This document shows positions 1-64,000 of a DNA stretch of 64,000 bases, piece after piece (within the stretch, counting starts at the first letter, position 1; the number at the start of each line of letters is the position of its first letter). Below the pieces are notes generated by a model. It was not told where the DNA came from and did no database searches. It saw only the letters and a program-made list of their open reading frames with translations. The DNA lies in the NCBI RefSeq assembly GCF_019355395.1, contig NZ_CP048829.1, forward strand, positions 3,017,001 to 3,081,000, read 5' to 3'. This DNA is from Chordicoccus furentiruminis (GTDB taxonomy: Bacteria; Bacillota; Clostridia; Lachnospirales; Lachnospiraceae). The translations under genes and the position numbers were made by a program.

Positions 1-19
1 GGGGGGAAGGAGCCTGCGG

Positions 20-973
20 ATGAACAACATATCTGAGCTCCTCGGTCCCGGAATCCGGACCTGCGGAATTGCGGGTCACGTGAACCCGGACGGAGACTGT
101 GTCGGAAGCTGTACGGCACTGTACCTTTATCTCCGGCGGAACGTGCCTGAGATACGCGTCGATCTTTATCTCGAGCAGCCGAAGCCTGTCTTTGCCCTGC
201 TGGAGGGCGTCGGGGACGCGAGACAGGTGCCGGAGGAGGGAATGGTCTATGACCTCTTCATCACCTGTGACGTCAGCGAGGAAAACCGGATCGGCGTCGC
301 GGGCGGGCTCTTCCGGGCCGCCCGCATGAGGGCGGTGATCGACCATCATGTGACGAACCCGGGTTTCGGCGATGTGAACCATGTCGAGCCGGAGGCGAGC
401 TCCTGCGCGGAGGTGCTGACCGGGCTGCTCGATATGGAACGGATCGACCGGTCCTGTGCCTCGCTTCTCTACAGCGGCATGATTCATGACAGCGGCGTTT
501 TTCAGTACCGGAACACGACGCCGCGCACGCTCCATCTCGCGGCGCAGCTGATGGAGAAGGGCGTCGATTTCAGCTCGATCATCGACAGGACCTTCAACCA
601 GAGGACGTACACGCAGAACCGGGTTCTGGGACATGCGCTGGAAACATCCCGCTTAAGTGAGGACGGACGCTGCGTCTGGTCCGTTGTGACGGAAGCGGAT
701 ATGGCTGCATTCGGGGCGACCTGCCGTGATCTGGATATGATCGTATCTCAGCTCCGCTATACGGCGGGAACGGACGCCGCCGTCTTTCTCTACGAGACGG
801 CGCCGGGTGTCTTCAAGGTTTCTCTCCGGAGCGGACCGTCACTCAATGTAGCGGAAGTGGCCGGCGTGTTCGGCGGCGGAGGCCATGTTCAGGCCGCGGG
901 ATGCACGCTCAAGGGAGAACCGGACGATGTGATCGGACGGGTGCTCGGCGTGATCCGGGAGAAGCTGCCATGA
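20..973 (+). CDS. nrnA: DHH-family oligoribonuclease / pAp phosphatase (NrnA-like)
   Basis: The 317-residue protein is a DHH-DHHA1 phosphoesterase. NrnA enzymes degrade very short RNA oligonucleotides and dephosphorylate 3'-phosphoadenosine 5'-phosphate in the cytoplasm. The first metal motif (HVNPDGDCVGS) is near residue 20, the DHH signature (DHHVTNPG) is near residue 107, and the C-terminal substrate-binding DHHA1 motif (GGGGHVQAAGC) is near residue 280. An AAGGAG ribosome-binding site lies 7 bases before the ATG. The stop overlaps the truB start by four bases (ATGA), so nrnA and truB are co-transcribed. This nrnA-truB-ribF order is common in Firmicutes downstream of infB-rbfA, which would lie just outside the window. 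Confidence 0.93.
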   Translation: MNNISELLGPGIRTCGIAGHVNPDGDCVGSCTALYLYLRRNVPEIRVDLYLEQPKPVFALLEGVGDARQVPEEGMVYDLFITCDVSEENRIGVAGGLFRAARMRAVIDHHVTNPGFGDVNHVEPEASSCAEVLTGLLDMERIDRSCASLLYSGMIHDSGVFQYRNTTPRTLHLAAQLMEKGVDFSSIIDRTFNQRTYTQNRVLGHALETSRLSEDGRCVWSVVTEADMAAFGATCRDLDMIVSQLRYTAGTDAAVFLYETAPGVFKVSLRSGPSLNVAEVAGVFGGGGHVQAAGCTLKGEPDDVIGRVLGVIREKLP

Positions 974-1908
974 TCAACGGGGTCATCAATGTAAGGAAAG
1001 AGAAGGGGATGACGTCCTTCGGCGTTGTCGCCCGGCTGCGGCGGATTTTCGGACAGAAGAAGATCGGACATACAGGCACGCTCGATCCCGATGCGGAGGG
1101 CGTGCTTCCTGTCTGTCTCGGACGAGCCACGCGGCTGGTCGAGACGCTGAGCCGCGGGACAAAAACATATGAGGCGGTCCTTCTCCTCGGACGGACGACG
1201 GATACGCAGGACACAAGCGGGAAGATTCTCAGGACCGGAGAGCTGACGGCGGATGAGGATCAGATCCGCAGGACAATTCTTTCCTTTGAGGGACTGCAGA
1301 TGCAGACGCCGCCGATGTACAGTGCGGTCAAGGTAAACGGGAAGAAGCTGGTGGATCTTGCCCGCCGGGGGATCGAGGTGGAGAGAAAGGCGCGGGAGGT
1401 GGAGTTCAGCGACATCACCGTTCTTGAGATCCGCCCTCCCCGCGTCTCGTTCCGTGTCACCTGTACGCACGGCGCCTATATCCGCACTCTCTGTCATGAC
1501 ATCGGCGAAAAGCTGGGCTGCGGCGGCTGTATGGAATCGCTGCTCAGGACGCGGGTCGGTACCTTCGACCTGCACGACGCGCTGACGATCGGAGAGATCG
1601 AGAAATTGAAGAAGGAGGAGAACGGATCTGCCGGGGAGGCGGCCGGGCACAACAGTCCGGCTTATACTTTCATCCGGTCCGTTGACAGTTTCTATTCGGA
1701 CCTTCCGGCCATTACGGTCCGGAATGAAGCGCTGCCGGGCGTGCTGAACGGCGGTCCGGCCGCGTCGGAGGACGTCCGGACGGAAGAGAAGGCACCCGGC
1801 GGGTCCGAGGTGCGGGCGTACACCGAAGACGGTGCGTTCATCGGCGTCTACCGAGCCAGTGAGGACGCGTCCTACAGATTGGTTAAATACTATTATGATA
1901 ATAAGTAA
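970..1908 (+). CDS. truB: tRNA pseudouridine(55) synthase TruB
   Basis: The 312-residue TruB isomerises U55 to pseudouridine in the T loop of tRNAs. The catalytic motif GHTGTLDPDAEGVLPVCLG, with the nucleophilic Asp, is near residues 37-55. The N-terminal GVINVRKEKGMTSFGVV and the later GAYIRTLCHDIG are family signatures. The ATG at 970 overlaps the nrnA stop and gives the normal N-terminus; an upstream in-frame start at 901 would add sequence unrelated to the family. The C-terminal 60 residues are a divergent PUA-like tail. The 3' end overlaps ribF by 14 bases. Confidence 0.95.
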   Translation: MINGVINVRKEKGMTSFGVVARLRRIFGQKKIGHTGTLDPDAEGVLPVCLGRATRLVETLSRGTKTYEAVLLLGRTTDTQDTSGKILRTGELTADEDQIRRTILSFEGLQMQTPPMYSAVKVNGKKLVDLARRGIEVERKAREVEFSDITVLEIRPPRVSFRVTCTHGAYIRTLCHDIGEKLGCGGCMESLLRTRVGTFDLHDALTIGEIEKLKKEENGSAGEAAGHNSPAYTFIRSVDSFYSDLPAITVRNEALPGVLNGGPAASEDVRTEEKAPGGSEVRAYTEDGAFIGVYRASEDASYRLVKYYYDNK

Positions 1909-2827
1909 AGATCCGTTTTCTTATCAGGCAGCGGCGCCCAGCGCCGTGACCATCGGAAAATTCGACGGCATTCACCGCGGCCATCAGGCACTGATCCGGG
2001 ATACGGTTTCCTGGGCGGAGGCGCAGCGGGCGGCGGGCCGTCCTGCACAGTCTGTGGTGTTCGCCTTCGATATGGCGCCGTCCATGCTGCTCACGAAGAG
2101 GGAAAGGCGGACTATGCTGGAGAAGATGGGCGTGGATCTGCTGATCGAGTGCTCGTTCGGGCCGAAGATGATCACGATGCCGGCGGACGCCTTTATGAAG
2201 GACATGCTGGCGGGACGGCTGCATGCCGCGCATGTGACCGTCGGGGAAGATTTCCGGTTCGGCTGCGGGCGGACGGGAAGCGGCCGCCTCCTTGAGGAAG
2301 CGGGGCCGGCGCTCGGTTTTGACACGAGAATCGTGCCGGAGGTGACGGACGGTGGCGAGCCGGTCTCCAGCACGAGGATCCGCGCCGAGCTTACGGCCGG
2401 TCATATGGAGACGGTGGGCCGCCTTCTCGGCTATCCGTACTTCATCACCGGAAAAGTGATCCACGGCCGGCAGATCGGACGGACGATCGGCGTGCCGACG
2501 GCCAACCAGATTCCGGGAAAATCGAAACTCCTTCCGCCGAACGGCGTGTATTTTACTGAATCCGACTTTGGGGGAAGGACGTACAGGGGCATCACCAACG
2601 TCGGCATGAAGCCGACGGTTGACGGACACTATCTCGACGCGGAAACCTATTTCTTCGATTGTGATCAGGATATATACGACCGGCGGCTGACCGTCCGGCT
2701 GCTGCATTTCTCGAGGCCGGAGAAGAAGTTTTCGTCTCTTGAGGCGCTGAAGGAAAGGATCGGCCTCGATGCGGAGGAAGGGCACCGCTTCTTCGCGGGG
2801 CTCGATGAAGCTGCTCACGAAGCATGA
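1895..2827 (+). CDS. ribF: bifunctional riboflavin kinase / FAD synthetase
   Basis: The 310-residue RibF makes FMN from riboflavin and then FAD. The N-terminal nucleotidyltransferase half has TIGKFDGIHRGHQALI and EDFRFGCGRTGS; the ISSTR-like site appears as VSSTRIR. The C-terminal riboflavin-kinase half has GRTIGVPTAN and a GITNVGMKPTVDG motif. The ATG at 1895 lies inside the end of truB and gives the expected N-terminus, so translational coupling is likely. It closes the nrnA-truB-ribF operon. Confidence 0.95.
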   Translation: MIISKDPFSYQAAAPSAVTIGKFDGIHRGHQALIRDTVSWAEAQRAAGRPAQSVVFAFDMAPSMLLTKRERRTMLEKMGVDLLIECSFGPKMITMPADAFMKDMLAGRLHAAHVTVGEDFRFGCGRTGSGRLLEEAGPALGFDTRIVPEVTDGGEPVSSTRIRAELTAGHMETVGRLLGYPYFITGKVIHGRQIGRTIGVPTANQIPGKSKLLPPNGVYFTESDFGGRTYRGITNVGMKPTVDGHYLDAETYFFDCDQDIYDRRLTVRLLHFSRPEKKFSSLEALKERIGLDAEEGHRFFAGLDEAAHEA

Positions 2828-2865
2828 ACCGGAAGCGGACCGCAGCGGGGCGTCCGAAACGTCTG

Positions 2866-2894
2866 TTGACTTTGCAGGGGGCGTTTGCTATACT
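2866..2894 (+). promoter_or_regulatory. promoter for rpsO-pnp
   Basis: TTGACT at 2866-2871 and TATACT at 2889-2894 are separated by exactly 17 bases, a strong sigma-70/SigA-type promoter. The leader before the rpsO start is about 105 nt. Confidence 0.85.
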
Positions 2895-3004
2895 TTGACC
2901 TGTTGTGAACTGACGGCCTTAAGGGCCGCTTCCGTCATCCGGTGAACGGAGACTCCGACCTTTGCCTGATGACAGGAGAACGCAGAGATTTAAGGAGGAA
3001 AGCC

Positions 3005-3271
3005 ATGATTACCAAGGAAAAGAAGCAGGAGATCATGAAGGCGTACGCGAGAACGGAAGGCGACACGGGTTCACCGGAAGTCCAGGTGGCTGTTCTCACG
3101 GAACGGATCAACGAGCTGACCGCGCATCTCAAGGAGAATCCGAAGGATCATCATTCCAGAAGAGGCCTTCTGAAGATGGTCGGCCAGAGACGGAACCTTC
3201 TCGGTTATCTGAAGAAGAAGGACATCGAGCGGTACCGTTCGCTGATCGAAAGACTCGGACTCAGAAAATAA
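3005..3271 (+). CDS. rpsO: 30S ribosomal protein S15
   Basis: The 88-residue S15 binds the central domain of 16S rRNA. The hallmark stretches [26 protein letters not shown] and [10 protein letters not shown] are all present, and the length is normal. The ATG at 3005 follows a TAAGGAGGAAA ribosome-binding site. It has its own promoter and is followed by a hairpin before pnp, the usual rpsO-pnp arrangement. Confidence 0.97.
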
Positions 3272-3280
3272 TGCGGAAAA

Positions 3281-3306
3281 AGGGCAGGGCGACCTGCCCT
3301 TCATTT
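3281..3306 (+). terminator. hairpin between rpsO and pnp (partial terminator)
   Basis: A perfect 8-bp stem AGGGCAGG / CCTGCCCT with a GCGA loop is followed by TCATTT rather than a full T run. Probably a weak terminator or RNA-processing hairpin that sets rpsO above pnp expression. Confidence 0.6.
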
Positions 3307-3358
3307 GCATCCGGGTCTCTTTATGACGTACACCGCCCATTCGGGCAGAAGGAGAAAG

Positions 3359-5509
3359 ATGGGAGATTACAAGAGCTATTCAATGGAACTTGCAGGCAGA
3401 ACGCTGACCGTCGACATCGGAAGAGTCGGCAAGCAGGCCAACGGCTGCTGCTTCATGCATTACGGGGATACCGTCGTGCTGTCAACGGCGACCGCATCCA
3501 AAGCGCCGCGTGAGGGCGTGGACTTCTTCCCGCTGTCCGTGGACTTTGAGGAGAAGATGTACGCCGTCGGAAAATTCCCGGGAGGCTTCAACAAGCGGGA
3601 GGGCAAGGCCTCCACCCACGCGGTGCTCACAAGCCGTGTGATCGACCGGCCGATGAGACCGCTGTTCCCCAAGGATTTCCGCAACGATGTGACGCTGAAC
3701 AACATGGTGATGTCCGTTGATCCGGAGTGCGATCCGGAGGTTCCGGCGATGCTCGGTTCCGCCCTTGCGACGGCGATCTCCGACATTCCGTGGGACGGCC
3801 CGTGCGCCATGACCCAGCTGGGCATGATCGACGGAGAGTTCATCGTCAACCCGGGCTATGAGCAGAAATCCAGATCGGATCTCGCTCTTACCGTCGCATC
3901 CACGAGAGACAAGGTCATCATGATCGAGGCCGGCGCCAACGAGGTACCGGAGCAGACGATGATCGAGGCGATCTACAAGTGCGATGAGGTCAACAAGGAG
4001 ATTATCCGCTTCTTTGACCGCATCATAGCAGAGTGCGGCAAGCCGAAATTCGATTATCAGCATGTCGTCGTGCCGGATGAGCTGAACGCGGCGCTCTATG
4101 AGCTCTGCCCGGCGGAGGAGATGGAGAAGGCCGTCTTCACCGATGACAAGCAGACGCGAGAGAACAACGTCGCGGCGATCCGGGAGCGCTTCGCGGAGAA
4201 GTACGGCGGCAATGAGGAGTGGATGGCCCAGATTGACACAGCCCTCTACAATTACGAGAAGAAGACGGTCAGAAAGATGATCCTGAAGGATCACAAGAGA
4301 CCGGACGGCCGCGCGATTACGCAGATCCGTCCGCTGGCCGCTGAAATCGATCTGATCCCGAGGGCTCACGGATCCGCGATGTTCACCAGAGGACAGACCC
4401 AGATCTGCGACTGTGTGACGCTGGCGCCGCTTTCCGAAGCCCAGAAGGTGGAGGGACTGGATCCCTATATCACCCGTAAGAGATACCTGCATCAGTACAA
4501 TTTCCCGAGCTACTCGGTCGGCGAGACAAAGCCGTCGAGAGGTCCGGGACGCCGGGAGATCGGTCACGGCGCGCTGGCTGAGCGCGCGCTGATTCCGGTT
4601 CTTCCGTCGGAAGAGGAGTTCCCGTACGCGATCCGTGCGGTCTCGGAGACCTTTGAGTCCAACGGCTCCACGTCCCAGGCGTCGATCTGCGCCTCCTCGA
4701 TGGCGCTGATGGCGGCGGGCGTCCCGATCAAAAAGCCGGTGGCCGGCATTTCCTGCGGACTCGTGACCGGAGAGACAGACGATGATTACATTGTGCTCAC
4801 GGATATCCAGGGTCTCGAGGACTTCTTCGGCGACATGGATTTCAAGGTGGCCGGCACGCATGACGGCATCACCGCGATCCAGATGGATATCAAGATCCAC
4901 GGACTGACGAGAAAGATCGTCGAGGAGGCCATCAGCCGCACGAAGCAGGCCCGGGAGTACATTCTCACGGAAGTGATGGAGAAGACAATCGCTGCGCCGC
5001 GGAAGGAGCTCTCGAAGTGGGCACCGAAGATCATCCAGATGACGATCGATCCGGAGAAGATCGGCGATGTGGTCGGCCAGAGAGGCAAGACGATCAACGC
5101 GCTGATCGAGAAGTACGGCGTCTCCATCGATATCGAGGACGACGGCTTCGTCTCCATCAGCGGCACGGACAATGACAGCATGAAGAAGGCCGCGGAGGCG
5201 ATCCATCTGATCGTCACTGACTTTGAGAAAGGCCAGATCCTTACCGGAAAGGTCGTTTCCATCAAGGAATTCGGCGCGTTCCTCGAGTTCGCACCGGGCA
5301 AGGAAGGGCTGGTTCATATCTCCAAGATCGCCAATACCCGGATCGCGCGGGTCGAGGATGTGCTCCAGCTCGGCGATGTGGTGCGCGTGATCTGCCTCGG
5401 CAAGGACAAGAACGGGAAATTCAGCTTCTCGATCAAGGACTGCCCGAAGGACCAGACCGCGTCTATGGACCTGGGGCACGTGGTGGCGTCCGCGGGTCCG
5501 GAGAACTGA
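3359..5509 (+). CDS. pnp: polyribonucleotide nucleotidyltransferase (PNPase)
   Basis: This 716-residue PNPase is a phosphorolytic 3'-5' exoribonuclease of the RNA decay machinery. Two RNase PH-like domains flank an all-helical region. The KH domain (KIGDVVGQRGKTINALIEKY) starts near residue 560, and the S1 domain (GQILTGKVVSIKEFGAFLEF) near 625. The ATG at 3359 sits 6 bases after AAGGAG and gives MGDYKSYSM, typical of the family; earlier in-frame starts lack a good ribosome-binding site. Confidence 0.97.
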   Translation: MGDYKSYSMELAGRTLTVDIGRVGKQANGCCFMHYGDTVVLSTATASKAPREGVDFFPLSVDFEEKMYAVGKFPGGFNKREGKASTHAVLTSRVIDRPMRPLFPKDFRNDVTLNNMVMSVDPECDPEVPAMLGSALATAISDIPWDGPCAMTQLGMIDGEFIVNPGYEQKSRSDLALTVASTRDKVIMIEAGANEVPEQTMIEAIYKCDEVNKEIIRFFDRIIAECGKPKFDYQHVVVPDELNAALYELCPAEEMEKAVFTDDKQTRENNVAAIRERFAEKYGGNEEWMAQIDTALYNYEKKTVRKMILKDHKRPDGRAITQIRPLAAEIDLIPRAHGSAMFTRGQTQICDCVTLAPLSEAQKVEGLDPYITRKRYLHQYNFPSYSVGETKPSRGPGRREIGHGALAERALIPVLPSEEEFPYAIRAVSETFESNGSTSQASICASSMALMAAGVPIKKPVAGISCGLVTGETDDDYIVLTDIQGLEDFFGDMDFKVAGTHDGITAIQMDIKIHGLTRKIVEEAISRTKQAREYILTEVMEKTIAAPRKELSKWAPKIIQMTIDPEKIGDVVGQRGKTINALIEKYGVSIDIEDDGFVSISGTDNDSMKKAAEAIHLIVTDFEKGQILTGKVVSIKEFGAFLEFAPGKEGLVHISKIANTRIARVEDVLQLGDVVRVICLGKDKNGKFSFSIKDCPKDQTASMDLGHVVASAGPEN

Positions 5510-5514
5510 GATTC

Positions 5515-5955
5515 ATGATGACGAAGACAATCCGCATCCGCTATCACAGCAGCGAGATCGAGCGTCTGCGCTACATCGGCGGCAAGAGTGACTGGATCGA
5601 TCTGAGGAGCGCCGAAAATGTGACGCTGAAGGCCGGTGAGTTTCATCTCATCGACCTCGGTGTCTCGGTGCAGCTGCCGGAAGGCTATGAGATGATTACG
5701 GCTCCGCGCAGCTCCACCTTCCGGAGGTGGGGGCTTATTCAGACCAACTCCGTCGGCGTGGTGGACGAGTCCTACTGCGGGGACAACGATGTGCTCCGCA
5801 TGCCGGTCTACGCCACCCGGGACTGCGAGATCCATGTCAATGACCGGGTCTGTCAGTTCCGCATCATTGAGCATCAGCCGCAGATCAGGTTCGAGGAGGT
5901 TTCTTCTCTGGGAAATACAGACCGCGGAGGTTTCGGTTCGACGGGAAGCGCCTGA
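5515..5955 (+). CDS. dut: dUTP diphosphatase
   Basis: The 146-residue trimeric dUTPase hydrolyses dUTP to dUMP, keeping uracil out of DNA and supplying dTMP synthesis. Family motifs are visible: APRSS (motif 2), GVVDESYCGDND (motif 3, with the catalytic Asp and Tyr), VCQFRI (motif 4), and RGGFGSTG (motif 5, the C-terminal arm closing over the substrate). It starts six bases after pnp ends, so it is probably transcribed with pnp. A terminator follows. Confidence 0.93.
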   Translation: MMTKTIRIRYHSSEIERLRYIGGKSDWIDLRSAENVTLKAGEFHLIDLGVSVQLPEGYEMITAPRSSTFRRWGLIQTNSVGVVDESYCGDNDVLRMPVYATRDCEIHVNDRVCQFRIIEHQPQIRFEEVSSLGNTDRGGFGSTGSA

Positions 5956-5984
5956 CGAACAGTCTGCGGAAGGATAGTTCAGAA

Positions 5985-6035
5985 GCTGCAATTTGCGCAT
6001 CTGCCGGAAGGCGTGCGGGAGTTGCAGCCTTTTTC
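5985..6035 (+). terminator. Rho-independent terminator after dut
   Basis: GCTGCAA pairs with TTGCAGC around an inner GC-rich hairpin and is followed by CTTTTTC. Confidence 0.7.
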
Positions 6036-6076
6036 TGCAGCCGGAACGAAAAAGCGGTCAGACGGAAGGAGAAGAC

Positions 6077-6709
6077 ATGACGGTATTTCCGCTTTTTGAG
6101 AATATAGACAGAAAGAATTTTCTGGTCGCGGGCGGCGGCAGTGTCGCCGCGAGGAAGGTGGAACGGCTTCTTGCGTTCACCACCCGGATCACGGTGATCG
6201 CGCCTGAGACGGATATTGCCGGCGTCAGAGTGCTGCGGCGCGCCGTGGAGGACGAGGATCTGATGCGGGCGGATTTTGTCATCGCGGCGACGGACGACCG
6301 GGCGCTGAACCGTCATATCGCCGCTGTCTGCCGGGAAGGGCGGATCCCTGTCAATGTGGCGGATGACCCGGAGCTCTGCACGTTCATCTTTCCCGCGATC
6401 GTAAAGAGAGGCGATCTGACCGTCGGAATCTCGACGGCAGGCGCTTCGCCGGCTTACGCATGGCAGCTCCGCCGTGAGATCGAGTCGATACTTCCGGATC
6501 ATATCGGGGGGATTCTGGAAAGGATGAGCCGTCTGCGCCGGACGGTCCCGGAGCGGATACCGGATCAGAAGAAGCGGGCTGTCTGCTACCGTGAGGCGCT
6601 GGCGCTCCTGGTTCGGACCGATAACGGTGCGGATGATGAAGCGTTGGAGGCGATCATACGGCGCTGCGTGAGCGGGCCGGATAGGGACGAATTGAAGGAG
6701 AACAGATGA
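6077..6709 (+). CDS. precorrin-2 dehydrogenase / sirohydrochlorin ferrochelatase domain protein
   Basis: The 210-residue protein matches the N-terminal half of CysG (also Met8/SirC). These NAD-dependent enzymes oxidise precorrin-2 to sirohydrochlorin, and some also insert iron. The Rossmann motif VAGGGSVAARKVERLL is near residue 15, and ISTAGASPAYAWQLR near residue 120 is a family signature. The ATG at 6077 follows AAGGAGAAGAC. It overlaps the next gene by four bases, so the two probably act in the same tetrapyrrole branch. Whether it also chelates iron cannot be told from sequence. Confidence 0.88.
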   Translation: MTVFPLFENIDRKNFLVAGGGSVAARKVERLLAFTTRITVIAPETDIAGVRVLRRAVEDEDLMRADFVIAATDDRALNRHIAAVCREGRIPVNVADDPELCTFIFPAIVKRGDLTVGISTAGASPAYAWQLRREIESILPDHIGGILERMSRLRRTVPERIPDQKKRAVCYREALALLVRTDNGADDEALEAIIRRCVSGPDRDELKENR

Positions 6710-9126
6710 AGAAGAACTGGACGAGGCCGCTGACGATCGCGACAAGAGGAAGCCGTCTGGCACTGGTTCAGGCGGAACTGGTGAAAAAGGCGCTGGAGGC
6801 TGTCGTGCCGGAGGTGAAAATCCTCACTGTCACCACGAAAGGGGACCGGGACAGGATCAGCGCACTGGTGAAGATCGGCGGAGACGGACTGTTCGTCCGC
6901 GGCGTCGAACGTGAGCTTCTGGAGGGAAGGGCGGATCTTGCCGTTCACTGCGGGAAGGATCTGCCTTTTGAGATCAGCGACGGGCTGACGATCGCCGGCG
7001 TGCCCAGAGCGGCGGATGCAAGGGATATGCTCCTGATGACGGAGGAGACGGCGCGGCGCGGCGGCCCGTCCCGGATCGGGACGGGCAGTCCGCGCCGTGT
7101 GACGGAGCTTGCCCGCCTTTATCCGGACGCGGAGACGATCGGTATACGTGGCAATATCACAACCCGTCTCGAGCGGCTCCGTGACGGAACCTGCGACGGA
7201 CTGATTCTGGCGAAGGCGGGCGTTGACCGCCTGCACCCGGATCTGACCGGGCTTACGGCGAGAGTTTTTGATTTTGACGAGATGATTCCGGCCGCGTGCC
7301 AGGGCATTCTCGCTCTCGAGTGCCGGGAAGAGGACCGGGAGCTGGCGGAGCTTCTCGAGTCGCTCTCGGATCCGGAAACGGAAGAGAGATTCCGCATTGA
7401 GCGGCGTATTTTCAGAAGGCTGCGCGCGGACTGCACGAAACCGGTCGGCATCCATGCCGGACTACGGGAAGGCAGGGTGGAACTCGATCTCTACCTGAAC
7501 GGACACCGCACGCATCTTACGGCGGAGCACGGACAGGAGGACCGGCTGACCGAAGCGGCTGCCCGCGCGCTGCTCGGGCATGTGACGCTGGTCGGCGCGG
7601 GCTGCGGCCGGGGGCTGATCACCGAGCAGGGGATCCGTGCCGTCCGGCGGGCGGATGTGCTGGTTTACGACGCGCTGATGGATGAGGCGCTTTTATCCGA
7701 GACAAAGGCGGGATGCGAACGGATCTACGCCGGAAAGAGAGCGGGGTCTCATTACCGCTCTCAGGATGAGATCAACCGGCTGCTGATCGACAAGGCGTCC
7801 GGGGGGCGCGAGGTCGTCCGGCTGAAGGGCGGTGACAGCTTTGTCTTCGGCCGCGGCGGCGAGGAGATAAAAGCGCTTCATGAGGCCGGCATCGCCTGCT
7901 CCGTCATCCCGGGCGTCACCTCCGCGGTGGCGGTCCCGGAATCCTTCGGCCTGCCGGTGACGGAGCGCGGCATCGCCCGGTCCTTCACCGTGATCACCGG
8001 CCACACGGCCGCCGGAACCGAGGACGGAGCCGATGAGGAGGATTACGGAGCCCTCGCGCGCCTCAGAGGGACGCTGGTCTTTCTGATGGCGCGTGGAAGC
8101 CTTGGCCGTATCACGTCCCGTCTGATCGAAGAAGGCAAAAAACCCGGAACGCCGGCGTCTGTGCTGTCATCCGGCTTTACGGCATCGGCGGAGCGCATCG
8201 ACGGAACACTGGAAAATATCGCGGAAAAGGCAGCCGAAGCGCCGACGCCGGTCATCCTGGTCGTCGGAGAAACCGCCGGACTTCATCTTCCAGTGGAGGA
8301 CCCGGAGGAAGCCGGAGTGCTGGCCTCGGAGGAGACGGAGAAGACGGGACTCTTTTCCGCCGGTGTGACGGTCGCCGGAACGCCGCATATCGTCAGCAAG
8401 ATGAGCGATGCACTCGCGGCCAGAGGAATCCGGGCCGTGCCCGGCGTCTCGCTCCGGGCCGTGCCGGATCCGGAGCAGGTGCCGGATACCTTCGCGGAAG
8501 GATCGTGGGTTGTCTTCACCAGCGCCAACGGAGTGGATGTCTGCTTTGACGAGCTCCGGAGGAGGGGGACGGATCTCCGGTGCTTTGCCGGCGTGAGATT
8601 TGCGGTGATCGGCGAAGGCACGGAGGAAGCGCTTCTTGAGAGAGGCTTTCGTGCGGATTTCCGACCGTCCGTCTTCACGGGAAAGTGTCTCGGGCGCGAG
8701 CTGGCGGAAAGGATTCTGAAAGAAAAGGACGGAGAGGTGGACCGTCCGGCGCCGGTTGTTCTGCTGCGCGCTGACCGTGCCTCGAAGACGCTGCCGGCGG
8801 AGCTGGCCGCCTCCGGCGTCTCATTTGAGGACAGGCCAGTCTACTCGCTTTGTCCGGTGAGTCCGGACGGAGCGGTCCGGACGTGGGATGAGAGGACGGA
8901 GGATAAAAAGACGGTATGCCGTACAGGCACAGCCGTTTTTCTGAGCGCGCTGGGCGCGAAGGCTTATCTGATGGATCACGGGCTGTCTGCAGAAACGGCT
9001 CTATATGCGATCGGCCCGGTGACGGCTGAGAAGGTACGCTCGATGACGGGACGCGTTCCGCGCACACCCGGGGAGTACACAGTCGAAGCGCTGGCCGACC
9101 TGATCGCATCGGACCGGAAGAATTAA
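6706..9126 (+). CDS. hemC-cobA-hemD: triple fusion: HemC - CobA (SUMT) - HemD
   Basis: One 806-residue protein carries three consecutive tetrapyrrole enzymes. Residues 1-~285 are porphobilinogen deaminase: RGSRLALVQ near 14, HCGKDLP at 81-87 with the catalytic Asp85, and LRADCTKPVG with the dipyrromethane-binding Cys243. Residues ~291-525 are uroporphyrinogen-III C-methyltransferase: VTLVGAGCGRGLIT, VRLKGGDSFVFGRGGEE and PGVTSAVAVPESFGLP. Residues ~550-806 are uroporphyrinogen-III synthase, the most variable part, recognised by VVFTSANGV and by its position. With the gene before it, the path from porphobilinogen to sirohydrochlorin is covered. CobA-HemD fusions are common in Clostridia; the added HemC is less so. 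No frameshift is seen. Confidence 0.92.
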   Translation: MKKNWTRPLTIATRGSRLALVQAELVKKALEAVVPEVKILTVTTKGDRDRISALVKIGGDGLFVRGVERELLEGRADLAVHCGKDLPFEISDGLTIAGVPRAADARDMLLMTEETARRGGPSRIGTGSPRRVTELARLYPDAETIGIRGNITTRLERLRDGTCDGLILAKAGVDRLHPDLTGLTARVFDFDEMIPAACQGILALECREEDRELAELLESLSDPETEERFRIERRIFRRLRADCTKPVGIHAGLREGRVELDLYLNGHRTHLTAEHGQEDRLTEAAARALLGHVTLVGAGCGRGLITEQGIRAVRRADVLVYDALMDEALLSETKAGCERIYAGKRAGSHYRSQDEINRLLIDKASGGREVVRLKGGDSFVFGRGGEEIKALHEAGIACSVIPGVTSAVAVPESFGLPVTERGIARSFTVITGHTAAGTEDGADEEDYGALARLRGTLVFLMARGSLGRITSRLIEEGKKPGTPASVLSSGFTASAERIDGTLENIAEKAAEAPTPVILVVGETAGLHLPVEDPEEAGVLASEETEKTGLFSAGVTVAGTPHIVSKMSDALAARGIRAVPGVSLRAVPDPEQVPDTFAEGSWVVFTSANGVDVCFDELRRRGTDLRCFAGVRFAVIGEGTEEALLERGFRADFRPSVFTGKCLGRELAERILKEKDGEVDRPAPVVLLRADRASKTLPAELAASGVSFEDRPVYSLCPVSPDGAVRTWDERTEDKKTVCRTGTAVFLSALGAKAYLMDHGLSAETALYAIGPVTAEKVRSMTGRVPRTPGEYTVEALADLIASDRKN

Positions 9127-9131
9127 GAAAA

Positions 9132-9166
9132 GAAAAACCGGGCCTTGAAGGTCCGGTTTTCTTTAT
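9132..9166 (+). terminator. Rho-independent terminator after hemC-cobA-hemD
   Basis: AAAACCGGGCC pairs with GGTCCGGTTTT (one G-U) around a TTGAA loop, followed by CTTTATT. Confidence 0.85.
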
Positions 9167-9180
9167 TACGCGGATAGAGT

Positions 9181-9257
9181 AAAAAAACCGCCGCGCAGGA
9201 TCGGATCCGAACCGGACCGCAGATCGGATTACGCGAAATCCGTATTCTGCGGCGGAT
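9181..9257 (-). terminator. terminator of the minus-strand DUF1292 gene
   Basis: Read on the minus strand, CCGCCGCAG pairs with CTGCGCGGCGG around an inner hairpin (CGGAT / ATCCG) and is followed by seven T. Confidence 0.6.
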
Positions 9258-9316
9258 CGTCTTCCCGTACGGCAGCTCTTCGCCTCCGGGCAGTCAGCCA
9301 GGACGGCATACGAGGA

Positions 9317-9658
9317 TCAGAGATCCTCGCCTTCTCCGGCTTCCTCCTCGAATTCCTGCTCATCCAGCATCTCGTCAAAGGCGTCGGCGGCCGTTTCGTA
9401 CTCGTCGTCCTCCTCGATGTTCTCGATTTCGGGATCCTCGTCCTCGCCGTGATCAATATAGCGGTAGATCAGGACATCGCTGTCCTCCTCGGGCTCGCCG
9501 TTTTCATCCATCGGGAGCAGCGCGATGTAATCCCGGCCTCCCGCGGGATAGATCGCGAGGATCATGCATTCCACTTCGGAATCGTCCTCCAGTGTCAGTG
9601 TGACGGTGCCGAGGTCATCATCCATCTCAAGGTCATCATCTTTTTCAAAATCTGCCAT
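9317..9658 (-). CDS. DUF1292 family small acidic protein
   Basis: The 113-residue, very acidic protein matches DUF1292 of Firmicutes: VTLTLEDDSEVECMILAIY followed by a YIALLPMDENG-like strand and a Glu/Asp-rich tail. The function of the family is not established; in Clostridia it is often near ruvX or alaS, which is not the case here. The ATG at 9658 follows GGAGGG; the frame extends further upstream but into GC-rich sequence without a better start. It is convergent with the hem block and divergent from the GH13 gene. Confidence 0.8.
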   Translation of the reverse strand: MADFEKDDDLEMDDDLGTVTLTLEDDSEVECMILAIYPAGGRDYIALLPMDENGEPEEDSDVLIYRYIDHGEDEDPEIENIEEDDEYETAADAFDEMLDEQEFEEEAGEGEDL

Positions 9659-9884
9659 TTTCGGGCCCTCCGTACAGACGGTTTTTTTATCGTTCCGGAT
9701 CCGGCGGCCGGCTGCGCGCCGTCCGGGATCAGTCAGGATCCGGATAGTCAGTTCCACCATAGCAGAAGCCGGTACAAAAAGCAAGAAGTAAGAAACAGAT
9801 GAAATCCGGAGGCGGATGCGATATAATGGAAGCCAATGTTACAGAGCGCGGCAGGAGAAAACAGGCGAAACGGAGGAGAGACGG

Positions 9885-11906
9885 ATGGCCGGAACAGGAT
9901 CGAAAGCGGTGTTGAGAGCGGGGAATCCGGAATGGTTCGGCGCGAGAAAGGCGGAAGGCGGAGTTAATTTCACCATCGCCGTGCCGGATGATCTCGATGC
10001 GAAGCTGATCCTGACTGACGCGAAGGGACAGCCGGTGGAGAGTATCGATCTGCCGCCGGAGGAGAGAATCGGGGAAGTGAGCTCGGTGTTCGTTGAGACG
10101 CCGGCCGCATCAGGCTACTATTACCTGATCGGCGGTAAGAAGGCGATGGATCCCGGCGCTGAGGTGATTGAGGACGGTTTCTGCCGCTGGATCGCGAATC
10201 CGTCGGGCTGGGAGGATGCGTCTCCCGCTTTCATTCCGCCGGAGGATCTGATCATCTACAAACTGCATGTCCGCGGCTTTACCAGACAGTCGAGAAGCGG
10301 GGTGCGCCACAAGGGGACCTTCGCCGGTGTCGCGGAAAAAGCGGATTATATCGCGTCGCTGGGCTTCAGCGCAGTGGAGCTGATGCCGGTTTACGAGTGG
10401 GATGAGACGCTTCGCCTGCAGCCCTTTGCCCATGCGTCGGAGGATCCGGACGGACACGCGAAGACGGAGCGGATGCGGAACTACTGGGGATATGCGGAGA
10501 AAAACCGGTATTTCGCGCCAAAGCGCGCCTTTGCCTCGTCGGATGATCCGGTCCGGGAGATGCGCGGCATGGTGCATGCCTTCCATATAAGAGGCATGGA
10601 GGTGTTTATGGAGATGTATTTCCCCGCAGGCACCGATCCCTGTCTTGCTCTTCAGGCCGTCCGGCACTGGAAAACCCGGTATCATATCGACGGCTTTCAT
10701 TTGATCGGCTGCGGTGTGCCGAAGGACGGACTTGTCCGCGATCCGCTGCTTAAGAGAACGAAGATCCTGCTGGACCAGTTTGACGCCGGACGGATCTACG
10801 GCCAGACCGTGCCGAAGCACCGCTATCTGATGGAGTATAACGACTGGTTCGAGACCCGTGCGCGGTCGTTTCTGAAAAGTGACGGCGGTCAGGTTTCGGA
10901 TTTCTCGTGGTGCCTGCGCCGGAATCCGCCGACCCACGGCGTCGTCAACTATATCGCCAATGTCAACGGGTTTACTCTTTTTGATCTGGTTTCCTACAAT
11001 GAGAAGCACAACGAGGCGAACGGAGAGAACAATCAGGACGGGACGGACGCCAATTTCAGCTGGAACTGCGGCGCGGAGGGACCGACGCGGAAGAAGAACG
11101 TCCAGTCGCTTCGTATGAAGCAGATGAAAAATGCACTCGCCGGACTGTTTCTCGCACAGGGAACTCCTCTCCTGATGGCCGGAGACGAGATGCTGAACAC
11201 GCAGGGCGGCAACAATAACGCCTATGCCTCGGACAATCCGACTGGGTGGACAGACTGGCGGAGCGGACGGGACGTGGAGGAGATTCGCGAGACGGTCCGT
11301 TTTCTGGTGCATTTCCGGAAAGAGCACCGGATTTTTCACATGCGGCACGAGCTTCGGGGGTCGGATTACCGGTCACTGGGCGCGCCGGACATCTCTTTCC
11401 ATGACAGCCGCGCGTGGATCGGCGCTTTCGAGTACGGTTCACGGACGCTGGGTGTGATGTACAACGCGTGGTACGCGGGGCAGGAACATCAGCAGGAGGA
11501 AGCCTGCTATTATGTCTGCTTCAACGCCTACTGGGAGCCGCATGAATTTGCGCTCCCGGACCTGCCCAGGGACTTCGCGTGGAGCCGGCTGTTTTCCACC
11601 TGCGGCTCTCTTCCGGAGGCGGACGGCGATGCGCTTCCGGAGGAACAGAAGACGGTGACGGTGCCGGAACGAAGCGTGACGCTGTTTGCCGGCCGCCGTC
11701 TTCCGGAGGAGCTGCTTGCGAAGCGGGCGCTGGAAAAACGCGCGGCTTCCAGAAAAAAGGGACGAAGCGCCGTGCGGCGGAAAGGCGAGGAGGCCGGCCT
11801 TCCGGCGGAACCGGTTCGTGAGCACGGATCCGGAACGGATCCGGACAAAGTCCCTGCCGACGGCCCGGAAATCCATACGGACAGAGAGAGAGGCGGAATC
11901 CGATGA
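9885..11906 (+). CDS. GH13 glycogen-debranching-like protein lacking catalytic residues
   Basis: The 673-residue protein has an N-terminal CBM48-like domain (GNPEWFGARKAEGGVNF) and an isoamylase/GlgX-type GH13 barrel. It is clearly homologous: DLVSYNEKHNEANGENNQDG and NFSWNCGAEGPT match GlgX enzymes. All catalytic positions are changed. Region I, normally DVVYNH, reads EMYFPA (residues 243-248). Region II, normally DGFRFD, reads DGFHLI (269-274), so the nucleophilic Asp is Ile274. The general-acid Glu aligns with Asp297. The region IV His-Asp is Val360-Asn361. A hydrolase role is therefore unlikely; a glycogen-binding or regulatory role is inference. The ATG at 9885 follows GGAGGA. The last 70 residues are a basic, low-complexity tail. 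The stop overlaps the next start (ATGA). Confidence 0.85.
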   Translation: MAGTGSKAVLRAGNPEWFGARKAEGGVNFTIAVPDDLDAKLILTDAKGQPVESIDLPPEERIGEVSSVFVETPAASGYYYLIGGKKAMDPGAEVIEDGFCRWIANPSGWEDASPAFIPPEDLIIYKLHVRGFTRQSRSGVRHKGTFAGVAEKADYIASLGFSAVELMPVYEWDETLRLQPFAHASEDPDGHAKTERMRNYWGYAEKNRYFAPKRAFASSDDPVREMRGMVHAFHIRGMEVFMEMYFPAGTDPCLALQAVRHWKTRYHIDGFHLIGCGVPKDGLVRDPLLKRTKILLDQFDAGRIYGQTVPKHRYLMEYNDWFETRARSFLKSDGGQVSDFSWCLRRNPPTHGVVNYIANVNGFTLFDLVSYNEKHNEANGENNQDGTDANFSWNCGAEGPTRKKNVQSLRMKQMKNALAGLFLAQGTPLLMAGDEMLNTQGGNNNAYASDNPTGWTDWRSGRDVEEIRETVRFLVHFRKEHRIFHMRHELRGSDYRSLGAPDISFHDSRAWIGAFEYGSRTLGVMYNAWYAGQEHQQEEACYYVCFNAYWEPHEFALPDLPRDFAWSRLFSTCGSLPEADGDALPEEQKTVTVPERSVTLFAGRRLPEELLAKRALEKRAASRKKGRSAVRRKGEEAGLPAEPVREHGSGTDPDKVPADGPEIHTDRERGGIR

Positions 11907-12496
11907 ATCCGATCGGACACCTGAAAACCATCACAAGGCATCACCGGCTTGTCTGTTCCTACTGCATGAGAGCCGGACTGATCCGGCAGGGCCTGACACA
12001 TGACCTCAGCAAGCTTTCGCCCGAGGAGTTTCTGGTGGGCGCGAAGTACTATCAGGGGACACGAAGCCCGAACAACAGGGAGCGGGAGGTCACCGGCGTC
12101 TCGCTTGCGTGGCTGCATCACAAAGGACGGAACAAGCACCATTTCGAGTACTGGATCGATTACGATACCGATCAGAGCAGCCCGTATGGACTGCGCGGCG
12201 CGCCGATGCCGCGCCGGTATGTGGCGGAGATGATCTTTGACCGGGTCAGCGCAAGCCGGGTCTATCTCGGGGACGCGTACACGGAACGGGCGCCTCTGGA
12301 GTATTTCCTCCGCAGCCGCGCGCGCTCCTGGTTCATCCATGAGGAGACGAAGAAGCAGATGGAATATCTTCTCCGGATGTGGGCGGAGAAGGGAGAGGAT
12401 TATACGGTCGGATTCATACGGTATGTCTTCCTTAAGGGCGAGGGACCGGGGATCGGCCGGAACGGACGTAAGACGCGGCGGCCGTGCCTGAAATGA
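11903..12496 (+). CDS. DUF5662 family protein
   Basis: The 197-residue protein resembles the DUF5662 family. It has an HDLSK motif near residue 33 and a His-rich WLHHKGRNKHHFEYW segment near residue 70, suggesting a metal site. The biochemical role is unknown. Its ATG overlaps the stop of the GH13-like gene, and its own end overlaps the SEDS gene. The last 20 residues are basic. Confidence 0.7.
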   Translation: MNPIGHLKTITRHHRLVCSYCMRAGLIRQGLTHDLSKLSPEEFLVGAKYYQGTRSPNNREREVTGVSLAWLHHKGRNKHHFEYWIDYDTDQSSPYGLRGAPMPRRYVAEMIFDRVSASRVYLGDAYTERAPLEYFLRSRARSWFIHEETKKQMEYLLRMWAEKGEDYTVGFIRYVFLKGEGPGIGRNGRKTRRPCLK

Positions 12497-13710
12497 GAAG
12501 AAAAGAGAAAGGAGCCGCCCCGGAGTTGGACAGGAAGCGCAGAGAAGACTATTATGACTTCAGCCTGTTGGCCGTCATCATCCTTCTGACCGGCTTCGGG
12601 CTGGTGATGCTCTACAGCACGACATCCTATACGGCGTCTCTGAAGTACGGGAATGACATGTACTTCTTTTCCAGGCAGGCGAAGTATTCTCTGATTGCCA
12701 TCGTGCTCGCGGTGCTTCTGTCACGGGTGAACTACCGGATCCTCTGGTATCTGAGCCGTGTCATCTACATCCTTGCGCTGGTCCTGATGGCGCTGGTGCA
12801 GTCACCTCTCGGACGGGCCTATAACGGTGCGAGGCGGTGGCTGGCGTTCGGTCCGGTCAGGTTTCAGCCGGCGGAGGTTGCGAAGATCGCGGTGATCGTC
12901 TATCTTCCGGTGATGATCGTCCGGATGGGGAGGAACCTGCGCGGATGGCGTCCGATGGCGAAGCTGCTGGCTGCCGGGGCGATTCAGGCGGCGGCGGCCC
13001 GTATCTTCACGCAGAATCTGAGCACGGCCCTTATTATCATGCTCATCGCGCTCACGATTATCTTCGTCGCATGGCCGAAAACGAAGGGGTTTCTGATCGC
13101 GGCGGCTGTGACGGCCGGACTGGCGGCCGCGTTCGTGCTGATCATTGCCGGAGCGGGCTCGTCCGGAGGAAATTTCCGCTTCATGCGCATCAGGGTCTGG
13201 CTTCATCCGGAGCAGCACACCGAAAGCGGAGGCTATCAGGTCATGCAGGCTCTCTACGCGCTCGGAAGCGGCGGCATTTTCGGCAAGGGACTCGGCAACG
13301 GGACCCAGAAGCTCGGGGCGGTGCCGGAGGCTGAGAACGACATGATCTTTTCGATCATCTGCGAGGAACTGGGGATTTTCGGCGGCATCATCGTGATCTC
13401 ACTGTTTCTGTATCTGATTTACCGGCTGTTCTTTATCGCCCAGAACGCGCCGGACCGTTTCAGCGGACTGATGGTGACCGGAATTTTTGCGCATATCTCG
13501 CTTCAGGTGATCCTCAATCTGTGCGTGAATCTGAACGTCATTCCGACGACCGGCGTGACGCTGCCGTTCGTGAGCTACGGAGGCACATCCGTCTGCCTGC
13601 TGATGGCCGAAATGGCGGTCGCGCTGTCTGTGTCGCGCGCGATTCATTTCCGCAGGCCGGACCGGGATATCTGGGGCGAAGTGGTCCGGGGGTCCTACAC
13701 CGGCTCCTGA
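12493..13710 (+). CDS. SEDS peptidoglycan polymerase (FtsW/RodA/SpoVE family)
   Basis: The polytopic membrane protein of about 405 residues belongs to the family that polymerises lipid II into glycan strands. Family signatures are GARRWLAFGPVRFQPAEVAKIA, ALGSGGIFGKGLGNGTQKLG, PEAENDMIFSIICEELG with the conserved acidic residue, and PTTGVTLPFVSYGGTSV near the C-terminus. Which paralogue (FtsW, RodA or SpoVE) cannot be decided; no partner transpeptidase gene is adjacent. The start is ATG 12493, overlapping the previous stop; GTG at 12484 is an alternative. The N-terminus is a charged cytoplasmic tail. Confidence 0.9.
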   Translation: MRRKEKGAAPELDRKRREDYYDFSLLAVIILLTGFGLVMLYSTTSYTASLKYGNDMYFFSRQAKYSLIAIVLAVLLSRVNYRILWYLSRVIYILALVLMALVQSPLGRAYNGARRWLAFGPVRFQPAEVAKIAVIVYLPVMIVRMGRNLRGWRPMAKLLAAGAIQAAAARIFTQNLSTALIIMLIALTIIFVAWPKTKGFLIAAAVTAGLAAAFVLIIAGAGSSGGNFRFMRIRVWLHPEQHTESGGYQVMQALYALGSGGIFGKGLGNGTQKLGAVPEAENDMIFSIICEELGIFGGIIVISLFLYLIYRLFFIAQNAPDRFSGLMVTGIFAHISLQVILNLCVNLNVIPTTGVTLPFVSYGGTSVCLLMAEMAVALSVSRAIHFRRPDRDIWGEVVRGSYTGS

Positions 13711-13743
13711 AAGGGCCGGATCAAAAGAAAGGAGAACGCTGCC

Positions 13744-13977
13744 ATGCTTGAAAAAATGAAGAAGTACATTTCGGAACAGCTGAATGTGGATGAAAGCGAG
13801 ATCGAACCCGATACCTCGTTCAAGGAGGATCTGGGCGCCGATTCGCTTGATCTCTACGAGCTGGCGATGAATCTGGAGGACGAGTATTCTCTGGAGATTC
13901 CGGTGGAGGATCTGGAGAAAATGGTGACGGTCGGAGACGTGATCCGTTATCTCGCGGACCACGGAGTCACGGAATAA
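13744..13977 (+). CDS. acpP: acyl carrier protein
   Basis: The 77-residue acidic four-helix protein carries the growing acyl chain in fatty-acid synthesis. Ser at GADSLDLYEL (near residue 38) is the phosphopantetheine attachment site. A clear AAAGGAG ribosome-binding site precedes the ATG. It is isolated from other fab genes here. Confidence 0.93.
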   Translation: MLEKMKKYISEQLNVDESEIEPDTSFKEDLGADSLDLYELAMNLEDEYSLEIPVEDLEKMVTVGDVIRYLADHGVTE

Positions 13978-14000
13978 CCAGAAGAAAGAGGAGGACGGCG

Positions 14001-14726
14001 ATGAAGTTTGAAGCTATGGCGGAAGCCATCAAACGAAGCAACCATGTCGTCTGTCTGCTTGGAATGGAGGTCGCCTCGGACTGCGGATGCTTTGACTACC
14101 GGGACCGCGACAACGCCTATGCGGTGGAGACACGGTACGGTTACTCGCCCGAGGAGATCTTTTCGGCTGCGATGTTCAACACCAGACCGCGGGTTTTCTT
14201 CGATTACTACAGGACGGAGATTCTCATGAAGCTGGGTACGCCGGGACCCGCCCTCGCCACTCTGAAACGGATGGAAGACGACGGAAGGGTCTATTCGGTC
14301 ATCACGCGCTCGATCTACGGCCTTCCGAGACGGGCGGGGATCCGCCGCTTCGTGGAAATGCACGGGTCGGTCTTTGAGAACCGGTGCCCCCACTGCGGCG
14401 CCGAGTTTCCGATGGAATTCATCCGGGACACCCTTCCGCTGCCGTACTGCACGCACTGCGGCAGTCTGGTGCGTCCGCAGATCGTGCTGGACGGCGAGAT
14501 GATTCCCAACAGCCGGATCACAGCGTCCGCCAACGAGGTGGAACGCGCGGATCTGCTGCTGATTCTCGGCTGCTCGCTCCGGCAGACGCTGGCGAAGCAC
14601 GCCGTCAAATACTTTGAGGGAAACCGGATTCTGCTGATAAATGAAGAGGAGGATGAATCGGATCATATCGCGGACCTTGTGATTCACGGAAAGCCCCGCG
14701 ATGTGCTTCCGAAATTATATGGCTGA
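14001..14726 (+). CDS. divergent sirtuin-like (SIR2) protein
   Basis: The 241-residue protein has the sirtuin layout: a Rossmann start, the HG catalytic motif (H121 in [11 protein letters not shown]), a CxxC...CxxC zinc ribbon (129-153), [12 protein letters not shown] and a late GCSLRQ. The NAD and catalytic loops are unusual. GAGxS appears as GMEVAS (21-26), PDFR as FDYR, and TQNID as TRSIY (102-106), losing the Asn and Asp needed for standard deacylation. It could be an inactive binder of NAD or ADP-ribose, or use different chemistry. It starts after AGGAGG and overlaps gltX. Confidence 0.75.
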
Positions 14727-16185
14727 TATGGTTAAGACCAGATTTGCACCCAGTCCCACGGGGAAGATGCATGTGGGAAATCTTCGCACGGCTCTGTATT
14801 CTTATCTGATTGCCCGGCATGCCAGGGGCATTTTCATGCTTCGGATCGAGGACACCGATCAGGAGCGCTATGTGGAGGGCGCGGTGGATATCATCAACCG
14901 CACGCTGAAGGAAGCGGGCCTTGACTATGACGAAGGTCCGGACCGGGACGGAGGCGTCGGGCCCTATGTGCAGTCCGAGCGGGTGAAGGCGGGGATTTAC
15001 CGGAAATACGCCGAGCAGCTGGTAGCTCAGGGGGACGCCTACTACTGCTTCTGCACGAAGGAACGGCTCGAAAGTCTGAAGACCGTGATCGACGGGAAGG
15101 AATATTCGACCTATGACAAGCACTGTCTCCATCTGACGAAGGAGGAGGTTGAGGAGAAGCTGGCCGCCGGCGTGCCGCATGTGATCCGTCTCAACGTGCC
15201 GACGGAGGGAACCACGACGTTCCATGACGTCAACTACGGAGACATCACGGTGGAGAACCGTGAGATGGACGATATGATTCTGATCAAGTCGGACGGCTAT
15301 CCGACCTACAATTTCGCGAACGTGGTGGATGACCATCTGATGGGCGTCACGCATGTGGTGCGCGGCAAAGAGTATCTCTCCTCCTCTCCGAAGTACAACC
15401 GCCTGTACGAAGCCTTCGGATGGGAAGTGCCGATCTATGTCCACTGCCCGCTGATCATGGATGAGCAGCATCACAAGCTGAGCAAGCGTTCGGGCCATTC
15501 CTCCTTCGAGGATCTTCTGGACCAGGGATTCCTTCCTGAGGCGGTCGTCAACTACACCGCGCTGCTCGGCTGGAATCCGACCGACAATCAGGAAATCATG
15601 ACGCTCGAAGAGCTGGTCGGGAAATTTGACTACACCCGCATCAACAAGTCCGACGCGGTTTTCGATATCGGAAAGCTGCGCTGGATGAACGGAGAATACA
15701 TCAGGAGAATGACGGCGGATGCATTTTTCACAAAGGCGGAGCCGTATATTGAGCAGGCGGTGCCGGAGAAGAACATTGACCGTCATGTGCTGGCGGAGCT
15801 GGCGCAGCCGCGGATTGAAACTTTTGCGGATATTCCGGAGCTGCTCGGTTTCTTCCATGAGGTGCCCGACTACGATCTCGAGATGTACCGGCATAAAAAG
15901 ATGAAGTCGACGCCGGAGCTGGCGGGCGATGTGCTGACGCAGGTGATTCCGGTGCTTGAGAAGGCGGAGCGTTTCACGAACGATGATCTGTTCGCGCTGC
16001 TGAAAGCGTTCGCGGCGGAACGGGGACTTAAGAACGGTCAGGTGATGTGGCCGATCCGCACTGCGGTTTCCGGGAAGGAATCCACGCCGGGCGGCGCGAC
16101 CCAGCTGCTGGAGATTCTTGGCAAAGACGAATCTCTGAAACGGATCCGTGCCGCCGCTGAACGGCTTGCGGGAAAATCGGAGTGA
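14719..16185 (+). CDS. gltX: glutamyl-tRNA synthetase
   Basis: The 488-residue class I synthetase charges tRNA-Glu. The HIGH-type motif is [19 protein letters not shown] near residue 13, and the KMSKS-type motif is HKLSKRSGH near residue 255. The length is normal for bacterial GluRS. The first reasonable start is ATG 14719, inside the sirtuin gene's last codons; ATG 14728 is also possible. Whether it is discriminating cannot be said. Confidence 0.95.
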
Positions 16186-16204
16186 AAGGAAGGACAGTCG
16201 GGAA

Positions 16205-16260
16205 GCCGGACGCTGGCCGGACCCTCCCGGGGGGAAGGACCGGCGTTCCGGCGCTTTTTC
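16205..16260 (+). terminator. terminator after gltX
   Basis: A long GC-rich bulged stem (GCCGGACGCTGG / CCGGCGTTCCGGC) is followed by GCTTTTTC. Confidence 0.65.
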
Positions 16261-16273
16261 TGAAAGAAGATTT

Positions 16274-17875
16274 ATGGACAACATCGCAAAGAGACGAACA
16301 TTCGCAATCATATCTCACCCGGACGCGGGCAAGACGACACTGACGGAGAAATTCCTGCTGTACGGAGGGGCCATCAATCTTGCCGGATCGGTGAAGGGCA
16401 AGGCGACGGCGCGCCACGCGGTTTCCGACTGGATGGAGATCGAGAAGCAGCGAGGCATCTCCGTCACATCATCCGTCCTTCAGTTCAACTATGACGGTTT
16501 CTGCATCAATATTCTGGATACGCCGGGCCATCAGGATTTCTCGGAGGATACCTACCGGACGCTGATGGCGGCGGACTCCGCGGTGATGGTCATTGACGGG
16601 GCGAAGGGCGTCGAGCCGCAGACAAGAAAGCTTTTCAAGGTCTGCGCACGCCGCCACATCCCGATTTTCACCTTTATCAACAAGATGGACCGGGACGCGA
16701 GGGACCCGTTCGAGCTGACGGATGAGATCGAGCACGAGCTGGGAATCCCCTGCTGTCCTGTGAACTGGCCCATCGGATCGGGCAAAGGGTTCCGGGGCGT
16801 CTTCGACCGTCAGACCCGGAAGGTGCTGCTGTTCTCGGATACCCAGAAGGGAACGAAGGAAGGTACGGAGACGGATGTCTCTCTTGACGACGGCGCGATC
16901 GGAAACTATCTGACGGAAGAGGAGATCGGACAGCTCGACGACGACGTCGAGCTTCTGGACGGGGCGGCGGCCGCCTTCGACCAGGAACAGGTGAGCAGAG
17001 GGAAAATCAGCCCGGTCTTCTTCGGGTCGGCGCTGACCAACTTCGGCGTCGAGACCTTTCTCAGGCATTTCCTCAAGATGTCGAGCCCCCCGCTGCCGCG
17101 GATGTCAAGCGCAGGCCTGATCGATCCCGAGACCCATGATTTCTCAGCTTTCGTGTTCAAGATTCAGGCGAACATGAACAAAAATCACCGCGACCGGATC
17201 GCCTTTATGCGGATCGTTTCCGGTCATTACGACGCGAACATGGAGGTCTGGCATGTGCAGGGCCGGCGCAAACAGCGGCTGTCCCAGCCCCAGCAGATGA
17301 TGGCGGAGGAGCGGCATATTGTGTCGGAGGCATGGGCAGGCGATATTATCGGTGTCTTCGATCCCGGCATCTTCTCGATCGGGGATACCGTATGCATGCC
17401 CGGCGAGGACTTCTCGTTCGGGGGCATCCCTACGTTTTCGCCGGAGCATTTCGCCCGCGTCCGTCAGGTGGACACCATGAAGCGGAAGCAGTTTACCAAG
17501 GGGATCGAGGAGATCGCCCAGGAAGGCGCGATCCAGATTTTCCGCGAATTTCACACCGGCATGGAGGAGATCATCGTCGGCGTGGTGGGCGTTCTGCAGC
17601 TGGATGTTCTCAAATTCCGGCTGGAAAACGAGTACAAGGTTGATATCATCATGGAGACGCTGCCCTACGAGTACATCCGCTGGATCGAAAACCCGGATGA
17701 GGTGGACGTCGAGCATCTGGAAGGCACCACCGATATGAAGAAGGTAGTGGATATGAAGGGCAATCCGCTGCTGCTCTTCGTACATGAGTGGAGCGTCGGC
17801 ATGACGCTTGAACGGAATAAATCCCTGAGGCTGTCCGAGTTCGGCGGCTGGGACGAGGACGCGGACGAGGAATAA
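16274..17875 (+). CDS. prfC: peptide chain release factor 3
   Basis: The 533-residue translational GTPase recycles RF1/RF2 after peptide release. G1 is SHPDAGKTTLTEK near residue 16, G3 is DTPGHQDFSEDTYR near 80, and G4 is NKMD near 135. The start MDNIAKRRTFAIISHPDAG is typical of RF3 rather than EF-G. The ATG at 16274 follows AAAGAAG; the frame is open further upstream but through the gltX terminator. Confidence 0.95.
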   Translation: MDNIAKRRTFAIISHPDAGKTTLTEKFLLYGGAINLAGSVKGKATARHAVSDWMEIEKQRGISVTSSVLQFNYDGFCINILDTPGHQDFSEDTYRTLMAADSAVMVIDGAKGVEPQTRKLFKVCARRHIPIFTFINKMDRDARDPFELTDEIEHELGIPCCPVNWPIGSGKGFRGVFDRQTRKVLLFSDTQKGTKEGTETDVSLDDGAIGNYLTEEEIGQLDDDVELLDGAAAAFDQEQVSRGKISPVFFGSALTNFGVETFLRHFLKMSSPPLPRMSSAGLIDPETHDFSAFVFKIQANMNKNHRDRIAFMRIVSGHYDANMEVWHVQGRRKQRLSQPQQMMAEERHIVSEAWAGDIIGVFDPGIFSIGDTVCMPGEDFSFGGIPTFSPEHFARVRQVDTMKRKQFTKGIEEIAQEGAIQIFREFHTGMEEIIVGVVGVLQLDVLKFRLENEYKVDIIMETLPYEYIRWIENPDEVDVEHLEGTTDMKKVVDMKGNPLLLFVHEWSVGMTLERNKSLRLSEFGGWDEDADEE

Positions 17876-17877
17876 GG

Positions 17878-17905
17878 GCTTCTCCGTCCCCGCGGACGGA
17901 GAAGC
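17878..17905 (+). other. perfect 12-bp hairpin without T run
   Basis: GCTTCTCCGTCC and GGACGGAGAAGC form an uninterrupted stem with a 4-nt loop (CCGC), immediately after the prfC stop. There is no T tract, so it may protect or separate mRNA rather than terminate. Confidence 0.6.
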
Positions 17906-17926
17906 TCAGGAAGAGAGGAATGGAGC

Positions 17927-18490
17927 ATGCAGTTCAATTCGAAGGAAAAGCTGGACGGAAAGGCTCTTCGCGAGCTTTTCGCCTGGAGAGATCAGCTGGT
18001 GATTGATTCCCAGCAGGTGAATCTGCTGAACCGGATCGGCGATGAGATCTGCTTCCGGGCGAGGTTTTACGCCTATGTACGGCTCTCGGAGGAGCCGGTC
18101 GAGCGAAACGGCCGGACGATGCTGAAGCCCGGCACGAACGTCACGTTCTTCACGCTTCAGACGACGAACGGCGATACTTTCTATCCCGTGTTCACGGATC
18201 AGGAGGAAATTGCGCGCTGGAAGACCGTGAAGGAATCGGATCCGCGGATGGTGATCGTCGATTTTACCGATTTTCTGCCGATCCTCAAGTCCAGCGAGAC
18301 GCTGAAGGGGATTGTGATCAATCCGATGAGCGAAAACTTCCTGATTCCCCGACGGAGCGTAGAGCAGTGGACGGAGCAGCGGCAGAGGATCGTCGGACAG
18401 GTCCGAGAGCAGGCGAAGAAGGCGCGTGAGGCGAAAGACCCGGCGGTTGAAGCGGGCAAGGTAGTCCGTATTCCCCATCCCTCGAAATGA
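17927..18490 (+). CDS. SseB N-terminal-domain-like protein
   Basis: The 187-residue soluble protein resembles the SseB N-terminal domain family: an ARFYAYVRLSEEP start to the domain, TLQTTNGDTFYPVFTDQEEI, and GIVINPMSENFLIPR. The molecular role of the family is not known. The C-terminal 45 residues are helical and basic. AAGAGAGGAATGG precedes the ATG. It may be cotranscribed with prfC across the hairpin. Confidence 0.7.
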   Translation: MQFNSKEKLDGKALRELFAWRDQLVIDSQQVNLLNRIGDEICFRARFYAYVRLSEEPVERNGRTMLKPGTNVTFFTLQTTNGDTFYPVFTDQEEIARWKTVKESDPRMVIVDFTDFLPILKSSETLKGIVINPMSENFLIPRRSVEQWTEQRQRIVGQVREQAKKAREAKDPAVEAGKVVRIPHPSK

Positions 18491-18593
18491 CACATCGTAT
18501 CTTTGGGACGTTTCCCGGCCCGTTCGGAAGGGAAGGACGGGAGGCGGCTTGTGACGGACGGGAATCCGTTCCGTCCGGGCTCTTCCGGATGAA

Positions 18594-18622
18594 TTGAAAT
18601 TTCAGCCGGGATTGTTTATAAT
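18594..18622 (+). promoter_or_regulatory. promoter for Asp23 gene and nusB cluster
   Basis: TTGAAA (18594-18599), 17-bp spacer, TATAAT (18617-18622). Confidence 0.85.
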
Positions 18623-18655
18623 GTGTCCATCATGAGCTTCGATAAGGAGAACAGT

Positions 18656-19045
18656 ATGGCGGAGGATCGCAATACCTATACAATCAGGGAAGACGGAGGA
18701 GTCGGCACGGTGAAAATCGCAGACGAGGTAGTCGCTGTCATCGCCGGGCTCGCGGCCACGGAAGTGAAGGGCGTCGCGTCGCTGGACGGCGGGATCGTCA
18801 ACTCAATGATCGCGCGCAAGGGTCTCAAGACGCTCTCGAGGGGCGTGCGGGTGGATGTGCAGGACAATCTGGTGACCATCGATCTCAAGCTGAATCTTGA
18901 ATACGGCTACAGCATTCCGGATGTCGGAACAAAGGTGCAGGAGAAGGTCAAATCGGCCATCGAGACCATGACAGGCATGCAGGTGACGGACGTCAACGTA
19001 TCGGTGACGGACGTAGTGACCGGCGGAGACGAGACGGAGGGCTGA
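18656..19045 (+). CDS. Asp23/Gls24 family envelope stress protein
   Basis: The 129-residue protein belongs to Asp23/Gls24 (DUF322): GTVKIADEVVAVIAGLAATEVKGV then VDVQDNLVTIDLKLNLEYGYSIPDV. Members are peripheral membrane proteins linked to envelope homeostasis; in Clostridia one sits next to nusB, as here. The start at 18656 is chosen because AAGGAG lies 7 bases upstream; ATG 18632 lacks a site. The start of transcription would be close to 18630. Confidence 0.88.
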   Translation: MAEDRNTYTIREDGGVGTVKIADEVVAVIAGLAATEVKGVASLDGGIVNSMIARKGLKTLSRGVRVDVQDNLVTIDLKLNLEYGYSIPDVGTKVQEKVKSAIETMTGMQVTDVNVSVTDVVTGGDETEG

Positions 19046-19096
19046 CGCCCGGACCGTTTCTTGTGACAGCAGACCACCGTTCCCGGGGAGCAGAGC

Positions 19097-19510
19097 GTGA
19101 ACAGAAGAAAGCTTCGTGAGCATTTATTCAAACTGATCTATCTTTATGCATTCAACGGCATCGATGCGATGCCGGAGCAGATCGACCTCTATTTCGAAGG
19201 ATTGGATGAGGTCGTCTGGGACGAGGACCGCACATTCTTAAGAGACCGCTTTTTCCGGATCACGGAGAAGATTCCGGAGATCGACGCCAGACTGAACGAG
19301 ACGGCGCGCGGCTGGAAGACGAACCGCTTCGGCAGCTGTGATCTCGCGATTCTGCGCCTTGCAGTCTATGAGATGCTTTATGATGAGCAGATTCCGCAGG
19401 GTGTCGCCATCAATGAGGCGGTGGAACTTGCCAAGACCTACGGCGGCGATGAATCGCCGGCCTTTGTCAACGGCATTCTCGGCGAAATCGCAAGAACCGC
19501 CGGCGTCTGA
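19097..19510 (+). CDS. nusB: transcription antitermination factor NusB
   Basis: The 137-residue all-helical protein acts with NusE in rRNA antitermination. [15 protein letters not shown] at the start and [31 protein letters not shown] near residue 90 are diagnostic. The start is GTG 19097 after GGGGAG. It heads the xseA-xseB-tlyA-nadK-argR-recN cluster. Confidence 0.93.
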
Positions 19511-19526
19511 CGCGTGAGGCGGACCG

Positions 19527-20960
19527 ATGACCAGACGGATCTACACGGTCGGACAGGTGAACCGTTACCTCAAGCGGCTTTTCTGGCAGGACGGTCTGCT
19601 CGCCTCTCTGGAAGTGAGCGGCGAGGTTTCCAATCTGAAGTATCACTCGTCCGGCCATATCTATTTTTCCCTCAAAGATCAAACAGGCGCGCTCTCGTGC
19701 GTGATGTTCGCGGGCAGCCGGCGCGGACTGGCCTTCCCCATGAAAAACGGGGATCAGGTCGTCGTCAGCGGCAATATTGATTATTACGAGCGCGACGGGC
19801 GCTGTCAGCTCTATGCAAAGCGGATCACGCTGGCAGGAGCAGGCCTGCTTTACGAGCGTTTTCTCAGACTGAAAGAGGAACTGGAATCCCGCGGCATGTT
19901 TGCGGAGCAGTACAAGAAGCCGATTCCGCGGTACGCCCGCCGGATCGGCGTCGTCACCGCGCCCACCGGGGCGGTGATCCATGATATCGGAAACGTCGCG
20001 GCCAGAAGGAATCCCTATGTGGAGATTCTTCTCTGCCCGGCTCTGGTTCAGGGAGCCGGCGCGGCGGAGAGCATCTGCCGCGGAATCCGGAGGCTGGACG
20101 GCAAAGTGGATGTGATTATCGTCGGGCGCGGCGGCGGGTCCATCGAGGACCTCTGGCCCTTTAACGAGGAGTCAGTGGCTCAGGCAATCTTCGACTGCGG
20201 TACGCCCGTGATTTCCGCAGTGGGCCACGAAACGGACACCACGATTGCGGACTATGTCGCAGATCTTCGGGCGCCGACGCCGTCGGCGGCCGCGGAGCTG
20301 GCTGTCTTTGATTTCCGCGCGTTTGCCGGGACGCTGGATTCCTACAGGACAGCGCTGAACCGGGGCGTAAGCCGGCGGCTGGAGGCGGCCCGTCAGAGAA
20401 TCCGGTGGGCCGGGCTGGTTCTGGCCCGTTCTGCTCCGGACCGGCGGTTAAGAGACGCACGTCTCCGGGCGGATGAATGCGCGGACGCTTTGACGGGGGC
20501 ATTGTCCGGCCGGATCGGGGCGGCGGAAACGAGGGCGGAAGCCGTCCGGAACGAGATGCGGGCGGTTATGAAGAGCCGCCTTTCCTCTGCTTTTGAACGA
20601 AGCGAAGCGATACGGCGGACATTTGATCAGGACGTGCGGTCCTCGCTTCTTAAGGCGGACCGCCGTCTTGCGCTTCTTGCGGGCCGCTTTCACGGGATCA
20701 GCCCGCTGGCGCGTCTCCGTCAGGGCTATGCTTTCGCGGAAACGGAGGACGGACGGGCCGTGACGGGAATCGGCGGTCTGCGGCGCGGAGACGCGCTCAG
20801 ACTGTACATGTCGGACGGACTGGTACACACGGAGATCACGGGAACGGAGGCGGTTCCCTGGATCAGTGAGAGTCAATCGGAGGATCGGACGGATGAAGAA
20901 CGGCGGACAGGACACGGGATTGGAACAAATGAGGCCGGCGGAGACGGCGCTCTCGGTTGA
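19527..20960 (+). CDS. xseA: exodeoxyribonuclease VII large subunit
   Basis: The 477-residue XseA is the catalytic subunit of the single-strand DNA exonuclease. The N-terminal OB fold (YTVGQVNRYLKRLFWQDGLL, SGHIYFSLKDQTGALSCVMF) is followed by the catalytic region IGVVTAPTGAVIHDI, VGRGGGSIEDLWPFN and SAVGHETDTTIADYVADLRAPTPSAAAE. The last 68 bases overlap xseB. Confidence 0.95.
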   Translation: MTRRIYTVGQVNRYLKRLFWQDGLLASLEVSGEVSNLKYHSSGHIYFSLKDQTGALSCVMFAGSRRGLAFPMKNGDQVVVSGNIDYYERDGRCQLYAKRITLAGAGLLYERFLRLKEELESRGMFAEQYKKPIPRYARRIGVVTAPTGAVIHDIGNVAARRNPYVEILLCPALVQGAGAAESICRGIRRLDGKVDVIIVGRGGGSIEDLWPFNEESVAQAIFDCGTPVISAVGHETDTTIADYVADLRAPTPSAAAELAVFDFRAFAGTLDSYRTALNRGVSRRLEAARQRIRWAGLVLARSAPDRRLRDARLRADECADALTGALSGRIGAAETRAEAVRNEMRAVMKSRLSSAFERSEAIRRTFDQDVRSSLLKADRRLALLAGRFHGISPLARLRQGYAFAETEDGRAVTGIGGLRRGDALRLYMSDGLVHTEITGTEAVPWISESQSEDRTDEERRTGHGIGTNEAGGDGALG

Positions 20961-21159
20961 GGAGAGCTTCGGCCGTCTCGACGAGATGGTGAAGAAGCTG
21001 GAGGATCCGGCTGTGACGCTGGAGGAGAGCTTCCGGCTCTACCAGGAGGGAATGAAGCTTCTGAAGGACGTCAGCGCGACGCTCGACGGCTATGAGAAGA
21101 AGATCCGTGTGCTCACGGAGGACGGCGGTACGGAGGAACTCCATGAAGAAGAGGCTTGA
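20893..21159 (+). CDS. xseB: exodeoxyribonuclease VII small subunit
   Basis: The 88-residue XseB has the family core SVEESFGRLDEMVKKLEDPAVTLEESFRLYQEGMKLL. It forms the coiled arms of ExoVII. The ATG at 20893, after GGAGG, gives a normal length; an in-frame GTG further upstream (20866) is less likely. It overlaps xseA by 68 bases and tlyA by 17. In many Clostridia ispA and dxs lie directly after it; here tlyA does. Confidence 0.9.
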   Translation: MKNGGQDTGLEQMRPAETALSVEESFGRLDEMVKKLEDPAVTLEESFRLYQEGMKLLKDVSATLDGYEKKIRVLTEDGGTEELHEEEA

Positions 21160-21946
21160 CATCCTGATGGCAGAGGCAGGGCTCGCACCGTCCCGGGAGA
21201 AGGCGAAAGCGCTGATTATGGCCGGTTCGGTCTATGTGGGCGGACAGCGGTGCGACAAGGCGGGCACGCCCTTCGAGGAAGGCGCTCCGATCGAGGTACG
21301 CGGCAATACTCTCCGCTATGTGAGCCGCGGCGGGCTGAAGCTGGAGAAGGCGCTGCAGGTCTTTCCGGTATCCGTGGCGGGCCGGGTCTGTCTCGACATC
21401 GGAAGCTCTACCGGCGGATTCACGGACTGCATGCTGCAGAACGGAGCATCTCATGTCTACGCAATTGACGTCGGGCGCGGACAGCTGGCGTGGTCGCTGC
21501 GGAACGATCCCCGCGTGACCTGTATGGAAAAGACGAACATCCGGTATGTTCTGCCCGGCGATCTGCCGGAGGCGGGTGCCTTCGCCAGCATCGACGTGAG
21601 CTTTATCTCTCTTCTCAAAGTGCTCGGGCCGGTAAAGGATCTTCTGACGGAGGACGCGGAGATCGTCTGTCTTATCAAGCCCCAGTTCGAGGCGGGGCGG
21701 GAACAGGTCGGACGCCACGGCGTGGTGCGCGACCCGGAGGTTCATGTCCAGGTGATCCGGAACGTGACGGCCTTTGCTCCCACCGTCGGACTCAGTCCGG
21801 CGATGATCAGCTTCTCTCCGGTCAAAGGGCCGGAAGGAAACATCGAGTATCTCTGCCTTCTGAAGAAAAACGGAGGCGCCCCGGCTGTGGATGAGGCTTT
21901 GATCCGGAAGACCGTGGCGGAGGCGCACGCGGCGCTTGATGTGTGA
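21143..21946 (+). CDS. tlyA: TlyA-family rRNA 2'-O-methyltransferase
   Basis: The 267-residue protein has an N-terminal S4 RNA-binding domain (KRLDILMAEAGLAPSREKAKALI) and an FtsJ-like methyltransferase domain: CLDIGSSTGGFTDCMLQNGA near residue 85 (SAM binding), DVSFISL, and KPQFEAGREQVG. TlyA enzymes methylate 16S and/or 23S rRNA ribose. The start at 21143 is the ATG that gives MKKRLDIL; the frame is open upstream inside xseB. Confidence 0.92.
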   Translation: MKKRLDILMAEAGLAPSREKAKALIMAGSVYVGGQRCDKAGTPFEEGAPIEVRGNTLRYVSRGGLKLEKALQVFPVSVAGRVCLDIGSSTGGFTDCMLQNGASHVYAIDVGRGQLAWSLRNDPRVTCMEKTNIRYVLPGDLPEAGAFASIDVSFISLLKVLGPVKDLLTEDAEIVCLIKPQFEAGREQVGRHGVVRDPEVHVQVIRNVTAFAPTVGLSPAMISFSPVKGPEGNIEYLCLLKKNGGAPAVDEALIRKTVAEAHAALDV

Positions 21947-21968
21947 GGACGGGAAAGGAAAATGCCAG

Positions 21969-22808
21969 ATGAAGCAGATAGAACGGTTCGGGATCATCCG
22001 GAACACGGGCATTCCGGAGGCGGAGCGGACGGCGGAGATGATCTGCGCTTATCTGGCGGACCGGGACAGGACCTGCGTCGTCTCGACGACGGGCGCGGAG
22101 CTTCCGGACGGAACGGAATGCGCGCTGGTGCTCGGCGGGGACGGTACGCTGCTCAGGGCCGCCAAGGTCGTGATCGACCGTCAGATTCCGCTTCTCGGCA
22201 TCAATCTCGGGACGCTGGGATATCTTGCGGAAATCGAGCGGGACGGCCTCACCGAGGCGCTGGACCGGCTGATCGGGGGCCGGTATTCCATCGAGAGCCG
22301 GATGATGCTCGAAGGAACCGTGTACCAGCGGGGCAGGGCGATCTTTCATGACGTCGCGCTCAACGATGTTTATATGAAGGGACTTCGTCCCCTACGGTCC
22401 TACCGGTTTCTCAACTATGTGAATGGCGCGTATCTGAACCGGCTGACCGCGGACGGCATCATCCTGTCAACGCCTACCGGCTCTACCGGATATGCCCTCT
22501 CGGTCGGAGGGCCTATCCTCTCTCCGGAGGGCGAGATGATCATGATGACGCCGATCGCGGCGCATTCGCTGGTCGCCGGACGGAGCATCGTGCTCCCGGC
22601 CACGGACCGGATCCGTGTGGAAATCGGAGAAGGCAGGACCGGGGTTGTTCCGGGCGCGGCGAGGGTGCTTTTCGACGGCGCTCATGAGATGCGCCTGAAT
22701 ACCGGTGACGCTGTGGAGGTCAGGCGTGCGGACCGCTGCACCAGGATCATCCGCGTCAACAACATCAGCTTTCTTGAAGTGCTCAGAAAAAAGATGGCGG
22801 AGTCTTAA
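21969..22808 (+). CDS. nadK: NAD kinase
   Basis: The 279-residue NADK phosphorylates NAD to NADP. The GGDGTLLRAAK motif is near residue 58, NLGTLGYLAEIE follows, and the NE/D motif appears as VALNDVYMKG. TPTGSTGYALSVGGPILSP is the other signature. ATG 21969 gives MKQIERFGII, the usual start; ATG 21936 would add 11 residues. Confidence 0.94.
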   Translation: MKQIERFGIIRNTGIPEAERTAEMICAYLADRDRTCVVSTTGAELPDGTECALVLGGDGTLLRAAKVVIDRQIPLLGINLGTLGYLAEIERDGLTEALDRLIGGRYSIESRMMLEGTVYQRGRAIFHDVALNDVYMKGLRPLRSYRFLNYVNGAYLNRLTADGIILSTPTGSTGYALSVGGPILSPEGEMIMMTPIAAHSLVAGRSIVLPATDRIRVEIGEGRTGVVPGAARVLFDGAHEMRLNTGDAVEVRRADRCTRIIRVNNISFLEVLRKKMAES

Positions 22809-22809
22809 G

Positions 22810-23262
22810 ATGAAGAACGCAAGACAGGAACAGATCCTGCGCCTGATCGCATCCGAGCAGATCGAGACGCAGGAGGAGCTGGCTTCCCGGCTGAACCGGG
22901 CGGGGTTTTCCGTGACACAGGCCACCGTATCCCGCGATATCCGGGAACTGAAGCTTCGGAAGGCGCAGGGGGCGGACGGGCGGCTGGTCTATACATCGAA
23001 GACGGACGAAGAGGAGGACCGCAGAGACCGCTATCAGAGGGTGCTGCGGGATGCCTTCGTCTCCGCGGACAGCTCACTCAACATGATCGTGATTCATACA
23101 GCCTCCGGAATGGCGATGGCCGCGGCCGCGGCTCTTGATTCCCTCGGGTGGAAGGAACTGCTGGGGTGCATCGCGGGCGACGACACGGTGATGGCGGTAG
23201 CTCGGTCGGCGGACGGAGCGGCGGCGGTTGTCCGGCGCATCAGGCTCATCACGGGGGGATAA
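22810..23262 (+). CDS. argR: arginine repressor ArgR
   Basis: The 150-residue regulator has the winged-helix DNA-binding domain (RQEQILRLIASEQIETQEELASRL, TQATVSRDIRELKL) and the C-terminal hexamerisation and arginine-binding domain (CIAGDDTVMAVARS). It represses arginine biosynthesis and activates catabolism. Its place between nadK and recN is conserved in Clostridia. Confidence 0.94.
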   Translation: MKNARQEQILRLIASEQIETQEELASRLNRAGFSVTQATVSRDIRELKLRKAQGADGRLVYTSKTDEEEDRRDRYQRVLRDAFVSADSSLNMIVIHTASGMAMAAAAALDSLGWKELLGCIAGDDTVMAVARSADGAAAVVRRIRLITGG

Positions 23263-23267
23263 ACGGA

Positions 23268-24953
23268 ATGCTCAGAAATCTTCATGTCAGAAATCTTGCC
23301 CTGATCCGGGAAATCGATGTGGATTTTACTGAAGGCCTCAACATTCTCACCGGAGAGACCGGATCGGGCAAGTCGATCATTGTCGACGCGATCGGGCTTG
23401 CGCTCGGCGGCCGCATCTCGCGGGAACTGGTCAGCGGGGGAACGGCGCTGACAGAGCTGACGTTTGAGGTAAGCCGTCCGGAGACGCTTACGGAGCTGCG
23501 CGGACTGGATGTGGAACCGGAGGACGGCCAGATTCTGATCGCGAGGAAAATGCAGGACGGACGGAGCACGATCCGGGTCAACGGAGAGACGCGTCCGGCG
23601 GCGGAGGTACGGCGGATTGCCTCACTGCTGTTGGATATTCACGGCCAGAGCGAACACCAGAAGCTTCTGAGAGAGGATGTTCAGCTCTCGCTTCTTGACG
23701 CCTACGGCGGCACAGAGATCGCAGCCGCGAAGGACAGGGTGCGCGGGTGCTACGGTGTCTGGCACCGGCTGAAGAAGACGATCGGGGCCGAGACGATGAC
23801 GGAGGAGGAACGGGCGCGGCGCATATCCTTCCTGACCTTTGAGACAGACGAGATACGAAACGCGCGTCTTCAGGAGGGAGAGGACGAGGCGCTTGAGAAG
23901 GCGTACCGGAAGCTGGCCAACGCCCGGAGGATCGCCGAGGCCGTGACCGCGGTCCATGAGGCGACGGGGTACGACGAACCGGAAGCGGCCGGAGAGCGGA
24001 TCGGGGAAGCGCTGAAGACGCTGGAGGGGGTGGCGCAGTACGACGAGGCGCTTGCCGGCGCGGCGGATCAGCTGAGCAGCATCGACAGCCTTCTCAACGA
24101 CTTCAACCGGAGTCTCGCCGACTATGCCGACGGGCTGGAGGACGGCGGCACGTCGCTCGAGGAGACGGAGGAACGTCTCAACACCGTCAATCGCCTGAAG
24201 AGCAAATACGGCCGGACGGTCACGGCGGTCCTCGATGCCTTAAAAGAGAAGGAAGAGGAACTGGAACGGCTGAACGCCTATGAGGAGCGGCAGGCGGAGC
24301 AGCGGCGGGAGCTGGCCGCCGCGGAGAAGGAGCTGGCCGCGGCGTCTGCGGCACTCACATCTGTCCGCAGGAAGTGGGCGGTTCCGTTCGCGCAGGAGGC
24401 GTCGCGCCAGTTCGCGGATCTGAATTTCGCGAGGTCGGATTTTGCGGTTGAATTCCGCGAGCCGGGCGCCTATACGGAGAACGGGCAGGATACGGTGGAT
24501 TTCTGCATCTCGACGAATCCGGGCGCGCCGCGCCGGCCACTGCGCAGTGTGGTGTCCGGCGGAGAGCTGTCCCGTCTGATGCTGGGAATCCGCACGATGT
24601 TCGCGGACACCGATGCCACGGATACGATCATTTTCGACGAGGTGGATACGGGAATCAGCGGCCGGACCGCCCAGAAGGTGGCTGAGAAGCTCGCATGTGT
24701 CGCGCGGGCGCATCAGGTTCTCTGCATCACCCATCTGCCCCAGATTGCGGCGATGGCCGACACGCATTTCTGCATCACAAAGGAAGTGAGCGACACAGCG
24801 GCGATCACGAGGATCGAGCCTCTCGGCGAGGATGCTTCCGTGAGCGAACTGGCCCGTCTGATCGGAGGAGCAGAGATCACGGAGAACACGCTGAATTCCG
24901 CGAGGGAGATGATACAGATGAGCCGGGAGTTTCGCCGTCTTTATGCAAAATGA
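23268..24953 (+). CDS. recN: DNA repair protein RecN
   Basis: The 561-residue SMC-like ATPase works in double-strand-break repair. Walker A is TGETGSGKSIIVDAI near residue 30, the ABC signature is SGGELSRLMLGI near 440, and Walker B is TIIFDEVDTGISG near 470. A coiled coil occupies the middle (~150-390). ATG 23268 gives MLRNLHVRNLALI, typical of RecN. Confidence 0.95.
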   Translation: MLRNLHVRNLALIREIDVDFTEGLNILTGETGSGKSIIVDAIGLALGGRISRELVSGGTALTELTFEVSRPETLTELRGLDVEPEDGQILIARKMQDGRSTIRVNGETRPAAEVRRIASLLLDIHGQSEHQKLLREDVQLSLLDAYGGTEIAAAKDRVRGCYGVWHRLKKTIGAETMTEEERARRISFLTFETDEIRNARLQEGEDEALEKAYRKLANARRIAEAVTAVHEATGYDEPEAAGERIGEALKTLEGVAQYDEALAGAADQLSSIDSLLNDFNRSLADYADGLEDGGTSLEETEERLNTVNRLKSKYGRTVTAVLDALKEKEEELERLNAYEERQAEQRRELAAAEKELAAASAALTSVRRKWAVPFAQEASRQFADLNFARSDFAVEFREPGAYTENGQDTVDFCISTNPGAPRRPLRSVVSGGELSRLMLGIRTMFADTDATDTIIFDEVDTGISGRTAQKVAEKLACVARAHQVLCITHLPQIAAMADTHFCITKEVSDTAAITRIEPLGEDASVSELARLIGGAEITENTLNSAREMIQMSREFRRLYAK

Positions 24954-24985
24954 CGTGTAAAGAACGCCGAAATTGCGCCGCTCTG

Positions 24986-25014
24986 TCGACATTACACAGA
25001 ATCTGTGCCATAAT
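24986..25014 (+). promoter_or_regulatory. promoter for glgA
   Basis: TCGACA (24986-24991), 17-bp spacer, CATAAT (25009-25014); one mismatch in each hexamer. Confidence 0.7.
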
Positions 25015-25052
25015 AGGGACAACAAAGAGAACGTGAAGGAGGCTTCCACACC

Positions 25053-26495
25053 ATGAAAAATATTCTCTTCGTCGCATCCGAGAGCGTGCCGTTCATCAAG
25101 ACGGGCGGACTCGCCGATGTGGTGGGCTCTCTGCCGAAGGCTCTGGACTCCCGCTACTTCGACTGTCGCGTGGTGCTGCCCTACTACTCCTGCATGGCGC
25201 AGAAGTGGAAGGATCTGCTTCAGTACAAGACCAACTTTTATATGGACTTTGACTGGAACAGCTGCTATGTCGGCATCTTCGAGTGCGTCTATGAGGGCGT
25301 CCACTTCTACTTCATCGACAACCAGGACTATTTCACGTCGGACAAGCCATACGCGGGCATGCCCTGGGATATGGGCCGGTTCGCCTTTTTCAGCAAGGCG
25401 GCGCTGTCGATCCTTCCCACCATTGACTTCCGGCCGGACGTGATTCACTGCCATGACTGGCAGACGGGACTGGTGCCGGTGTATCTCAACGCTTATTTTC
25501 AGGACAATGAGTTCTACCGCGGCATCAAGACGGTGATGACGATCCACAACCTGAAGTTTCAGGGCATCTGGGACGTAAAGACCATGAAGGATATCGTGGG
25601 GCTGCCGGATTACTACTTCACACCGGATAAGATGGAATTCCGGCGCGACGGCAATCTGCTGAAGGGCGGCCTCGTTTACGCCAACGCGATCACAACGGTT
25701 TCCCGCTCCTACGCGGAGGAAATCAAGATGCCTTATTACGGCGAGGGGCTGGACGGACTGATGCGCGCCCGCGAGCACGATCTCCGGGGCATCGTGAACG
25801 GTATCGACTACACGGTCTTCAATCCGGCTACGGATCCGAACCTGTACCAGAATTACGACGCGCGTACTTTCCGCAAGGAAAAGGTGAAAAACAAGACGGC
25901 TCTGCAGGCGGATCTCGGTCTCAACGTGGATCCGAAGACCATGCTGATCGGCATCGTTTCCCGCCTGACCGACCAGAAGGGCTTCGATCTGATCGCCTAT
26001 GTGATGGACGAGATGTGTCAGGATTCAGTTCAGTTCGCCGTGCTCGGAACCGGTGACGAGAAGTATGAGAACATGTTCCGGCATTTCGCCTGGAAGTACG
26101 GCGGCAAGGTCTCCGCTCAGATCTATTACAACGAATCGCTGGCGAACAAAATCTACGCCGGCTCCGATGCGTTTCTGATGCCGTCTCAGTTTGAGCCCTG
26201 CGGGCTGAGCCAGCTGATCGCGCTCCGCTACGGCACGCTGCCCATCGTACGCGAGACCGGAGGACTCCGGGATACGGTGCAGCCCTACAATGAATTCGAG
26301 GGAACCGGAACGGGCTTCTCATTCAGCAATTACAACGCGCACGAGATGATGGGGACGGTCCGTTACGCGGAAAAGATCTACTATGACAAGAGACGGGAGT
26401 GGAACAAGATGATCGACCGCGCCATGGAGCAGGATTTCTCATGGGAGCACTCCGCGCTCGAGTATCAGGAGCTGTATGACTGGCTGATCGGCTGA
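25053..26495 (+). CDS. glgA: glycogen synthase (GT5)
   Basis: The 480-residue GlgA transfers glucose from ADP-glucose to the glycogen chain. The N-terminal KTGGLADV motif binds the donor; CHDWQTGLVPVYL and MTIHNLKFQG are family signatures; SQFEPCGLSQLIALRYGTLPIV near residue 380 is the C-terminal active site. It stands alone with its own promoter, without glgC, glgD or glgB nearby. The upstream GH13-like gene at 9.9 kb may act in the same metabolism, though it appears catalytically dead. Confidence 0.95.
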   Translation: MKNILFVASESVPFIKTGGLADVVGSLPKALDSRYFDCRVVLPYYSCMAQKWKDLLQYKTNFYMDFDWNSCYVGIFECVYEGVHFYFIDNQDYFTSDKPYAGMPWDMGRFAFFSKAALSILPTIDFRPDVIHCHDWQTGLVPVYLNAYFQDNEFYRGIKTVMTIHNLKFQGIWDVKTMKDIVGLPDYYFTPDKMEFRRDGNLLKGGLVYANAITTVSRSYAEEIKMPYYGEGLDGLMRAREHDLRGIVNGIDYTVFNPATDPNLYQNYDARTFRKEKVKNKTALQADLGLNVDPKTMLIGIVSRLTDQKGFDLIAYVMDEMCQDSVQFAVLGTGDEKYENMFRHFAWKYGGKVSAQIYYNESLANKIYAGSDAFLMPSQFEPCGLSQLIALRYGTLPIVRETGGLRDTVQPYNEFEGTGTGFSFSNYNAHEMMGTVRYAEKIYYDKRREWNKMIDRAMEQDFSWEHSALEYQELYDWLIG

Positions 26496-26525
26496 GAGAC
26501 GGCCGGTCTGAAGATAAGACGGATA

Positions 26526-26561
26526 TGGGACTGCTTTCTCCTTCAGGAGAGGGCAGTCCCA
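26526..26561 (+). terminator. long hairpin after glgA
   Basis: TGGGACTGC / GCAGTCCCA continues inward through TTTCTCC / GGAGAGG. There is no T run, but the stem is long; it probably ends or processes the glgA mRNA. The rest of 26496-26650 shows nothing else recognisable. Confidence 0.5.
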
Positions 26562-26650
26562 CATGGTTTCGGGGGAAACGGTGGATCTTGACGGAAGCGT
26601 GACAGAAAGAAACGGTACGGAGGAGAGGAGGAGGGGGGAGAGAGGCATCG

Positions 26651-26679
26651 TTGACAGGAAAAATGGCCTGTAGTAGAGT
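26651..26679 (+). promoter_or_regulatory. recA promoter
   Basis: TTGACA (26651-26656), 17-bp spacer, TAGAGT (26674-26679). Confidence 0.8.
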
Positions 26680-26682
26680 ACA

Positions 26683-26698
26683 GAACAGCAAATTGTTC
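26683..26698 (+). promoter_or_regulatory. candidate operator over the recA transcription start
   Basis: GAACA-N6-TGTTC is an inverted repeat centred a few bases after the predicted start point. The half-sites look like the Firmicute LexA half-site, but the usual spacing is shorter (GAACA-N2-TGTTC), so assignment to LexA is tentative. Confidence 0.35.
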
Positions 26699-26730
26699 GG
26701 CAGCAGCCGATCCCAAGAAGGAGAAGAGAA

Positions 26731-27819
26731 TTGAAAAAAAACGAGATGCCGAAGGAAGGCACCCTGAAGGAAGAAAAGGAAAAGGCACTGGAGGCGGCGA
26801 TCGGCCAGCTGGAGAAGCAGTTCGGCAAGGGTTCCGTGATGAAGCTCGGCGACGCCAGAGCCAGCATGAATGTGGAGACGGTGCCGACCGGCTCGCTTTC
26901 GCTTGATATCGCCCTTGGCGTCGGAGGCGTCCCGAAGGGACGCATCATCGAGATCTACGGACCGGAGTCAAGCGGCAAGACCACCATCGCGCTTCATATG
27001 GTCGCTGAGGTTCAGAAGCGGGGCGGCATCGCGGGCTTTGTGGACGCGGAACATGCGCTTGATCCGGTCTATGCGAAGAACATCGGCGTGGATATCGACA
27101 ATCTCTACATCTCCCAGCCGGATTCCGGCGAGCAGGCGCTGGAGATCGCCGAGACGATGGTCCGGTCCGGCGCGGTGGACATCATTGTCGTGGATTCGGT
27201 GGCGGCGCTGACGCCGCAGGCTGAGATCGACGGAGACATGGGCGACTCGCACGTGGGCCTTCAGGCCCGTCTGATGAGTCAGGCGCTCCGCAAGCTGACT
27301 TCCGCGGTGAGTAAGACCAAGTGCATCGTGATCTTCATCAATCAGCTCAGAGAGAAGATCGGCGTGATGTTCGGCAACCCGGAGACGACCACAGGCGGGC
27401 GTGCTCTGAAATTCTACGCTTCGGTCCGGCTCGATGTGCGCCGGGTGGAGGCGATCAAGGCCGCCGGTGAAGTCACCGGCAACCGGACAAAGGTGAAGGT
27501 CGTCAAGAACAAGGTAGCGCCGCCATTTAAGGAAGCGCAGTTCGACATTATGTTCGGCCGCGGCATTTCCCGGTCCGGCGACATTCTGGATCTGGCAGTG
27601 GAGAACGGACTGATCGACAAGAGCGGCGCGTGGTTCGCGTATGAGGGCGAGAAGATCGGACAGGGACGCGAAAACGCGAAGCTCTTCCTTGAGAACCATC
27701 CTGACGTGATGAAAGAGGTGGAGCAGAGAGTGCGCGGCGCGTACGGACTGCCCGTGGAGGAGACAGCCGATGAAACGGCACAGCAGCCGTCCGCGGAGAC
27801 GCTTCCGGACGAGATGTGA
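26731..27819 (+). CDS. recA: recombinase RecA
   Basis: The 362-residue RecA forms filaments on single-stranded DNA for strand exchange and triggers the SOS response. Walker A is [13 protein letters not shown], and [19 protein letters not shown] and [20 protein letters not shown] are signatures. AAGGAG sits 7 bases before a TTG at 26731; the ATG at 26746 has no comparable site, so the TTG start is preferred. The C-terminus is acidic, as usual. Confidence 0.96.
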
Positions 27820-28289
27820 TGGACCGGGAAACAAGGCTCCGGGCGAGAAAGAAAGCGCTGGCGCTGCTCACGGACATGGACCGGACGGAGGCGCAGCTGA
27901 CTGAGAAACTTGCCCGGGCGGGCTTCGATGAGGAGGCCGTCCGCGACGCGGTGGAATATGTGCGCGGCTACGGCTACATCAACGACGCGCGGTACGCCGA
28001 TCACTACATCGAGATCATGAAGGAAAGCCGCAGCCGGCGCAGAATCGTGCAGGATCTGACGATGAAGAAGGGGCTTTCGGGACATGAAGTGGAGGAAGCG
28101 CTGTCCCGGACCGGCGGGTGGGATGAGCGCCCCCTGATCCTTCGTCTGGCAAAGAAGAAGCTCCGGACGCTGCACGGAGACGCGGAGGAGCGGAGGAGAA
28201 AGACGGCGGCGTATCTTATGCGTCAGGGATTCGCCGCACCGGATGTGATGCGGGTGCTGGAAATGCTTTCCTTCGGAGAAGAAGAGTGA
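27819..28289 (+). CDS. recX: RecA regulator RecX
   Basis: The protein of about 156 residues is made of three-helix RecX repeats: ARKKALALLTDMDRTEAQLTEKLARAGF, GYINDARYADHYIE, and a C-terminal KTAAYLMRQGF unit. RecX modulates RecA filaments. Its ATG shares a base with the recA stop (TGATG), so it is translationally coupled to recA. Confidence 0.9.
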   Translation: MDRETRLRARKKALALLTDMDRTEAQLTEKLARAGFDEEAVRDAVEYVRGYGYINDARYADHYIEIMKESRSRRRIVQDLTMKKGLSGHEVEEALSRTGGWDERPLILRLAKKKLRTLHGDAEERRRKTAAYLMRQGFAAPDVMRVLEMLSFGEEE

Positions 28290-28299
28290 GCCTGAGGTT

Positions 28300-28360
28300 C
28301 CGGCACATCCGTCAGAGGGGGAGGAGCAGGATGTGCCGGCTTTCACGCGCCTGTTTCTTC
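28300..28360 (+). terminator. terminator-like hairpin after recX
   Basis: CCGGCACATCC (28300-28310) pairs perfectly with GGATGTGCCGG (28329-28339), loop 18 nt, followed by moderately T-rich sequence. Confidence 0.6.
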
Positions 28361-28361
28361 C

Positions 28362-28390
28362 TTGACAGTCATTCGCAAAAAAGCTATAGT
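28362..28390 (+). promoter_or_regulatory. rny promoter
   Basis: TTGACA (28362-28367), 17-bp spacer, TATAGT (28385-28390). Confidence 0.88.
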
Positions 28391-28449
28391 TTATTTGTTG
28401 TATATCTGAATCTGAATGTACAATGAAAACTAAATAAGGAGGTGCTCCT

Positions 28450-30006
<1,557 letters not shown>

Positions 30007-30015
30007 GCATGCATG

Positions 30016-30057
30016 CCAAAAGAGGGAAGAGAAATCTTTCCTCTTTTTCTTTTTTTA
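30016..30057 (+). terminator. Rho-independent terminator after rny
   Basis: AAAAGAGGGAA pairs with TTTCCTCTTTT (one G-U), followed by a long T-rich run. Confidence 0.85.
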
Positions 30058-30171
30058 TTTTTTTACCAGATTTTGATTGACCGGAATCCGATCGGACGAG
30101 ATGTTGCGCTTTCATGCTCCGAAAAGGCCGGAACAGGGGGTCAGGGGACGCTTTCAGGGGCTTCGGATCAT

Positions 30172-30200
30172 TTGATTTTACGCTCATTCGGGCATATAAT
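30172..30200 (+). promoter_or_regulatory. promoter for the tyrosine recombinase gene
   Basis: TTGATT (30172-30177), 17-bp spacer, TATAAT (30195-30200). The 30060-30171 stretch before it shows nothing recognisable. Confidence 0.8.
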
Positions 30201-30299
30201 TACGTTCACGCATCATAAAGGGGAAGGCAACGCGTAAACGATTTATGAAGGGTGAATTGCTTTCTTACCGTAAACATGAGGAATGGCGGCACATCGTTC

Positions 30300-31187
30300 A
30301 TGGAGAATGCAATTTACGATTTTATCCGTTATATACACAGGACAAAGCATGCCTCGGCCAATACCGAGGTGTCTTACGAGCGTGATCTGAAGAAGCTCTG
30401 CGCCTTTCTGGAGGAACGGCAGGACATTCGCAGCTGGCAGGATGTGACGCCTACGCAGCTGAACGCCTATATGCTCGATCTGGAGGACCAGCACTACGCG
30501 GCTTCCTCGATCTCGAGAAATGTGGCGTCGGTCCGGGCCTTTTTCCAGTATCTCAGGAGACAGAATCTGGTTTCCGCTGATCCGGCGGAGGATCTCCGTC
30601 CTCCGAAGGCGGAGAAGAAGATGCCGGAAATCCTGACGGTCTCTGAGGTCAGCGCGCTGCTCGCCCAGCCGGACCTGCGGACGGACAAGGGAATCCGGGA
30701 CAGCGCGATGCTCGAGCTGCTTTATGCCACGGGAATCCGCGTCTCTGAGCTGATCGGACTTCAGGTGGAGAACGTCAATCTGAGGATGGACTACATCACC
30801 TGCGTTGACCGGACGAAGGAGCGGGTGATTCCTTTCGGGAATACGGCGAGGCAGGCCCTTCGGCTCTATCTGGAGCAGGCACGGGACCATCTTGCTCATT
30901 CGAAGGAGAACCGTTTTCTCTTTCTGAACTGCCAGGGACGTCCGATGAGCCGTCAGGGCTTCTGGAAGATCATGAAGACATATGCGAGAGAAGCCGGCAT
31001 CGAGGCGGATATCACGCCGCATACACTGCGTCACAGCTTCGCGGTGCATATGATCGAGAACGGGGCGGATCTGCGTTCCCTTCAGGAAATGATGGGGCAT
31101 TCCGACATCTCGACGACCCAGCTTTATCTCAACATGAATCTGAACCGGATACGCGACGTGTATGAGCATGCTCATCCGCGGAGCTGA
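30300..31187 (+). CDS. xerD: tyrosine recombinase (XerD-like)
   Basis: The 295-residue XerC/D recombinase resolves chromosome dimers. The N-terminal core-binding domain is about residues 1-90. Catalytic residues are visible: Arg in ATGIRVSELIGL, Lys in TKERVIPF, HTLRHSFAVHM (His and Arg), His in MGHSDISTT, and the nucleophile Tyr in QLYLNMN. XerD is preferred over XerC because of the length and the HTLRHSFAVHMIENGADLR stretch. Starts at 30276 or 30252 would lengthen the N-terminus; 30300 gives the usual one. Confidence 0.88.
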   Translation: MENAIYDFIRYIHRTKHASANTEVSYERDLKKLCAFLEERQDIRSWQDVTPTQLNAYMLDLEDQHYAASSISRNVASVRAFFQYLRRQNLVSADPAEDLRPPKAEKKMPEILTVSEVSALLAQPDLRTDKGIRDSAMLELLYATGIRVSELIGLQVENVNLRMDYITCVDRTKERVIPFGNTARQALRLYLEQARDHLAHSKENRFLFLNCQGRPMSRQGFWKIMKTYAREAGIEADITPHTLRHSFAVHMIENGADLRSLQEMMGHSDISTTQLYLNMNLNRIRDVYEHAHPRS

Positions 31188-31212
31188 GCGATCCGGCCGG
31201 GAAACACCCTCA

Positions 31213-31252
31213 CCGGCGGTATGGGCGGCGCGCGGGCCGTTCCTGCCGCCGG
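31213..31252 (+). terminator. GC-rich inverted repeat before iscR-like gene
   Basis: CCGGCGG and CCGCCGG pair across a GC-rich loop just upstream of the -35 at 31255. It may end xerD transcription; there is no T run beyond GGGTTTG. Confidence 0.4.
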
Positions 31253-31254
31253 GT

Positions 31255-31283
31255 TTGACTTTGCACCGCGGGTCTGGTATAGT
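31255..31283 (+). promoter_or_regulatory. promoter of the Rrf2 regulator / cysteine desulfurase operon
   Basis: TTGACT (31255-31260), 17-bp spacer, TATAGT (31278-31283). Downstream are two copies of a TCGAC-containing motif (31284-31312), which could be regulator sites; this is only suggestive. Confidence 0.8.
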
Positions 31284-31334
31284 ATCGACGAAAACAAAGT
31301 AAAATAGTCGACTTTATCCGGAGCGAAACGGGCA

Positions 31335-31796
31335 ATGAAACTATCTACAAAAGGAAGATACGGACTGCGGGCTATGATCGATCTCGCCCTTCACTGTGAA
31401 TCGGAGCATGCCGTGTCCATTCAGAGCATCGCCGAGCGGCAGCAGATATCCGAGAGTTATCTGGAGCAGCTCGTGAGACGGCTTCGTACGGCCGGACTCG
31501 TCAAGAGCGTACGCGGGGCGGGCGGCGGCTATCAGCTGGCCCGTCCGGCGGACGGGATCTCGGTCGGAGACATATTAAGAGCGCTTGAAGGAAGCATCGA
31601 TGCGGTGACTTGCGGCGGGACGGATCACGACGGAAGCTGCGGCCAGGCGGATCTCTGCGTCACCCGGATCGTCTGGGAACGTGTGAACCGGGCCATCGAG
31701 GAGTCGGTTGATTCCATCACGCTGGATCAGCTGGTGGAGGAGAGCCGGGAAAGGCAGCGGGCCGGCGTCGTCGACCGGAAAGAGTGCGCGAATTGA
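31335..31796 (+). CDS. Rrf2 family regulator, IscR-like
   Basis: The 153-residue regulator starts MKLSTKGRYGLRAMIDLAL, the classic Rrf2 winged helix, with GLVKSVRGAGGGYQLARP as the wing. Three cysteines (TCGGTDHDGSCGQADLC, near residues 92-107) match the spacing that binds a [2Fe-2S] cluster in IscR, unlike CymR, which lacks them. Being next to a cysteine desulfurase suggests feedback control of Fe-S or sulfur supply. Confidence 0.88.
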   Translation: MKLSTKGRYGLRAMIDLALHCESEHAVSIQSIAERQQISESYLEQLVRRLRTAGLVKSVRGAGGGYQLARPADGISVGDILRALEGSIDAVTCGGTDHDGSCGQADLCVTRIVWERVNRAIEESVDSITLDQLVEESRERQRAGVVDRKECAN

Positions 31797-32950
31797 ACGG
31801 GCGGATCTATCTGGATTATGCGGCGACAACGCCGGCCGCGCCGGAGGTGAAGGCGGCGATGCTGCCGTATTTCACGGACTCCTTCACGAATCCGTCGGCC
31901 ATCTATCAGAGCGCGGCGGCCGCGAGGGCCGCCGTTGACCGCGCAAGGGGCGAGGTGGCGTCCCTGATTCACGCATCCCCTTCCGAGATTTACTTCACTT
32001 CCGGCGGCACGGAGGCAGATAACTGGGTTCTGACGGCGATATGCGGCATGCAGCTGGCGGAGAGAGGAAGCTGTCATCTGATCGTTTCCTCCGTCGAGCA
32101 CCACGCGGTCCTTCACACCGCCCATTATCTTGAGGAGAAGGGAGTCGATGTGACGGTTCTGCCGGTTGACAGAGAAGGACGGGTGAATCCGGCCGACGCG
32201 GAGAGCGCGATCCGCCCGGATACCGCCCTGATCTCGGTCATGACGGCCAACAATGAGACGGGGACCATCGAGCCGGCAGGCGAGATCGCGGAGATCGCCC
32301 GCGCCCGCGGCGTGCGGATGCACACCGACGCGGTGCAGGCGTTCGGCCATATCCCGATGGATGTACGTTCTCTGCCGGTGGATTTCCTGAGCGTTTCGGC
32401 GCATAAGCTGAACGGGCCGAAAGGCATCGGCTGTCTGTACATACGGAGCGGCGTGCCGATCCGGAGTTTTCTTCACGGCGGAGCGCAGGAGCGGGGAAGG
32501 CGGGCCGGCACGGAGAACGTGCCGGCCGCGGTCGGCTTCGGTACGGCCGCGCGGATCGCCGCGGAGAAGATGACGGAGCGGATCCGCAGTACGTCTTCCC
32601 TTCGTGACCGTCTTGAGAGGCGGCTGCTTGAGCGGTTTCCGGATGCTGCCGTCAACGGGGGAGGCGCGGATCGTCTGCCGGGACATCTGAACATCCGGAT
32701 TCCCGGCGTGGACGCGGAATCGCTGCTGATCGCCATGGATATGCACGGCGTGGAGGCTTCGGCCGGATCGGCCTGTGCGGCCGGTTCTCTGGATCCTTCC
32801 CATGTGCTCCGGGCGATGGGCCTGAGCACGGAGGAAGCGATGAATTCCATCCGTCTTACGGTTTCGCACGAGACGAGGGAAGAAGAGATCGACGCGGCAT
32901 CTGACATCATCGCGGAATGCGCTGCGCGGCTGCGGAACGCCGTCTTTTAA
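31784..32950 (+). CDS. cysteine desulfurase (NifS/IscS family)
   Basis: The 388-residue PLP enzyme moves sulfur from cysteine to Fe-S scaffolds and tRNA thiolation. The start IYLDYAATTPAAPEV is typical, the PLP lysine is in SAHKLNGPKGIG, and the sulfur-accepting cysteine is in ASAGSACAAGSLDPSHVL near residue 325. The GTG at 31784 and TTG at 31793 are both possible; the latter gives MNGRIYLDYAATTP. It overlaps the regulator and precedes mnmA, to which it likely supplies sulfur. No iscU/nifU gene lies between, as it often does. Confidence 0.92.
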   Translation: MRELNGRIYLDYAATTPAAPEVKAAMLPYFTDSFTNPSAIYQSAAAARAAVDRARGEVASLIHASPSEIYFTSGGTEADNWVLTAICGMQLAERGSCHLIVSSVEHHAVLHTAHYLEEKGVDVTVLPVDREGRVNPADAESAIRPDTALISVMTANNETGTIEPAGEIAEIARARGVRMHTDAVQAFGHIPMDVRSLPVDFLSVSAHKLNGPKGIGCLYIRSGVPIRSFLHGGAQERGRRAGTENVPAAVGFGTAARIAAEKMTERIRSTSSLRDRLERRLLERFPDAAVNGGGADRLPGHLNIRIPGVDAESLLIAMDMHGVEASAGSACAAGSLDPSHVLRAMGLSTEEAMNSIRLTVSHETREEEIDAASDIIAECAARLRNAVF

Positions 32951-33048
32951 AAACGGGATCCGTTTTCCCGGAATACACGTCAGAGGCGGGCCGCTCCCGG
33001 GAAACATCTGACGGAAGGCAGGAAGGACGGCGAAGAAAGGAGCGTATC

Positions 33049-34128
33049 TTGGGGAAACGGGTGATCGTGGGCATGTCAGGCGGCGTCGACAGCTCGGTGG
33101 CCGCCTATCTTCTGAAACGCCAGGGATATGAGGTGATCGGCGTCACGATGCAGATCTGGCAGGACGAATCCGCCGCGTGCGTCGAGCGCCGGGGCGGCTG
33201 CTGCGGGCTGAGCGCGGTGGACGACGCGCGGCGGGTGGCGGGCATTCTGGGCATTCCCTATTATGTCATGAATTTCCGCAGGGAGTTTCAGTCCTCGGTG
33301 ATCGATTACTTTGTCCGGGAATATGAGGCGGGGCGGACGCCCAATCCCTGCATCGCCTGCAACCGGTTCGTGAAGTGGGAGAGTCTTCTGACCAAGAGTC
33401 TTGCGCTCGGAGCGGACGCCATCGCGACCGGCCACTACGCAAAAGTAGTCCGTCTGCCGGGCGGCCGGCGGACACTTCACGTCTCGGCCGGGGATGAGCG
33501 CACGTCGAAGGACCAGACCTACGCGCTCTACAGCCTTACGCAGGATCAGCTCGCCCACACGCTCATGCCCTGCGGGGATTACACGAAGAGCGAGATCCGC
33601 CGCATCGCCGCGGAGGCCGGGCTGCCGGTCGCGTCGAAGCCGGACAGCGAGGAGATCTGCTTCGTGCCGGACGGCGATTACGCCGGCTTCATCGAGCGGG
33701 AGACAGGGCGGAAGAGCCGCCCGGGTCACTTCGTGGATACGGAGGGCCGCGTGCTCGGCGAGCACCGCGGGATCATCCACTACACGGTGGGGCAGCGCAG
33801 GGGTCTCGGCATCGCGTTCGGACGGCGGATGTTCGTCCGTGAGATCCGGCCGGAGACGAATGAGATCGTGCTCGCGGATAACGACTCGCTGTTTGCGGAC
33901 CGGGTGCTGGTTCATGACGTCCGGTTTATGGCGGTTCCGGAGCTTCGGGAGCCGATGGGGGTGAAGGCCAAGATCCGGTATAACCACCGCGCCGCACCGG
34001 CCGTCATCGAACCGGCCGGAGACGGAAACGTGATGCTTACGTTCCGCGAGAAGCAGCGCGCCGTCACGCCCGGACAGGCGGCTGTATTTTACAGAGACGG
34101 GTATCTGATTGGCGGAGGAACCATCTGA
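33049..34128 (+). CDS. mnmA: tRNA 2-thiouridylase MnmA
   Basis: The 359-residue enzyme thiolates U34 of tRNA-Lys, -Glu and -Gln. The PP-loop SGGVDSSVAAYLLK is near residue 10. The catalytic cysteines are in NPCIACNRFVKW and DSEEICFVPDG. GIIHYTVGQRRGLGIAFG is another signature. The start is TTG 33049, placed by AAAGGAG just upstream; the frame is open further up without a ribosome-binding site. Confidence 0.94.
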   Translation: MGKRVIVGMSGGVDSSVAAYLLKRQGYEVIGVTMQIWQDESAACVERRGGCCGLSAVDDARRVAGILGIPYYVMNFRREFQSSVIDYFVREYEAGRTPNPCIACNRFVKWESLLTKSLALGADAIATGHYAKVVRLPGGRRTLHVSAGDERTSKDQTYALYSLTQDQLAHTLMPCGDYTKSEIRRIAAEAGLPVASKPDSEEICFVPDGDYAGFIERETGRKSRPGHFVDTEGRVLGEHRGIIHYTVGQRRGLGIAFGRRMFVREIRPETNEIVLADNDSLFADRVLVHDVRFMAVPELREPMGVKAKIRYNHRAAPAVIEPAGDGNVMLTFREKQRAVTPGQAAVFYRDGYLIGGGTI

Positions 34129-34129
34129 G

Positions 34130-34939
34130 ATGATAGCGGATATACATGTGCACAGCCGGTTTTCGGCCGACTCTGAGGCCGATCCGGACGAGGTTGTGAG
34201 AAAGGCGGCCGAAGCGGGTCTTCCCGCCATCTGTTTCACGGACCATATCGACTGGGACTATCCGGTGGAAGGACTGGTCTTTGATTTTGACACGGACGAC
34301 TATTTCAGAACGATGGAATCGGTCCGGCAGCGCTGGGGGGGGAAGATACGCGTGCTCATCGGCGTGGAGCTGGGCCTTCAGGCGCATCTGGCTGAGCGCT
34401 ATCACGAGCTTCTCGCCTCCAGACCGTTCGACTACGTCATCGGATCGCAGCACCTCGTGCGCGGAATGGACCCTTACTATCCCGAGACGTTCGAGGGTGC
34501 AAGCGAGACGGAAATTTACCGGGCGTATTTCGAGGAGACGCTCGCCGATCTGCGCGCATTTCACGAATTTGACAGCATGGGTCATCTCGACTACATCGTC
34601 CGATACGGGAGAAAGCTCGGCCGGCCATACAGCTGGCGGGAGTACGGCGATGTGATCGATGAGATCCTGAAGCTTCTGGTGCGGTACAACATCGCGCTTG
34701 AGGTGAATACAGCCGGCATCCGCAAGCAGCTCGGCTTTCCGAACCCGCACCCCGAGATCATCCGCCGCTACCGTGAGCTCGGAGGCACGCTGGTGACCGT
34801 GGGATCAGACTCGCACAAGCCGTATTCGCTGGGCTTCGCCTTTGAGCAGGCCCGGGATCTTCTGCTTTCCTGCGGGTTCACCCATTACGTCTGGTTTGAG
34901 CACCGGGAGCCGAAATTTGTAAGCCTCCGGGGAAAATAG
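34130..34939 (+). CDS. PHP-domain phosphatase, histidinol-phosphatase-like
   Basis: The 269-residue PHP metallo-phosphatase begins MIADIHVHSRFSADSEADP and carries CFTDHIDW, VELGLQAH, GSQHLV, MGHLDYIVRYG and GSDSHKP, which together supply the metal ligands. HisK-type histidinol-phosphate phosphatases have this pattern, so a role in histidine synthesis is likely. No his genes are adjacent. The start at 34130 follows two bases after mnmA. Confidence 0.8.
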   Translation: MIADIHVHSRFSADSEADPDEVVRKAAEAGLPAICFTDHIDWDYPVEGLVFDFDTDDYFRTMESVRQRWGGKIRVLIGVELGLQAHLAERYHELLASRPFDYVIGSQHLVRGMDPYYPETFEGASETEIYRAYFEETLADLRAFHEFDSMGHLDYIVRYGRKLGRPYSWREYGDVIDEILKLLVRYNIALEVNTAGIRKQLGFPNPHPEIIRRYRELGGTLVTVGSDSHKPYSLGFAFEQARDLLLSCGFTHYVWFEHREPKFVSLRGK

Positions 34940-34942
34940 AAC

Positions 34943-34971
34943 TTGTATTTTATCAGGCCTTTATGTACAAT
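34943..34971 (+). promoter_or_regulatory. gap promoter
   Basis: TTGTAT (34943-34948), 17-bp spacer, TACAAT (34966-34971). Confidence 0.75.
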
Positions 34972-35030
34972 ATCTATGGGTTATTCTGTAACACTTATGT
35001 TAATAACTATATACAGGAGGATTCAGGATT

Positions 35031-36050
35031 ATGGCAGTAAGAGTCGCAATCAATGGTTTTGGCCGTATCGGCCGTCTGGCATTCCGTCAGATGTTCCAGG
35101 CAGAGGGCTTTGAGATCGTCGCGATCAACGATCTGACCTCTCCGGAAATGCTTGCATACCTTCTGAAGTATGATTCTTCCCAGGGCCGCTATGCGAAGGC
35201 TGATACTGTCAGTTTCGGCGAGAACTACATCGTTGTCGATGGTCAGAAGATCACGATCTACAAGGAAGCAGATGCTCACAACCTTCCGTGGAAAGATCTT
35301 GACATCGACGTCGTTCTCGAGTGCACCGGCTTCTATACCTCCAAGGCGAAGGCTCAGGCTCACATCGACGCAGGCGCCAAGAAGGTCGTGATCTCCGCTC
35401 CGGCCGGCAATGATCTTCCGACAATTGTCTATAACACGAACCATGAGACGCTGACGGCTGATGACAACATCATCTCCGCGGCTTCCTGCACCACCAACTG
35501 CCTCGCTCCGATGGCCAAGGCTCTGAATGAGCTGGCTCCGATCCAGTCCGGCATCATGGTTACCATCCATGCCTACACCGGCGATCAGATGGTTCTGGAC
35601 GGCCCGCAGAGAAAGGGCAACTTCAGAAGATCCAGAGCAGCGGCTGAGAACATCGTCCCGAACAGCACCGGCGCTGCGAAGGCCATCGGCCTCGTTGTTC
35701 CGGAACTGAACGGCAAGCTGATCGGCTCCGCGCAGAGAGTTCCGGTTCCGACCGGTTCCACCACGATCCTGACGGCTGTCGTCAAGGGCAAGGTGACGGT
35801 TGACGAGATCAACGCGAAGATGAAGGCCTCCACCACCGAGTCCTTCGGCTACAACGAGGATCAGATCGTTTCCAAGGATATCGTCGGCATGACCTACGGT
35901 TCTCTGTTCGACGCAACCCAGACCATGGTCCTTCCGGTCTCAGATGACCTCACAGAGGTTCAGGTTGTTTCCTGGTACGACAACGAGAACTCCTTCACAT
36001 CCAATATGTGCAGAACGATCAAGTATTTCGCCAAATTCCTGAACAAGTAA
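35031..36050 (+). CDS. gap: glyceraldehyde-3-phosphate dehydrogenase
   Basis: The 339-residue GAPDH catalyses the NAD-linked oxidation step of glycolysis. The Rossmann motif is [14 protein letters not shown]; the catalytic Cys is in [20 protein letters not shown]. It uses a narrower codon set (GCT, AAC, GGC, GTT) than its neighbours, as in very highly expressed genes. AGGAGG precedes the ATG. It leads the glycolytic cluster. Confidence 0.97.
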
Positions 36051-36070
36051 TCTGACGAATGCAGACCTGG

Positions 36071-36105
36071 AAAGGGTCCGGTCTCCAAGGACCGGACCCT
36101 TTTTG
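36071..36105 (+). terminator. strong terminator after gap
   Basis: AAAGGGTCCGGTC and GACCGGACCCTTT form a perfect stem with loop TCCAAG, followed by five T. Some read-through into pgk is expected. Confidence 0.92.
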
Positions 36106-36161
36106 AACGTCAGGCTGTCGGAAAACAGCCGGCGCCGGACTCAGAAACAGGAGGTATGAAA

Positions 36162-37379
36162 ATGGGACTGAACAAAAAATCCGTGGATGACATCAATGTC
36201 AAAGGACAGCGCGTGCTTCTTCGCTGCGACTTCAACGTGCCGCTGAAGGGCGGCCAGATTACCGACGAAAACCGTCTGGTGGCGGCTCTCCCCACGATCA
36301 AAAAGCTGATCGCGGACGGCGGGAAAGTGATTCTCTGCAGCCATCTGGGCAAGGTGAAGACAGAAGAGGACAAGAAGACCAAGACGCTTGCGCCGGTGGC
36401 AAAGCGCCTCAGCGAGCTGCTCGGTCAGGAAGTGAAATTCGTTCCGAGCCCGGTCGTGGTGGACGACAGTGTCCGCGCGGCGGTCAGCGGGATGAAGGAC
36501 GGGGATGTGATTCTCCTTGAAAACACCCGGTTCCGCCCGGAGGAGACGAAGAACGAGGACGCGTTCTCAAAGGACCTTGCCTCCATCGCGGACGTCTTTG
36601 TCAACGATGCGTTCGGCACGGCGCACCGTGCTCACTGCTCAAACGTCGGCGTGACGAAATTCGTCAAGGGACCGCATGTGGTTGGCTACCTGATGGAGAA
36701 GGAGATCGATTTCCTCGGCAAGGCAGTCGAAAATCCGGTTCGTCCGTTTGTCGCGATCCTCGGCGGAGCCAAGGTGGCGGACAAGCTGAACGTCATCAAC
36801 AATCTGCTTGAGAAATGCGACACGCTGATCATCGGCGGCGGCATGGCCTATACCTTCGCGAAGGCGCAGGGCTATGAAATCGGCACGTCGCTGTGCGACG
36901 ACACAAAGGTGGACTACTGCCGGGAGATGATCCAGAAGGCGAAGGATCTCGGCAAGAAGCTGCTTCTGCCGGTTGACGCCGTCACGACCGCTTCCTTCCC
37001 GGATCCGATTGACGCGCCGATCGAGACGCAGACTGTCGACATCGACCGCATTCCGGCCGACCGGATGGGCATGGATATCGGACCGAAGACCATCGCGCTC
37101 TACAGCGACGCGGTGAAGAACGCGAAGACGGTGGTCTGGAACGGACCGATGGGCGTCTTTGAGAATCCGATCCTCGCGAACGGCACGAAGGCTGTCGCTC
37201 AGGCGCTGGCTGACACCGATGCGACCACGATCATCGGCGGCGGCGATTCCGCGGCGGCCGTTAACCAGATGGGCTTCCATGACAAGATGAGCCACATCTC
37301 CACCGGCGGCGGCGCTTCGCTTGAATTCCTTGAGGGCAAGGAACTTCCGGGCGTGGCTGCGGCGGACGACAAGGACTGA
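36162..37379 (+). CDS. pgk: phosphoglycerate kinase
   Basis: The 405-residue enzyme makes ATP and 3-phosphoglycerate. Signatures are [46 protein letters not shown] and the nucleotide loop [16 protein letters not shown] 36162 lies 6 bases after AGGAGGT; ATG 36156, in the same frame, touches that site and is less likely. Confidence 0.96.
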
Positions 37380-37418
37380 ACAGATACTTTCGCCTCAGGC
37401 GAAAAGGAGGGATTAAGT

Positions 37419-38171
37419 ATGGCAAGAAGAATTCTCGCAGCCGGCAACTGGAAGATGAACAAGACACCGTCCGAAGCGGCTGCTACGATCGAGGCAATGA
37501 AGGCGACCTGCGCGAGCGACACCGTCGATGTGCTGCTCTGCGTGCCGGCGATTGACATCCCGGCGGCGGTGGCCGCGGCAAAGGGCTCCAATATCCAGAT
37601 CGGTGCGGAGAACGTTTACTTCAAGGACAGCGGCGCCTTCACCGGCGAGATTTCCGCGGACATGCTTCTGGATGCGGGCATCAAGTACGTGATTCTCGGC
37701 CACTCCGAGCGCCGCGAGTATTTCGCCGAGACGAACGAGACGGTCAACGCGAAGATGCTTCAGTGCTTCGCAAAGGGTCTGATCCCGATCATGTGCTGCG
37801 GCGAGACGCTGACGCAGAGAGAGCAGGGCGTCACGATGGACTTCATCCGTCAGCAGGTCAAGGTCGGATTCCTCGGCCTTACCGGCGAGCAGGCGAAGCA
37901 GGCGGTCATTGCCTATGAGCCGATCTGGGCGATCGGAACAGGCAAGACGGCGACCTCCGATCAGGCGGAAGAAGTCTGCAAAGGTATCCGTGATCTGATC
38001 CGCGAGCTGTACGGCGACGAGGTGGCGGAGGAGATCCGGATCCTGTACGGCGGATCCGTGAAGCCTTCCAACGCAGCGGAGCTGTTCGCGAAGGAGGATA
38101 TCGACGGCGGTCTGGTAGGCGGCGCGTCCCTCAAGCCGGACTTCGGCGAGATCGTGAACTACAGGAAGTGA
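37419..38171 (+). CDS. tpiA: triosephosphate isomerase
   Basis: The 250-residue TIM barrel interconverts DHAP and G3P. NWKMNKT holds the catalytic Lys, [10 protein letters not shown] the His, and [15 protein letters not shown] the Glu and flexible loop. [12 protein letters not shown] is the phosphate-binding end. AGGAGG precedes the ATG. Confidence 0.97.
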
Positions 38172-38284
38172 AGCACGGCCTGACCGCGCGGTGCGCGGAT
38201 TCAGGTGAAGGGAAAGCCACCTGGTGCATGCTCATCAAAATGAAGCGGCGCCGGGTGGCCATTATAAGGTAAAGGAACATCTGA

Positions 38285-39826
38285 ATGGATAAGAAAACTT
38301 ATGTCATCATGATTCTCGACGGCTACGGACTGAATCCGATCAGAGAGCACAATGCCGTCGCGCTGGCGAATACGCCTGTCATGGACCGGCTGGAGGCCGA
38401 GTATCCCTTTGTGAAGGGCGCGGCGTCGGGCCTTGCGGTCGGCCTTCCGGACGGTCAGATGGGCAATTCCGAGGTCGGCCACACCAACATGGGCGCGGGC
38501 CGTGTGGTCTATCAGGAGCTGACCCGGATTTCCAAGGCGATCGACGACGGCGATTTCTTCGAGAACGAGGAGCTGCTGGCCGCGGTCCGGAACGCGAAGG
38601 AACATGACAGCGCGATCCACTTCATGGGACTTGTCTCACCGGGCGGCGTGCACAGCCATTCCGACCATCTGTACGGTCTTCTGGAGCTCGCGAAGCGGAA
38701 CGGCCTCAAAAAAGTGTATGTGCACTGCTTCATGGACGGCCGTGACACGCCGCCGGATTCAGGCAAGGGCTACATCCATGACCTCGAGCAGAAGATGGCG
38801 GAGATCGGCGTCGGCGAGATCGCGTCTGTGTCAGGCCGTTACTACGCGATGGACCGGGACAACCGCTGGGAGCGTGTCGTCAAGGCGTACGACGCGCTGG
38901 CAAACGGCCGCGGCGACAAGGCCTCCTCAGCTGAGGAAGGAATGCAGGCGTCCTATGACAAGGACGTGATGGACGAGTTTATCGTTCCCTTCGTCGTCGA
39001 AAAGGACGGAAAGCCGGTGGCGACGATTCAGAACGGCGATTCCGTCGTGTTCTTCAACTTCCGTCCGGATCGGGCGCGGGAGCTGACGCGCTGCTTCTGC
39101 GACGACGCCTTCGATCACTTCGACCGCGGCGACCGGGTGAAGACGACCTTTGTCTGCTTCACCGACTATGACGTGACGATCGGGAACAAGCTGGTGGCGT
39201 TCAAGAAGCAGGAGCTGCACAACGTGTTCGGCGAGTGGCTGAGCAAACAGGGCATGACCCAGCTCCGGACCGCGGAGACCGAGAAGTACGCCCATGTCAC
39301 CTTCTTCTTCAACGGCGGCGTGGAAGAGCCGTTCCCGGGCGAAGACCGGATTCTGGTTCCGTCCCCGAAGGTCGCCACCTATGATCTCCAGCCGGAGATG
39401 AGCGCGCCGAAGGTCTGTGACGGGCTGGTGGACGCGATCCGCAGCCGGAAGTATGATGTGATCATCATCAACTTTGCCAACGGCGATATGGTCGGACACA
39501 CGGGCGTCGAGTCCGCGGCTATCAAGGCGGTGGAGACCGTAGACGAGTGTGTGGGCCGCGCGGTCGAGGCCATCAAGGAGGTGGACGGCACGATGTTCAT
39601 CTGCGCCGACCACGGAAACTGCGACCAGATGGTGGATTACAAGACGGGCGAGCCGTTCACGGCTCATACGACGAATCCGGTGCCGTTCATTCTGGTGAAC
39701 GCAGATCCGAAGTACGGCCTTGCGGAAGGCGGCCGTCTCTGCGATATCGTTCCGACGATGATCGAGCTGATGGGCAAGGAACAGCCGGCCGAGATGACTG
39801 GCCACTCCCTTCTGATTGAGCGGTGA
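38285..39826 (+). CDS. gpmI: 2,3-bisphosphoglycerate-independent phosphoglycerate mutase
   Basis: The 513-residue Mn-dependent enzyme converts 3- to 2-phosphoglycerate. ILDGYGLN, the phosphoserine loop GQMGNSEVGHTNMGAGRVVYQ, and CADHGNCDQMVD carry the metal and catalytic residues of the alkaline-phosphatase fold. An inverted repeat (GCCACCTGG ... CCGGGTGGC, 38216-38261) lies in its leader. The usual next gene, eno, is not in this window. Confidence 0.96.
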   Translation: MDKKTYVIMILDGYGLNPIREHNAVALANTPVMDRLEAEYPFVKGAASGLAVGLPDGQMGNSEVGHTNMGAGRVVYQELTRISKAIDDGDFFENEELLAAVRNAKEHDSAIHFMGLVSPGGVHSHSDHLYGLLELAKRNGLKKVYVHCFMDGRDTPPDSGKGYIHDLEQKMAEIGVGEIASVSGRYYAMDRDNRWERVVKAYDALANGRGDKASSAEEGMQASYDKDVMDEFIVPFVVEKDGKPVATIQNGDSVVFFNFRPDRARELTRCFCDDAFDHFDRGDRVKTTFVCFTDYDVTIGNKLVAFKKQELHNVFGEWLSKQGMTQLRTAETEKYAHVTFFFNGGVEEPFPGEDRILVPSPKVATYDLQPEMSAPKVCDGLVDAIRSRKYDVIIINFANGDMVGHTGVESAAIKAVETVDECVGRAVEAIKEVDGTMFICADHGNCDQMVDYKTGEPFTAHTTNPVPFILVNADPKYGLAEGGRLCDIVPTMIELMGKEQPAEMTGHSLLIER

Positions 39827-39945
39827 CGAACCGTTCCGGACGGCAGGGAGCGGGCGACCGTACCTCATAGCCGGCCGGGCGGCCCTTTTCCGGAAGAGCG
39901 CCTGCGGCTGCTTCTCCGGGAAAGAAAGCGCGGAGAACAACACGC

Positions 39946-39974
39946 TTGCGCCGTTCAATCCGATGTGGTATAAT
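39946..39974 (+). promoter_or_regulatory. promoter for secG
   Basis: TTGCGC (39946-39951), 17-bp spacer, TATAAT (39969-39974). Confidence 0.75.
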
Positions 39975-40021
39975 ATTTCCAGTTTTTTGGCATACTGTTT
40001 CTGTTTCGGAGGTAAGGTCTG

Positions 40022-40267
40022 ATGGGTGTTCTTCGAACCATACTGACCATCGTCTATGTGCTGGACTGCATTGCCCTGTCTGTGATCGTTCTGATGCAGG
40101 AGGGGAAGGACGCCGGACTCGGCGCCATCGCCGGTGCGGCCGACACGTACTGGGGTCAGAACAAAGGCAGGTCGATGGAAGGCGGACTGGTCAGGGCGAC
40201 GCGGGTCATGGCTGCGGTGTTCTTCGTTCTGTCGATTGTTCTTTCGATGAATTTCTTGAGCAAGTAA
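40022..40267 (+). CDS. secG: preprotein translocase subunit SecG
   Basis: The 81-residue protein has two transmembrane segments (about residues 3-23 and 60-79) separated by LMQEGKDAGLGAIAGAADTYWGQNKG, the SecG signature. It assists SecYE in protein export. It precedes rnr and smpB, a conserved Firmicute order. GGAGG lies just upstream of the ATG. Confidence 0.93.
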   Translation: MGVLRTILTIVYVLDCIALSVIVLMQEGKDAGLGAIAGAADTYWGQNKGRSMEGGLVRATRVMAAVFFVLSIVLSMNFLSK

Positions 40268-40274
40268 AGAGAAG

Positions 40275-40305
40275 AGCCTCTGCCGAAGGGCAGAGGCTTT
40301 TTTCT
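40275..40305 (+). terminator. terminator after secG
   Basis: AGCCTCTGCC / GGCAGAGGCT with loop GAAG, followed by six T. Confidence 0.92.
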
Positions 40306-40421
40306 TCGGGTGAGACACTGCGTGACGGGAAGAACGCGCGGTCAGCGTGCGGCGGCAGTCTGTCATCCGAACTGAGTATGACGAACGGGCAGCCAGACCG
40401 GCTGTCCGGAGAGGACGGAAC

Positions 40422-42476
40422 ATGAGCAGAAGACATATCAGACTGAGAATGAAAGACGGAAGCGGACCCGGAAAGATCACGGACGTCGCACGTGACGGTT
40501 CTCCCGTCGTGAGACACACGCGTCCCCTGCGGAAAAAAGGCGCGTCATCCGGCCGGATCGTGACGGGCGTCTATATGGCGAACCTCCGCGGGTACGGTTT
40601 CGCAAGGCCCGTGGATGAGAACTGGAAGGACGGCGATATCTATATCAGCCGGGACTGCACGAACGGCGCCTGGGACCGGGATACGGTGGAGGTCCGGCTG
40701 CTTCCGAAGGTACACGGCAGAAAGCAGTCCGGGACGGTCACCCGGATCCTCTCCCGCGGTGTGAACGAAGTGATCGGAACCGCGGAGCGGGACGGTCACG
40801 TGATGCTCGTGATCCCGGACGATCTGAAGCTGAACCGGACCGTGCTGATTCCGGACGAGGCGCGGAACGGCGCGAAGGACGGAGACAAGGTACTGGCGGA
40901 GATCACGGATTACGGAAGAGGAAGACATGCGAATCCGGTCGGAGCGGTCCGGGAGGTATTCGGGCCGGCCGACGCCCCGGGGGTGGATATTTTCGCCATC
41001 GCCCGAGGCGAGAACCTCCCGATGGAATTTTCGGAGAAGCAGCTGCGGCAGGCGGAGAGATGCCCGGATCATGTGCTGGACAGTGACTTCGAAGGCCGGA
41101 GAGACCTCCGGGACTGGCAGCTGGTGACGATCGACGGTCCGGACGCGAAGGATCTCGACGACGCGGTTTCGCTGACGGAGCATCCAGACGGGTACACGCT
41201 GGGCGTTCACATCGCGGACGTATCGAACTATGTCCAGGAGAGCTCTCAGCTGGACCGGGAAGCGCTGCGCCGCGGCACCTCCGTCTATCTCGCCGACAGA
41301 GTGATCCCGATGCTGCCGGAGGCGCTCTCGAACGGGATCTGCTCGCTGAACGCGGGGGAAGACCGCCTGGCGCTGAGCGTGATCATGGAGCTGGACCGCG
41401 GCGGACGCGTGACGGCACACGAAATCGTGGAATCCGTGATCCGGGTCGGGGAGCGGATGAGCTACCCGGACGTGCAGAACATTCTGGAGGAGAACGACCC
41501 GGATCTGTGCCGCCGATACGAGGCCTATGTGCCGCTCTTCCGGAGGATGGAGACGGTCTCGGCCCTGATCCGGAAACGCCGGATGAAGAGAGGCGCCATC
41601 GATTTCGATTTCCCGGAAGCGAAAATCGAGCTGGACGAAAAGGGAATCCCGACGGCGATCCTCCCGGAGAATGCCACCGTGGCGACGCGGATCATCGAGG
41701 ATTTTATGCTGACGGCCAATGAAACCGTGGCGGCGGAGTACCGGAAGCGGGCGCTGCCTTTCCTCTACCGCGTGCACGGCGAACCGGATCCCGACAAGGT
41801 GGAGGAACTGATTGCCTTTGTCCGGAAAAACGGCGTTGAGATCGACAAGAAGAAGCAGAAGATCACACCGAGGGAAATCCAGCAGGCGCTCCTCCGCATC
41901 AAGGGTCAGCCGGGCGAGGCACTGATCAGCCGGGTTATCCTCCGGACGATGCAGCAGGCATGCTACGATGTGACGCCGAGGGGACATTTCGGACTGGCGG
42001 CAAAAGACTACTGCCACTTTACTTCGCCGATCCGCCGGTATCCGGATCTTCAGATCCACCGGATCATCCGGGACGATCTGCACGGACGTCTGAACGACAG
42101 GAAGATCGGCCACTATCGGGAAATCCTTCCGGATGTGGCCCGGCAGACGTCGATGACCGAGCGGCGTGCCCAGAACGTCGAGCGGGAGACGGAGAAGCTG
42201 AAGAAATGCCAGTACATGCTGAGCCATATCGGGGAGATCTTCGACGGCGTGATCTCGGGCGTGACCGGCTGGGGGCTTTATGTGGAGCTTCCGAATACGG
42301 TGGAAGGGCTTGTTTCCGTTTCTGGAATGTGCGATGATGACTACAGTTTTGATGAGGAGAAGCGGGCGATGACGGGGCGCCTCTCACGACGCAGCTATAC
42401 GCTGGGCGATCCGGTGCGCGTGCGTGCGCAGGGAGGAGACTTGCGAACAAGGACCATTGAGTTCGAACTGATCTGA
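40422..42476 (+). CDS. rnr: ribonuclease R
   Basis: The 684-residue 3'-5' exoribonuclease degrades structured RNA and works with tmRNA. Cold-shock-type domains occupy the N-terminus, the RNB domain has TIDGPDAKDLDDAVSLTEH with the metal-binding Asp cluster, and HFTSPIRRYPDLQIHR is diagnostic. An S1 domain (GVISGVTGWGLYVEL) is at the C-terminus. ATG 40422 is chosen because MSRRHIRLRMKDG is the family-like start; the frame is open upstream to 40347. Confidence 0.94.
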   Translation: MSRRHIRLRMKDGSGPGKITDVARDGSPVVRHTRPLRKKGASSGRIVTGVYMANLRGYGFARPVDENWKDGDIYISRDCTNGAWDRDTVEVRLLPKVHGRKQSGTVTRILSRGVNEVIGTAERDGHVMLVIPDDLKLNRTVLIPDEARNGAKDGDKVLAEITDYGRGRHANPVGAVREVFGPADAPGVDIFAIARGENLPMEFSEKQLRQAERCPDHVLDSDFEGRRDLRDWQLVTIDGPDAKDLDDAVSLTEHPDGYTLGVHIADVSNYVQESSQLDREALRRGTSVYLADRVIPMLPEALSNGICSLNAGEDRLALSVIMELDRGGRVTAHEIVESVIRVGERMSYPDVQNILEENDPDLCRRYEAYVPLFRRMETVSALIRKRRMKRGAIDFDFPEAKIELDEKGIPTAILPENATVATRIIEDFMLTANETVAAEYRKRALPFLYRVHGEPDPDKVEELIAFVRKNGVEIDKKKQKITPREIQQALLRIKGQPGEALISRVILRTMQQACYDVTPRGHFGLAAKDYCHFTSPIRRYPDLQIHRIIRDDLHGRLNDRKIGHYREILPDVARQTSMTERRAQNVERETEKLKKCQYMLSHIGEIFDGVISGVTGWGLYVELPNTVEGLVSVSGMCDDDYSFDEEKRAMTGRLSRRSYTLGDPVRVRAQGGDLRTRTIEFELI

Positions 42477-42536
42477 GCCGGGCGGGAGAGGCCGGAAACG
42501 CCGTCCGTACCGGCGCTCGGAGACTGAGGACATTTC

Positions 42537-43004
42537 ATGAGCAGCGATTCGATCAAGATGATCGCCAACAACAAGAAGGCGTATCACGATTATTTTATAC
42601 TGGAAAAATATGAGGCCGGCATCGAGCTGTACGGCACGGAGGTGAAATCCATCCGGATGGGCCACTGCTCGGTGAAGGAAGCCTACATCGAGATCCGCCG
42701 GGGGGAGATGATCGTGAACGGCATGCACATCTCACCCTACGAGAAGGGCAATCTGTTCAATCGGGATCCGGTGCGGCCGAGGCGTCTTCTGATGCATGCC
42801 GCCGAGATCCGGAAGCTGGAGCAGAAAATCAAGGAGAAGGGATTCACGCTGGTGCCGCTGCAGGTTTACTTCAAGGGAAGTCTGGTCAAGGTTGAGGTCG
42901 GGCTTGCAAAGGGCAAGAAGCTCTACGACAAGCGCGCTGATATCGCGAAGAAGGACATGAAGCGCGAGGCGGAGCGGGATTTCAAGATCAGAAATTTCAG
43001 CTGA
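42537..43004 (+). CDS. smpB: SsrA-binding protein SmpB
   Basis: The 155-residue SmpB carries tmRNA into stalled ribosomes. NKKAYHDYFILEKYEAGIELYGTEVKS, GMHISPYEKGN and the basic tail KKLYDKRADIAKKDMKREAER are the signatures. In most Firmicutes ssrA follows directly; here it is 8.2 kb away, with four envelope genes between. Confidence 0.96.
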   Translation: MSSDSIKMIANNKKAYHDYFILEKYEAGIELYGTEVKSIRMGHCSVKEAYIEIRRGEMIVNGMHISPYEKGNLFNRDPVRPRRLLMHAAEIRKLEQKIKEKGFTLVPLQVYFKGSLVKVEVGLAKGKKLYDKRADIAKKDMKREAERDFKIRNFS

Positions 43005-43020
43005 CGGAGGCGGGATTCGG

Positions 43021-44025
43021 ATGAACATATGGAAGAATATGCGCCGGACGGCGGTTTTCGCTCTGGCGGCTTCTGTCTGGCTGAGCACGCCGGCTGCAGC
43101 CGCCGGAAGCAGGGAGAAGCCAGCCGGCAGAAAAGCGGCGGAGCGGGCAGCGGCCGCCCAGTCACCGACCGGCCCCGTCCGGGCTGCCTCGGCTGCGGAA
43201 AGCGCGGAGGATGCGGAGGGGCTTGCCGGCCATGTCTCCGGAATCAGGGATTTTTCCTTGATCGAGGGCATGAACCCGGATCTGACGGCCGGAATCAGCT
43301 GGGATGACAGTGTGAAGAACGTGGCCGCTGACGCTTCCGGGGCTGATTTCACTACGGCGGGAAGCTATCCGGTTACGTATACGATTCAGGGCGCGGACGG
43401 AACGGAAGTGCGGAAGACGATCACCGCGACTGTTCGCCCGGATCTGGAGCACTATCTCTACGGAATGGAAGGAAAGGTGGAGATTCCGCTGAACGGTACC
43501 TTTGATCCGATGGAACATCTGGTCTGGGAGGATGAGATCAGCTCCGTCACCGCCGATACCAGCACGCTTGACACATCAAAGCCGGGCGACTATCTGATCA
43601 CCTATACGCTGACCGCGCCGGACGGCCGGCAGCAGAAAACGGTGCGTCAGGTGACGGTGACCGACGGAGATGCGGCGGAGAGCGGGACGTCCTCAGGCGT
43701 TTATTCCACTGTGACGGATCTCGGGCTCTGGCGCCTCACCGCCTACATGGATACGCCGGCGGATCAGGGTCCCTATGTGGGACAGACCGCCAGCGGAGCG
43801 CCTCTTACCGCCGGACGGACGGTGGCGGTGTCCGCCGCGACCTGCTCCCGGCTCGGACTTCAGTTCGGAGACCGCCTGATGATCGACGGTCATATCTATG
43901 TGCTGGAGGATCACGGCGGAAGTCCGATGGAGAACCAGAACTGGGTCGACATCTATGTGGACAATGAGGCGGACGAGTACTCGGATCAGTTCAATCGCTA
44001 CTCGGAGGTCTATCTGCTCCGGTGA
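43021..44025 (+). CDS. secreted 3D-domain protein with Ig-like repeats
   Basis: The 334-residue protein has a signal peptide (TM-like 11-27, cleavage near AAAAG), an Ala-rich linker, two Ig-like cell-wall repeats (SYPVTYTIQGADGTEVRKTI and DYLITYTLTAPDGRQQKTV) and a C-terminal 3D-like domain ending DRLMIDGHIYVLEDHGGS then WVDIYVDN. The 3D domain has three conserved Asp and resembles lytic transglycosylase folds. A role in cell-wall remodelling is inferred. It starts 16 bases after smpB. Confidence 0.75.
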   Translation: MNIWKNMRRTAVFALAASVWLSTPAAAAGSREKPAGRKAAERAAAAQSPTGPVRAASAAESAEDAEGLAGHVSGIRDFSLIEGMNPDLTAGISWDDSVKNVAADASGADFTTAGSYPVTYTIQGADGTEVRKTITATVRPDLEHYLYGMEGKVEIPLNGTFDPMEHLVWEDEISSVTADTSTLDTSKPGDYLITYTLTAPDGRQQKTVRQVTVTDGDAAESGTSSGVYSTVTDLGLWRLTAYMDTPADQGPYVGQTASGAPLTAGRTVAVSAATCSRLGLQFGDRLMIDGHIYVLEDHGGSPMENQNWVDIYVDNEADEYSDQFNRYSEVYLLR

Positions 44026-44043
44026 GGAGCGGATTGCGGAAGG

Positions 44044-44712
44044 ATGCAGGGAAAGACACATCTTGTGATCGGCGTGGCGCTCTCGCTGGCGGTGATGCGG
44101 CCGGCGACGATGCCGGCTCTTGTGAGCGGGGCCGGTGCCGCGGCGCTGGGCAGCGTGATCAGTGACATCGACGCCGGCCAGTCCGGCGCCGGGCATGACG
44201 CGACGAAGGTCGTGGCGTCCATCGTGATCGCCGGCGTGCTGGTGCTGCTGGCCGACCTCTATTTTCATCTCGGGCTGTACGCCCGCTTCCTCAGGAGAGG
44301 GAGGGAAACGGGCTTCATGCTGCCGCTGCTGCTCTTCATCCTCTTCGCGGCCGTCGGGATGCTGACCCGTCACCGTTCCTTCATGCACTCACTGCCGGCG
44401 ATGATCCTCTTCACAGCCTGCATATGGTTCATGCAGCGGGCGATGACTCCGTATTTCGCGATCGCCTACGCCTCCCATCTTCTGCTGGACCTCACCAACC
44501 GGAGAGGCATGCGCCTGTTCTTTCCGTCGAGAAAGCTGGTTTCCATGAAGCTGTTTGCTTCAAACGGATGGATGGACCGGATTCTGCTGACGGCCGGCGT
44601 GATCGCGCTGGTACTGGTTGTCGCCCACTCGGCGCCGATGACCGGCCAGATCGCGCGCCTTCGCGGGATGGAAGCGGCGGTGAAAAGCCGTCTGGCGGGC
44701 CTGATTCCGTGA
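44044..44712 (+). CDS. YdjM-like membrane-bound metal-dependent hydrolase (DUF457)
   Basis: The 222-residue membrane protein resembles the YdjM/DUF457 family: GKTHLVIGVALSLA at the start, SDIDAG, TRHRSFMHSLPAM and YASHLLLDLTNRRGMRLFFPS. His and Asp residues in these motifs are likely metal ligands. About five transmembrane segments are predicted. The substrate is unknown. Confidence 0.78.
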   Translation: MQGKTHLVIGVALSLAVMRPATMPALVSGAGAAALGSVISDIDAGQSGAGHDATKVVASIVIAGVLVLLADLYFHLGLYARFLRRGRETGFMLPLLLFILFAAVGMLTRHRSFMHSLPAMILFTACIWFMQRAMTPYFAIAYASHLLLDLTNRRGMRLFFPSRKLVSMKLFASNGWMDRILLTAGVIALVLVVAHSAPMTGQIARLRGMEAAVKSRLAGLIP

Positions 44713-44772
44713 AAGACGGAAGAAAGTCAGGCCTTGTTTCAGAAAACAATTCAGGTTCAGAAGGGATTTCAG

Positions 44773-45093
44773 ATGATGAAGAAAAACATACTGCTGCTGA
44801 TGATGCTTGCCGCTCTGACCGGCACCATGACCGGATGCTCCGTCGGCCTCAATCAGGGATCCGGTGCCACAGCCGCTTCGACCGGCGCCGGCAAGACGCA
44901 GGAGAGTGTCCGGACCGATATCGTCGATGACGACGAAGCGGACGCGGGGACGGAGATGGACGGGACGACGGATCCGGACGAAGGAGACGACGCAGCCGAC
45001 GAATCCGCCGCGCCGCGTGACACCGAGGTCTTCGATGAGTCCGGGAACGTCAACATCGATGCGCTGGACGAGGGCGGCGCGAGAGCGGAGTAA
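44773..45093 (+). CDS. small acidic lipoprotein
   Basis: The protein of about 106 residues has a lipoprotein signal peptide with lipobox LTGTMTGC, followed by a linker rich in Ser, Thr, Asp and Glu. There is no recognisable domain. The start at 44773 (or ATG 44776) gives a standard signal peptide; the frame is open to 44734. Likely membrane-anchored; function unknown. Confidence 0.65.
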   Translation: MMKKNILLLMMLAALTGTMTGCSVGLNQGSGATAASTGAGKTQESVRTDIVDDDEADAGTEMDGTTDPDEGDDAADESAAPRDTEVFDESGNVNIDALDEGGARAE

Positions 45094-45112
45094 GAGAGAA
45101 AAACATGGACAC

Positions 45113-45155
45113 ACAGCCGGAAGGCGGGACAGACTGTTCCGTCTTCCGGCTGTTT
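45113..45155 (+). terminator. terminator after the lipoprotein gene
   Basis: ACAGCCGGAAG pairs with CTTCCGGCTGT, followed by TTGCTGT. It closely resembles the terminator at 51095-51139 on the other side of the giant gene. Confidence 0.75.
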
Positions 45156-45407
45156 GCTGTAATAATGACGACGGTGCATCCTCAGAAAATGCACTGACAA
45201 ATCAACAAGAAGCACACGAATTCAAAATCATAGGACTTAAAGTTTAACAAATGAAGAAGAGGAAAGTTGCCAATTGACATGCAAAATATATAATTGTTAT
45301 ATAATATCTGGCATGGATTTTTACAAAATGCCTGAGTACAGCTGATTGCTTCTCTCAAGGAACTAGAGGGAGGCTGCAAAAGGCGAACGTCTGGAGGGGA
45401 GGATTGT
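45156..45407 (+). other. AT-rich leader region of the giant repeat-protein gene
   Basis: This gap is clearly more AT-rich than the neighbouring genes. It contains the promoter listed separately and a 5' leader of about 100 nt in which GGCAT / ATGCC (45312-45341) and GCTTCTCTC / GAGGGAGGC can pair. No known riboswitch class could be assigned. Confidence 0.5.
45274..45305 (+). promoter_or_regulatory. promoter of the giant repeat-protein gene
   Basis: TTGACA (45274-45279) is followed by overlapping -10 candidates TATATA (spacer 18) and TATAAT (spacer 20) in the run TTATATAAT. Confidence 0.65.
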
Positions 45408-48400
45408 ATGAAGAGACTTGTGGCACTATTGTCAGCGGCTATTCTGGCTGTTTCGCCGTTCCAGGGACAGTTGTCGTGGGTCTATGCGTCAGATGACGTC
45501 GTGGAGGTCACAGACGGTGATGCAGCAGATGCCGGATCACAGGATACCGGAGGACAGGATACGACCCTTCAGGGCGACGAAAACGAAGCCGCACCGGCAG
45601 GTGAGGACAGCGGGACGGCCGTGAATCGGCCGTCTGATACAGGAACAGCGGGAACAGATACCAATCTGTACGCTGACGACGACAACGGCGGTGAGGTGCC
45701 CCTGAACAGTGCATCTGCGGGAGAGCCGGAAGCAGTAACGGACAGTCGTTCCGAGATGGTGGTGGCGGCGGAATCCGACACGGATGAGTCGGAGAGTTAT
45801 ACCGTGACGTATGATCCGAACGGCGGAAGCTGGGACGAGGATGGTACGGACTCGGATTCCAGGACTGCGGCAATTAAAAAGGGGAATCCTGCAGATTATT
45901 ATGGCAATCCAGTTCGCAAAGGCTTTGCAGTGGCCGGCTGGAGCACAGACCGGAACGCAGAAGAACCGGAGATCACGGCTCTTTGGCAGTATGTACCGAC
46001 CAGCGATGTGACTCTGTACGCAGTCTGGACAGAAGCCTTTACGGTGACGTATGATCCGAACGGCGGAAGCTGGGACGAGGATGGTACGGACTCGGATTCC
46101 AGGACTGCGGCAATTAAAAAGGGGAATCCTGCAGATTATTATGGCAATCCAGTTCGCAAAGGCTTTGCAGTGGCCGGCTGGAGCACAGAACGGAACGCAG
46201 AAGAACCGGAGATCACGGTTCTTTGGCAGTATGTACCGACCAGCGATGTGACTCTGTACGCAGTCTGGACAGAAGCCTTTACGGTGACGTATGATCCGAA
46301 CGGCGGAAGCTGGGACGAGGATGGTACGGACTCGGATTCCAGGACTGCGGCAATTAAAAAGGGGAATCCTGCAGATTATTATGGCAATCCAGTTCGCAGA
46401 GGCTTTGCAGTGGCCGGCTGGAGCACAGAACGGAACGCAGAAGAACCGGAGATCACGGCTCTTTGGCAGTATGTACCGACCAGCGATGTGACTCTGTACG
46501 CAGTCTGGACAGAAGCCTGGATGGTGACGTATGATCCGAACGGCGGAAACTGGGACGAGGATGGCACGGACTCGGATTCCAGGACTGCGGCAATTAAAAA
46601 GGGGAATCCTGCAGATTATTTCAATCCAGTTCGCAGAGGCTTTGCAGTGGCCGGCTGGAGCACGGACCGGAACGCAGAAGAACCGGAGATCACGGCTCTT
46701 TGGCAGTATGTACCGACCAGCGATGTGACTCTGTACGCAGTCTGGACAGAAGCCTTTACGGTGACGTATGATCCGAACGGCGGAAGCTGGGACGAGGATG
46801 GTACGGACTCGGATTCCAGGACTGCGGCAATTAAAAAGGGGAATCCTGCAGATGATTTTGGCAATCCAGTTCGCAGAGGATTTGCATTTGCCGGCTGGAG
46901 CACAGACCGGAACGCAGAAGAACCGGAGATCACGGATCTTCGTCAGTACGTACCGACCAGCGATGTGACATTGTACGCAGTCTGGACAGAAGCCTGGATG
47001 GTGACGTATGATCCGAACGGCGGAAGCTGGGACGAGGATGGAACGGAATCGGATCCCAGGACTGCGGCAATTAAAAAGGGGAATCCTGCAGATGATTATG
47101 ACAATCCAGTTCGCAAAGGCTTTGCAGTGGCCGGCTGGAGCACAGACCGGAACGCAGAAGAACCGGAGATCACGGCTCTTTGGCAGTATGTACCGACCAG
47201 CGATGTGACTCTGTACGCAGTCTGGACAGAAGCCTTTACGGTGACGTATGATCCGAACGGCGGAAGCTGGGACGAGGATGGTACGGACTCGGATTCCAGG
47301 ACTGCGGCAATTAAAAAGGGGAATCCTGCAGATTATTATGGCAATCCAGTTCGCAAAGGCTTTGCAGTGGCCGGCTGGAGCACAGAACGGAACGCAGAAG
47401 AACCGGAGATCACGGTTCTTTGGCAGTATGTACCAACAGGTGATGTGACTCTGTACGCAGTCTGGACAGAAGCCTGGACGGTGACGTATGATCCGAACGG
47501 CGGAAACTGGGACGAGGATAGCACGGAATCGGATCCCAGGACTGCGGCAATTAAAAAGGGGAATCCTGCAGATGATTATGACAATCCAGTTCGCAGAGGC
47601 TTTGCAGTGGCCGGCTGGAGCACAGAACGGAACACAGAAGAACCGGAGATCACGGATCTTCGTCAGTACGTACCGACCAGCGATGTGACATTGTACGCAG
47701 TCTGGACAGAAGCCTGGATGGTGACGTATGATCCGAACGGCGGAAACTGGGACGAGGATGGTACGGACTCGGATTCCAGGACTGCGGCAATTAAAAAGGG
47801 GAATCCTGCAGATTATTATGGCAATCCAGTTCGCAAAGGCTTTGCAGTGGCCGGCTGGAGCACAGACCGGAACGCAGAAGAACCGGAGATCACGGCTCTT
47901 TGGCAGTATGTACCGACCAGCGATGTGACATTGTACGCAGTCTGGAAAGAAGCCTGGACGGTGACGTTGGATCCGAACGGCGGGAGCTGGCCAGGAAATC
48001 TTACGGACACGGAACCCTCGGCTATCGCAATTGCCAAAGGAGACAGGCTTTACTTTGGTTATCTTCTATATCGAAAAGGATATGCAGTAGTCGGATGGAG
48101 TACGGACAAGGATGCACAAGAGCCGGAGTTCAGCAATCAAGGCAATTATGTACCGACCGGCGATGTGACGTTGTACGCAGTCTGGAAAGAAGCCTGGACG
48201 GTGACGTGTGATCCGAACGGCGGGTACTGGTATGGTAATGTAACAGAAACGGATCCTCTGTCTTTCGCAATTGCCAAAGGGAAGAGTTATGATGATAATC
48301 TTCAGCCAGATCAAAACGGATCTGCCATTGTGGGCTGGAGCACAGACCGGAACGCAGAAGAACCGGAGATCACGGATCTTCGTCAGTACGTACCGACCAG

Positions 48401-51014
48401 CGATGTGACATTGTACGCAGTCTGGACAGAAGCCTGGATGGTGACGTATGATCCGAACGGCGGAAGCTGGGACGAGGATGGAACGGAATCGGATCCCAGG
48501 ACTGCGGCAATTAAAAAAGGGAATCCTGCAGATGATTTTGGCAATCCAGTTCGCAGAGGATTTGCAGTGGCCGGCTGGAGCACGGACCGGAACGCAGAAG
48601 AACCGGAGATCACGGCTCTTTGGCAGTATGTACCAACAGGTGATGTGACTCTGTACGCAGTCTGGACAGAAGCCTGGACGGTGACGTGTGATCCGAACGG
48701 CGGGTACTGGTATGGTAATGTAACAGAAACGGATCCTCTGTCTTTCGCAATTGCCAAAGGGAAGAGTTATGATGATAATCTTCAGCCAGATCAAAACGGA
48801 TCTGCCATTGTGGGCTGGAGCACAGACCGGAACGCAGAAGAACCGGAGATCACGGATCTTAGCCAGTATGTACCGACAGGTGATGTGACTCTGTACGCAG
48901 TCTGGAAAGAAGCCTGGACGGTGACGCTTGATCCGAACGGTGGTTATTGGGGTGAAGAATCGAAAACGGGAACGATACCCTTTACTGTTGCAAAGGGGGA
49001 TACTGCGTCACGATATTTTCACCCTGACCGTTCCGGGCTCGCATTTGCAGGATGGAGTACGGATCGGAATGCGAAAGAGCCGGATATCAAGGATTTAAAA
49101 ACATTTGTTCCTGCAAGTGATGTGACCCTGTACGCGGTATGGAAAGATGCATGGACTATCACGTTCTATCCGAACTATGAGACAGATAATGATCCTTATG
49201 TCGTTGAGGTTATGAAAGGTTGTTCTGTAGGAGACGACTTAGCTAACAGGCGAGCAAAGGAGAATTGCATCTGTATTGGATGGAGCACGGATCCGAACGC
49301 AACAGAACCCGAGATCAAAGCGGAAGAACTGATAGATTACATTCCGGCCAGCGACATGTCTTTATATGCTGTCTTGAAAGAAGGGTGGAAAATTTATTTT
49401 GACCCGACTGGAGGCAGCTGGTCCATGGATGACAACAAAGAGGCCGATTATATATACCGGGGAGTTCTGAAAGGAGACACGATCGGAGAACCGCCGACGC
49501 CTTATCGCAAAGGCTATTCACTGGCGGGATGGAGTATAGACTTCAACAACTTTATAGCGAAAACACCTGAGATCAGTGCGGATGAAGCTGCTTCTTATAT
49601 TCCGACAAAAGATCTGTACTTGTTAGCGACCTGGACGCTGGACACGGAGAAAGAGCCGAAGGTGGAATACCAGACACATGTCCAGTCGATCGGCTGGCAG
49701 AATCTGGTTTCCGACGGGGAGACAGCCGGCACGACCGGACAGGCGCTTCAGCTGGAAGCGATCCGGATCAAGGTGGAAGGCGGCTCTTCCGGCGGCGTTA
49801 AATACCAGACGCTTGTGCAGCAGGACGGGTGGAATAACTGGGTATCCGACGGAGCCGATTCGGGTACGGTCGGACAGTCGAAACATCTTGAGGCGATCCG
49901 CATCCGTCTGAAGGATGATCTGGAGAAGCAGTATGACGTCTACTACCGGGTTCACGCGGAGCATTTCGGCTGGATGGACTGGGCAAAAGACGGAGAGGCC
50001 GCCGGCACTTCCGGCTATTCGTATTGTCTGGAAGGTATTCAGATCCGGCTCGTGAAGAAAGGTGGTGAAGCGCCCGGAAGCACAGCGACACCGTATCGTT
50101 CGATGCCGACCGTCTCCTATCAGACGCATGTGCAGAGTCAGGGCTGGCAGGAAGAAGTCAGTAACGGAGCCGTTTCCGGGACGGTCGGGAAGAGTCTCCG
50201 ACTCGAAGGAATTAAGATCCGTACCTCCGGGAGTGACGTCAGCGGAGGCATAACGTATAAGACTCATGTGCAGACGTATGGCTGGCAGAACTGGGTGACG
50301 GACGATGCCCTGTCCGGCACGACCGGAGAGTCGAAGCGTCTGGAAGCGATCCAGATCAAGCTTACCGGCGAGCTGGCAAATGAGTTTGATGTTTACTACC
50401 GGGTTCATGCGCAGCATTTCGGCTGGATGGGCTGGGCGAAGAACGGCGCGTCTGCCGGCACAGCGGGATATTCCTATCGTCTGGAGGGAATCCAGATTCA
50501 AATCGTGCCGAAGGGTGGCAAGGCACCCGGAAGCACAGCGACACCGTATCGCGCGATGCCGAAGATCTATTATCAGACACATGTGCAGAAACAGGGCTGG
50601 CAGGCAGAAGTCAGCAGCGGAGCCATTTCCGGAACAGTCGGGCAAAGCCTCCGTCTCGAAGGGATCAAGATCCGCACCTCCGGGAGTGACGTCAGCGGCG
50701 GCATCACATACAAGACCCATGTGCAGACGTATGGATGGCAGAGATGGGTCGCGGACGGTGCTCTGTCCGGCACAATCGGGCAGTCGAAGCGTCTGGAGGC
50801 GATCCAGATGAAACTGACGGGTGCATTGGCAAATGAGTTTGACGTTTACTACCGGGTTCACGCGCAGCATTTCGGCTGGATGGGTTGGGCGAAAAACGGA
50901 GCGTCAGCTGGCACGGCAGGATATGCCTACCGTCTGGAAGGAATCCAGATCCAGCTCGTGCCGAAGGGACAGAGCGCACCCTCGGGAGGCGGAAGGGCTT
51001 TCAGGCAGAAGTGA
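45408..51014 (+). CDS. giant secreted repeat protein: 16 InlB-B-type repeats plus 9 ChW repeats
   Basis: The 1,868-residue protein has a signal peptide (about 1-27, ending WVYAS), an acidic Thr/Ser/Asp/Gly linker (~30-130), sixteen repeats of about 80 residues of the Listeria-Bacteroides/Flg_new type (VTYDPNGGSW ... GYAVVGWST ... DVTLYAVWT) and nine ChW repeats at the C-terminus. ChW domains are found on secreted clostridial proteins and are thought to bind the cell surface or substrates; B-repeats are typical stalk or adhesion modules. There is no LPxTG motif or C-terminal membrane segment, so anchoring would be through ChW. Repeats 1-9 are nearly identical in DNA. Likely a surface adhesin; the target is unknown. 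Confidence 0.88.
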   Translation: MKRLVALLSAAILAVSPFQGQLSWVYASDDVVEVTDGDAADAGSQDTGGQDTTLQGDENEAAPAGEDSGTAVNRPSDTGTAGTDTNLYADDDNGGEVPLNSASAGEPEAVTDSRSEMVVAAESDTDESESYTVTYDPNGGSWDEDGTDSDSRTAAIKKGNPADYYGNPVRKGFAVAGWSTDRNAEEPEITALWQYVPTSDVTLYAVWTEAFTVTYDPNGGSWDEDGTDSDSRTAAIKKGNPADYYGNPVRKGFAVAGWSTERNAEEPEITVLWQYVPTSDVTLYAVWTEAFTVTYDPNGGSWDEDGTDSDSRTAAIKKGNPADYYGNPVRRGFAVAGWSTERNAEEPEITALWQYVPTSDVTLYAVWTEAWMVTYDPNGGNWDEDGTDSDSRTAAIKKGNPADYFNPVRRGFAVAGWSTDRNAEEPEITALWQYVPTSDVTLYAVWTEAFTVTYDPNGGSWDEDGTDSDSRTAAIKKGNPADDFGNPVRRGFAFAGWSTDRNAEEPEITDLRQYVPTSDVTLYAVWTEAWMVTYDPNGGSWDEDGTESDPRTAAIKKGNPADDYDNPVRKGFAVAGWSTDRNAEEPEITALWQYVPTSDVTLYAVWTEAFTVTYDPNGGSWDEDGTDSDSRTAAIKKGNPADYYGNPVRKGFAVAGWSTERNAEEPEITVLWQYVPTGDVTLYAVWTEAWTVTYDPNGGNWDEDSTESDPRTAAIKKGNPADDYDNPVRRGFAVAGWSTERNTEEPEITDLRQYVPTSDVTLYAVWTEAWMVTYDPNGGNWDEDGTDSDSRTAAIKKGNPADYYGNPVRKGFAVAGWSTDRNAEEPEITALWQYVPTSDVTLYAVWKEAWTVTLDPNGGSWPGNLTDTEPSAIAIAKGDRLYFGYLLYRKGYAVVGWSTDKDAQEPEFSNQGNYVPTGDVTLYAVWKEAWTVTCDPNGGYWYGNVTETDPLSFAIAKGKSYDDNLQPDQNGSAIVGWSTDRNAEEPEITDLRQYVPTSDVTLYAVWTEAWMVTYDPNGGSWDEDGTESDPRTAAIKKGNPADDFGNPVRRGFAVAGWSTDRNAEEPEITALWQYVPTGDVTLYAVWTEAWTVTCDPNGGYWYGNVTETDPLSFAIAKGKSYDDNLQPDQNGSAIVGWSTDRNAEEPEITDLSQYVPTGDVTLYAVWKEAWTVTLDPNGGYWGEESKTGTIPFTVAKGDTASRYFHPDRSGLAFAGWSTDRNAKEPDIKDLKTFVPASDVTLYAVWKDAWTITFYPNYETDNDPYVVEVMKGCSVGDDLANRRAKENCICIGWSTDPNATEPEIKAEELIDYIPASDMSLYAVLKEGWKIYFDPTGGSWSMDDNKEADYIYRGVLKGDTIGEPPTPYRKGYSLAGWSIDFNNFIAKTPEISADEAASYIPTKDLYLLATWTLDTEKEPKVEYQTHVQSIGWQNLVSDGETAGTTGQALQLEAIRIKVEGGSSGGVKYQTLVQQDGWNNWVSDGADSGTVGQSKHLEAIRIRLKDDLEKQYDVYYRVHAEHFGWMDWAKDGEAAGTSGYSYCLEGIQIRLVKKGGEAPGSTATPYRSMPTVSYQTHVQSQGWQEEVSNGAVSGTVGKSLRLEGIKIRTSGSDVSGGITYKTHVQTYGWQNWVTDDALSGTTGESKRLEAIQIKLTGELANEFDVYYRVHAQHFGWMGWAKNGASAGTAGYSYRLEGIQIQIVPKGGKAPGSTATPYRAMPKIYYQTHVQKQGWQAEVSSGAISGTVGQSLRLEGIKIRTSGSDVSGGITYKTHVQTYGWQRWVADGALSGTIGQSKRLEAIQMKLTGALANEFDVYYRVHAQHFGWMGWAKNGASAGTAGYAYRLEGIQIQLVPKGQSAPSGGGRAFRQK
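45804..49651 (+). repeat. tandem 240-bp coding repeats (16 B-repeats)
   Basis: Units begin with GTGACG at 45804, 46044, 46284, 46524, 46761, 47001, 47241, 47481, 47721, 47961, 48201, 48441, 48681 and 48921, then two diverged units to 49651. The period is exactly 240 bp except unit 4 (237 bp, one codon lost). Units 1-9 and 12 are almost identical; units 11 and 13 are a second type, near-identical to each other although not adjacent. Confidence 0.92.
49662..50990 (+). repeat. nine ChW repeats in three triads
   Basis: Each unit of about 45 residues has the pattern YxTHVQxxGWQ...G...SGTxGxSxRLEGIxI. They are arranged as three sets of A-B-C, where C is the longer VYYRVHAxHFGWM form; sets 2 and 3 are closest, indicating duplication of a whole triad. 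The third set ends the protein. Confidence 0.88.
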
Positions 51015-51094
51015 TGCGCATCATGTGCGGCAGGAGGAAGAGGTGAAGCGAGACTGAAACGACTGCTGCCGTGGCGATTGCGTAAGGCCATCTT

Positions 51095-51139
51095 AACAGC
51101 CGGAGGACCGGGACAGGAAGTCCGGTTCTCCGGCTGTTT
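51095..51139 (+). terminator. terminator after the giant gene
   Basis: ACAGCCGGAG pairs with CTCCGGCTGT around an inner GGACCGG-like stem, followed by TTTG. Confidence 0.75.
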
Positions 51140-51175
51140 GCCGCCATATGATGTCAAGTTTCTTTCGTTCTTCTT

Positions 51176-51205
51176 TTGACATTCCGGTTCACTTTGTGCT
51201 ATGAT
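51176..51205 (+). promoter_or_regulatory. ssrA promoter
   Basis: TTGACA (51176-51181), 18-bp spacer, TATGAT (51200-51205), about 20 bases before the mature 5' end. Confidence 0.85.
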
Positions 51206-51225
51206 GCGATTTGCAAAACATTTCC

Positions 51226-51572
51226 GGGCTTGTACTGGTTTCGACGGGGGTTTTGAAGTCGAGGAAGCCATCCGCGGGCTGGACCGCGTATCAACCAGAA
51301 CTTAAATTTAAACGCTGACAACAATACTGTTGCAGTAGCGGCCTGAGTGTCGCTCGTCGGCCCGGTTGTACCCGTACTCCCGGTCACCGGCGTCATGATT
51401 ACGGGAAACGACACGGATTAAGCTTTGCGTCCGCGGGCGTAACATGAAGCTACTGAGCTTATGAGGCTGCTGCCTGCCGCTTAAGCGAGGGAATGGAAAC
51501 AAGCAGCTGTGATGGGAGATGCCTTGATGGAGGAGCTTTCGGACGCGGGTTCGATTCCCGCCAGGTCCACCA
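51226..51572 (+). ncRNA. ssrA: transfer-messenger RNA
   Basis: The 347-nt tmRNA rescues stalled ribosomes and tags the nascent chain. Its 5' GGGCTTG pairs with CAGGTCC before the 3' ACCA (seven pairs, two G-U). TGGTTTCGACGGGG near the 5' end and GGTTCGATTCCCGCC near the 3' end are the conserved tRNA-like parts. The tag frame ends GCT GAC AAC AAT ACT GTT GCA GTA GCG GCC TGA (51314-51346), so the peptide ends ADNNTVAVAA; the exact resume codon (AAC 51311 or GCT 51314) is not certain. The 3' end is the island attachment site. Confidence 0.95.
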
Positions 51573-51577
51573 AAAGT
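51563..51577 (+). repeat. attL core, in the ssrA 3' end
   Basis: AGGTCCACCAAAAGT is repeated exactly at 63275-63289. The first ten bases are the ssrA 3' end, so the gene stays intact after integration. Confidence 0.88.
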
Positions 51578-51636
51578 TCGTTATTCAAACCCTGCCCAAA
51601 AAAATTTGAGTAGGATTTGAGTAACTTGTGGATAGA

Positions 51637-51666
51637 ATCAGCGTCTGCTTCGGCAGACGCTGATTT
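51637..51666. terminator. 12-bp hairpin inside the recombinase fragment
   Basis: ATCAGCGTCTGC / GCAGACGCTGAT with a TTCG tetraloop, followed by TTCG on the + strand. It could end ssrA transcription in the island-integrated state. Confidence 0.45.
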
Positions 51667-51919
51667 CGTGTTCTGATTAATCAAATCATGCTCAATTGGG
51701 CCGACGATATTCTTATATATGTCAGTAAATTCTGTAGTTACTGTCCCGTCCTCATGTATCCAGATTCTCTTGAATATAGCTTGACACATGAGTTTTTTAA
51801 TATTATCGTTCGCTTTTCGATAAGTTCTGCCGCAATCCTCGATGAGATCGAAGGCAAGAGACAGATTCTTGAGGATATCATCGAACGTAGTGCTGCGGAC
51901 GCTGATTTCATGTTCAATA

Positions 51920-52429
51920 GCTGAGAGCTGTTTTGATAATGATGTGCTTTATGATCTGTGGCAGATAATTAAGGCTGACGAAACGATTCCGCAGGTGTAT
52001 AAGGACGAGTTCGAAATCCTGAACACTAAAGAGACTCTTGGAAAATTCTTGTCGGAAGTATATGTGTTTTCGCTTACTCGATATAAGAATCCTCGAATCT
52101 TAAAGGCAGTGGTCGAGGATGAAAAACGAACAAAGATACATCCTATGGTTCAACAGGTCATACGAGATATTGCAATTCGGGGCAAAAGCGATATGTTTGT
52201 TCCCGTTCTAGATCTTTTATACCTCTGTATTAGCGATGATACTGAAGAATATGAGCGTATAGGACTTCGCTATCCTGATAGAAAAGCGTTCATTGAAGCA
52301 ACGGGGGATCTGCGTGGTACGTTAGATTCGGAACATGCATTAAAGTACAGCAGATTACTTGATACCTGTTATTTTCATGATTTGAATGAATATAGGAGCT
52401 TCCTGTATGATTCAAATATAGGGACTTGA
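51920..52429 (+). pseudogene. C-terminal fragment of an unknown protein
   Basis: About 170 residues, soluble and helical, containing LGKFLSEVYVFSLTRYKNP and IRGKSDMFVPVLDLLYLCIS. The upstream part of the frame is the complement of the recombinase fragment, so the true N-terminus has been lost at a junction near 51930. I do not recognise the family; segments of this style occur at the C-termini of large island-borne proteins of Clostridia. Confidence 0.5.
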
Positions 52430-52449
52430 AAGAAAGCAGGTGAAAGAAA

Positions 52450-52519
52450 AGATACCTCAATGTAATATAAGGTTTGCTGACCCACGACAGTTAGCAAATC
52501 CATTACAAGAGAGGTATCT
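52450..52519 (+). promoter_or_regulatory. hairpin hiding the transposase ribosome-binding site
   Basis: AGATACCTC (52450-52458) pairs with GAGGTATCT (52511-52519), and further inside GTTTGCT pairs with AGCAAAT. GAGG in the second arm is the ribosome-binding site for the ATG at 52523. RNA entering from outside would fold this way, which is a known means of limiting transposase translation. Confidence 0.65.
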
Positions 52520-52522
52520 GAT

Positions 52523-53803
52523 ATGAAGTCTACCACACAGAACGCAAAGATTGCAGCTATTACGGAAAAAACTTTGATCCTTGGCATCGATGTAGGGAGT
52601 GAAACACACTTCGCACGGGCATTCAACTGGCGGGGATATGAATTCTCCAGAAAGCCGCTGGAATTCAGCAATACAGAGGAAGGGTTCGAGACGTTCCGAG
52701 CCTGGATCATGGAACTGAAGGAAAAGCACGGGATGGACAAGGTAATACCAGGCATGGAGCCGACAGGCCATTACTGGTTCAACCTGGGGAAGTTCCTGCA
52801 GGACAACGGGATGATCCCGGTGCATGTGAATCCCCATCATGTCAAGAAATCGAAGGAACTGGATGACAACAACCCGTCCAAGAACGACCGCAAGGATCCG
52901 AAAGTGATCGCTGGTCTGGTAAAAGACGGAAGGTATTTTCGACCGTACATCCCGGACGGTGTCTACGCAGAGATCAGAGCGTTGTCAGGACTGCAGGTGC
53001 TCGCTCAGAGCGAGATCACAAGACTGAAGAACCGGATCGCCAGATGGTTCAGCATCTACTTCCCGAATTATAAAGACGTTTACGGGAATGTCGGTGCGGT
53101 CAGCGGCCTGATGGTTCTGAAGGTGGCACCACTGCCGGAGGATATCGTAAAACTCGGTGTGGACGGTGTGAACCGGATCTGGAGGGATGCAAAGGTAAGA
53201 GGCGTCGGATTAAAGAGGGCAAAGACCCTGGTAACGGCGGCGGAGCACAGCATCGGAAGCCGGGAAGCACAGGAAGCAGCCAGGGTAGAACTTAAGATCC
53301 TGCTTGCGGACTATGAGATGCAGACGGCGAGGGAAGCAGAGCTGATGGCGCTGATCGAGGAAAAGATCACAGAGGTTCCGTATGTAGATAAGCTTCTGGA
53401 GATTAGAGGCGTAGGTTTGAAAACGGTGGTCGGGTTTGTGGCGGAAGTCGGGGACATTACGCGTTTCGATGATCCCAAACAGCTGCAGAAACTGGCCGGA
53501 TATGCCATCGTGAAGAATGAATCCGGCAAACACAAGGGCGAGAGCCACATCAGCTACCGTGGCCGGAAGCGGCTGAGGTATGTGCTGTATGAAGCGGCGG
53601 TCAGCGTGGTGAGCCACAGTCCGGAATTCCGGTCGATCCACCAGTACTACACGACAAGGGAGAAGAACCCCTTGAAGAAGATGCAGTCGATGATCGCGGT
53701 GGCATGTAAACTGATCCGGGTATTCTATCTGATCCTGCAGACAGGAACGACCTATGACGCGGCGAAGCTGATGGGTGATATCCGGAGACCAGTGGCGGCA
53801 TAA
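52523..53803 (+). CDS. IS110 family transposase
   Basis: The 426-residue transposase has the N-terminal RuvC-like DEDD domain: Asp in LGIDVGSETHFARAF, Glu in PGMEPTGHYWF, and Asp/Asp in SKNDRKDPKVIAG. The C-terminal Tnp20 domain (LLEIRGVGLKTVVGF, KLAGYAIVKNESGKHKG, GRKRLRYVLYEAAVS) holds the catalytic Ser. IS110 enzymes move a dsDNA circle and are guided by a non-coding RNA from the element. The gene is complete. The short upstream and long downstream non-coding ends suggest the IS1111-like subgroup. Confidence 0.93.
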   Translation: MKSTTQNAKIAAITEKTLILGIDVGSETHFARAFNWRGYEFSRKPLEFSNTEEGFETFRAWIMELKEKHGMDKVIPGMEPTGHYWFNLGKFLQDNGMIPVHVNPHHVKKSKELDDNNPSKNDRKDPKVIAGLVKDGRYFRPYIPDGVYAEIRALSGLQVLAQSEITRLKNRIARWFSIYFPNYKDVYGNVGAVSGLMVLKVAPLPEDIVKLGVDGVNRIWRDAKVRGVGLKRAKTLVTAAEHSIGSREAQEAARVELKILLADYEMQTAREAELMALIEEKITEVPYVDKLLEIRGVGLKTVVGFVAEVGDITRFDDPKQLQKLAGYAIVKNESGKHKGESHISYRGRKRLRYVLYEAAVSVVSHSPEFRSIHQYYTTREKNPLKKMQSMIAVACKLIRVFYLILQTGTTYDAAKLMGDIRRPVAA

Positions 53804-54342
53804 GCAGCCAAGACAACAGAGTAACTACTGCTTGCGGCCGGAGCCGGGCATCTGATCCGGCATCAGGGATCCGGTTCCGGTCACGAGCAGGTGACCGGCT
53901 CCCTTATGGGAGTGACGAAAGAAGAAGTTCATCAGGGGAACGTCCACCGAAAGGTGCTGGTGAACGGGAACTGGAGTCAGCAAACAACAAAGAATGAGCC
54001 AGTAGTCGGCAGGAATTATTTCCATAGGGCATGACCCTGATGAGGAGCTAAGCTGACACCCTGGTTATGGGCAGGCGGAACGAAGGAAGTGAGGACCCGG
54101 CGGGAAACCGAAGGTGATCCTGGTAGATACGGGAGGTGCGCTGCCATAGAGGGAAGGGTTATACAACGGCCATGAATATCGGAACAAGTGACGTTCTGAT
54201 TCGTATACCCAAAACACCTCTATTCTTGTACCAGATACTCTGAGATGCCCATCCTTCCGGCTCATTTAGCAGAGGTATAACGTTAAAAAATCCTTGATTT
54301 TCAAGGAAAAATGACTTGACTTTATAGGGAGGGGTATGGCGA
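53804..54342 (+). other. non-coding right end of the IS110 element and sensor-gene leader
   Basis: No protein gene is seen. The first ~170 bases are highly structured (listed separately); 54050-54290 also contains several short stems. The right boundary of the element could not be fixed, because these elements leave no clear inverted repeats or target duplication. Just before the sensor gene, CCTTGATTTTCAAGG (54292-54306) is a small inverted repeat, and AGGGAGGGG is the ribosome-binding site. Confidence 0.5.
53870..53970 (+). ncRNA. candidate guide (bridge) RNA of the IS110 element
   Basis: Three successive hairpins: CCGGTCAC / GTGACCGG (53877-53898), CTCCC / GGGAG (53899-53912), and GTTCATCAG / CTGGTGAAC (53928-53965) enclosing CACC-GAAA-GGTG with a GNRA tetraloop. 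IS1111-like members encode the target- and donor-binding RNA downstream of the transposase. Loop-to-target complementarity was not tested. Confidence 0.45.
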
Positions 54343-56007
54343 ATGACGGAGCGTCAAAGACAAGTCCGAATAAATATCGCAGCATTCTTATTGCTGTTCT
54401 TCGTGTCTCTTTATCGTCAGGTCAGCCTAAGATATTTGCCCGATGATCCATTTAGAACCTATATTCTGTATGCATGCTATTTATTTCTGATTGGTGGGTG
54501 GGCCATATCAATCTGTGTCCGTGTAACCCAAAAAAGCATGCGAACTTTTCTCATGCTTGAAGCGGCGGTCATGCTAGCCGGGCTTACCGTTCGTTTTCTG
54601 CAGGACACCTTCTGGATTGAAAACATTCTACTGATGCGCGTCAGCGGGCTGTCTTTGGAGGCTACCATATTATTAGGTCTGGTACTCAGCATCTATGCCT
54701 CGTTGGGGATCGGACAATGGGACAATTTCCGGGTTCGTAAGAGTTGGCATCTCCTCATGATCCCGGTAATATGGATGGCCTATTTATGCCTTACGGATGA
54801 AAGCCGCCATTTTATGTTTTATACCGTCCCGGAGGAAGTCCAGCCCAATCTGAATTTTCATCCTTATATTGGGACATTCGTGCTATTGGGATTCGGAATT
54901 GTCCTTATGATCGTGCGAGTGCTACTAATATACAAGAGAAACCAACTTGCCGATCGTGGAAAGATACTGAAATGGCTGATTCCATTATTTGAGCCGATCA
55001 TGGTGTTCGTTTTCTCCTTTGAATTTTTTGTGGTGTCCCTACAGCTTCTCCCAAGCCTGGCAAATCTCGAGGTAATTGAGTTGTTTGCAAAAATCTACTA
55101 CATCGAGGTGCTAACATGGGAGTTCTACATCTACATGGGACTAGTCCCCGTTAACACGGAGTATCGGGAGATTTTTGAGCATGCAACGGTCGGAATGCAG
55201 ATCATTGGGGATGACAGGTACAGGTTTTCATCCAAAGCCGCGACAGAGATTTCCCAGGAGCAATTAGCAGAATTGCAAGAAAAAGGCCGTATTGAAGTGG
55301 AGCCGGGCAAAGAGCTACACATGCACAAATTCGCGGACGGGCTATTTCTCTGGAATAAAGACGTATCGCTTCTGCGGAAGACTATCGACGAATTGAACCA
55401 GAGTGCGGAAACCCTGGAACAGGAGGGCGCTCTTTTAGACGAGGAAATCAAAACTAAGAATCAGGAAGCAAGCCTGACAGCGAAAAATCAGATATATGAT
55501 GAATTAACAAGAGAGGTTCAAGGTCAGCTTCGGTTGATGAAGGAAATTACAAAGAAGCGCGATTTGGCGGACAGCAGGAATGCATATCTGCGAGAACTGG
55601 TTCTTCTTGGCACCTACGTAAAACGTCGATGCAATCTGCGGCTGATTCAAAAAGAAACCGGTGAGATTCATGAGGATGATTTAAGGTTTAGCCTTGAAGA
55701 TATGAAGTCTGCAATGAGTCTGCTGGGAATTCAGGCAGAGCTTGATTGGAATCCGAGTAAGCAGTTTTCTGCTGGCTTTTCCATATATATTTTCGATGTG
55801 CTGGAATATCTGTTAGAGTATGAGCGTTTTGCCTTAAAAGAAATCACAATTACTGCAAAACGAGGACAGGTACAGTTCTTGGTAATTAGTGGCGCCAAGA
55901 AGCTTCCAATAGAGTCTATACCGGTTGTCGCTGCAGAAGAGTACACGACAGCCTACCAAGACATTCCGGGTGGATATTTGGTTGTACTTTCGGAAGGCGG
56001 TGAGTGA
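54343..56007 (+). CDS. 7TM sensor protein with degenerate kinase-like C-terminus
   Basis: The 554-residue protein has about seven N-terminal transmembrane segments (residues 10-265), resembling the 7TM sensor module of clostridial histidine kinases. A short PAS-like region (~275-350), a coiled coil (~355-420) and a C-terminal domain follow. The C-terminal domain has YVKRRCNLRLI, typical of these kinases near the DHp helix, but no clear phosphoacceptor His and no N, G1 or G2 boxes. It probably senses a signal and passes it to the adjoining kinase. The next gene starts one base after its stop. Confidence 0.78.
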   Translation: MTERQRQVRINIAAFLLLFFVSLYRQVSLRYLPDDPFRTYILYACYLFLIGGWAISICVRVTQKSMRTFLMLEAAVMLAGLTVRFLQDTFWIENILLMRVSGLSLEATILLGLVLSIYASLGIGQWDNFRVRKSWHLLMIPVIWMAYLCLTDESRHFMFYTVPEEVQPNLNFHPYIGTFVLLGFGIVLMIVRVLLIYKRNQLADRGKILKWLIPLFEPIMVFVFSFEFFVVSLQLLPSLANLEVIELFAKIYYIEVLTWEFYIYMGLVPVNTEYREIFEHATVGMQIIGDDRYRFSSKAATEISQEQLAELQEKGRIEVEPGKELHMHKFADGLFLWNKDVSLLRKTIDELNQSAETLEQEGALLDEEIKTKNQEASLTAKNQIYDELTREVQGQLRLMKEITKKRDLADSRNAYLRELVLLGTYVKRRCNLRLIQKETGEIHEDDLRFSLEDMKSAMSLLGIQAELDWNPSKQFSAGFSIYIFDVLEYLLEYERFALKEITITAKRGQVQFLVISGAKKLPIESIPVVAAEEYTTAYQDIPGGYLVVLSEGGE

Positions 56008-56008
56008 T

Positions 56009-56992
56009 ATGCTACAGAAATTAAAAGAACGCTACCACATATCCAGAATGATTCGAAACGCAATCAATACTTACCCAGATGGTATTTGCTTCGCAGCGAC
56101 AGATGGCAGACCGATTCTAGCAAACAAAAAAATTAACGATGTGTGCTATGAGCTGACCGGGCATACGATCACAAATGCAACGGCAATGTGGCAGACACTT
56201 ATGCTTAAGGCGCTCCCACAAAGCCATGAAGATACCAAAGAGGCAGAGTCTATCCTGTGCAGAATCGAGGATGGGACAGTTTGGCAATTTCAAAGAAGAT
56301 TGCTTCAGGTGAATAAATCTCAGATCACGCAGTATGAGGCGTCGGATATTACAGAGCTATACGAATACAGAAACAGACTCGAGGAAAACAATCGTCGTGT
56401 AGCGGAGCTTCATAACAGGCAGAGGGAGTTGCTGAGGAACATCGTCCAGAATAATCTGGACAAAGAACTGCTCGGCGCCAAGATGCGGATACATGATGTT
56501 TTTGGGCGGCTTCTAATTATGACAAAAAATGTGCTGACGGAAGACAACGATGAACAGAATGAATGGGAGCTCTTCTCCGCCTGGGAAAATGTGATTGCAG
56601 ATATGGAAAATGCGGCGGTTGCTACCGAGACAAGAGAAGTCTCTCCGCAAAAAGAACTGATTCAAGTAGCAGATCTGATTGGTTGTCGGGTAGAATTTCA
56701 AGGAAGACAGCCCCCAGAACGTAAAGCATTATTGTTGTTATACGCTGCTATTCGGGAGGCGCTCACCAATGCAGTAAAACATGCCGGAGCAGATAAGCTG
56801 ACGATTTCCGTTTCTGAGAACAATGGCCGGTATGATGTAGAAATACGAAATAATGGGCGAGCCGTCAATCCGCCGATTCAGGAGGGTGGAGGCTTAAGTA
56901 GCCTGAGAAAAAGATTGGAACAGGATGGTGCGACAATGAGCTATCGCTATAACGGCGCTGTCACGCTCATTCTGACAATTCCAAAGGAGTAG
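56009..56992 (+). CDS. cytoplasmic histidine kinase, NarL type
   Basis: The 327-residue soluble protein has a PAS-like domain (~15-110; SYP-like start, DGICFAATDGRPILANKKIN), a DHp helix with RIHDVFGRLL (phosphoacceptor His in an HD motif, as in HisKA_3), and an HATPase domain: REALTNAVKHAGAD (N box), NNGR, and EGGGLSSLRKRLE (G box). No transmembrane segment is seen, so input probably comes from the 7TM protein encoded just before it. The ATG at 56009 is one base after the previous stop. Confidence 0.88.
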   Translation: MLQKLKERYHISRMIRNAINTYPDGICFAATDGRPILANKKINDVCYELTGHTITNATAMWQTLMLKALPQSHEDTKEAESILCRIEDGTVWQFQRRLLQVNKSQITQYEASDITELYEYRNRLEENNRRVAELHNRQRELLRNIVQNNLDKELLGAKMRIHDVFGRLLIMTKNVLTEDNDEQNEWELFSAWENVIADMENAAVATETREVSPQKELIQVADLIGCRVEFQGRQPPERKALLLLYAAIREALTNAVKHAGADKLTISVSENNGRYDVEIRNNGRAVNPPIQEGGGLSSLRKRLEQDGATMSYRYNGAVTLILTIPKE

Positions 56993-56995
56993 TTT

Positions 56996-57619
56996 ATGGT
57001 AAATGTATTAATTGTGGAGGATTCCAGGATATCCAGAGAAGCCTTTGAAAGACATCTTTCCGCTTCCCCGGAATACTTTGTAATAGCCTCTATTGAGAAT
57101 GCAGCAAACGCTGAGATTGCATGCATACGAAATAAAATAGATTTGATTTTAATGGATGTCTGTACAGTAGACGATGAATCCGGCCTTGTGGCAGCGGCAA
57201 AAATTAAAAGGAATTATCCGCATGTGAAGGTCATTATTATGACTTCTATGCCGGAACACTCTTTTATTCAGAAAGCAAAGGACAGTGGCTGTGACAGTTT
57301 CTGGTACAAGGAACAAGGAAATATTTCCCTTCTCGAAATCTGTGACCGAACAATGAATGGTGAATTTGTTTGGCCGGACAACAGCCCAACGATAATAATC
57401 GGTTTGGCGAAAAGCGACGAATTTACGGATCGGGAATTGGATGTGATTCGCGCTTTAGCGACAGGATATCGTTATGAAGAAATGGCAGCGGTATTGTATA
57501 TGTCGCCGAACACGGTCAAATACCACGTGAAGAACATCTTGCAGAAAACCGGTTTCCGCAGTACGATCCAGCTCGTTGCCGAAGTTGTAGAAAAGCGATT
57601 GGTTCTGCCAAAATACTGA
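56996..57619 (+). CDS. response regulator, NarL/LuxR type
   Basis: The 207-residue regulator has a receiver domain (VLIVEDSRISREAF, LILMDVCTVDDESG with the phospho-Asp, VIIMTSMPEHSFI) and a C-terminal LuxR-type HTH (FTDRELDVIRALATGYRYEEMAAVLYMSPNTVKYHVKNIL). The canonical D-x-x-M region is intact. It starts three bases after the kinase gene. Targets are likely the small membrane protein and lipoprotein genes that follow; this is inferred from position. Confidence 0.92.
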   Translation: MVNVLIVEDSRISREAFERHLSASPEYFVIASIENAANAEIACIRNKIDLILMDVCTVDDESGLVAAAKIKRNYPHVKVIIMTSMPEHSFIQKAKDSGCDSFWYKEQGNISLLEICDRTMNGEFVWPDNSPTIIIGLAKSDEFTDRELDVIRALATGYRYEEMAAVLYMSPNTVKYHVKNILQKTGFRSTIQLVAEVVEKRLVLPKY

Positions 57620-57628
57620 ATATATGCA

Positions 57629-57679
57629 AAAAATCCGCCTCACACGAAAAATTATACTTTTGTGTGGGGCGGATTTTTA
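57629..57679 (+). terminator. strong terminator after the response regulator
   Basis: AAAAATCCGCCTCACAC pairs with GTGTGGGGCGGATTTTT (17 bp, one G-U). Confidence 0.93.
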
Positions 57680-57752
57680 TGTTCAGAGATAAAATGTTGG
57701 AGATGATAGGTTTACTTGCCATACAACTATGAATACGAGAGGAAGATGAACT

Positions 57753-57989
57753 ATGAGAAAGACTTATGCGTACAATTCTATCATTATCGGGGTGCTGGTT
57801 GGACTGCTGGCTTGGGTATCTACGGAGAATGTGGTTCTGGGCATTCTGGCCTGCGTCGGAGTTTCTATCGTCGGCTTTGTAATTATTCGAATCATTGAGA
57901 AAGCCATTGGTAAAGGTGTCGATGCGGCGGCCGATGTGGCGGCAAAGGCGTATCGGAAGCATAAGGAACAGAATGGAGACAAGAAGTAA
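57753..57989 (+). CDS. small membrane protein (pair 1)
   Basis: The 78-residue protein has two transmembrane helices (about 8-26 and 28-48) and a basic, Lys/Asp-rich tail (AYRKHKEQNGDKK). No family was recognised. Its stop overlaps the following lipoprotein start as TAATG, so the two are coupled. A degenerate copy of its 3' end lies at 58310-58357. Confidence 0.7.
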   Translation: MRKTYAYNSIIIGVLVGLLAWVSTENVVLGILACVGVSIVGFVIIRIIEKAIGKGVDAAADVAAKAYRKHKEQNGDKK

Positions 57990-58309
57990 TGAACGGGATA
58001 AAAATACGACGCGCACTTTGCCTTTGTATGATTCTTATTCTGCTTTCTCTACTGCTCACAGCTTGTGGTGACAATAAACTTAGTGGTACATATTATTCCA
58101 CTGATGGTATTTCGCAGATGTTCACATTCAAAGGTGATACAGTAACGATGTCGGCCTTCGGCATTAACGCCACCGGAACATATAAGATTGATGGTGACAA
58201 GATCACAATCAGCTATTCGTTGTTTGGAATACCGTATGATTGGCAGCAATCATTTTCTAAGTCCGGCGATTCGATTTATATCGGCGGTACGCAGTTTATC
58301 AAGGAATAG
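57989..58309 (+). CDS. small lipoprotein (pair 1)
   Basis: The 106-residue protein has a signal peptide with lipobox LLLTAC, then a beta-rich domain: SGTYYSTDGISQMFTFKGDTV and ITISYSLFGIPYDWQQSFS. This YxG-type sheet resembles DUF5640-like small lipoproteins, but I cannot name the family with confidence. It is coupled to the preceding membrane protein. Confidence 0.72.
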   Translation: MNGIKIRRALCLCMILILLSLLLTACGDNKLSGTYYSTDGISQMFTFKGDTVTMSAFGINATGTYKIDGDKITISYSLFGIPYDWQQSFSKSGDSIYIGGTQFIKE

Positions 58310-58357
58310 GCGGAAGTATGCCGGAAGCACAAGTCGCAGAACGGAGGTAAAAGGTAA
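58310..58357 (+). pseudogene. 3' remnant of a duplicated small membrane protein gene (pair 2)
   Basis: The frame reads AEVCRKHKSQNGGKR-stop, matching the tail AKAYRKHKEQNGDKK of the gene at 57753. Its TAA overlaps the next ATG (TAATG), the same junction as in pair 1. Confidence 0.65.
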
Positions 58358-58570
58358 TGCGCAACACGATTAATAAAAGGACGGCGCTTACTGTGACTGT
58401 GCATGGCTGTCTTAATGATCACTTCCCTTAGTGCATGTAAATCGAAAGACAGCGCAACCGTCAGTGCGACGGAAAGTTCGGATTCTACTGATACTGTGGA
58501 AGAAAAATCGGAAAACGGAAACTGGCCCTATGTTTTTTCTCCATATTGGAGACAAGCCTTATTTAGATAT
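58357..58570 (+). pseudogene. frameshifted lipoprotein gene interrupted by an IS (pair 2)
   Basis: The ATG at 58357 gives MRNTINKRTALTVTV, the start of a signal peptide, but the frame ends at a TAG near 58431. In the next frame MAVLMITSLSACKSKDSA continues the signal peptide and lipobox (LSAC), so a one-base change has broken the gene. The IS at 58571 then cuts it at residue ~55. Confidence 0.65.
58563..58570 (+). repeat. 8-bp target site duplication, left copy
   Basis: TTAGATAT; the right copy is at 60482-60489. Confidence 0.9.
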
Positions 58571-58581
58571 GGTAGTGTCAA

Positions 58582-58895
58582 GTCATCTATGAAAACCCAG
58601 AGCCAAAGAAAAAGGCTCCAACGAACCTTGAAAATCTGTAGATATAGTCTGCTGAAGGCTCTCCGAGGGCTTAGGGCGCTGCCCTAAGAACCGGCAAGGG
58701 ACTCGTCCCTTGACCCGGATCCTGGGCTCCGCCCAGACCCGTCCTCGCCGGAAGCAGGGAAAGGCGCAGCGGCCCCTTTCCCTTTACAAGAGGATCATCC
58801 GTGAACCTTATGTCAAGGGACTTTCGCGGCATATCCTCGCGGCTGAAGCCGCTCCGGTATTCCGCGGTTCCCTTGACAACGGTTCCGCTCTCTGC
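58582..58895. other. hairpin-rich non-coding end of the IS
   Basis: Several GC-rich stems in a row: CTTAGGGCGCTGCCCTAAG (58669-58687), AAGGGACTCGTCCCTT, TGGGCTCCGCCCA, and a longer GTCAAGGGA ... TCCCTTGAC pair (58814-58879). They may isolate the element from flanking transcription. Confidence 0.6.
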
Positions 58896-60350
58896 TTATC
58901 CGGCAGCCTCCTGCATCTTTTTAATGGTCTGCTGGCCAAGGAAGATCAACAGCTGCCATTTTCCCGGCATGTTTTCGCCGTTTGCAATGATGTCATTACG
59001 AACCGGCGGCTGGAATTTATGCAGTTTATGCGGCCGCAGAAAGTTGTAGTAAGCCACCCATAGCGCGAGGTCGTAGTTGGCACCATCGTAGTTATTGAAG
59101 CCGTTAGTGGGGCGATAGGAGGTCTTATAAGTGCGGTTGAGACGTTCGATCATCTGCTTATAAGGCCGGAATTCCGTAGAAACAGCATCATCGTTTGTAA
59201 GGCCGAGGACCTGGGTAATCTCAAACTTGAACTTCTCACCAAACTCATGGAAGAATTGCTGGGCGGCGAGAGGATAGGCACTATAACCATCCGCGATGAA
59301 ACGGAAGTTCCCGGGAAGTTTTTTTAGATGCTGAAAGGCCATGCGCATGGCCATGATGCAGGGACCGACACTGCGGCTGTCAGATACCTGATAGCCGATC
59401 ACAGCCCGGGTTGCCGCATTGATGATCAGCCAGATAAAGCCTTTGATGCCGCGGACTTTGATGTAAGTCTCATCAGCAACAAAGGCAGAGCCCTTTTCGT
59501 AAGGGTATGTATCAACAAACGGTTTCACGCAGACGGCGGCAGTCTTACAGTAGTTGGCAACCATCTGGTGGGATATGGAGATGCCGTGGATGTCCTTCAG
59601 GGCCTGCACGGTTTTGCGTAGTGACAGGCCGAGATTCACCCGGTAGGAAAGACACAGGGACATGATATAAGCATTGTTTTTGCTGAATTTCAGCGAGGAC
59701 GCATTCTTCGGCAGGGTGGTGATGTCCATCTTGAAGAAATCGATCGTGAACTCACGGTAGATGTAATGCAGCTTATACTTGTTTTTACCATAATCCTCGT
59801 CCAGATCTGCCCTGTCAACCTTCTTAAGGTTGTGCAGGTAGTAAGGGCATTTAGGATTCACGCATTTATGGATGATGAAGTGCTTCCGGTCTTTCTTACG
59901 AACCAGCGCATGGGAGCAGTAAGGACACTTGAGGGAAAGGGTTTTGGAGAAACGGTTCTCATCTGGCGAAAAGAGGGTTCCGCAGACCTTGCACATCAAC
60001 TGGCCGGCTTTGCCGTTGTTACGGTACAGGTAAGGCTGAGGCGCTTTGCAGGCGGGGCAGGTGCAATGCTCCGGGATATCGCACTCAGAGCGGCGGCGGA
60101 CAGGCTGAACGGGTTTTCCGTATTTCCACGCGTAGTAGCGATTGAGATCCTGCCAGTCCCAATCCTGGTGATGGTAGATGATCCTGGGAAGCTGGTCCAC
60201 CTTGAATTTCTGATACCTGGGGGAATGGGAATCATCAAAGGTCCACTGCTTAAGCGGGATATATCTGCAGATAAAGTTAACCAGCCAGCAGTTTTGCTGA
60301 TAAAGCTGATGGCACAACTGAAGAAGATAAAGTATAATGTTCACGAGCAT
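58896..60350 (-). CDS. DDE transposase with zinc ribbon
   Basis: The 484-residue transposase has an N-terminal region with several CxxC pairs (CTCPACKAP, CKVCGTLF, KCPYCSHAL), then the RNase-H-like DDE domain: VADETYIKVRGIKGFIWLIIN (first Asp), RFIADGYSAYPLAAQ (second Asp), and KQMIERLNRTYKTSYRP (Glu). The DETY...DGYSAY...ERLNR pattern and the 8-bp target duplication point to the IS6/IS240-like group. It looks intact. Confidence 0.88.
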   Translation of the reverse strand: MLVNIILYLLQLCHQLYQQNCWLVNFICRYIPLKQWTFDDSHSPRYQKFKVDQLPRIIYHHQDWDWQDLNRYYAWKYGKPVQPVRRRSECDIPEHCTCPACKAPQPYLYRNNGKAGQLMCKVCGTLFSPDENRFSKTLSLKCPYCSHALVRKKDRKHFIIHKCVNPKCPYYLHNLKKVDRADLDEDYGKNKYKLHYIYREFTIDFFKMDITTLPKNASSLKFSKNNAYIMSLCLSYRVNLGLSLRKTVQALKDIHGISISHQMVANYCKTAAVCVKPFVDTYPYEKGSAFVADETYIKVRGIKGFIWLIINAATRAVIGYQVSDSRSVGPCIMAMRMAFQHLKKLPGNFRFIADGYSAYPLAAQQFFHEFGEKFKFEITQVLGLTNDDAVSTEFRPYKQMIERLNRTYKTSYRPTNGFNNYDGANYDLALWVAYYNFLRPHKLHKFQPPVRNDIIANGENMPGKWQLLIFLGQQTIKKMQEAAG

Positions 60351-60481
60351 TGCCTCTTTTGTGTAGTGAAGGTTTGGTCGCTGACATTATACCAAAAAGG
60401 GAGGACAATGCTCTTTTTATTTGCACCTCCCGTAAAATCAAGAGATTCGCACTATAAACAGGTGGTGAATTTGACACTACC

Positions 60482-60489
60482 TTAGATAT
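60482..60489 (+). repeat. 8-bp target site duplication, right copy
   Basis: TTAGATAT, identical to 58563-58570. Confidence 0.9.
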
Positions 60490-60504
60490 TTTGGAGGTCT
60501 AATT

Positions 60505-60984
60505 ATGATTTGGTTTGTTTTGCTTATTGTAGCCGCAGTGATGGGCGTGGTGATTTATTTCGCTATGAAATCCCACAATAAGATGGTAGCTGACGGCAAG
60601 ATTATTAGCAGACGCACAAATTTCATGGAGAGCGCCGAGGAGTTCACTCTTTCAGCGGTCGATCCCGCACGGGTTACCGAGGCGGTCAAAGCAATAGACT
60701 ATGCCGAAATGCGTACAAAGATGCAAGGCAGCAACGAACAGCAGCTTTTCAAATTTACCGGCAGCACTTGGTCGGCACAGCTTCATAAGCTTAGAGATAA
60801 CGGCACGCAGGTTGTATATCGTTTTGAGTTTACCAACTGGAAAACACATAATGGAATGCCGCAGGACGGCCTAAACATGAACAAGCTGACGACTGCCGTG
60901 GAGAAGATATTCTTGAGTCTAGATCCCAATACACAGGTACGGACGGTTCCGCTGGAGTTTAAGACCAAACACAGCATTTTGTAA
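60505..60984 (+). CDS. membrane-anchored protein of unknown function
   Basis: The 159-residue protein has one N-terminal transmembrane helix (2-20) and a cytoplasmic- or exterior-facing soluble domain (SAEEFTLSAVDPARVTEAVKAIDY, FTGSTWSAQLHKLRDNG, VVYRFEFTNWKTHNG). No family could be named. GGAGG is just upstream of the ATG. With the IS removed, the broken lipoprotein frame would run into this ATG in frame, so the original junction is uncertain. Confidence 0.65.
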   Translation: MIWFVLLIVAAVMGVVIYFAMKSHNKMVADGKIISRRTNFMESAEEFTLSAVDPARVTEAVKAIDYAEMRTKMQGSNEQQLFKFTGSTWSAQLHKLRDNGTQVVYRFEFTNWKTHNGMPQDGLNMNKLTTAVEKIFLSLDPNTQVRTVPLEFKTKHSIL

Positions 60985-60996
60985 GGAGGATCAAAC

Positions 60997-61194
60997 ATGT
61001 CCGATGGTATGATAGTCGCTTTGGCTTTTGTTTGTATAGGCTTGCTGGTGGTAGTGGTTGGCTTTATTGGAAACAAGATCGTAGATAAAGGATCGGATGC
61101 AATTCGCAACAAAGCTGTGCGCAAGAAGAATTTAGGGAATCCGAGCGAACCGGAAAGCCTTGCGGATCGCTTCGAGAACGGCCGGAAATTATGA
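60997..61194 (+). CDS. small membrane protein (pair 3)
   Basis: The 65-residue protein has one transmembrane helix (about 6-25) followed by a charged tail. AAGGAGG precedes the ATG. It overlaps the following lipoprotein gene by four bases, the same membrane-protein plus lipoprotein layout as at 57753-58309, although the sequence is not clearly similar. Confidence 0.62.
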   Translation: MSDGMIVALAFVCIGLLVVVVGFIGNKIVDKGSDAIRNKAVRKKNLGNPSEPESLADRFENGRKL

Positions 61195-61490
61195 TGAAAT
61201 ATGCAAAAATTATTACCCTCCTATTGGCAGTGTTTATGGCTCTGTCGCTCTCGGCATGCGGCAAGAAAATGAGCGAGGAAGAAATGGAAGAGGCTTGCGT
61301 CAACGCAAGGCCATCGATTGTACCAGCAATCCAATCAGGAGGTCTAATGCAATTAAAAGGCATCTTATGCACCTATGCACTAGAATACAACCAGGATTAT
61401 CCCGGTCAGGATCCGTTCGCGGAGATTCTCGCAGATTATCGTATGCAGCAACCGGGCGCGAATCCTATCATAATGTTTACATTGATCTAA
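61191..61490 (+). CDS. lipoprotein, probably truncated and fused (pair 3)
   Basis: The 99-residue product has a signal peptide with lipobox LSLSAC, then KKMSEEEMEEACVNARPSIVPAIQSGG. It ends shortly after the point where sequence switches to a helicase fragment (near 61460), so its C-terminus may not be original. Confidence 0.6.
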   Translation: MMKYAKIITLLLAVFMALSLSACGKKMSEEEMEEACVNARPSIVPAIQSGGLMQLKGILCTYALEYNQDYPGQDPFAEILADYRMQQPGANPIIMFTLI

Positions 61491-61837
61491 GTAGAAAGAC
61501 TAGCCGACAGCTAGCTAATATTGCGATAGTAAAGCAGAAAATAGAAGAAGATTTCGTAAGTTTCAAGTTGCGTATGTTCTTCCAACTGATGCTGGACTAT
61601 TCCATTTTGAATGAGGATGAGTACTACGAAATCCTTTATGGCACGACCGATAGGAAGAAAATATATCTTGTAAAGACGGGTTTAACGATCAATTTGATCA
61701 ATCGGCTAGAGAAAGACGACCAGTTAAAGAACATCACATTCGACAGAAATGGAAATCTTGCTACGAATGATTTGTTTGATGATTACCTAAAAGAAGCTGA
61801 TGATTTTTATAGGTTTGAGCTAAGCCGCTTTCTATGA
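61466..61837 (+). pseudogene. C-terminal fragment of a helicase-like protein
   Basis: In a different frame from the lipoprotein, about 123 residues read HNVYIDLSRKTS, FKLRMFFQLMLDYSILNEDEYY, INLINRLEKDDQLKNI and DDFYRFELSRFL. This matches my recollection of the C-termini of large DEAD/DEAH helicases found on mobile islands. No start or N-terminal motor domain is present. Family assignment is moderate. Confidence 0.5.
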
Positions 61838-61911
61838 TTCCGATAGCATCTTGAACTTTAATGATCTGAAAATAAGATCAAAAAGCGTTAAACTCATGCT
61901 TTTATAGTTTT

Positions 61912-61939
61912 TTGGAAAGGATTATCTTACTTATATAAT
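61912..61939 (+). promoter_or_regulatory. promoter of the leader ORF / acetyltransferase
   Basis: TTGGAA (61912-61917), 16-bp spacer, TATAAT (61934-61939). Confidence 0.6.
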
Positions 61940-61956
61940 TAAACGGGAGACTCGAC

Positions 61957-62037
61957 ATGTTCGAGAAAATAAGTTGGTGGATACATGCATTATGGGGGCG
62001 ATATAAGCTCTGTAGGAAACTGAGGAAAATGCCCTAA
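61957..62037 (+). CDS. 26-residue cationic leader peptide candidate
   Basis: ATG at 61957 with GGGAG 7 bases upstream. The peptide is MFEKISWWIHALWGRYKLCR followed by KLRKMP: three Trp in the first half and seven Lys or Arg overall. It may be a regulatory leader for the resistance-type gene behind it, or a small membrane-active peptide. Its size makes chance occurrence possible. Confidence 0.4.
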   Translation: MFEKISWWIHALWGRYKLCRKLRKMP

Positions 62038-62123
62038 ACCCCAGTTCGTTAAGCGTCGACCGCGTAGAATTATGCCCCGCCAGCCATTATAATAGAAATA
62101 AAACCAGAATAATGAGGTAATAA

Positions 62124-62765
62124 ATGAAGGACGGAAAACATCCAGATCCGAATGCGGTGCATCCGATTGCGGGATACAATAAGGAAATCTACGTAAAGCC
62201 AACAATCAGGAATCCGAATATTGTAGTCGGCGACTTTACTTATATTGCGGATTCCGAATTCGAAAGTCATGTGACCCATCTTTATGAGTGGAATGGAGAC
62301 AAACTAATTATTGGAAAGTTCTGTCAGATTGCGGCCGGAGTTGAGTTCGTGATGAATGGCGCAAATCATCAGATGAATGCCGTATCGACATTTCCGTTCT
62401 ACACGCTTGAGGGTTGGGATATGGAGCCTCCAAAACCATCTGACTTGCCACTTAAAGGCGATACGGTGGTTGGAAATGATGTGTGGATCGGCCAAGATGC
62501 CGTAATTCTTCCGGGTGTACATATAGGCGATGGCGCTATCATTGGTGCGAATTGCGTTGTTGGCAGAGATGTAGCTCCATATACGATTGTAATTGGGAAT
62601 CCGGCGCGTGATCTTCGCAATCGATTCGATGATGAGCTGATTGATCTATTGCTCCAGTTCAAGTGGTGGAATAAGAGTATTGACGAAATCAATACCCTCA
62701 TTCCGCTTCTTACGGATAGTGATTTAGAGAAAGTTAAAGCAGAGCTGAAGAATCGATTAAGCTAA
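62124..62765 (+). CDS. Vat/CatB-type xenobiotic O-acetyltransferase
   Basis: The 213-residue left-handed beta-helix enzyme resembles streptogramin A acetyltransferases. KLIIGKFCQIAAGVEFVMNGANHQM carries the catalytic His (in NGANH), and GDTVVGNDVWIGQDAVILPG, then VHIGDGAIIGANCVV are hexapeptide coils. The Trp-Trp near KWWNKSID matches the Vat C-terminus. Substrate is likely a streptogramin, chloramphenicol or another hydroxyl compound; sequence alone does not say which. GAGG precedes the ATG. Confidence 0.82.
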   Translation: MKDGKHPDPNAVHPIAGYNKEIYVKPTIRNPNIVVGDFTYIADSEFESHVTHLYEWNGDKLIIGKFCQIAAGVEFVMNGANHQMNAVSTFPFYTLEGWDMEPPKPSDLPLKGDTVVGNDVWIGQDAVILPGVHIGDGAIIGANCVVGRDVAPYTIVIGNPARDLRNRFDDELIDLLLQFKWWNKSIDEINTLIPLLTDSDLEKVKAELKNRLS

Positions 62766-62772
62766 TAGATTC

Positions 62773-63285
62773 TTATTTCTTCGGATACTCCCAGCTCTTG
62801 CGGATATAAATCCCGTTTTCTTTCAATACTTGCCGTACCGTACCGCAGTCGAGCCCTACTATGGTTCCGACCTCTTTTGGAGTCTTCATCTGCGCATACA
62901 GAGCTATCACCTTCTTGACGAGTTCAGGCTTCGTGGATGCTTTATGTGATACCTCTACGCCATTACGTTTTAATACTGCACTAATAGTACTTCTGTGACA
63001 CTCGAAGTCTTTGGCCAATTTATATACCGAGTCCCCGGACTGATATCTTTTGCATATGGCTTGGACTTCTAGTTCTGATAAACTTTTTTGCTTTTGCCGT
63101 ATGCGACATACTTCAGTCTCGCCATAGACATTTTGGCGTTTTGGTGATATATTATCTCTAGCTGGCGGGTTTGTTTTTTTGGCCAGATTGTCCAAATTGC
63201 TGCCAATATTCAGTGGATTGATGCTTTCTTTGAATTTCCGTATCTGTAGAAACGGGTTTGAATAAAGTTGCGATAGGTCCACCAA
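62773..63285 (-). CDS. helix-turn-helix protein crossing attR, likely recombinase C-terminal extension
   Basis: Frame open from the attR core into the island, stop at 62773; only TTG (63285) or GTG (63282) starts exist, both inside the core. About 170 residues: a linker, then LSELEVQAICKRYQSGDSVYKLAKDFECHRSTISAVLKRNG, a resolvase-type HTH, then a second HTH-like segment (KTPKEVGTIVGLDCGTVRQVL). In the excised circle it joins the serine recombinase fragment in frame. As it stands it may be unexpressed. Confidence 0.6.
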   Translation of the reverse strand: MVDLSQLYSNPFLQIRKFKESINPLNIGSNLDNLAKKTNPPARDNISPKRQNVYGETEVCRIRQKQKSLSELEVQAICKRYQSGDSVYKLAKDFECHRSTISAVLKRNGVEVSHKASTKPELVKKVIALYAQMKTPKEVGTIVGLDCGTVRQVLKENGIYIRKSWEYPKK

Positions 63286-63289
63286 AAGT
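63275..63289 (+). repeat. attR core
   Basis: AGGTCCACCAAAAGT, identical to 51563-51577. Confidence 0.88.
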
Positions 63290-63538
63290 ACCTCGCACAG
63301 GTTGTTTGCATAACAGCATCCAGTACCTGAGTGAGTTCACATATTGGATGGATAATCAACAAGAGGAAAGGCCGCATCCGGGTGATTCCGGATGGGGTCT
63401 TTTTTGCGGTCTTTTCTTATCCGCCAGCCTGCCGTGACGGAGGGGAGAAGACTATCGCGCATGTGTGGTGCGGCGCTGCATCGCAGAACCGGATGCGCTT
63501 TTGCAGGAATGCCGGGTTCGTCTTTTTGAAATTTCCTG
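63290..63538 (+). other. flank between attR and the tRNA gene
   Basis: No protein gene is supported. A terminator is at 63371-63406; otherwise nothing recognisable. Confidence 0.5.
63371..63406 (+). terminator. probable original ssrA terminator
   Basis: GCATCCGG / CCGGATGGG with loop GTGATT, followed by TCTTTTTT. It lies 80 bases beyond attR, so before integration it would have been about 80 bases past ssrA. Confidence 0.75.
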
Positions 63539-63567
63539 TTGACACGGATACGATACCGCGCTATGAT
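63539..63567 (+). promoter_or_regulatory. tRNA-Gly promoter
   Basis: TTGACA (63539-63544), 17-bp spacer, TATGAT (63562-63567). Confidence 0.85.
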
Positions 63568-63596
63568 AGCAAAGTCGCAGACAGTAAGCGGCGCAG

Positions 63597-63668
63597 GCGC
63601 GAGTGGCTCAGCGGTGGAGCACCACCTTGCCAAGGTGGGGGTCGCGGGTTCGATCCCCGTCTCGCGCT
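63597..63668 (+). tRNA. tRNA-Gly (anticodon GCC)
   Basis: GCGCGAG pairs with CTCGCGC (acceptor stem), discriminator T. The anticodon stem-loop CACCT-TGCCAAG-GTG gives anticodon GCC. The T arm is GCGGGTTCGATCCCCGT. CCA is not encoded. Confidence 0.93.
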
Positions 63669-63676
63669 CGACAGGC

Positions 63677-63706
63677 GGAGGATGAGAGTTCATCCTCCGT
63701 TTTTTG
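63677..63706 (+). terminator. terminator after tRNA-Gly
   Basis: GGAGGATGA / TCATCCTCC, followed by GTTTTTT. Confidence 0.9.
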
Positions 63707-63870
63707 TTATGTGTTTTTCGTAATGAGCCGCGCAAAAAAACAGCATCTGAACCCATGAAAAATGCACATACACCCGCGCCAATCTGTTGTATAATCAAAC
63801 ATGTATGCGGATATAACGCTTCCGCAAAAAAAGAGCATTGTGCAGTATGAAGCACGGGAAGAGGTTGGAC

Positions 63871-64000
63871 ATGCTTGAAGATTTAAAACAGAGAGTGTAC
63901 GAGGCGAACATGCTTTTGCCGAAGTACGGACTGGTCACGTTCACCTGGGGCAATGTCAGCGCGATCGACCGCGCCTCGGGGCTGGTCGTCATCAAGCCCA
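63871..64000 (+). CDS. araD: L-ribulose-5-phosphate 4-epimerase-like protein (3' truncated by window)
   Basis: The first 43 residues ([20 protein letters not shown], then [23 protein letters not shown]) match the class II aldolase/AraD family, in which TxGNxS is the substrate-binding loop. Only the start is inside the window, so AraD versus a related sugar aldolase cannot be settled. AAGAGG precedes the ATG; a TATAAT lies at 63788-63793. Confidence 0.8.

What the first reader, a model, noticed from the sequence alone, without database searches (positions are those of the whole stretch)
51481..63289. attP appears to lie inside the island's serine recombinase gene, so integration swaps the protein's C-terminus
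The minus-strand frame of the recombinase fragment enters the attL core as a|CTT|TTG|GTG|GAC|CT. The minus-strand frame of the HTH protein leaves the attR core in exactly the same phase. Rejoining the two cores, as in the excised circle, gives one continuous ORF: recombinase C-terminus - LLVDL - linker - two HTH-like segments, about 170 residues longer. In the integrated state the enzyme instead ends with ~25 residues read from antisense ssrA (AGIEPAS...), and the HTH part is stranded at the far end. This would be a built-in switch between circular and integrated forms of the integrase. The N-terminal catalytic part is gone here, so this copy is a relic. I know of no description of this arrangement, but I cannot search.
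Basis: partly seen in the sequence, partly recalled or inferred. Interest (0 to 1): 0.75.

Follow-up and report, generated by a model that had tools for sequence, protein, structure and literature searches.

The report
Serine integrase that splits itself on integration
This bacterial mobile element carries its own insertion site inside its integrase gene, so that inserting into the chromosome replaces the enzyme's DNA-binding tail with a short tail read from a host gene, a self-splitting arrangement that a review had described only from archaea and in a different enzyme family.

Summary
A 15-bp direct repeat bounds the island (51563-51577 at the 3' end of ssrA; 63275-63289), and the minus-strand recombinase fragment and HTH ORF meet it in the same phase. 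In 18 of 19 recombinase ends examined the frame is open through the core into antisense tmRNA or tRNA (the 19th has a nonsense codon). In 33 of 43 HTH loci the homology runs in frame from the core. Two isolates hold both halves on one contig, at opposite ends of a 34-kb and a 19-kb element. Natural fused frames exist: three relic or partial, one intact with resolvase, recombinase, zinc-ribbon and HTH domains. The HTH part is under purifying selection and shows no conserved start of its own. Inverted-repeat arms of attP lie in coding sequence on both sides in most members. Closest known: archaeal SSV-type 'suicidal' tyrosine integrases and phage integration-dependent immunity. That the swap works as a switch is inferred and untested; no excised circle was seen.

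The parts
51226..51572 (+). tmRNA gene (ssrA); its 3' end is the attB target
   Evidence: ARAGORN
51563..51577 (.). att core at the ssrA end (attL)
   Evidence: exact 15-bp direct repeat
63275..63289 (.). att core at the far end (attR)
   Evidence: exact 15-bp direct repeat
51568..51933 (-). C-terminal fragment of a large serine recombinase; catalytic, recombinase and zinc-ribbon parts missing
   Evidence: translation; 99% identical over 122 residues to the recombinase end in L040
51481..51567 (-). tail of the recombinase frame read from antisense ssrA
62773..63282 (-). stranded C-terminal half: linker and two helix-turn-helix domains, from the GTG codon of the core
62965..63075 (-). first three-helix HTH domain (residues 70-106)
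   Evidence: AlphaFold2 model; HTH_38
62818..62928 (-). second three-helix HTH domain (residues 119-155)
   Evidence: AlphaFold2 model
51581..51592 (.). inner attP arm on the recombinase side (TTATTCAAACCC on +)
   Evidence: 12 of 12 positions symmetric to the other arm
63254..63265 (.). inner attP arm on the HTH side (GGGTTTGAATAA on +)
   Evidence: 12 of 12 positions symmetric to the other arm

Best explanation
The island is a decayed member of a family of integrative mobilizable (or conjugative) elements whose attP site lies in frame inside the gene of its own large serine recombinase, just upstream of a C-terminal module of two HTH domains. In the circular (or tandem) form the gene encodes a long enzyme: resolvase, recombinase and zinc-ribbon domains, then the att-encoded peptide, a linker and two HTHs. 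Integration, mostly into the 3' end of a tmRNA or tRNA gene, cuts the reading frame at the core. The enzyme at one end keeps its catalytic and att-binding domains but gains a short tail read from the antisense host RNA gene. The two-HTH module is left at the other end without a start of its own. Shown by sequence: position of attP, phase, both ends, natural fused copies, selection on the HTH part. Inferred: that long and short forms act differently. My preferred guess is that the HTH module helps integration or restrains the enzyme in the circle, and that losing it leaves a short form suited to later excision.
For: Same phase of both halves at a 15-bp core. Of 19 recombinase ends 18 are open through the core; ARAGORN coordinates were used for 16 of them: the tmRNA or tRNA ends 2 bases before the core Val codon in 13 and in the same phase in 14. 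33 of 43 HTH loci run in frame from the core. Both ends lie on one contig in Massiliimalia massiliensis (about 33.8 kb) and Microbacterium sp. USTB-Y (about 19.3 kb). Natural fused frames L013, L018, L039 and intact L059 with Resolvase, Recombinase, Zn_ribbon_recom and HTH domains. omega 0.066-0.193 in 13 of 13 unsaturated pairs of the clostridial type. Arm symmetry 96 of 144 positions, against at most 61 in 2000 null sets.
Against: No excised circle was seen: the one intact fused copy sits on a 15.6-kb contig without terminal overlap, so its state is unknown; the other fused copies are relic or partial. The register of the arm test was chosen after a first free scan, in which 5 of 11 pairs reached p < 0.05; at the fixed register Microbacterium scores 0 of 12 and L039 6 of 12 (p 0.10), and several members are near-identical. 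Of 43 HTH loci, 4 have the core with a broken frame, 3 show no core and 3 are cut by a contig end. omega is 0.28-0.54 in the three unsaturated actinobacterial pairs. G479 has a recombinase end but no HTH half was found. No functional data.
Confidence: 0.82

Rival explanations
1. The HTH ORF is a gene of its own that is translated in the integrated state from the GTG or ATG codon at the core, for example as an excision factor or repressor; the fusion in the circle is secondary.
For: The core codon is GTG or ATG in 28 of 28 HTH ORFs examined (though these were picked with V or M at that place; L023, not among them, has TTG). In the window a 5-base Shine-Dalgarno match lies 7 bases upstream.
Against: A match of 5 bases or more occurs in only 2 of 28 (window, L045), with a background of 3.3%. 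The DNA upstream differs from locus to locus, apart from the four fused junctions (by eye). The ATG/GTG is explained by the core. Fused frames exist.
Confidence: 0.1
2. The split is a passive by-product: attP came to lie in the 3' part of the gene, the long tail has no role, and both forms of the enzyme act alike.
For: The short forms keep all three core domains in 7 of 7 scanned (L026, L028, L068; L128, L129, L131, L132), so the tail is not needed for an intact core enzyme.
Against: Purifying selection on the HTH part past the first 18 codons, two well-predicted HTH domains, and occurrence of the arrangement in clostridial and actinobacterial genomes.
Confidence: 0.12
3. A self-disabling (suicidal) integrase as in archaeal SSV elements: integration inactivates the enzyme and traps the element.
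For: The gene is partitioned by integration into two parts at the element ends, as described for SSV-type integrases (PMC8371274, passages).
Against: Here the catalytic domain lies in the part that stays whole: Resolvase, Recombinase and zinc-ribbon domains remain in 7 of 7 integrated short forms scanned.
Confidence: 0.12
4. Chance in the window: an unrelated HTH gene happens to meet the repeat in phase.
For: Phase agreement alone has a one in three chance.
Against: The same junction recurs in many loci and in natural fused frames.
Confidence: 0.01

Closest known systems
SSV-type 'suicidal' integrases of archaea (SSV1, pTN3, pT26-2), PMC8371274 (passages read)
   Same: attP inside the integrase gene; integration partitions the gene and leaves the parts at both ends of the element.
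   Different: Those are archaeal tyrosine recombinases split into halves described as inactive. Here a bacterial serine recombinase keeps its whole catalytic core and only exchanges its C-terminus. [quoted passage not shown]
Integration-dependent immunity of mycobacteriophages and relatives (PMC8092301, PMC9934374 and PMC6109161, passages read; Broussard 2013 is cited there and is not held)
   Same: attP lies in an ORF, so that free and integrated forms of one protein differ at the C-terminus.
   Different: There the gene is the repressor, with a tyrosine integrase in the examples described, and the lost part is typically an ssrA-like degradation tag. Here the gene is the integrase itself and the lost part is a two-HTH module.
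Engineered integrase-RDF fusions of phiC31 and Bxb1 (PMC5737554, passages read)
   Same: A domain fused to the C-terminus of a serine integrase changes its direction of reaction.
   Different: Artificial; there the fused form gains attL x attR activity. Here the fused form is natural and belongs to the circle, so the HTH module is unlikely to be an RDF of that kind.
Serine-recombinase elements of Actinobacteria integrating in tRNA genes (PMC3218068, passages read)
   Same: Large serine recombinase at a tRNA gene, called rare in that paper.
   Different: None of the 12 passages shown (of 16 places matching my terms) described a split C-terminus.

Membership tests
Large serine recombinase | Resolvase, Recombinase and zinc-ribbon domains in one protein | tested here: met
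   Met in 8 of 8 relatives scanned: L059, L028, L026, L068, L128, L129, L131, L132. In the window these parts are missing; membership of the window fragment rests on 99% identity to the end of L040.
Large serine recombinase | attP with inverted-repeat arms about the crossover | tested here: met
   96 of 144 positions over 12 elements or junctions, null maximum 61 in 2000 sets; register chosen; Microbacterium 0 of 12
SSV-type suicidal integrase | attP inside the integrase gene; gene partitioned on integration | tested here: met
SSV-type suicidal integrase | tyrosine recombinase | tested here: not met
   serine recombinase domains
SSV-type suicidal integrase | integrated enzyme broken up, catalytic part no longer in a whole protein | tested here: not met
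   integrated short forms keep all three core domains in 7 of 7 scanned
Integration-dependent immunity | attP inside an ORF so that free and integrated products differ at the C-terminus | tested here: met
Integration-dependent immunity | the split gene is the repressor | tested here: not met
   it is the recombinase; a repressor role of the long form is not excluded
Integration-dependent immunity | lost part ends in an ssrA-like degradation tag | tested here: not met
   none of the 28 HTH ORFs aligned ends in AA (by reading; many end in WEYPKK or similar)
Integrative mobilizable or conjugative element | transfer genes in the element | tested here: met
   Type IV coupling ATPase and Replic_Relax domains beside the recombinase in L059 and Massiliimalia. 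Not seen in the window island.
Integrative mobilizable or conjugative element | excision and transfer | not testable with these tools
   needs culture

The most novel reading that the evidence does not exclude
A bacterial class of self-switching serine integrases: integration itself removes a two-HTH DNA-binding module from the enzyme, so that the long form made by the circle is the integrating (or self-restraining) enzyme and the short form made by the integrated element is the excising one, with the state of the DNA acting as the directionality control instead of a separate factor.
Probability: 0.3. Interest if true: 0.87.

Novelty: new variant of a known kind. Interest (0 to 1): 0.72.

Why it matters
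It extends self-splitting integrases, which a review calls exclusively archaeal (PMC8371274, passages), to bacteria and to the serine family, in a form that spares the catalytic core. It offers a direct test of how serine integrases know which state they are in, a question usually answered by separate directionality factors. It also has a practical side: recombinases mined from integrated elements of this kind would be cloned with a host-derived tail in place of their true C-terminus. Recombinase proteins that end in peptides such as G-[IVL]-EP are, in the examples here, read through into antisense RNA genes.

Tried and rejected
HTH queries against phage and plasmid records gave no match for the window ORF. 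With L055 and L034 as queries there were only distant hits: plasmid HTH genes and, in phages, places often annotated as endonucleases (two plasmid regions viewed). Five scans of viral contigs gave five weak or distant loci (L050, L064, L065, L159, L160); a test against L059 found only 27-28% identical recombinase parts in L064 and L065 and no HTH part in any. Searches of 391 genomes of the class and 398 of the phylum found only the window's own copy; 5 of 299 in the family and 7 of 392 in the order matched, the window's own included. The empty-site search in the genus failed because the tRNA-Gly in the query took nearly all hits. In G479 a recombinase ends in antisense tRNA-Leu but no HTH half was found. 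Weak HTH matches in G504, G528, G346 and G514: the two ORFs I could read (L106, L108) carry one HTH; their join to those genomes' recombinases was not shown. Control: of 21 more distant recombinases with a locus, 19 have no RNA gene at their end and 2 (L089, L094) also end inside an antisense tmRNA or tRNA; L075 and L093 were left out of that count because the central ORF was not the recombinase. Recombinase places not counted among the 19 ends: L067/L101 (contig stops at the core), L069/L100, L071/L134, L135, L136 and the fused L013, L018, L039, L059. A first arm-symmetry scan with free register reached p < 0.05 in 5 of 11 pairs; its pair of the L028 recombinase end with the L028 HTH was dropped and two isolates were added. 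Foldseek of the HTH model gave only weak hits (best E 0.012). No paper describing a bacterial serine integrase with attP inside its own gene was found in ten searches of the held open-access library; I saw listings, and passages of eight papers. Most subscription journals are not held.
Full report
OBSERVATION. The 15-bp word AGGTCCACCAAAAGT is present twice in the window, at 51563 and 63275, and is longer than any word shared with 200 shuffled flanks (maximum 13). The first copy is at the 3' end of a tmRNA gene at 51226-51572. The minus-strand recombinase fragment and the minus-strand HTH ORF both read the core as a|CTT|TTG|GTG|GAC|CT. The fragment is open from about 51933, crosses the core and ends 28 residues after the core Val in antisense ssrA. 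The HTH ORF ends at 62773.

WHAT THE PIECES ARE. The fragment has no domain match above a cut-off, but it is 99% identical over 122 residues to the end of a large serine recombinase in L040, itself truncated at its N-terminus. A search of the genome with the fragment found only this place, and the catalytic and other upstream domains are missing here, so this copy is a relic. The HTH ORF matches HTH_38 (E 1.3e-8). Its model (mean pLDDT 71) shows two three-helix HTH domains, with pLDDT blocks of 77-92 over residues 71-169, and a disordered linker. Profile relatives among solved structures are 8vd6 (CAP repeat, E 9.7e-13), 2lvs (CRISPR-repeat-binding protein, E 2.6e-10) and, weakly, the serine recombinase Bin3 (2r0q, E 0.0045). 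By fold the best are 2lvs and the Tc3 transposase DNA-binding domain, both weak.

RELATIVES, HTH SIDE. One scan of the species genomes with an HTH alignment gave 43 loci. In 33 of 43 the frame of the HTH part runs open from a core-like start ([VML]-[DGEA]-L): 30 found by pattern and L023, L025, L033 found. In four the core is present but the frame is broken (L012, L032, L041, L047), three are cut by a contig end (L009, L014, L031) and three show no core (L010, L048, L049). In 4 of the 33 (L013, L018, L028, L039) the core is preceded by a recombinase end. In the others the upstream DNA differs from locus to locus; it often holds an inverted terminator-like hairpin, as expected if the terminator of the target RNA gene was pushed away (by eye).

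RELATIVES, RECOMBINASE SIDE. I examined 19 recombinase ends in which the core could be seen, the window included (those left out are named under Tried and rejected). In 18 the frame is open through the core from upstream recombinase sequence. L047 has a nonsense codon 37 codons before the junction motif, and its homology continues past it. The frame then runs 12 to 65 codons beyond the core Val or Leu. ARAGORN coordinates were used for 16: tmRNA (10), tRNA-Ala (4), tRNA-Val (1), tRNA-Leu (1). The RNA gene ends 2 bases before the core codon in 13 of 16 and in the same phase in 14 of 16; L068 and L140 differ. L102's tRNA-Leu was found as L093; L026 and L103 were judged by sequence. As a control, 19 of 21 more distant recombinases have no RNA gene at their end; two (L089, L094) do.

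BOTH ENDS TOGETHER. Of the genomes behind the 43 HTH loci I searched 17 for recombinases; 12 of 17 matched. In Massiliimalia massiliensis the HTH half starts at 326,085 and the recombinase crosses the core at about 359,926 on one 811,821-base contig. In Microbacterium sp. USTB-Y the two lie at 366,559 and 347,230 of one 448,201-base contig. The recombinases run into antisense tmRNA and antisense tRNA-Ala and hold all three core domains. In Massiliimalia and in L059 the recombinase is preceded by genes for an MT-A70 methyltransferase, a type IV coupling ATPase and a Replic_Relax protein, so this looks like an integrative mobilizable or conjugative element. Microbacterium has ORFs of similar size and order that I did not scan.

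FUSED COPIES. The predicted joined frame exists in nature. L013 and L018 hold the recombinase end, the core and the HTH part in one open frame; L039 holds a shorter stretch of the same kind; in L028 a fused junction carries an in-frame stop. These are relic or partial copies. L055/L059, from a search of 392 genomes of the order of which 7 matched, holds an intact 760-codon frame with Resolvase, Recombinase, Zn_ribbon_recom, HTH_23/HTH_38 and HTH_7 domains. Its contig (15,604 bases) has no terminal overlap and no tRNA, so I cannot say whether it is a free circle, a tandem copy or another state.

SELECTION AND EXPRESSION. Past the first 18 codons, omega of the HTH part is 0.066-0.193 in all 13 unsaturated pairs of the clostridial type (some of those records are labelled Saccharibacteria); three pairs were saturated; the three unsaturated actinobacterial pairs give 0.28-0.54 (19 pairs chosen by me, not independent). 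Among 28 HTH ORFs I see no start codon shared across the set inside the ORF, and a Shine-Dalgarno match of 5 or more bases before the core codon is found in 2 (window and L045), against a 3.3% background. So the HTH part is selected as protein, most simply as the tail of the long enzyme.

THE attP SITE. A first scan with free register reached p < 0.05 in 5 of 11 pairs, with the same best register in 9 of 11. At that register the inner arms on the two sides are inverted repeats: 12 of 12 positions in the window, 96 of 144 over 12 elements or junctions, against at most 61 in 2000 null sets (window, L007 and L040 are near-identical). The eight best registers of a scan of 153 share one centre, within the core GTGGAC. 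Microbacterium scores 0 of 12 and L039 6 of 12, so the arms are not seen in every member.

MECHANISM. Shown: attP is in the gene, integration parts the recombinase core from the HTH module, and the short form keeps its catalytic and att-binding domains (7 of 7 scanned). Inferred: the long and short forms differ in behaviour. In engineered fusions, joining an RDF to the integrase C-terminus gives attL x attR activity (PMC5737554, passages). Here the fused form belongs to the circle, so an RDF role for the HTH module would work the wrong way round. I think it more likely that the module promotes integration or restrains the circular form, leaving a short form suited to excision. Host tails vary in length and sequence, so a conserved function of the tail is unlikely.

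KNOWN SYSTEMS. SSV-type integrases of archaea carry their site in their own gene and are broken by integration; the review calls such enzymes exclusive to archaea (PMC8371274, passages). Integration-dependent immunity splits a repressor, not an integrase (PMC8092301, PMC9934374, PMC6109161, passages). Serine recombinases at tRNA genes were called rare (PMC3218068, passages). Ten literature searches found no bacterial serine integrase with this arrangement. I file it as a new variant of a known kind.

LIMITS.

Noticed in passing
62124-62765 +: Acetyltransferase of the streptogramin A (Vat) type, 267 bits against the family cut-off of 300, next to the HTH half; possible resistance gene.
   Followed up: no
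54343-57619 +: Three ORFs: an undefined 554-residue protein, a sensor-kinase-like protein and a response regulator with a LuxR-type HTH. A similar-looking three-gene set lies in the Massiliimalia element, suggesting shared cargo; the two sets were not aligned.
   Followed up: partly
52523-53803 + and 58896-60350 -: IS110 transposase gene and an IS6-like transposase gene (below the family cut-off) inside the island; possible agents of its decay.
   Followed up: no
45408-51014 +: 1868-residue repetitive protein just upstream of ssrA, with many near-identical repeats.
   Followed up: no
L089 and L094: Two more distant serine recombinases also end inside an antisense tmRNA or tRNA-Glu; the split may occur in several lineages.
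   Followed up: no
L002/L023 (Faecalicatena contorta ET52): The HTH half begins within an interrupted substrate-binding-protein-like gene, so targets may not be only RNA genes.
   Followed up: no
L106, L107, L108, L109: Weaker HTH matches in four genomes that hold a related recombinase; L106 and L108 are short single-HTH ORFs that may be a second type of stranded tail.
   Followed up: partly
L067/L101: A contig ends exactly at the recombinase side of the att core, as mixed circular and integrated populations could produce.
   Followed up: no
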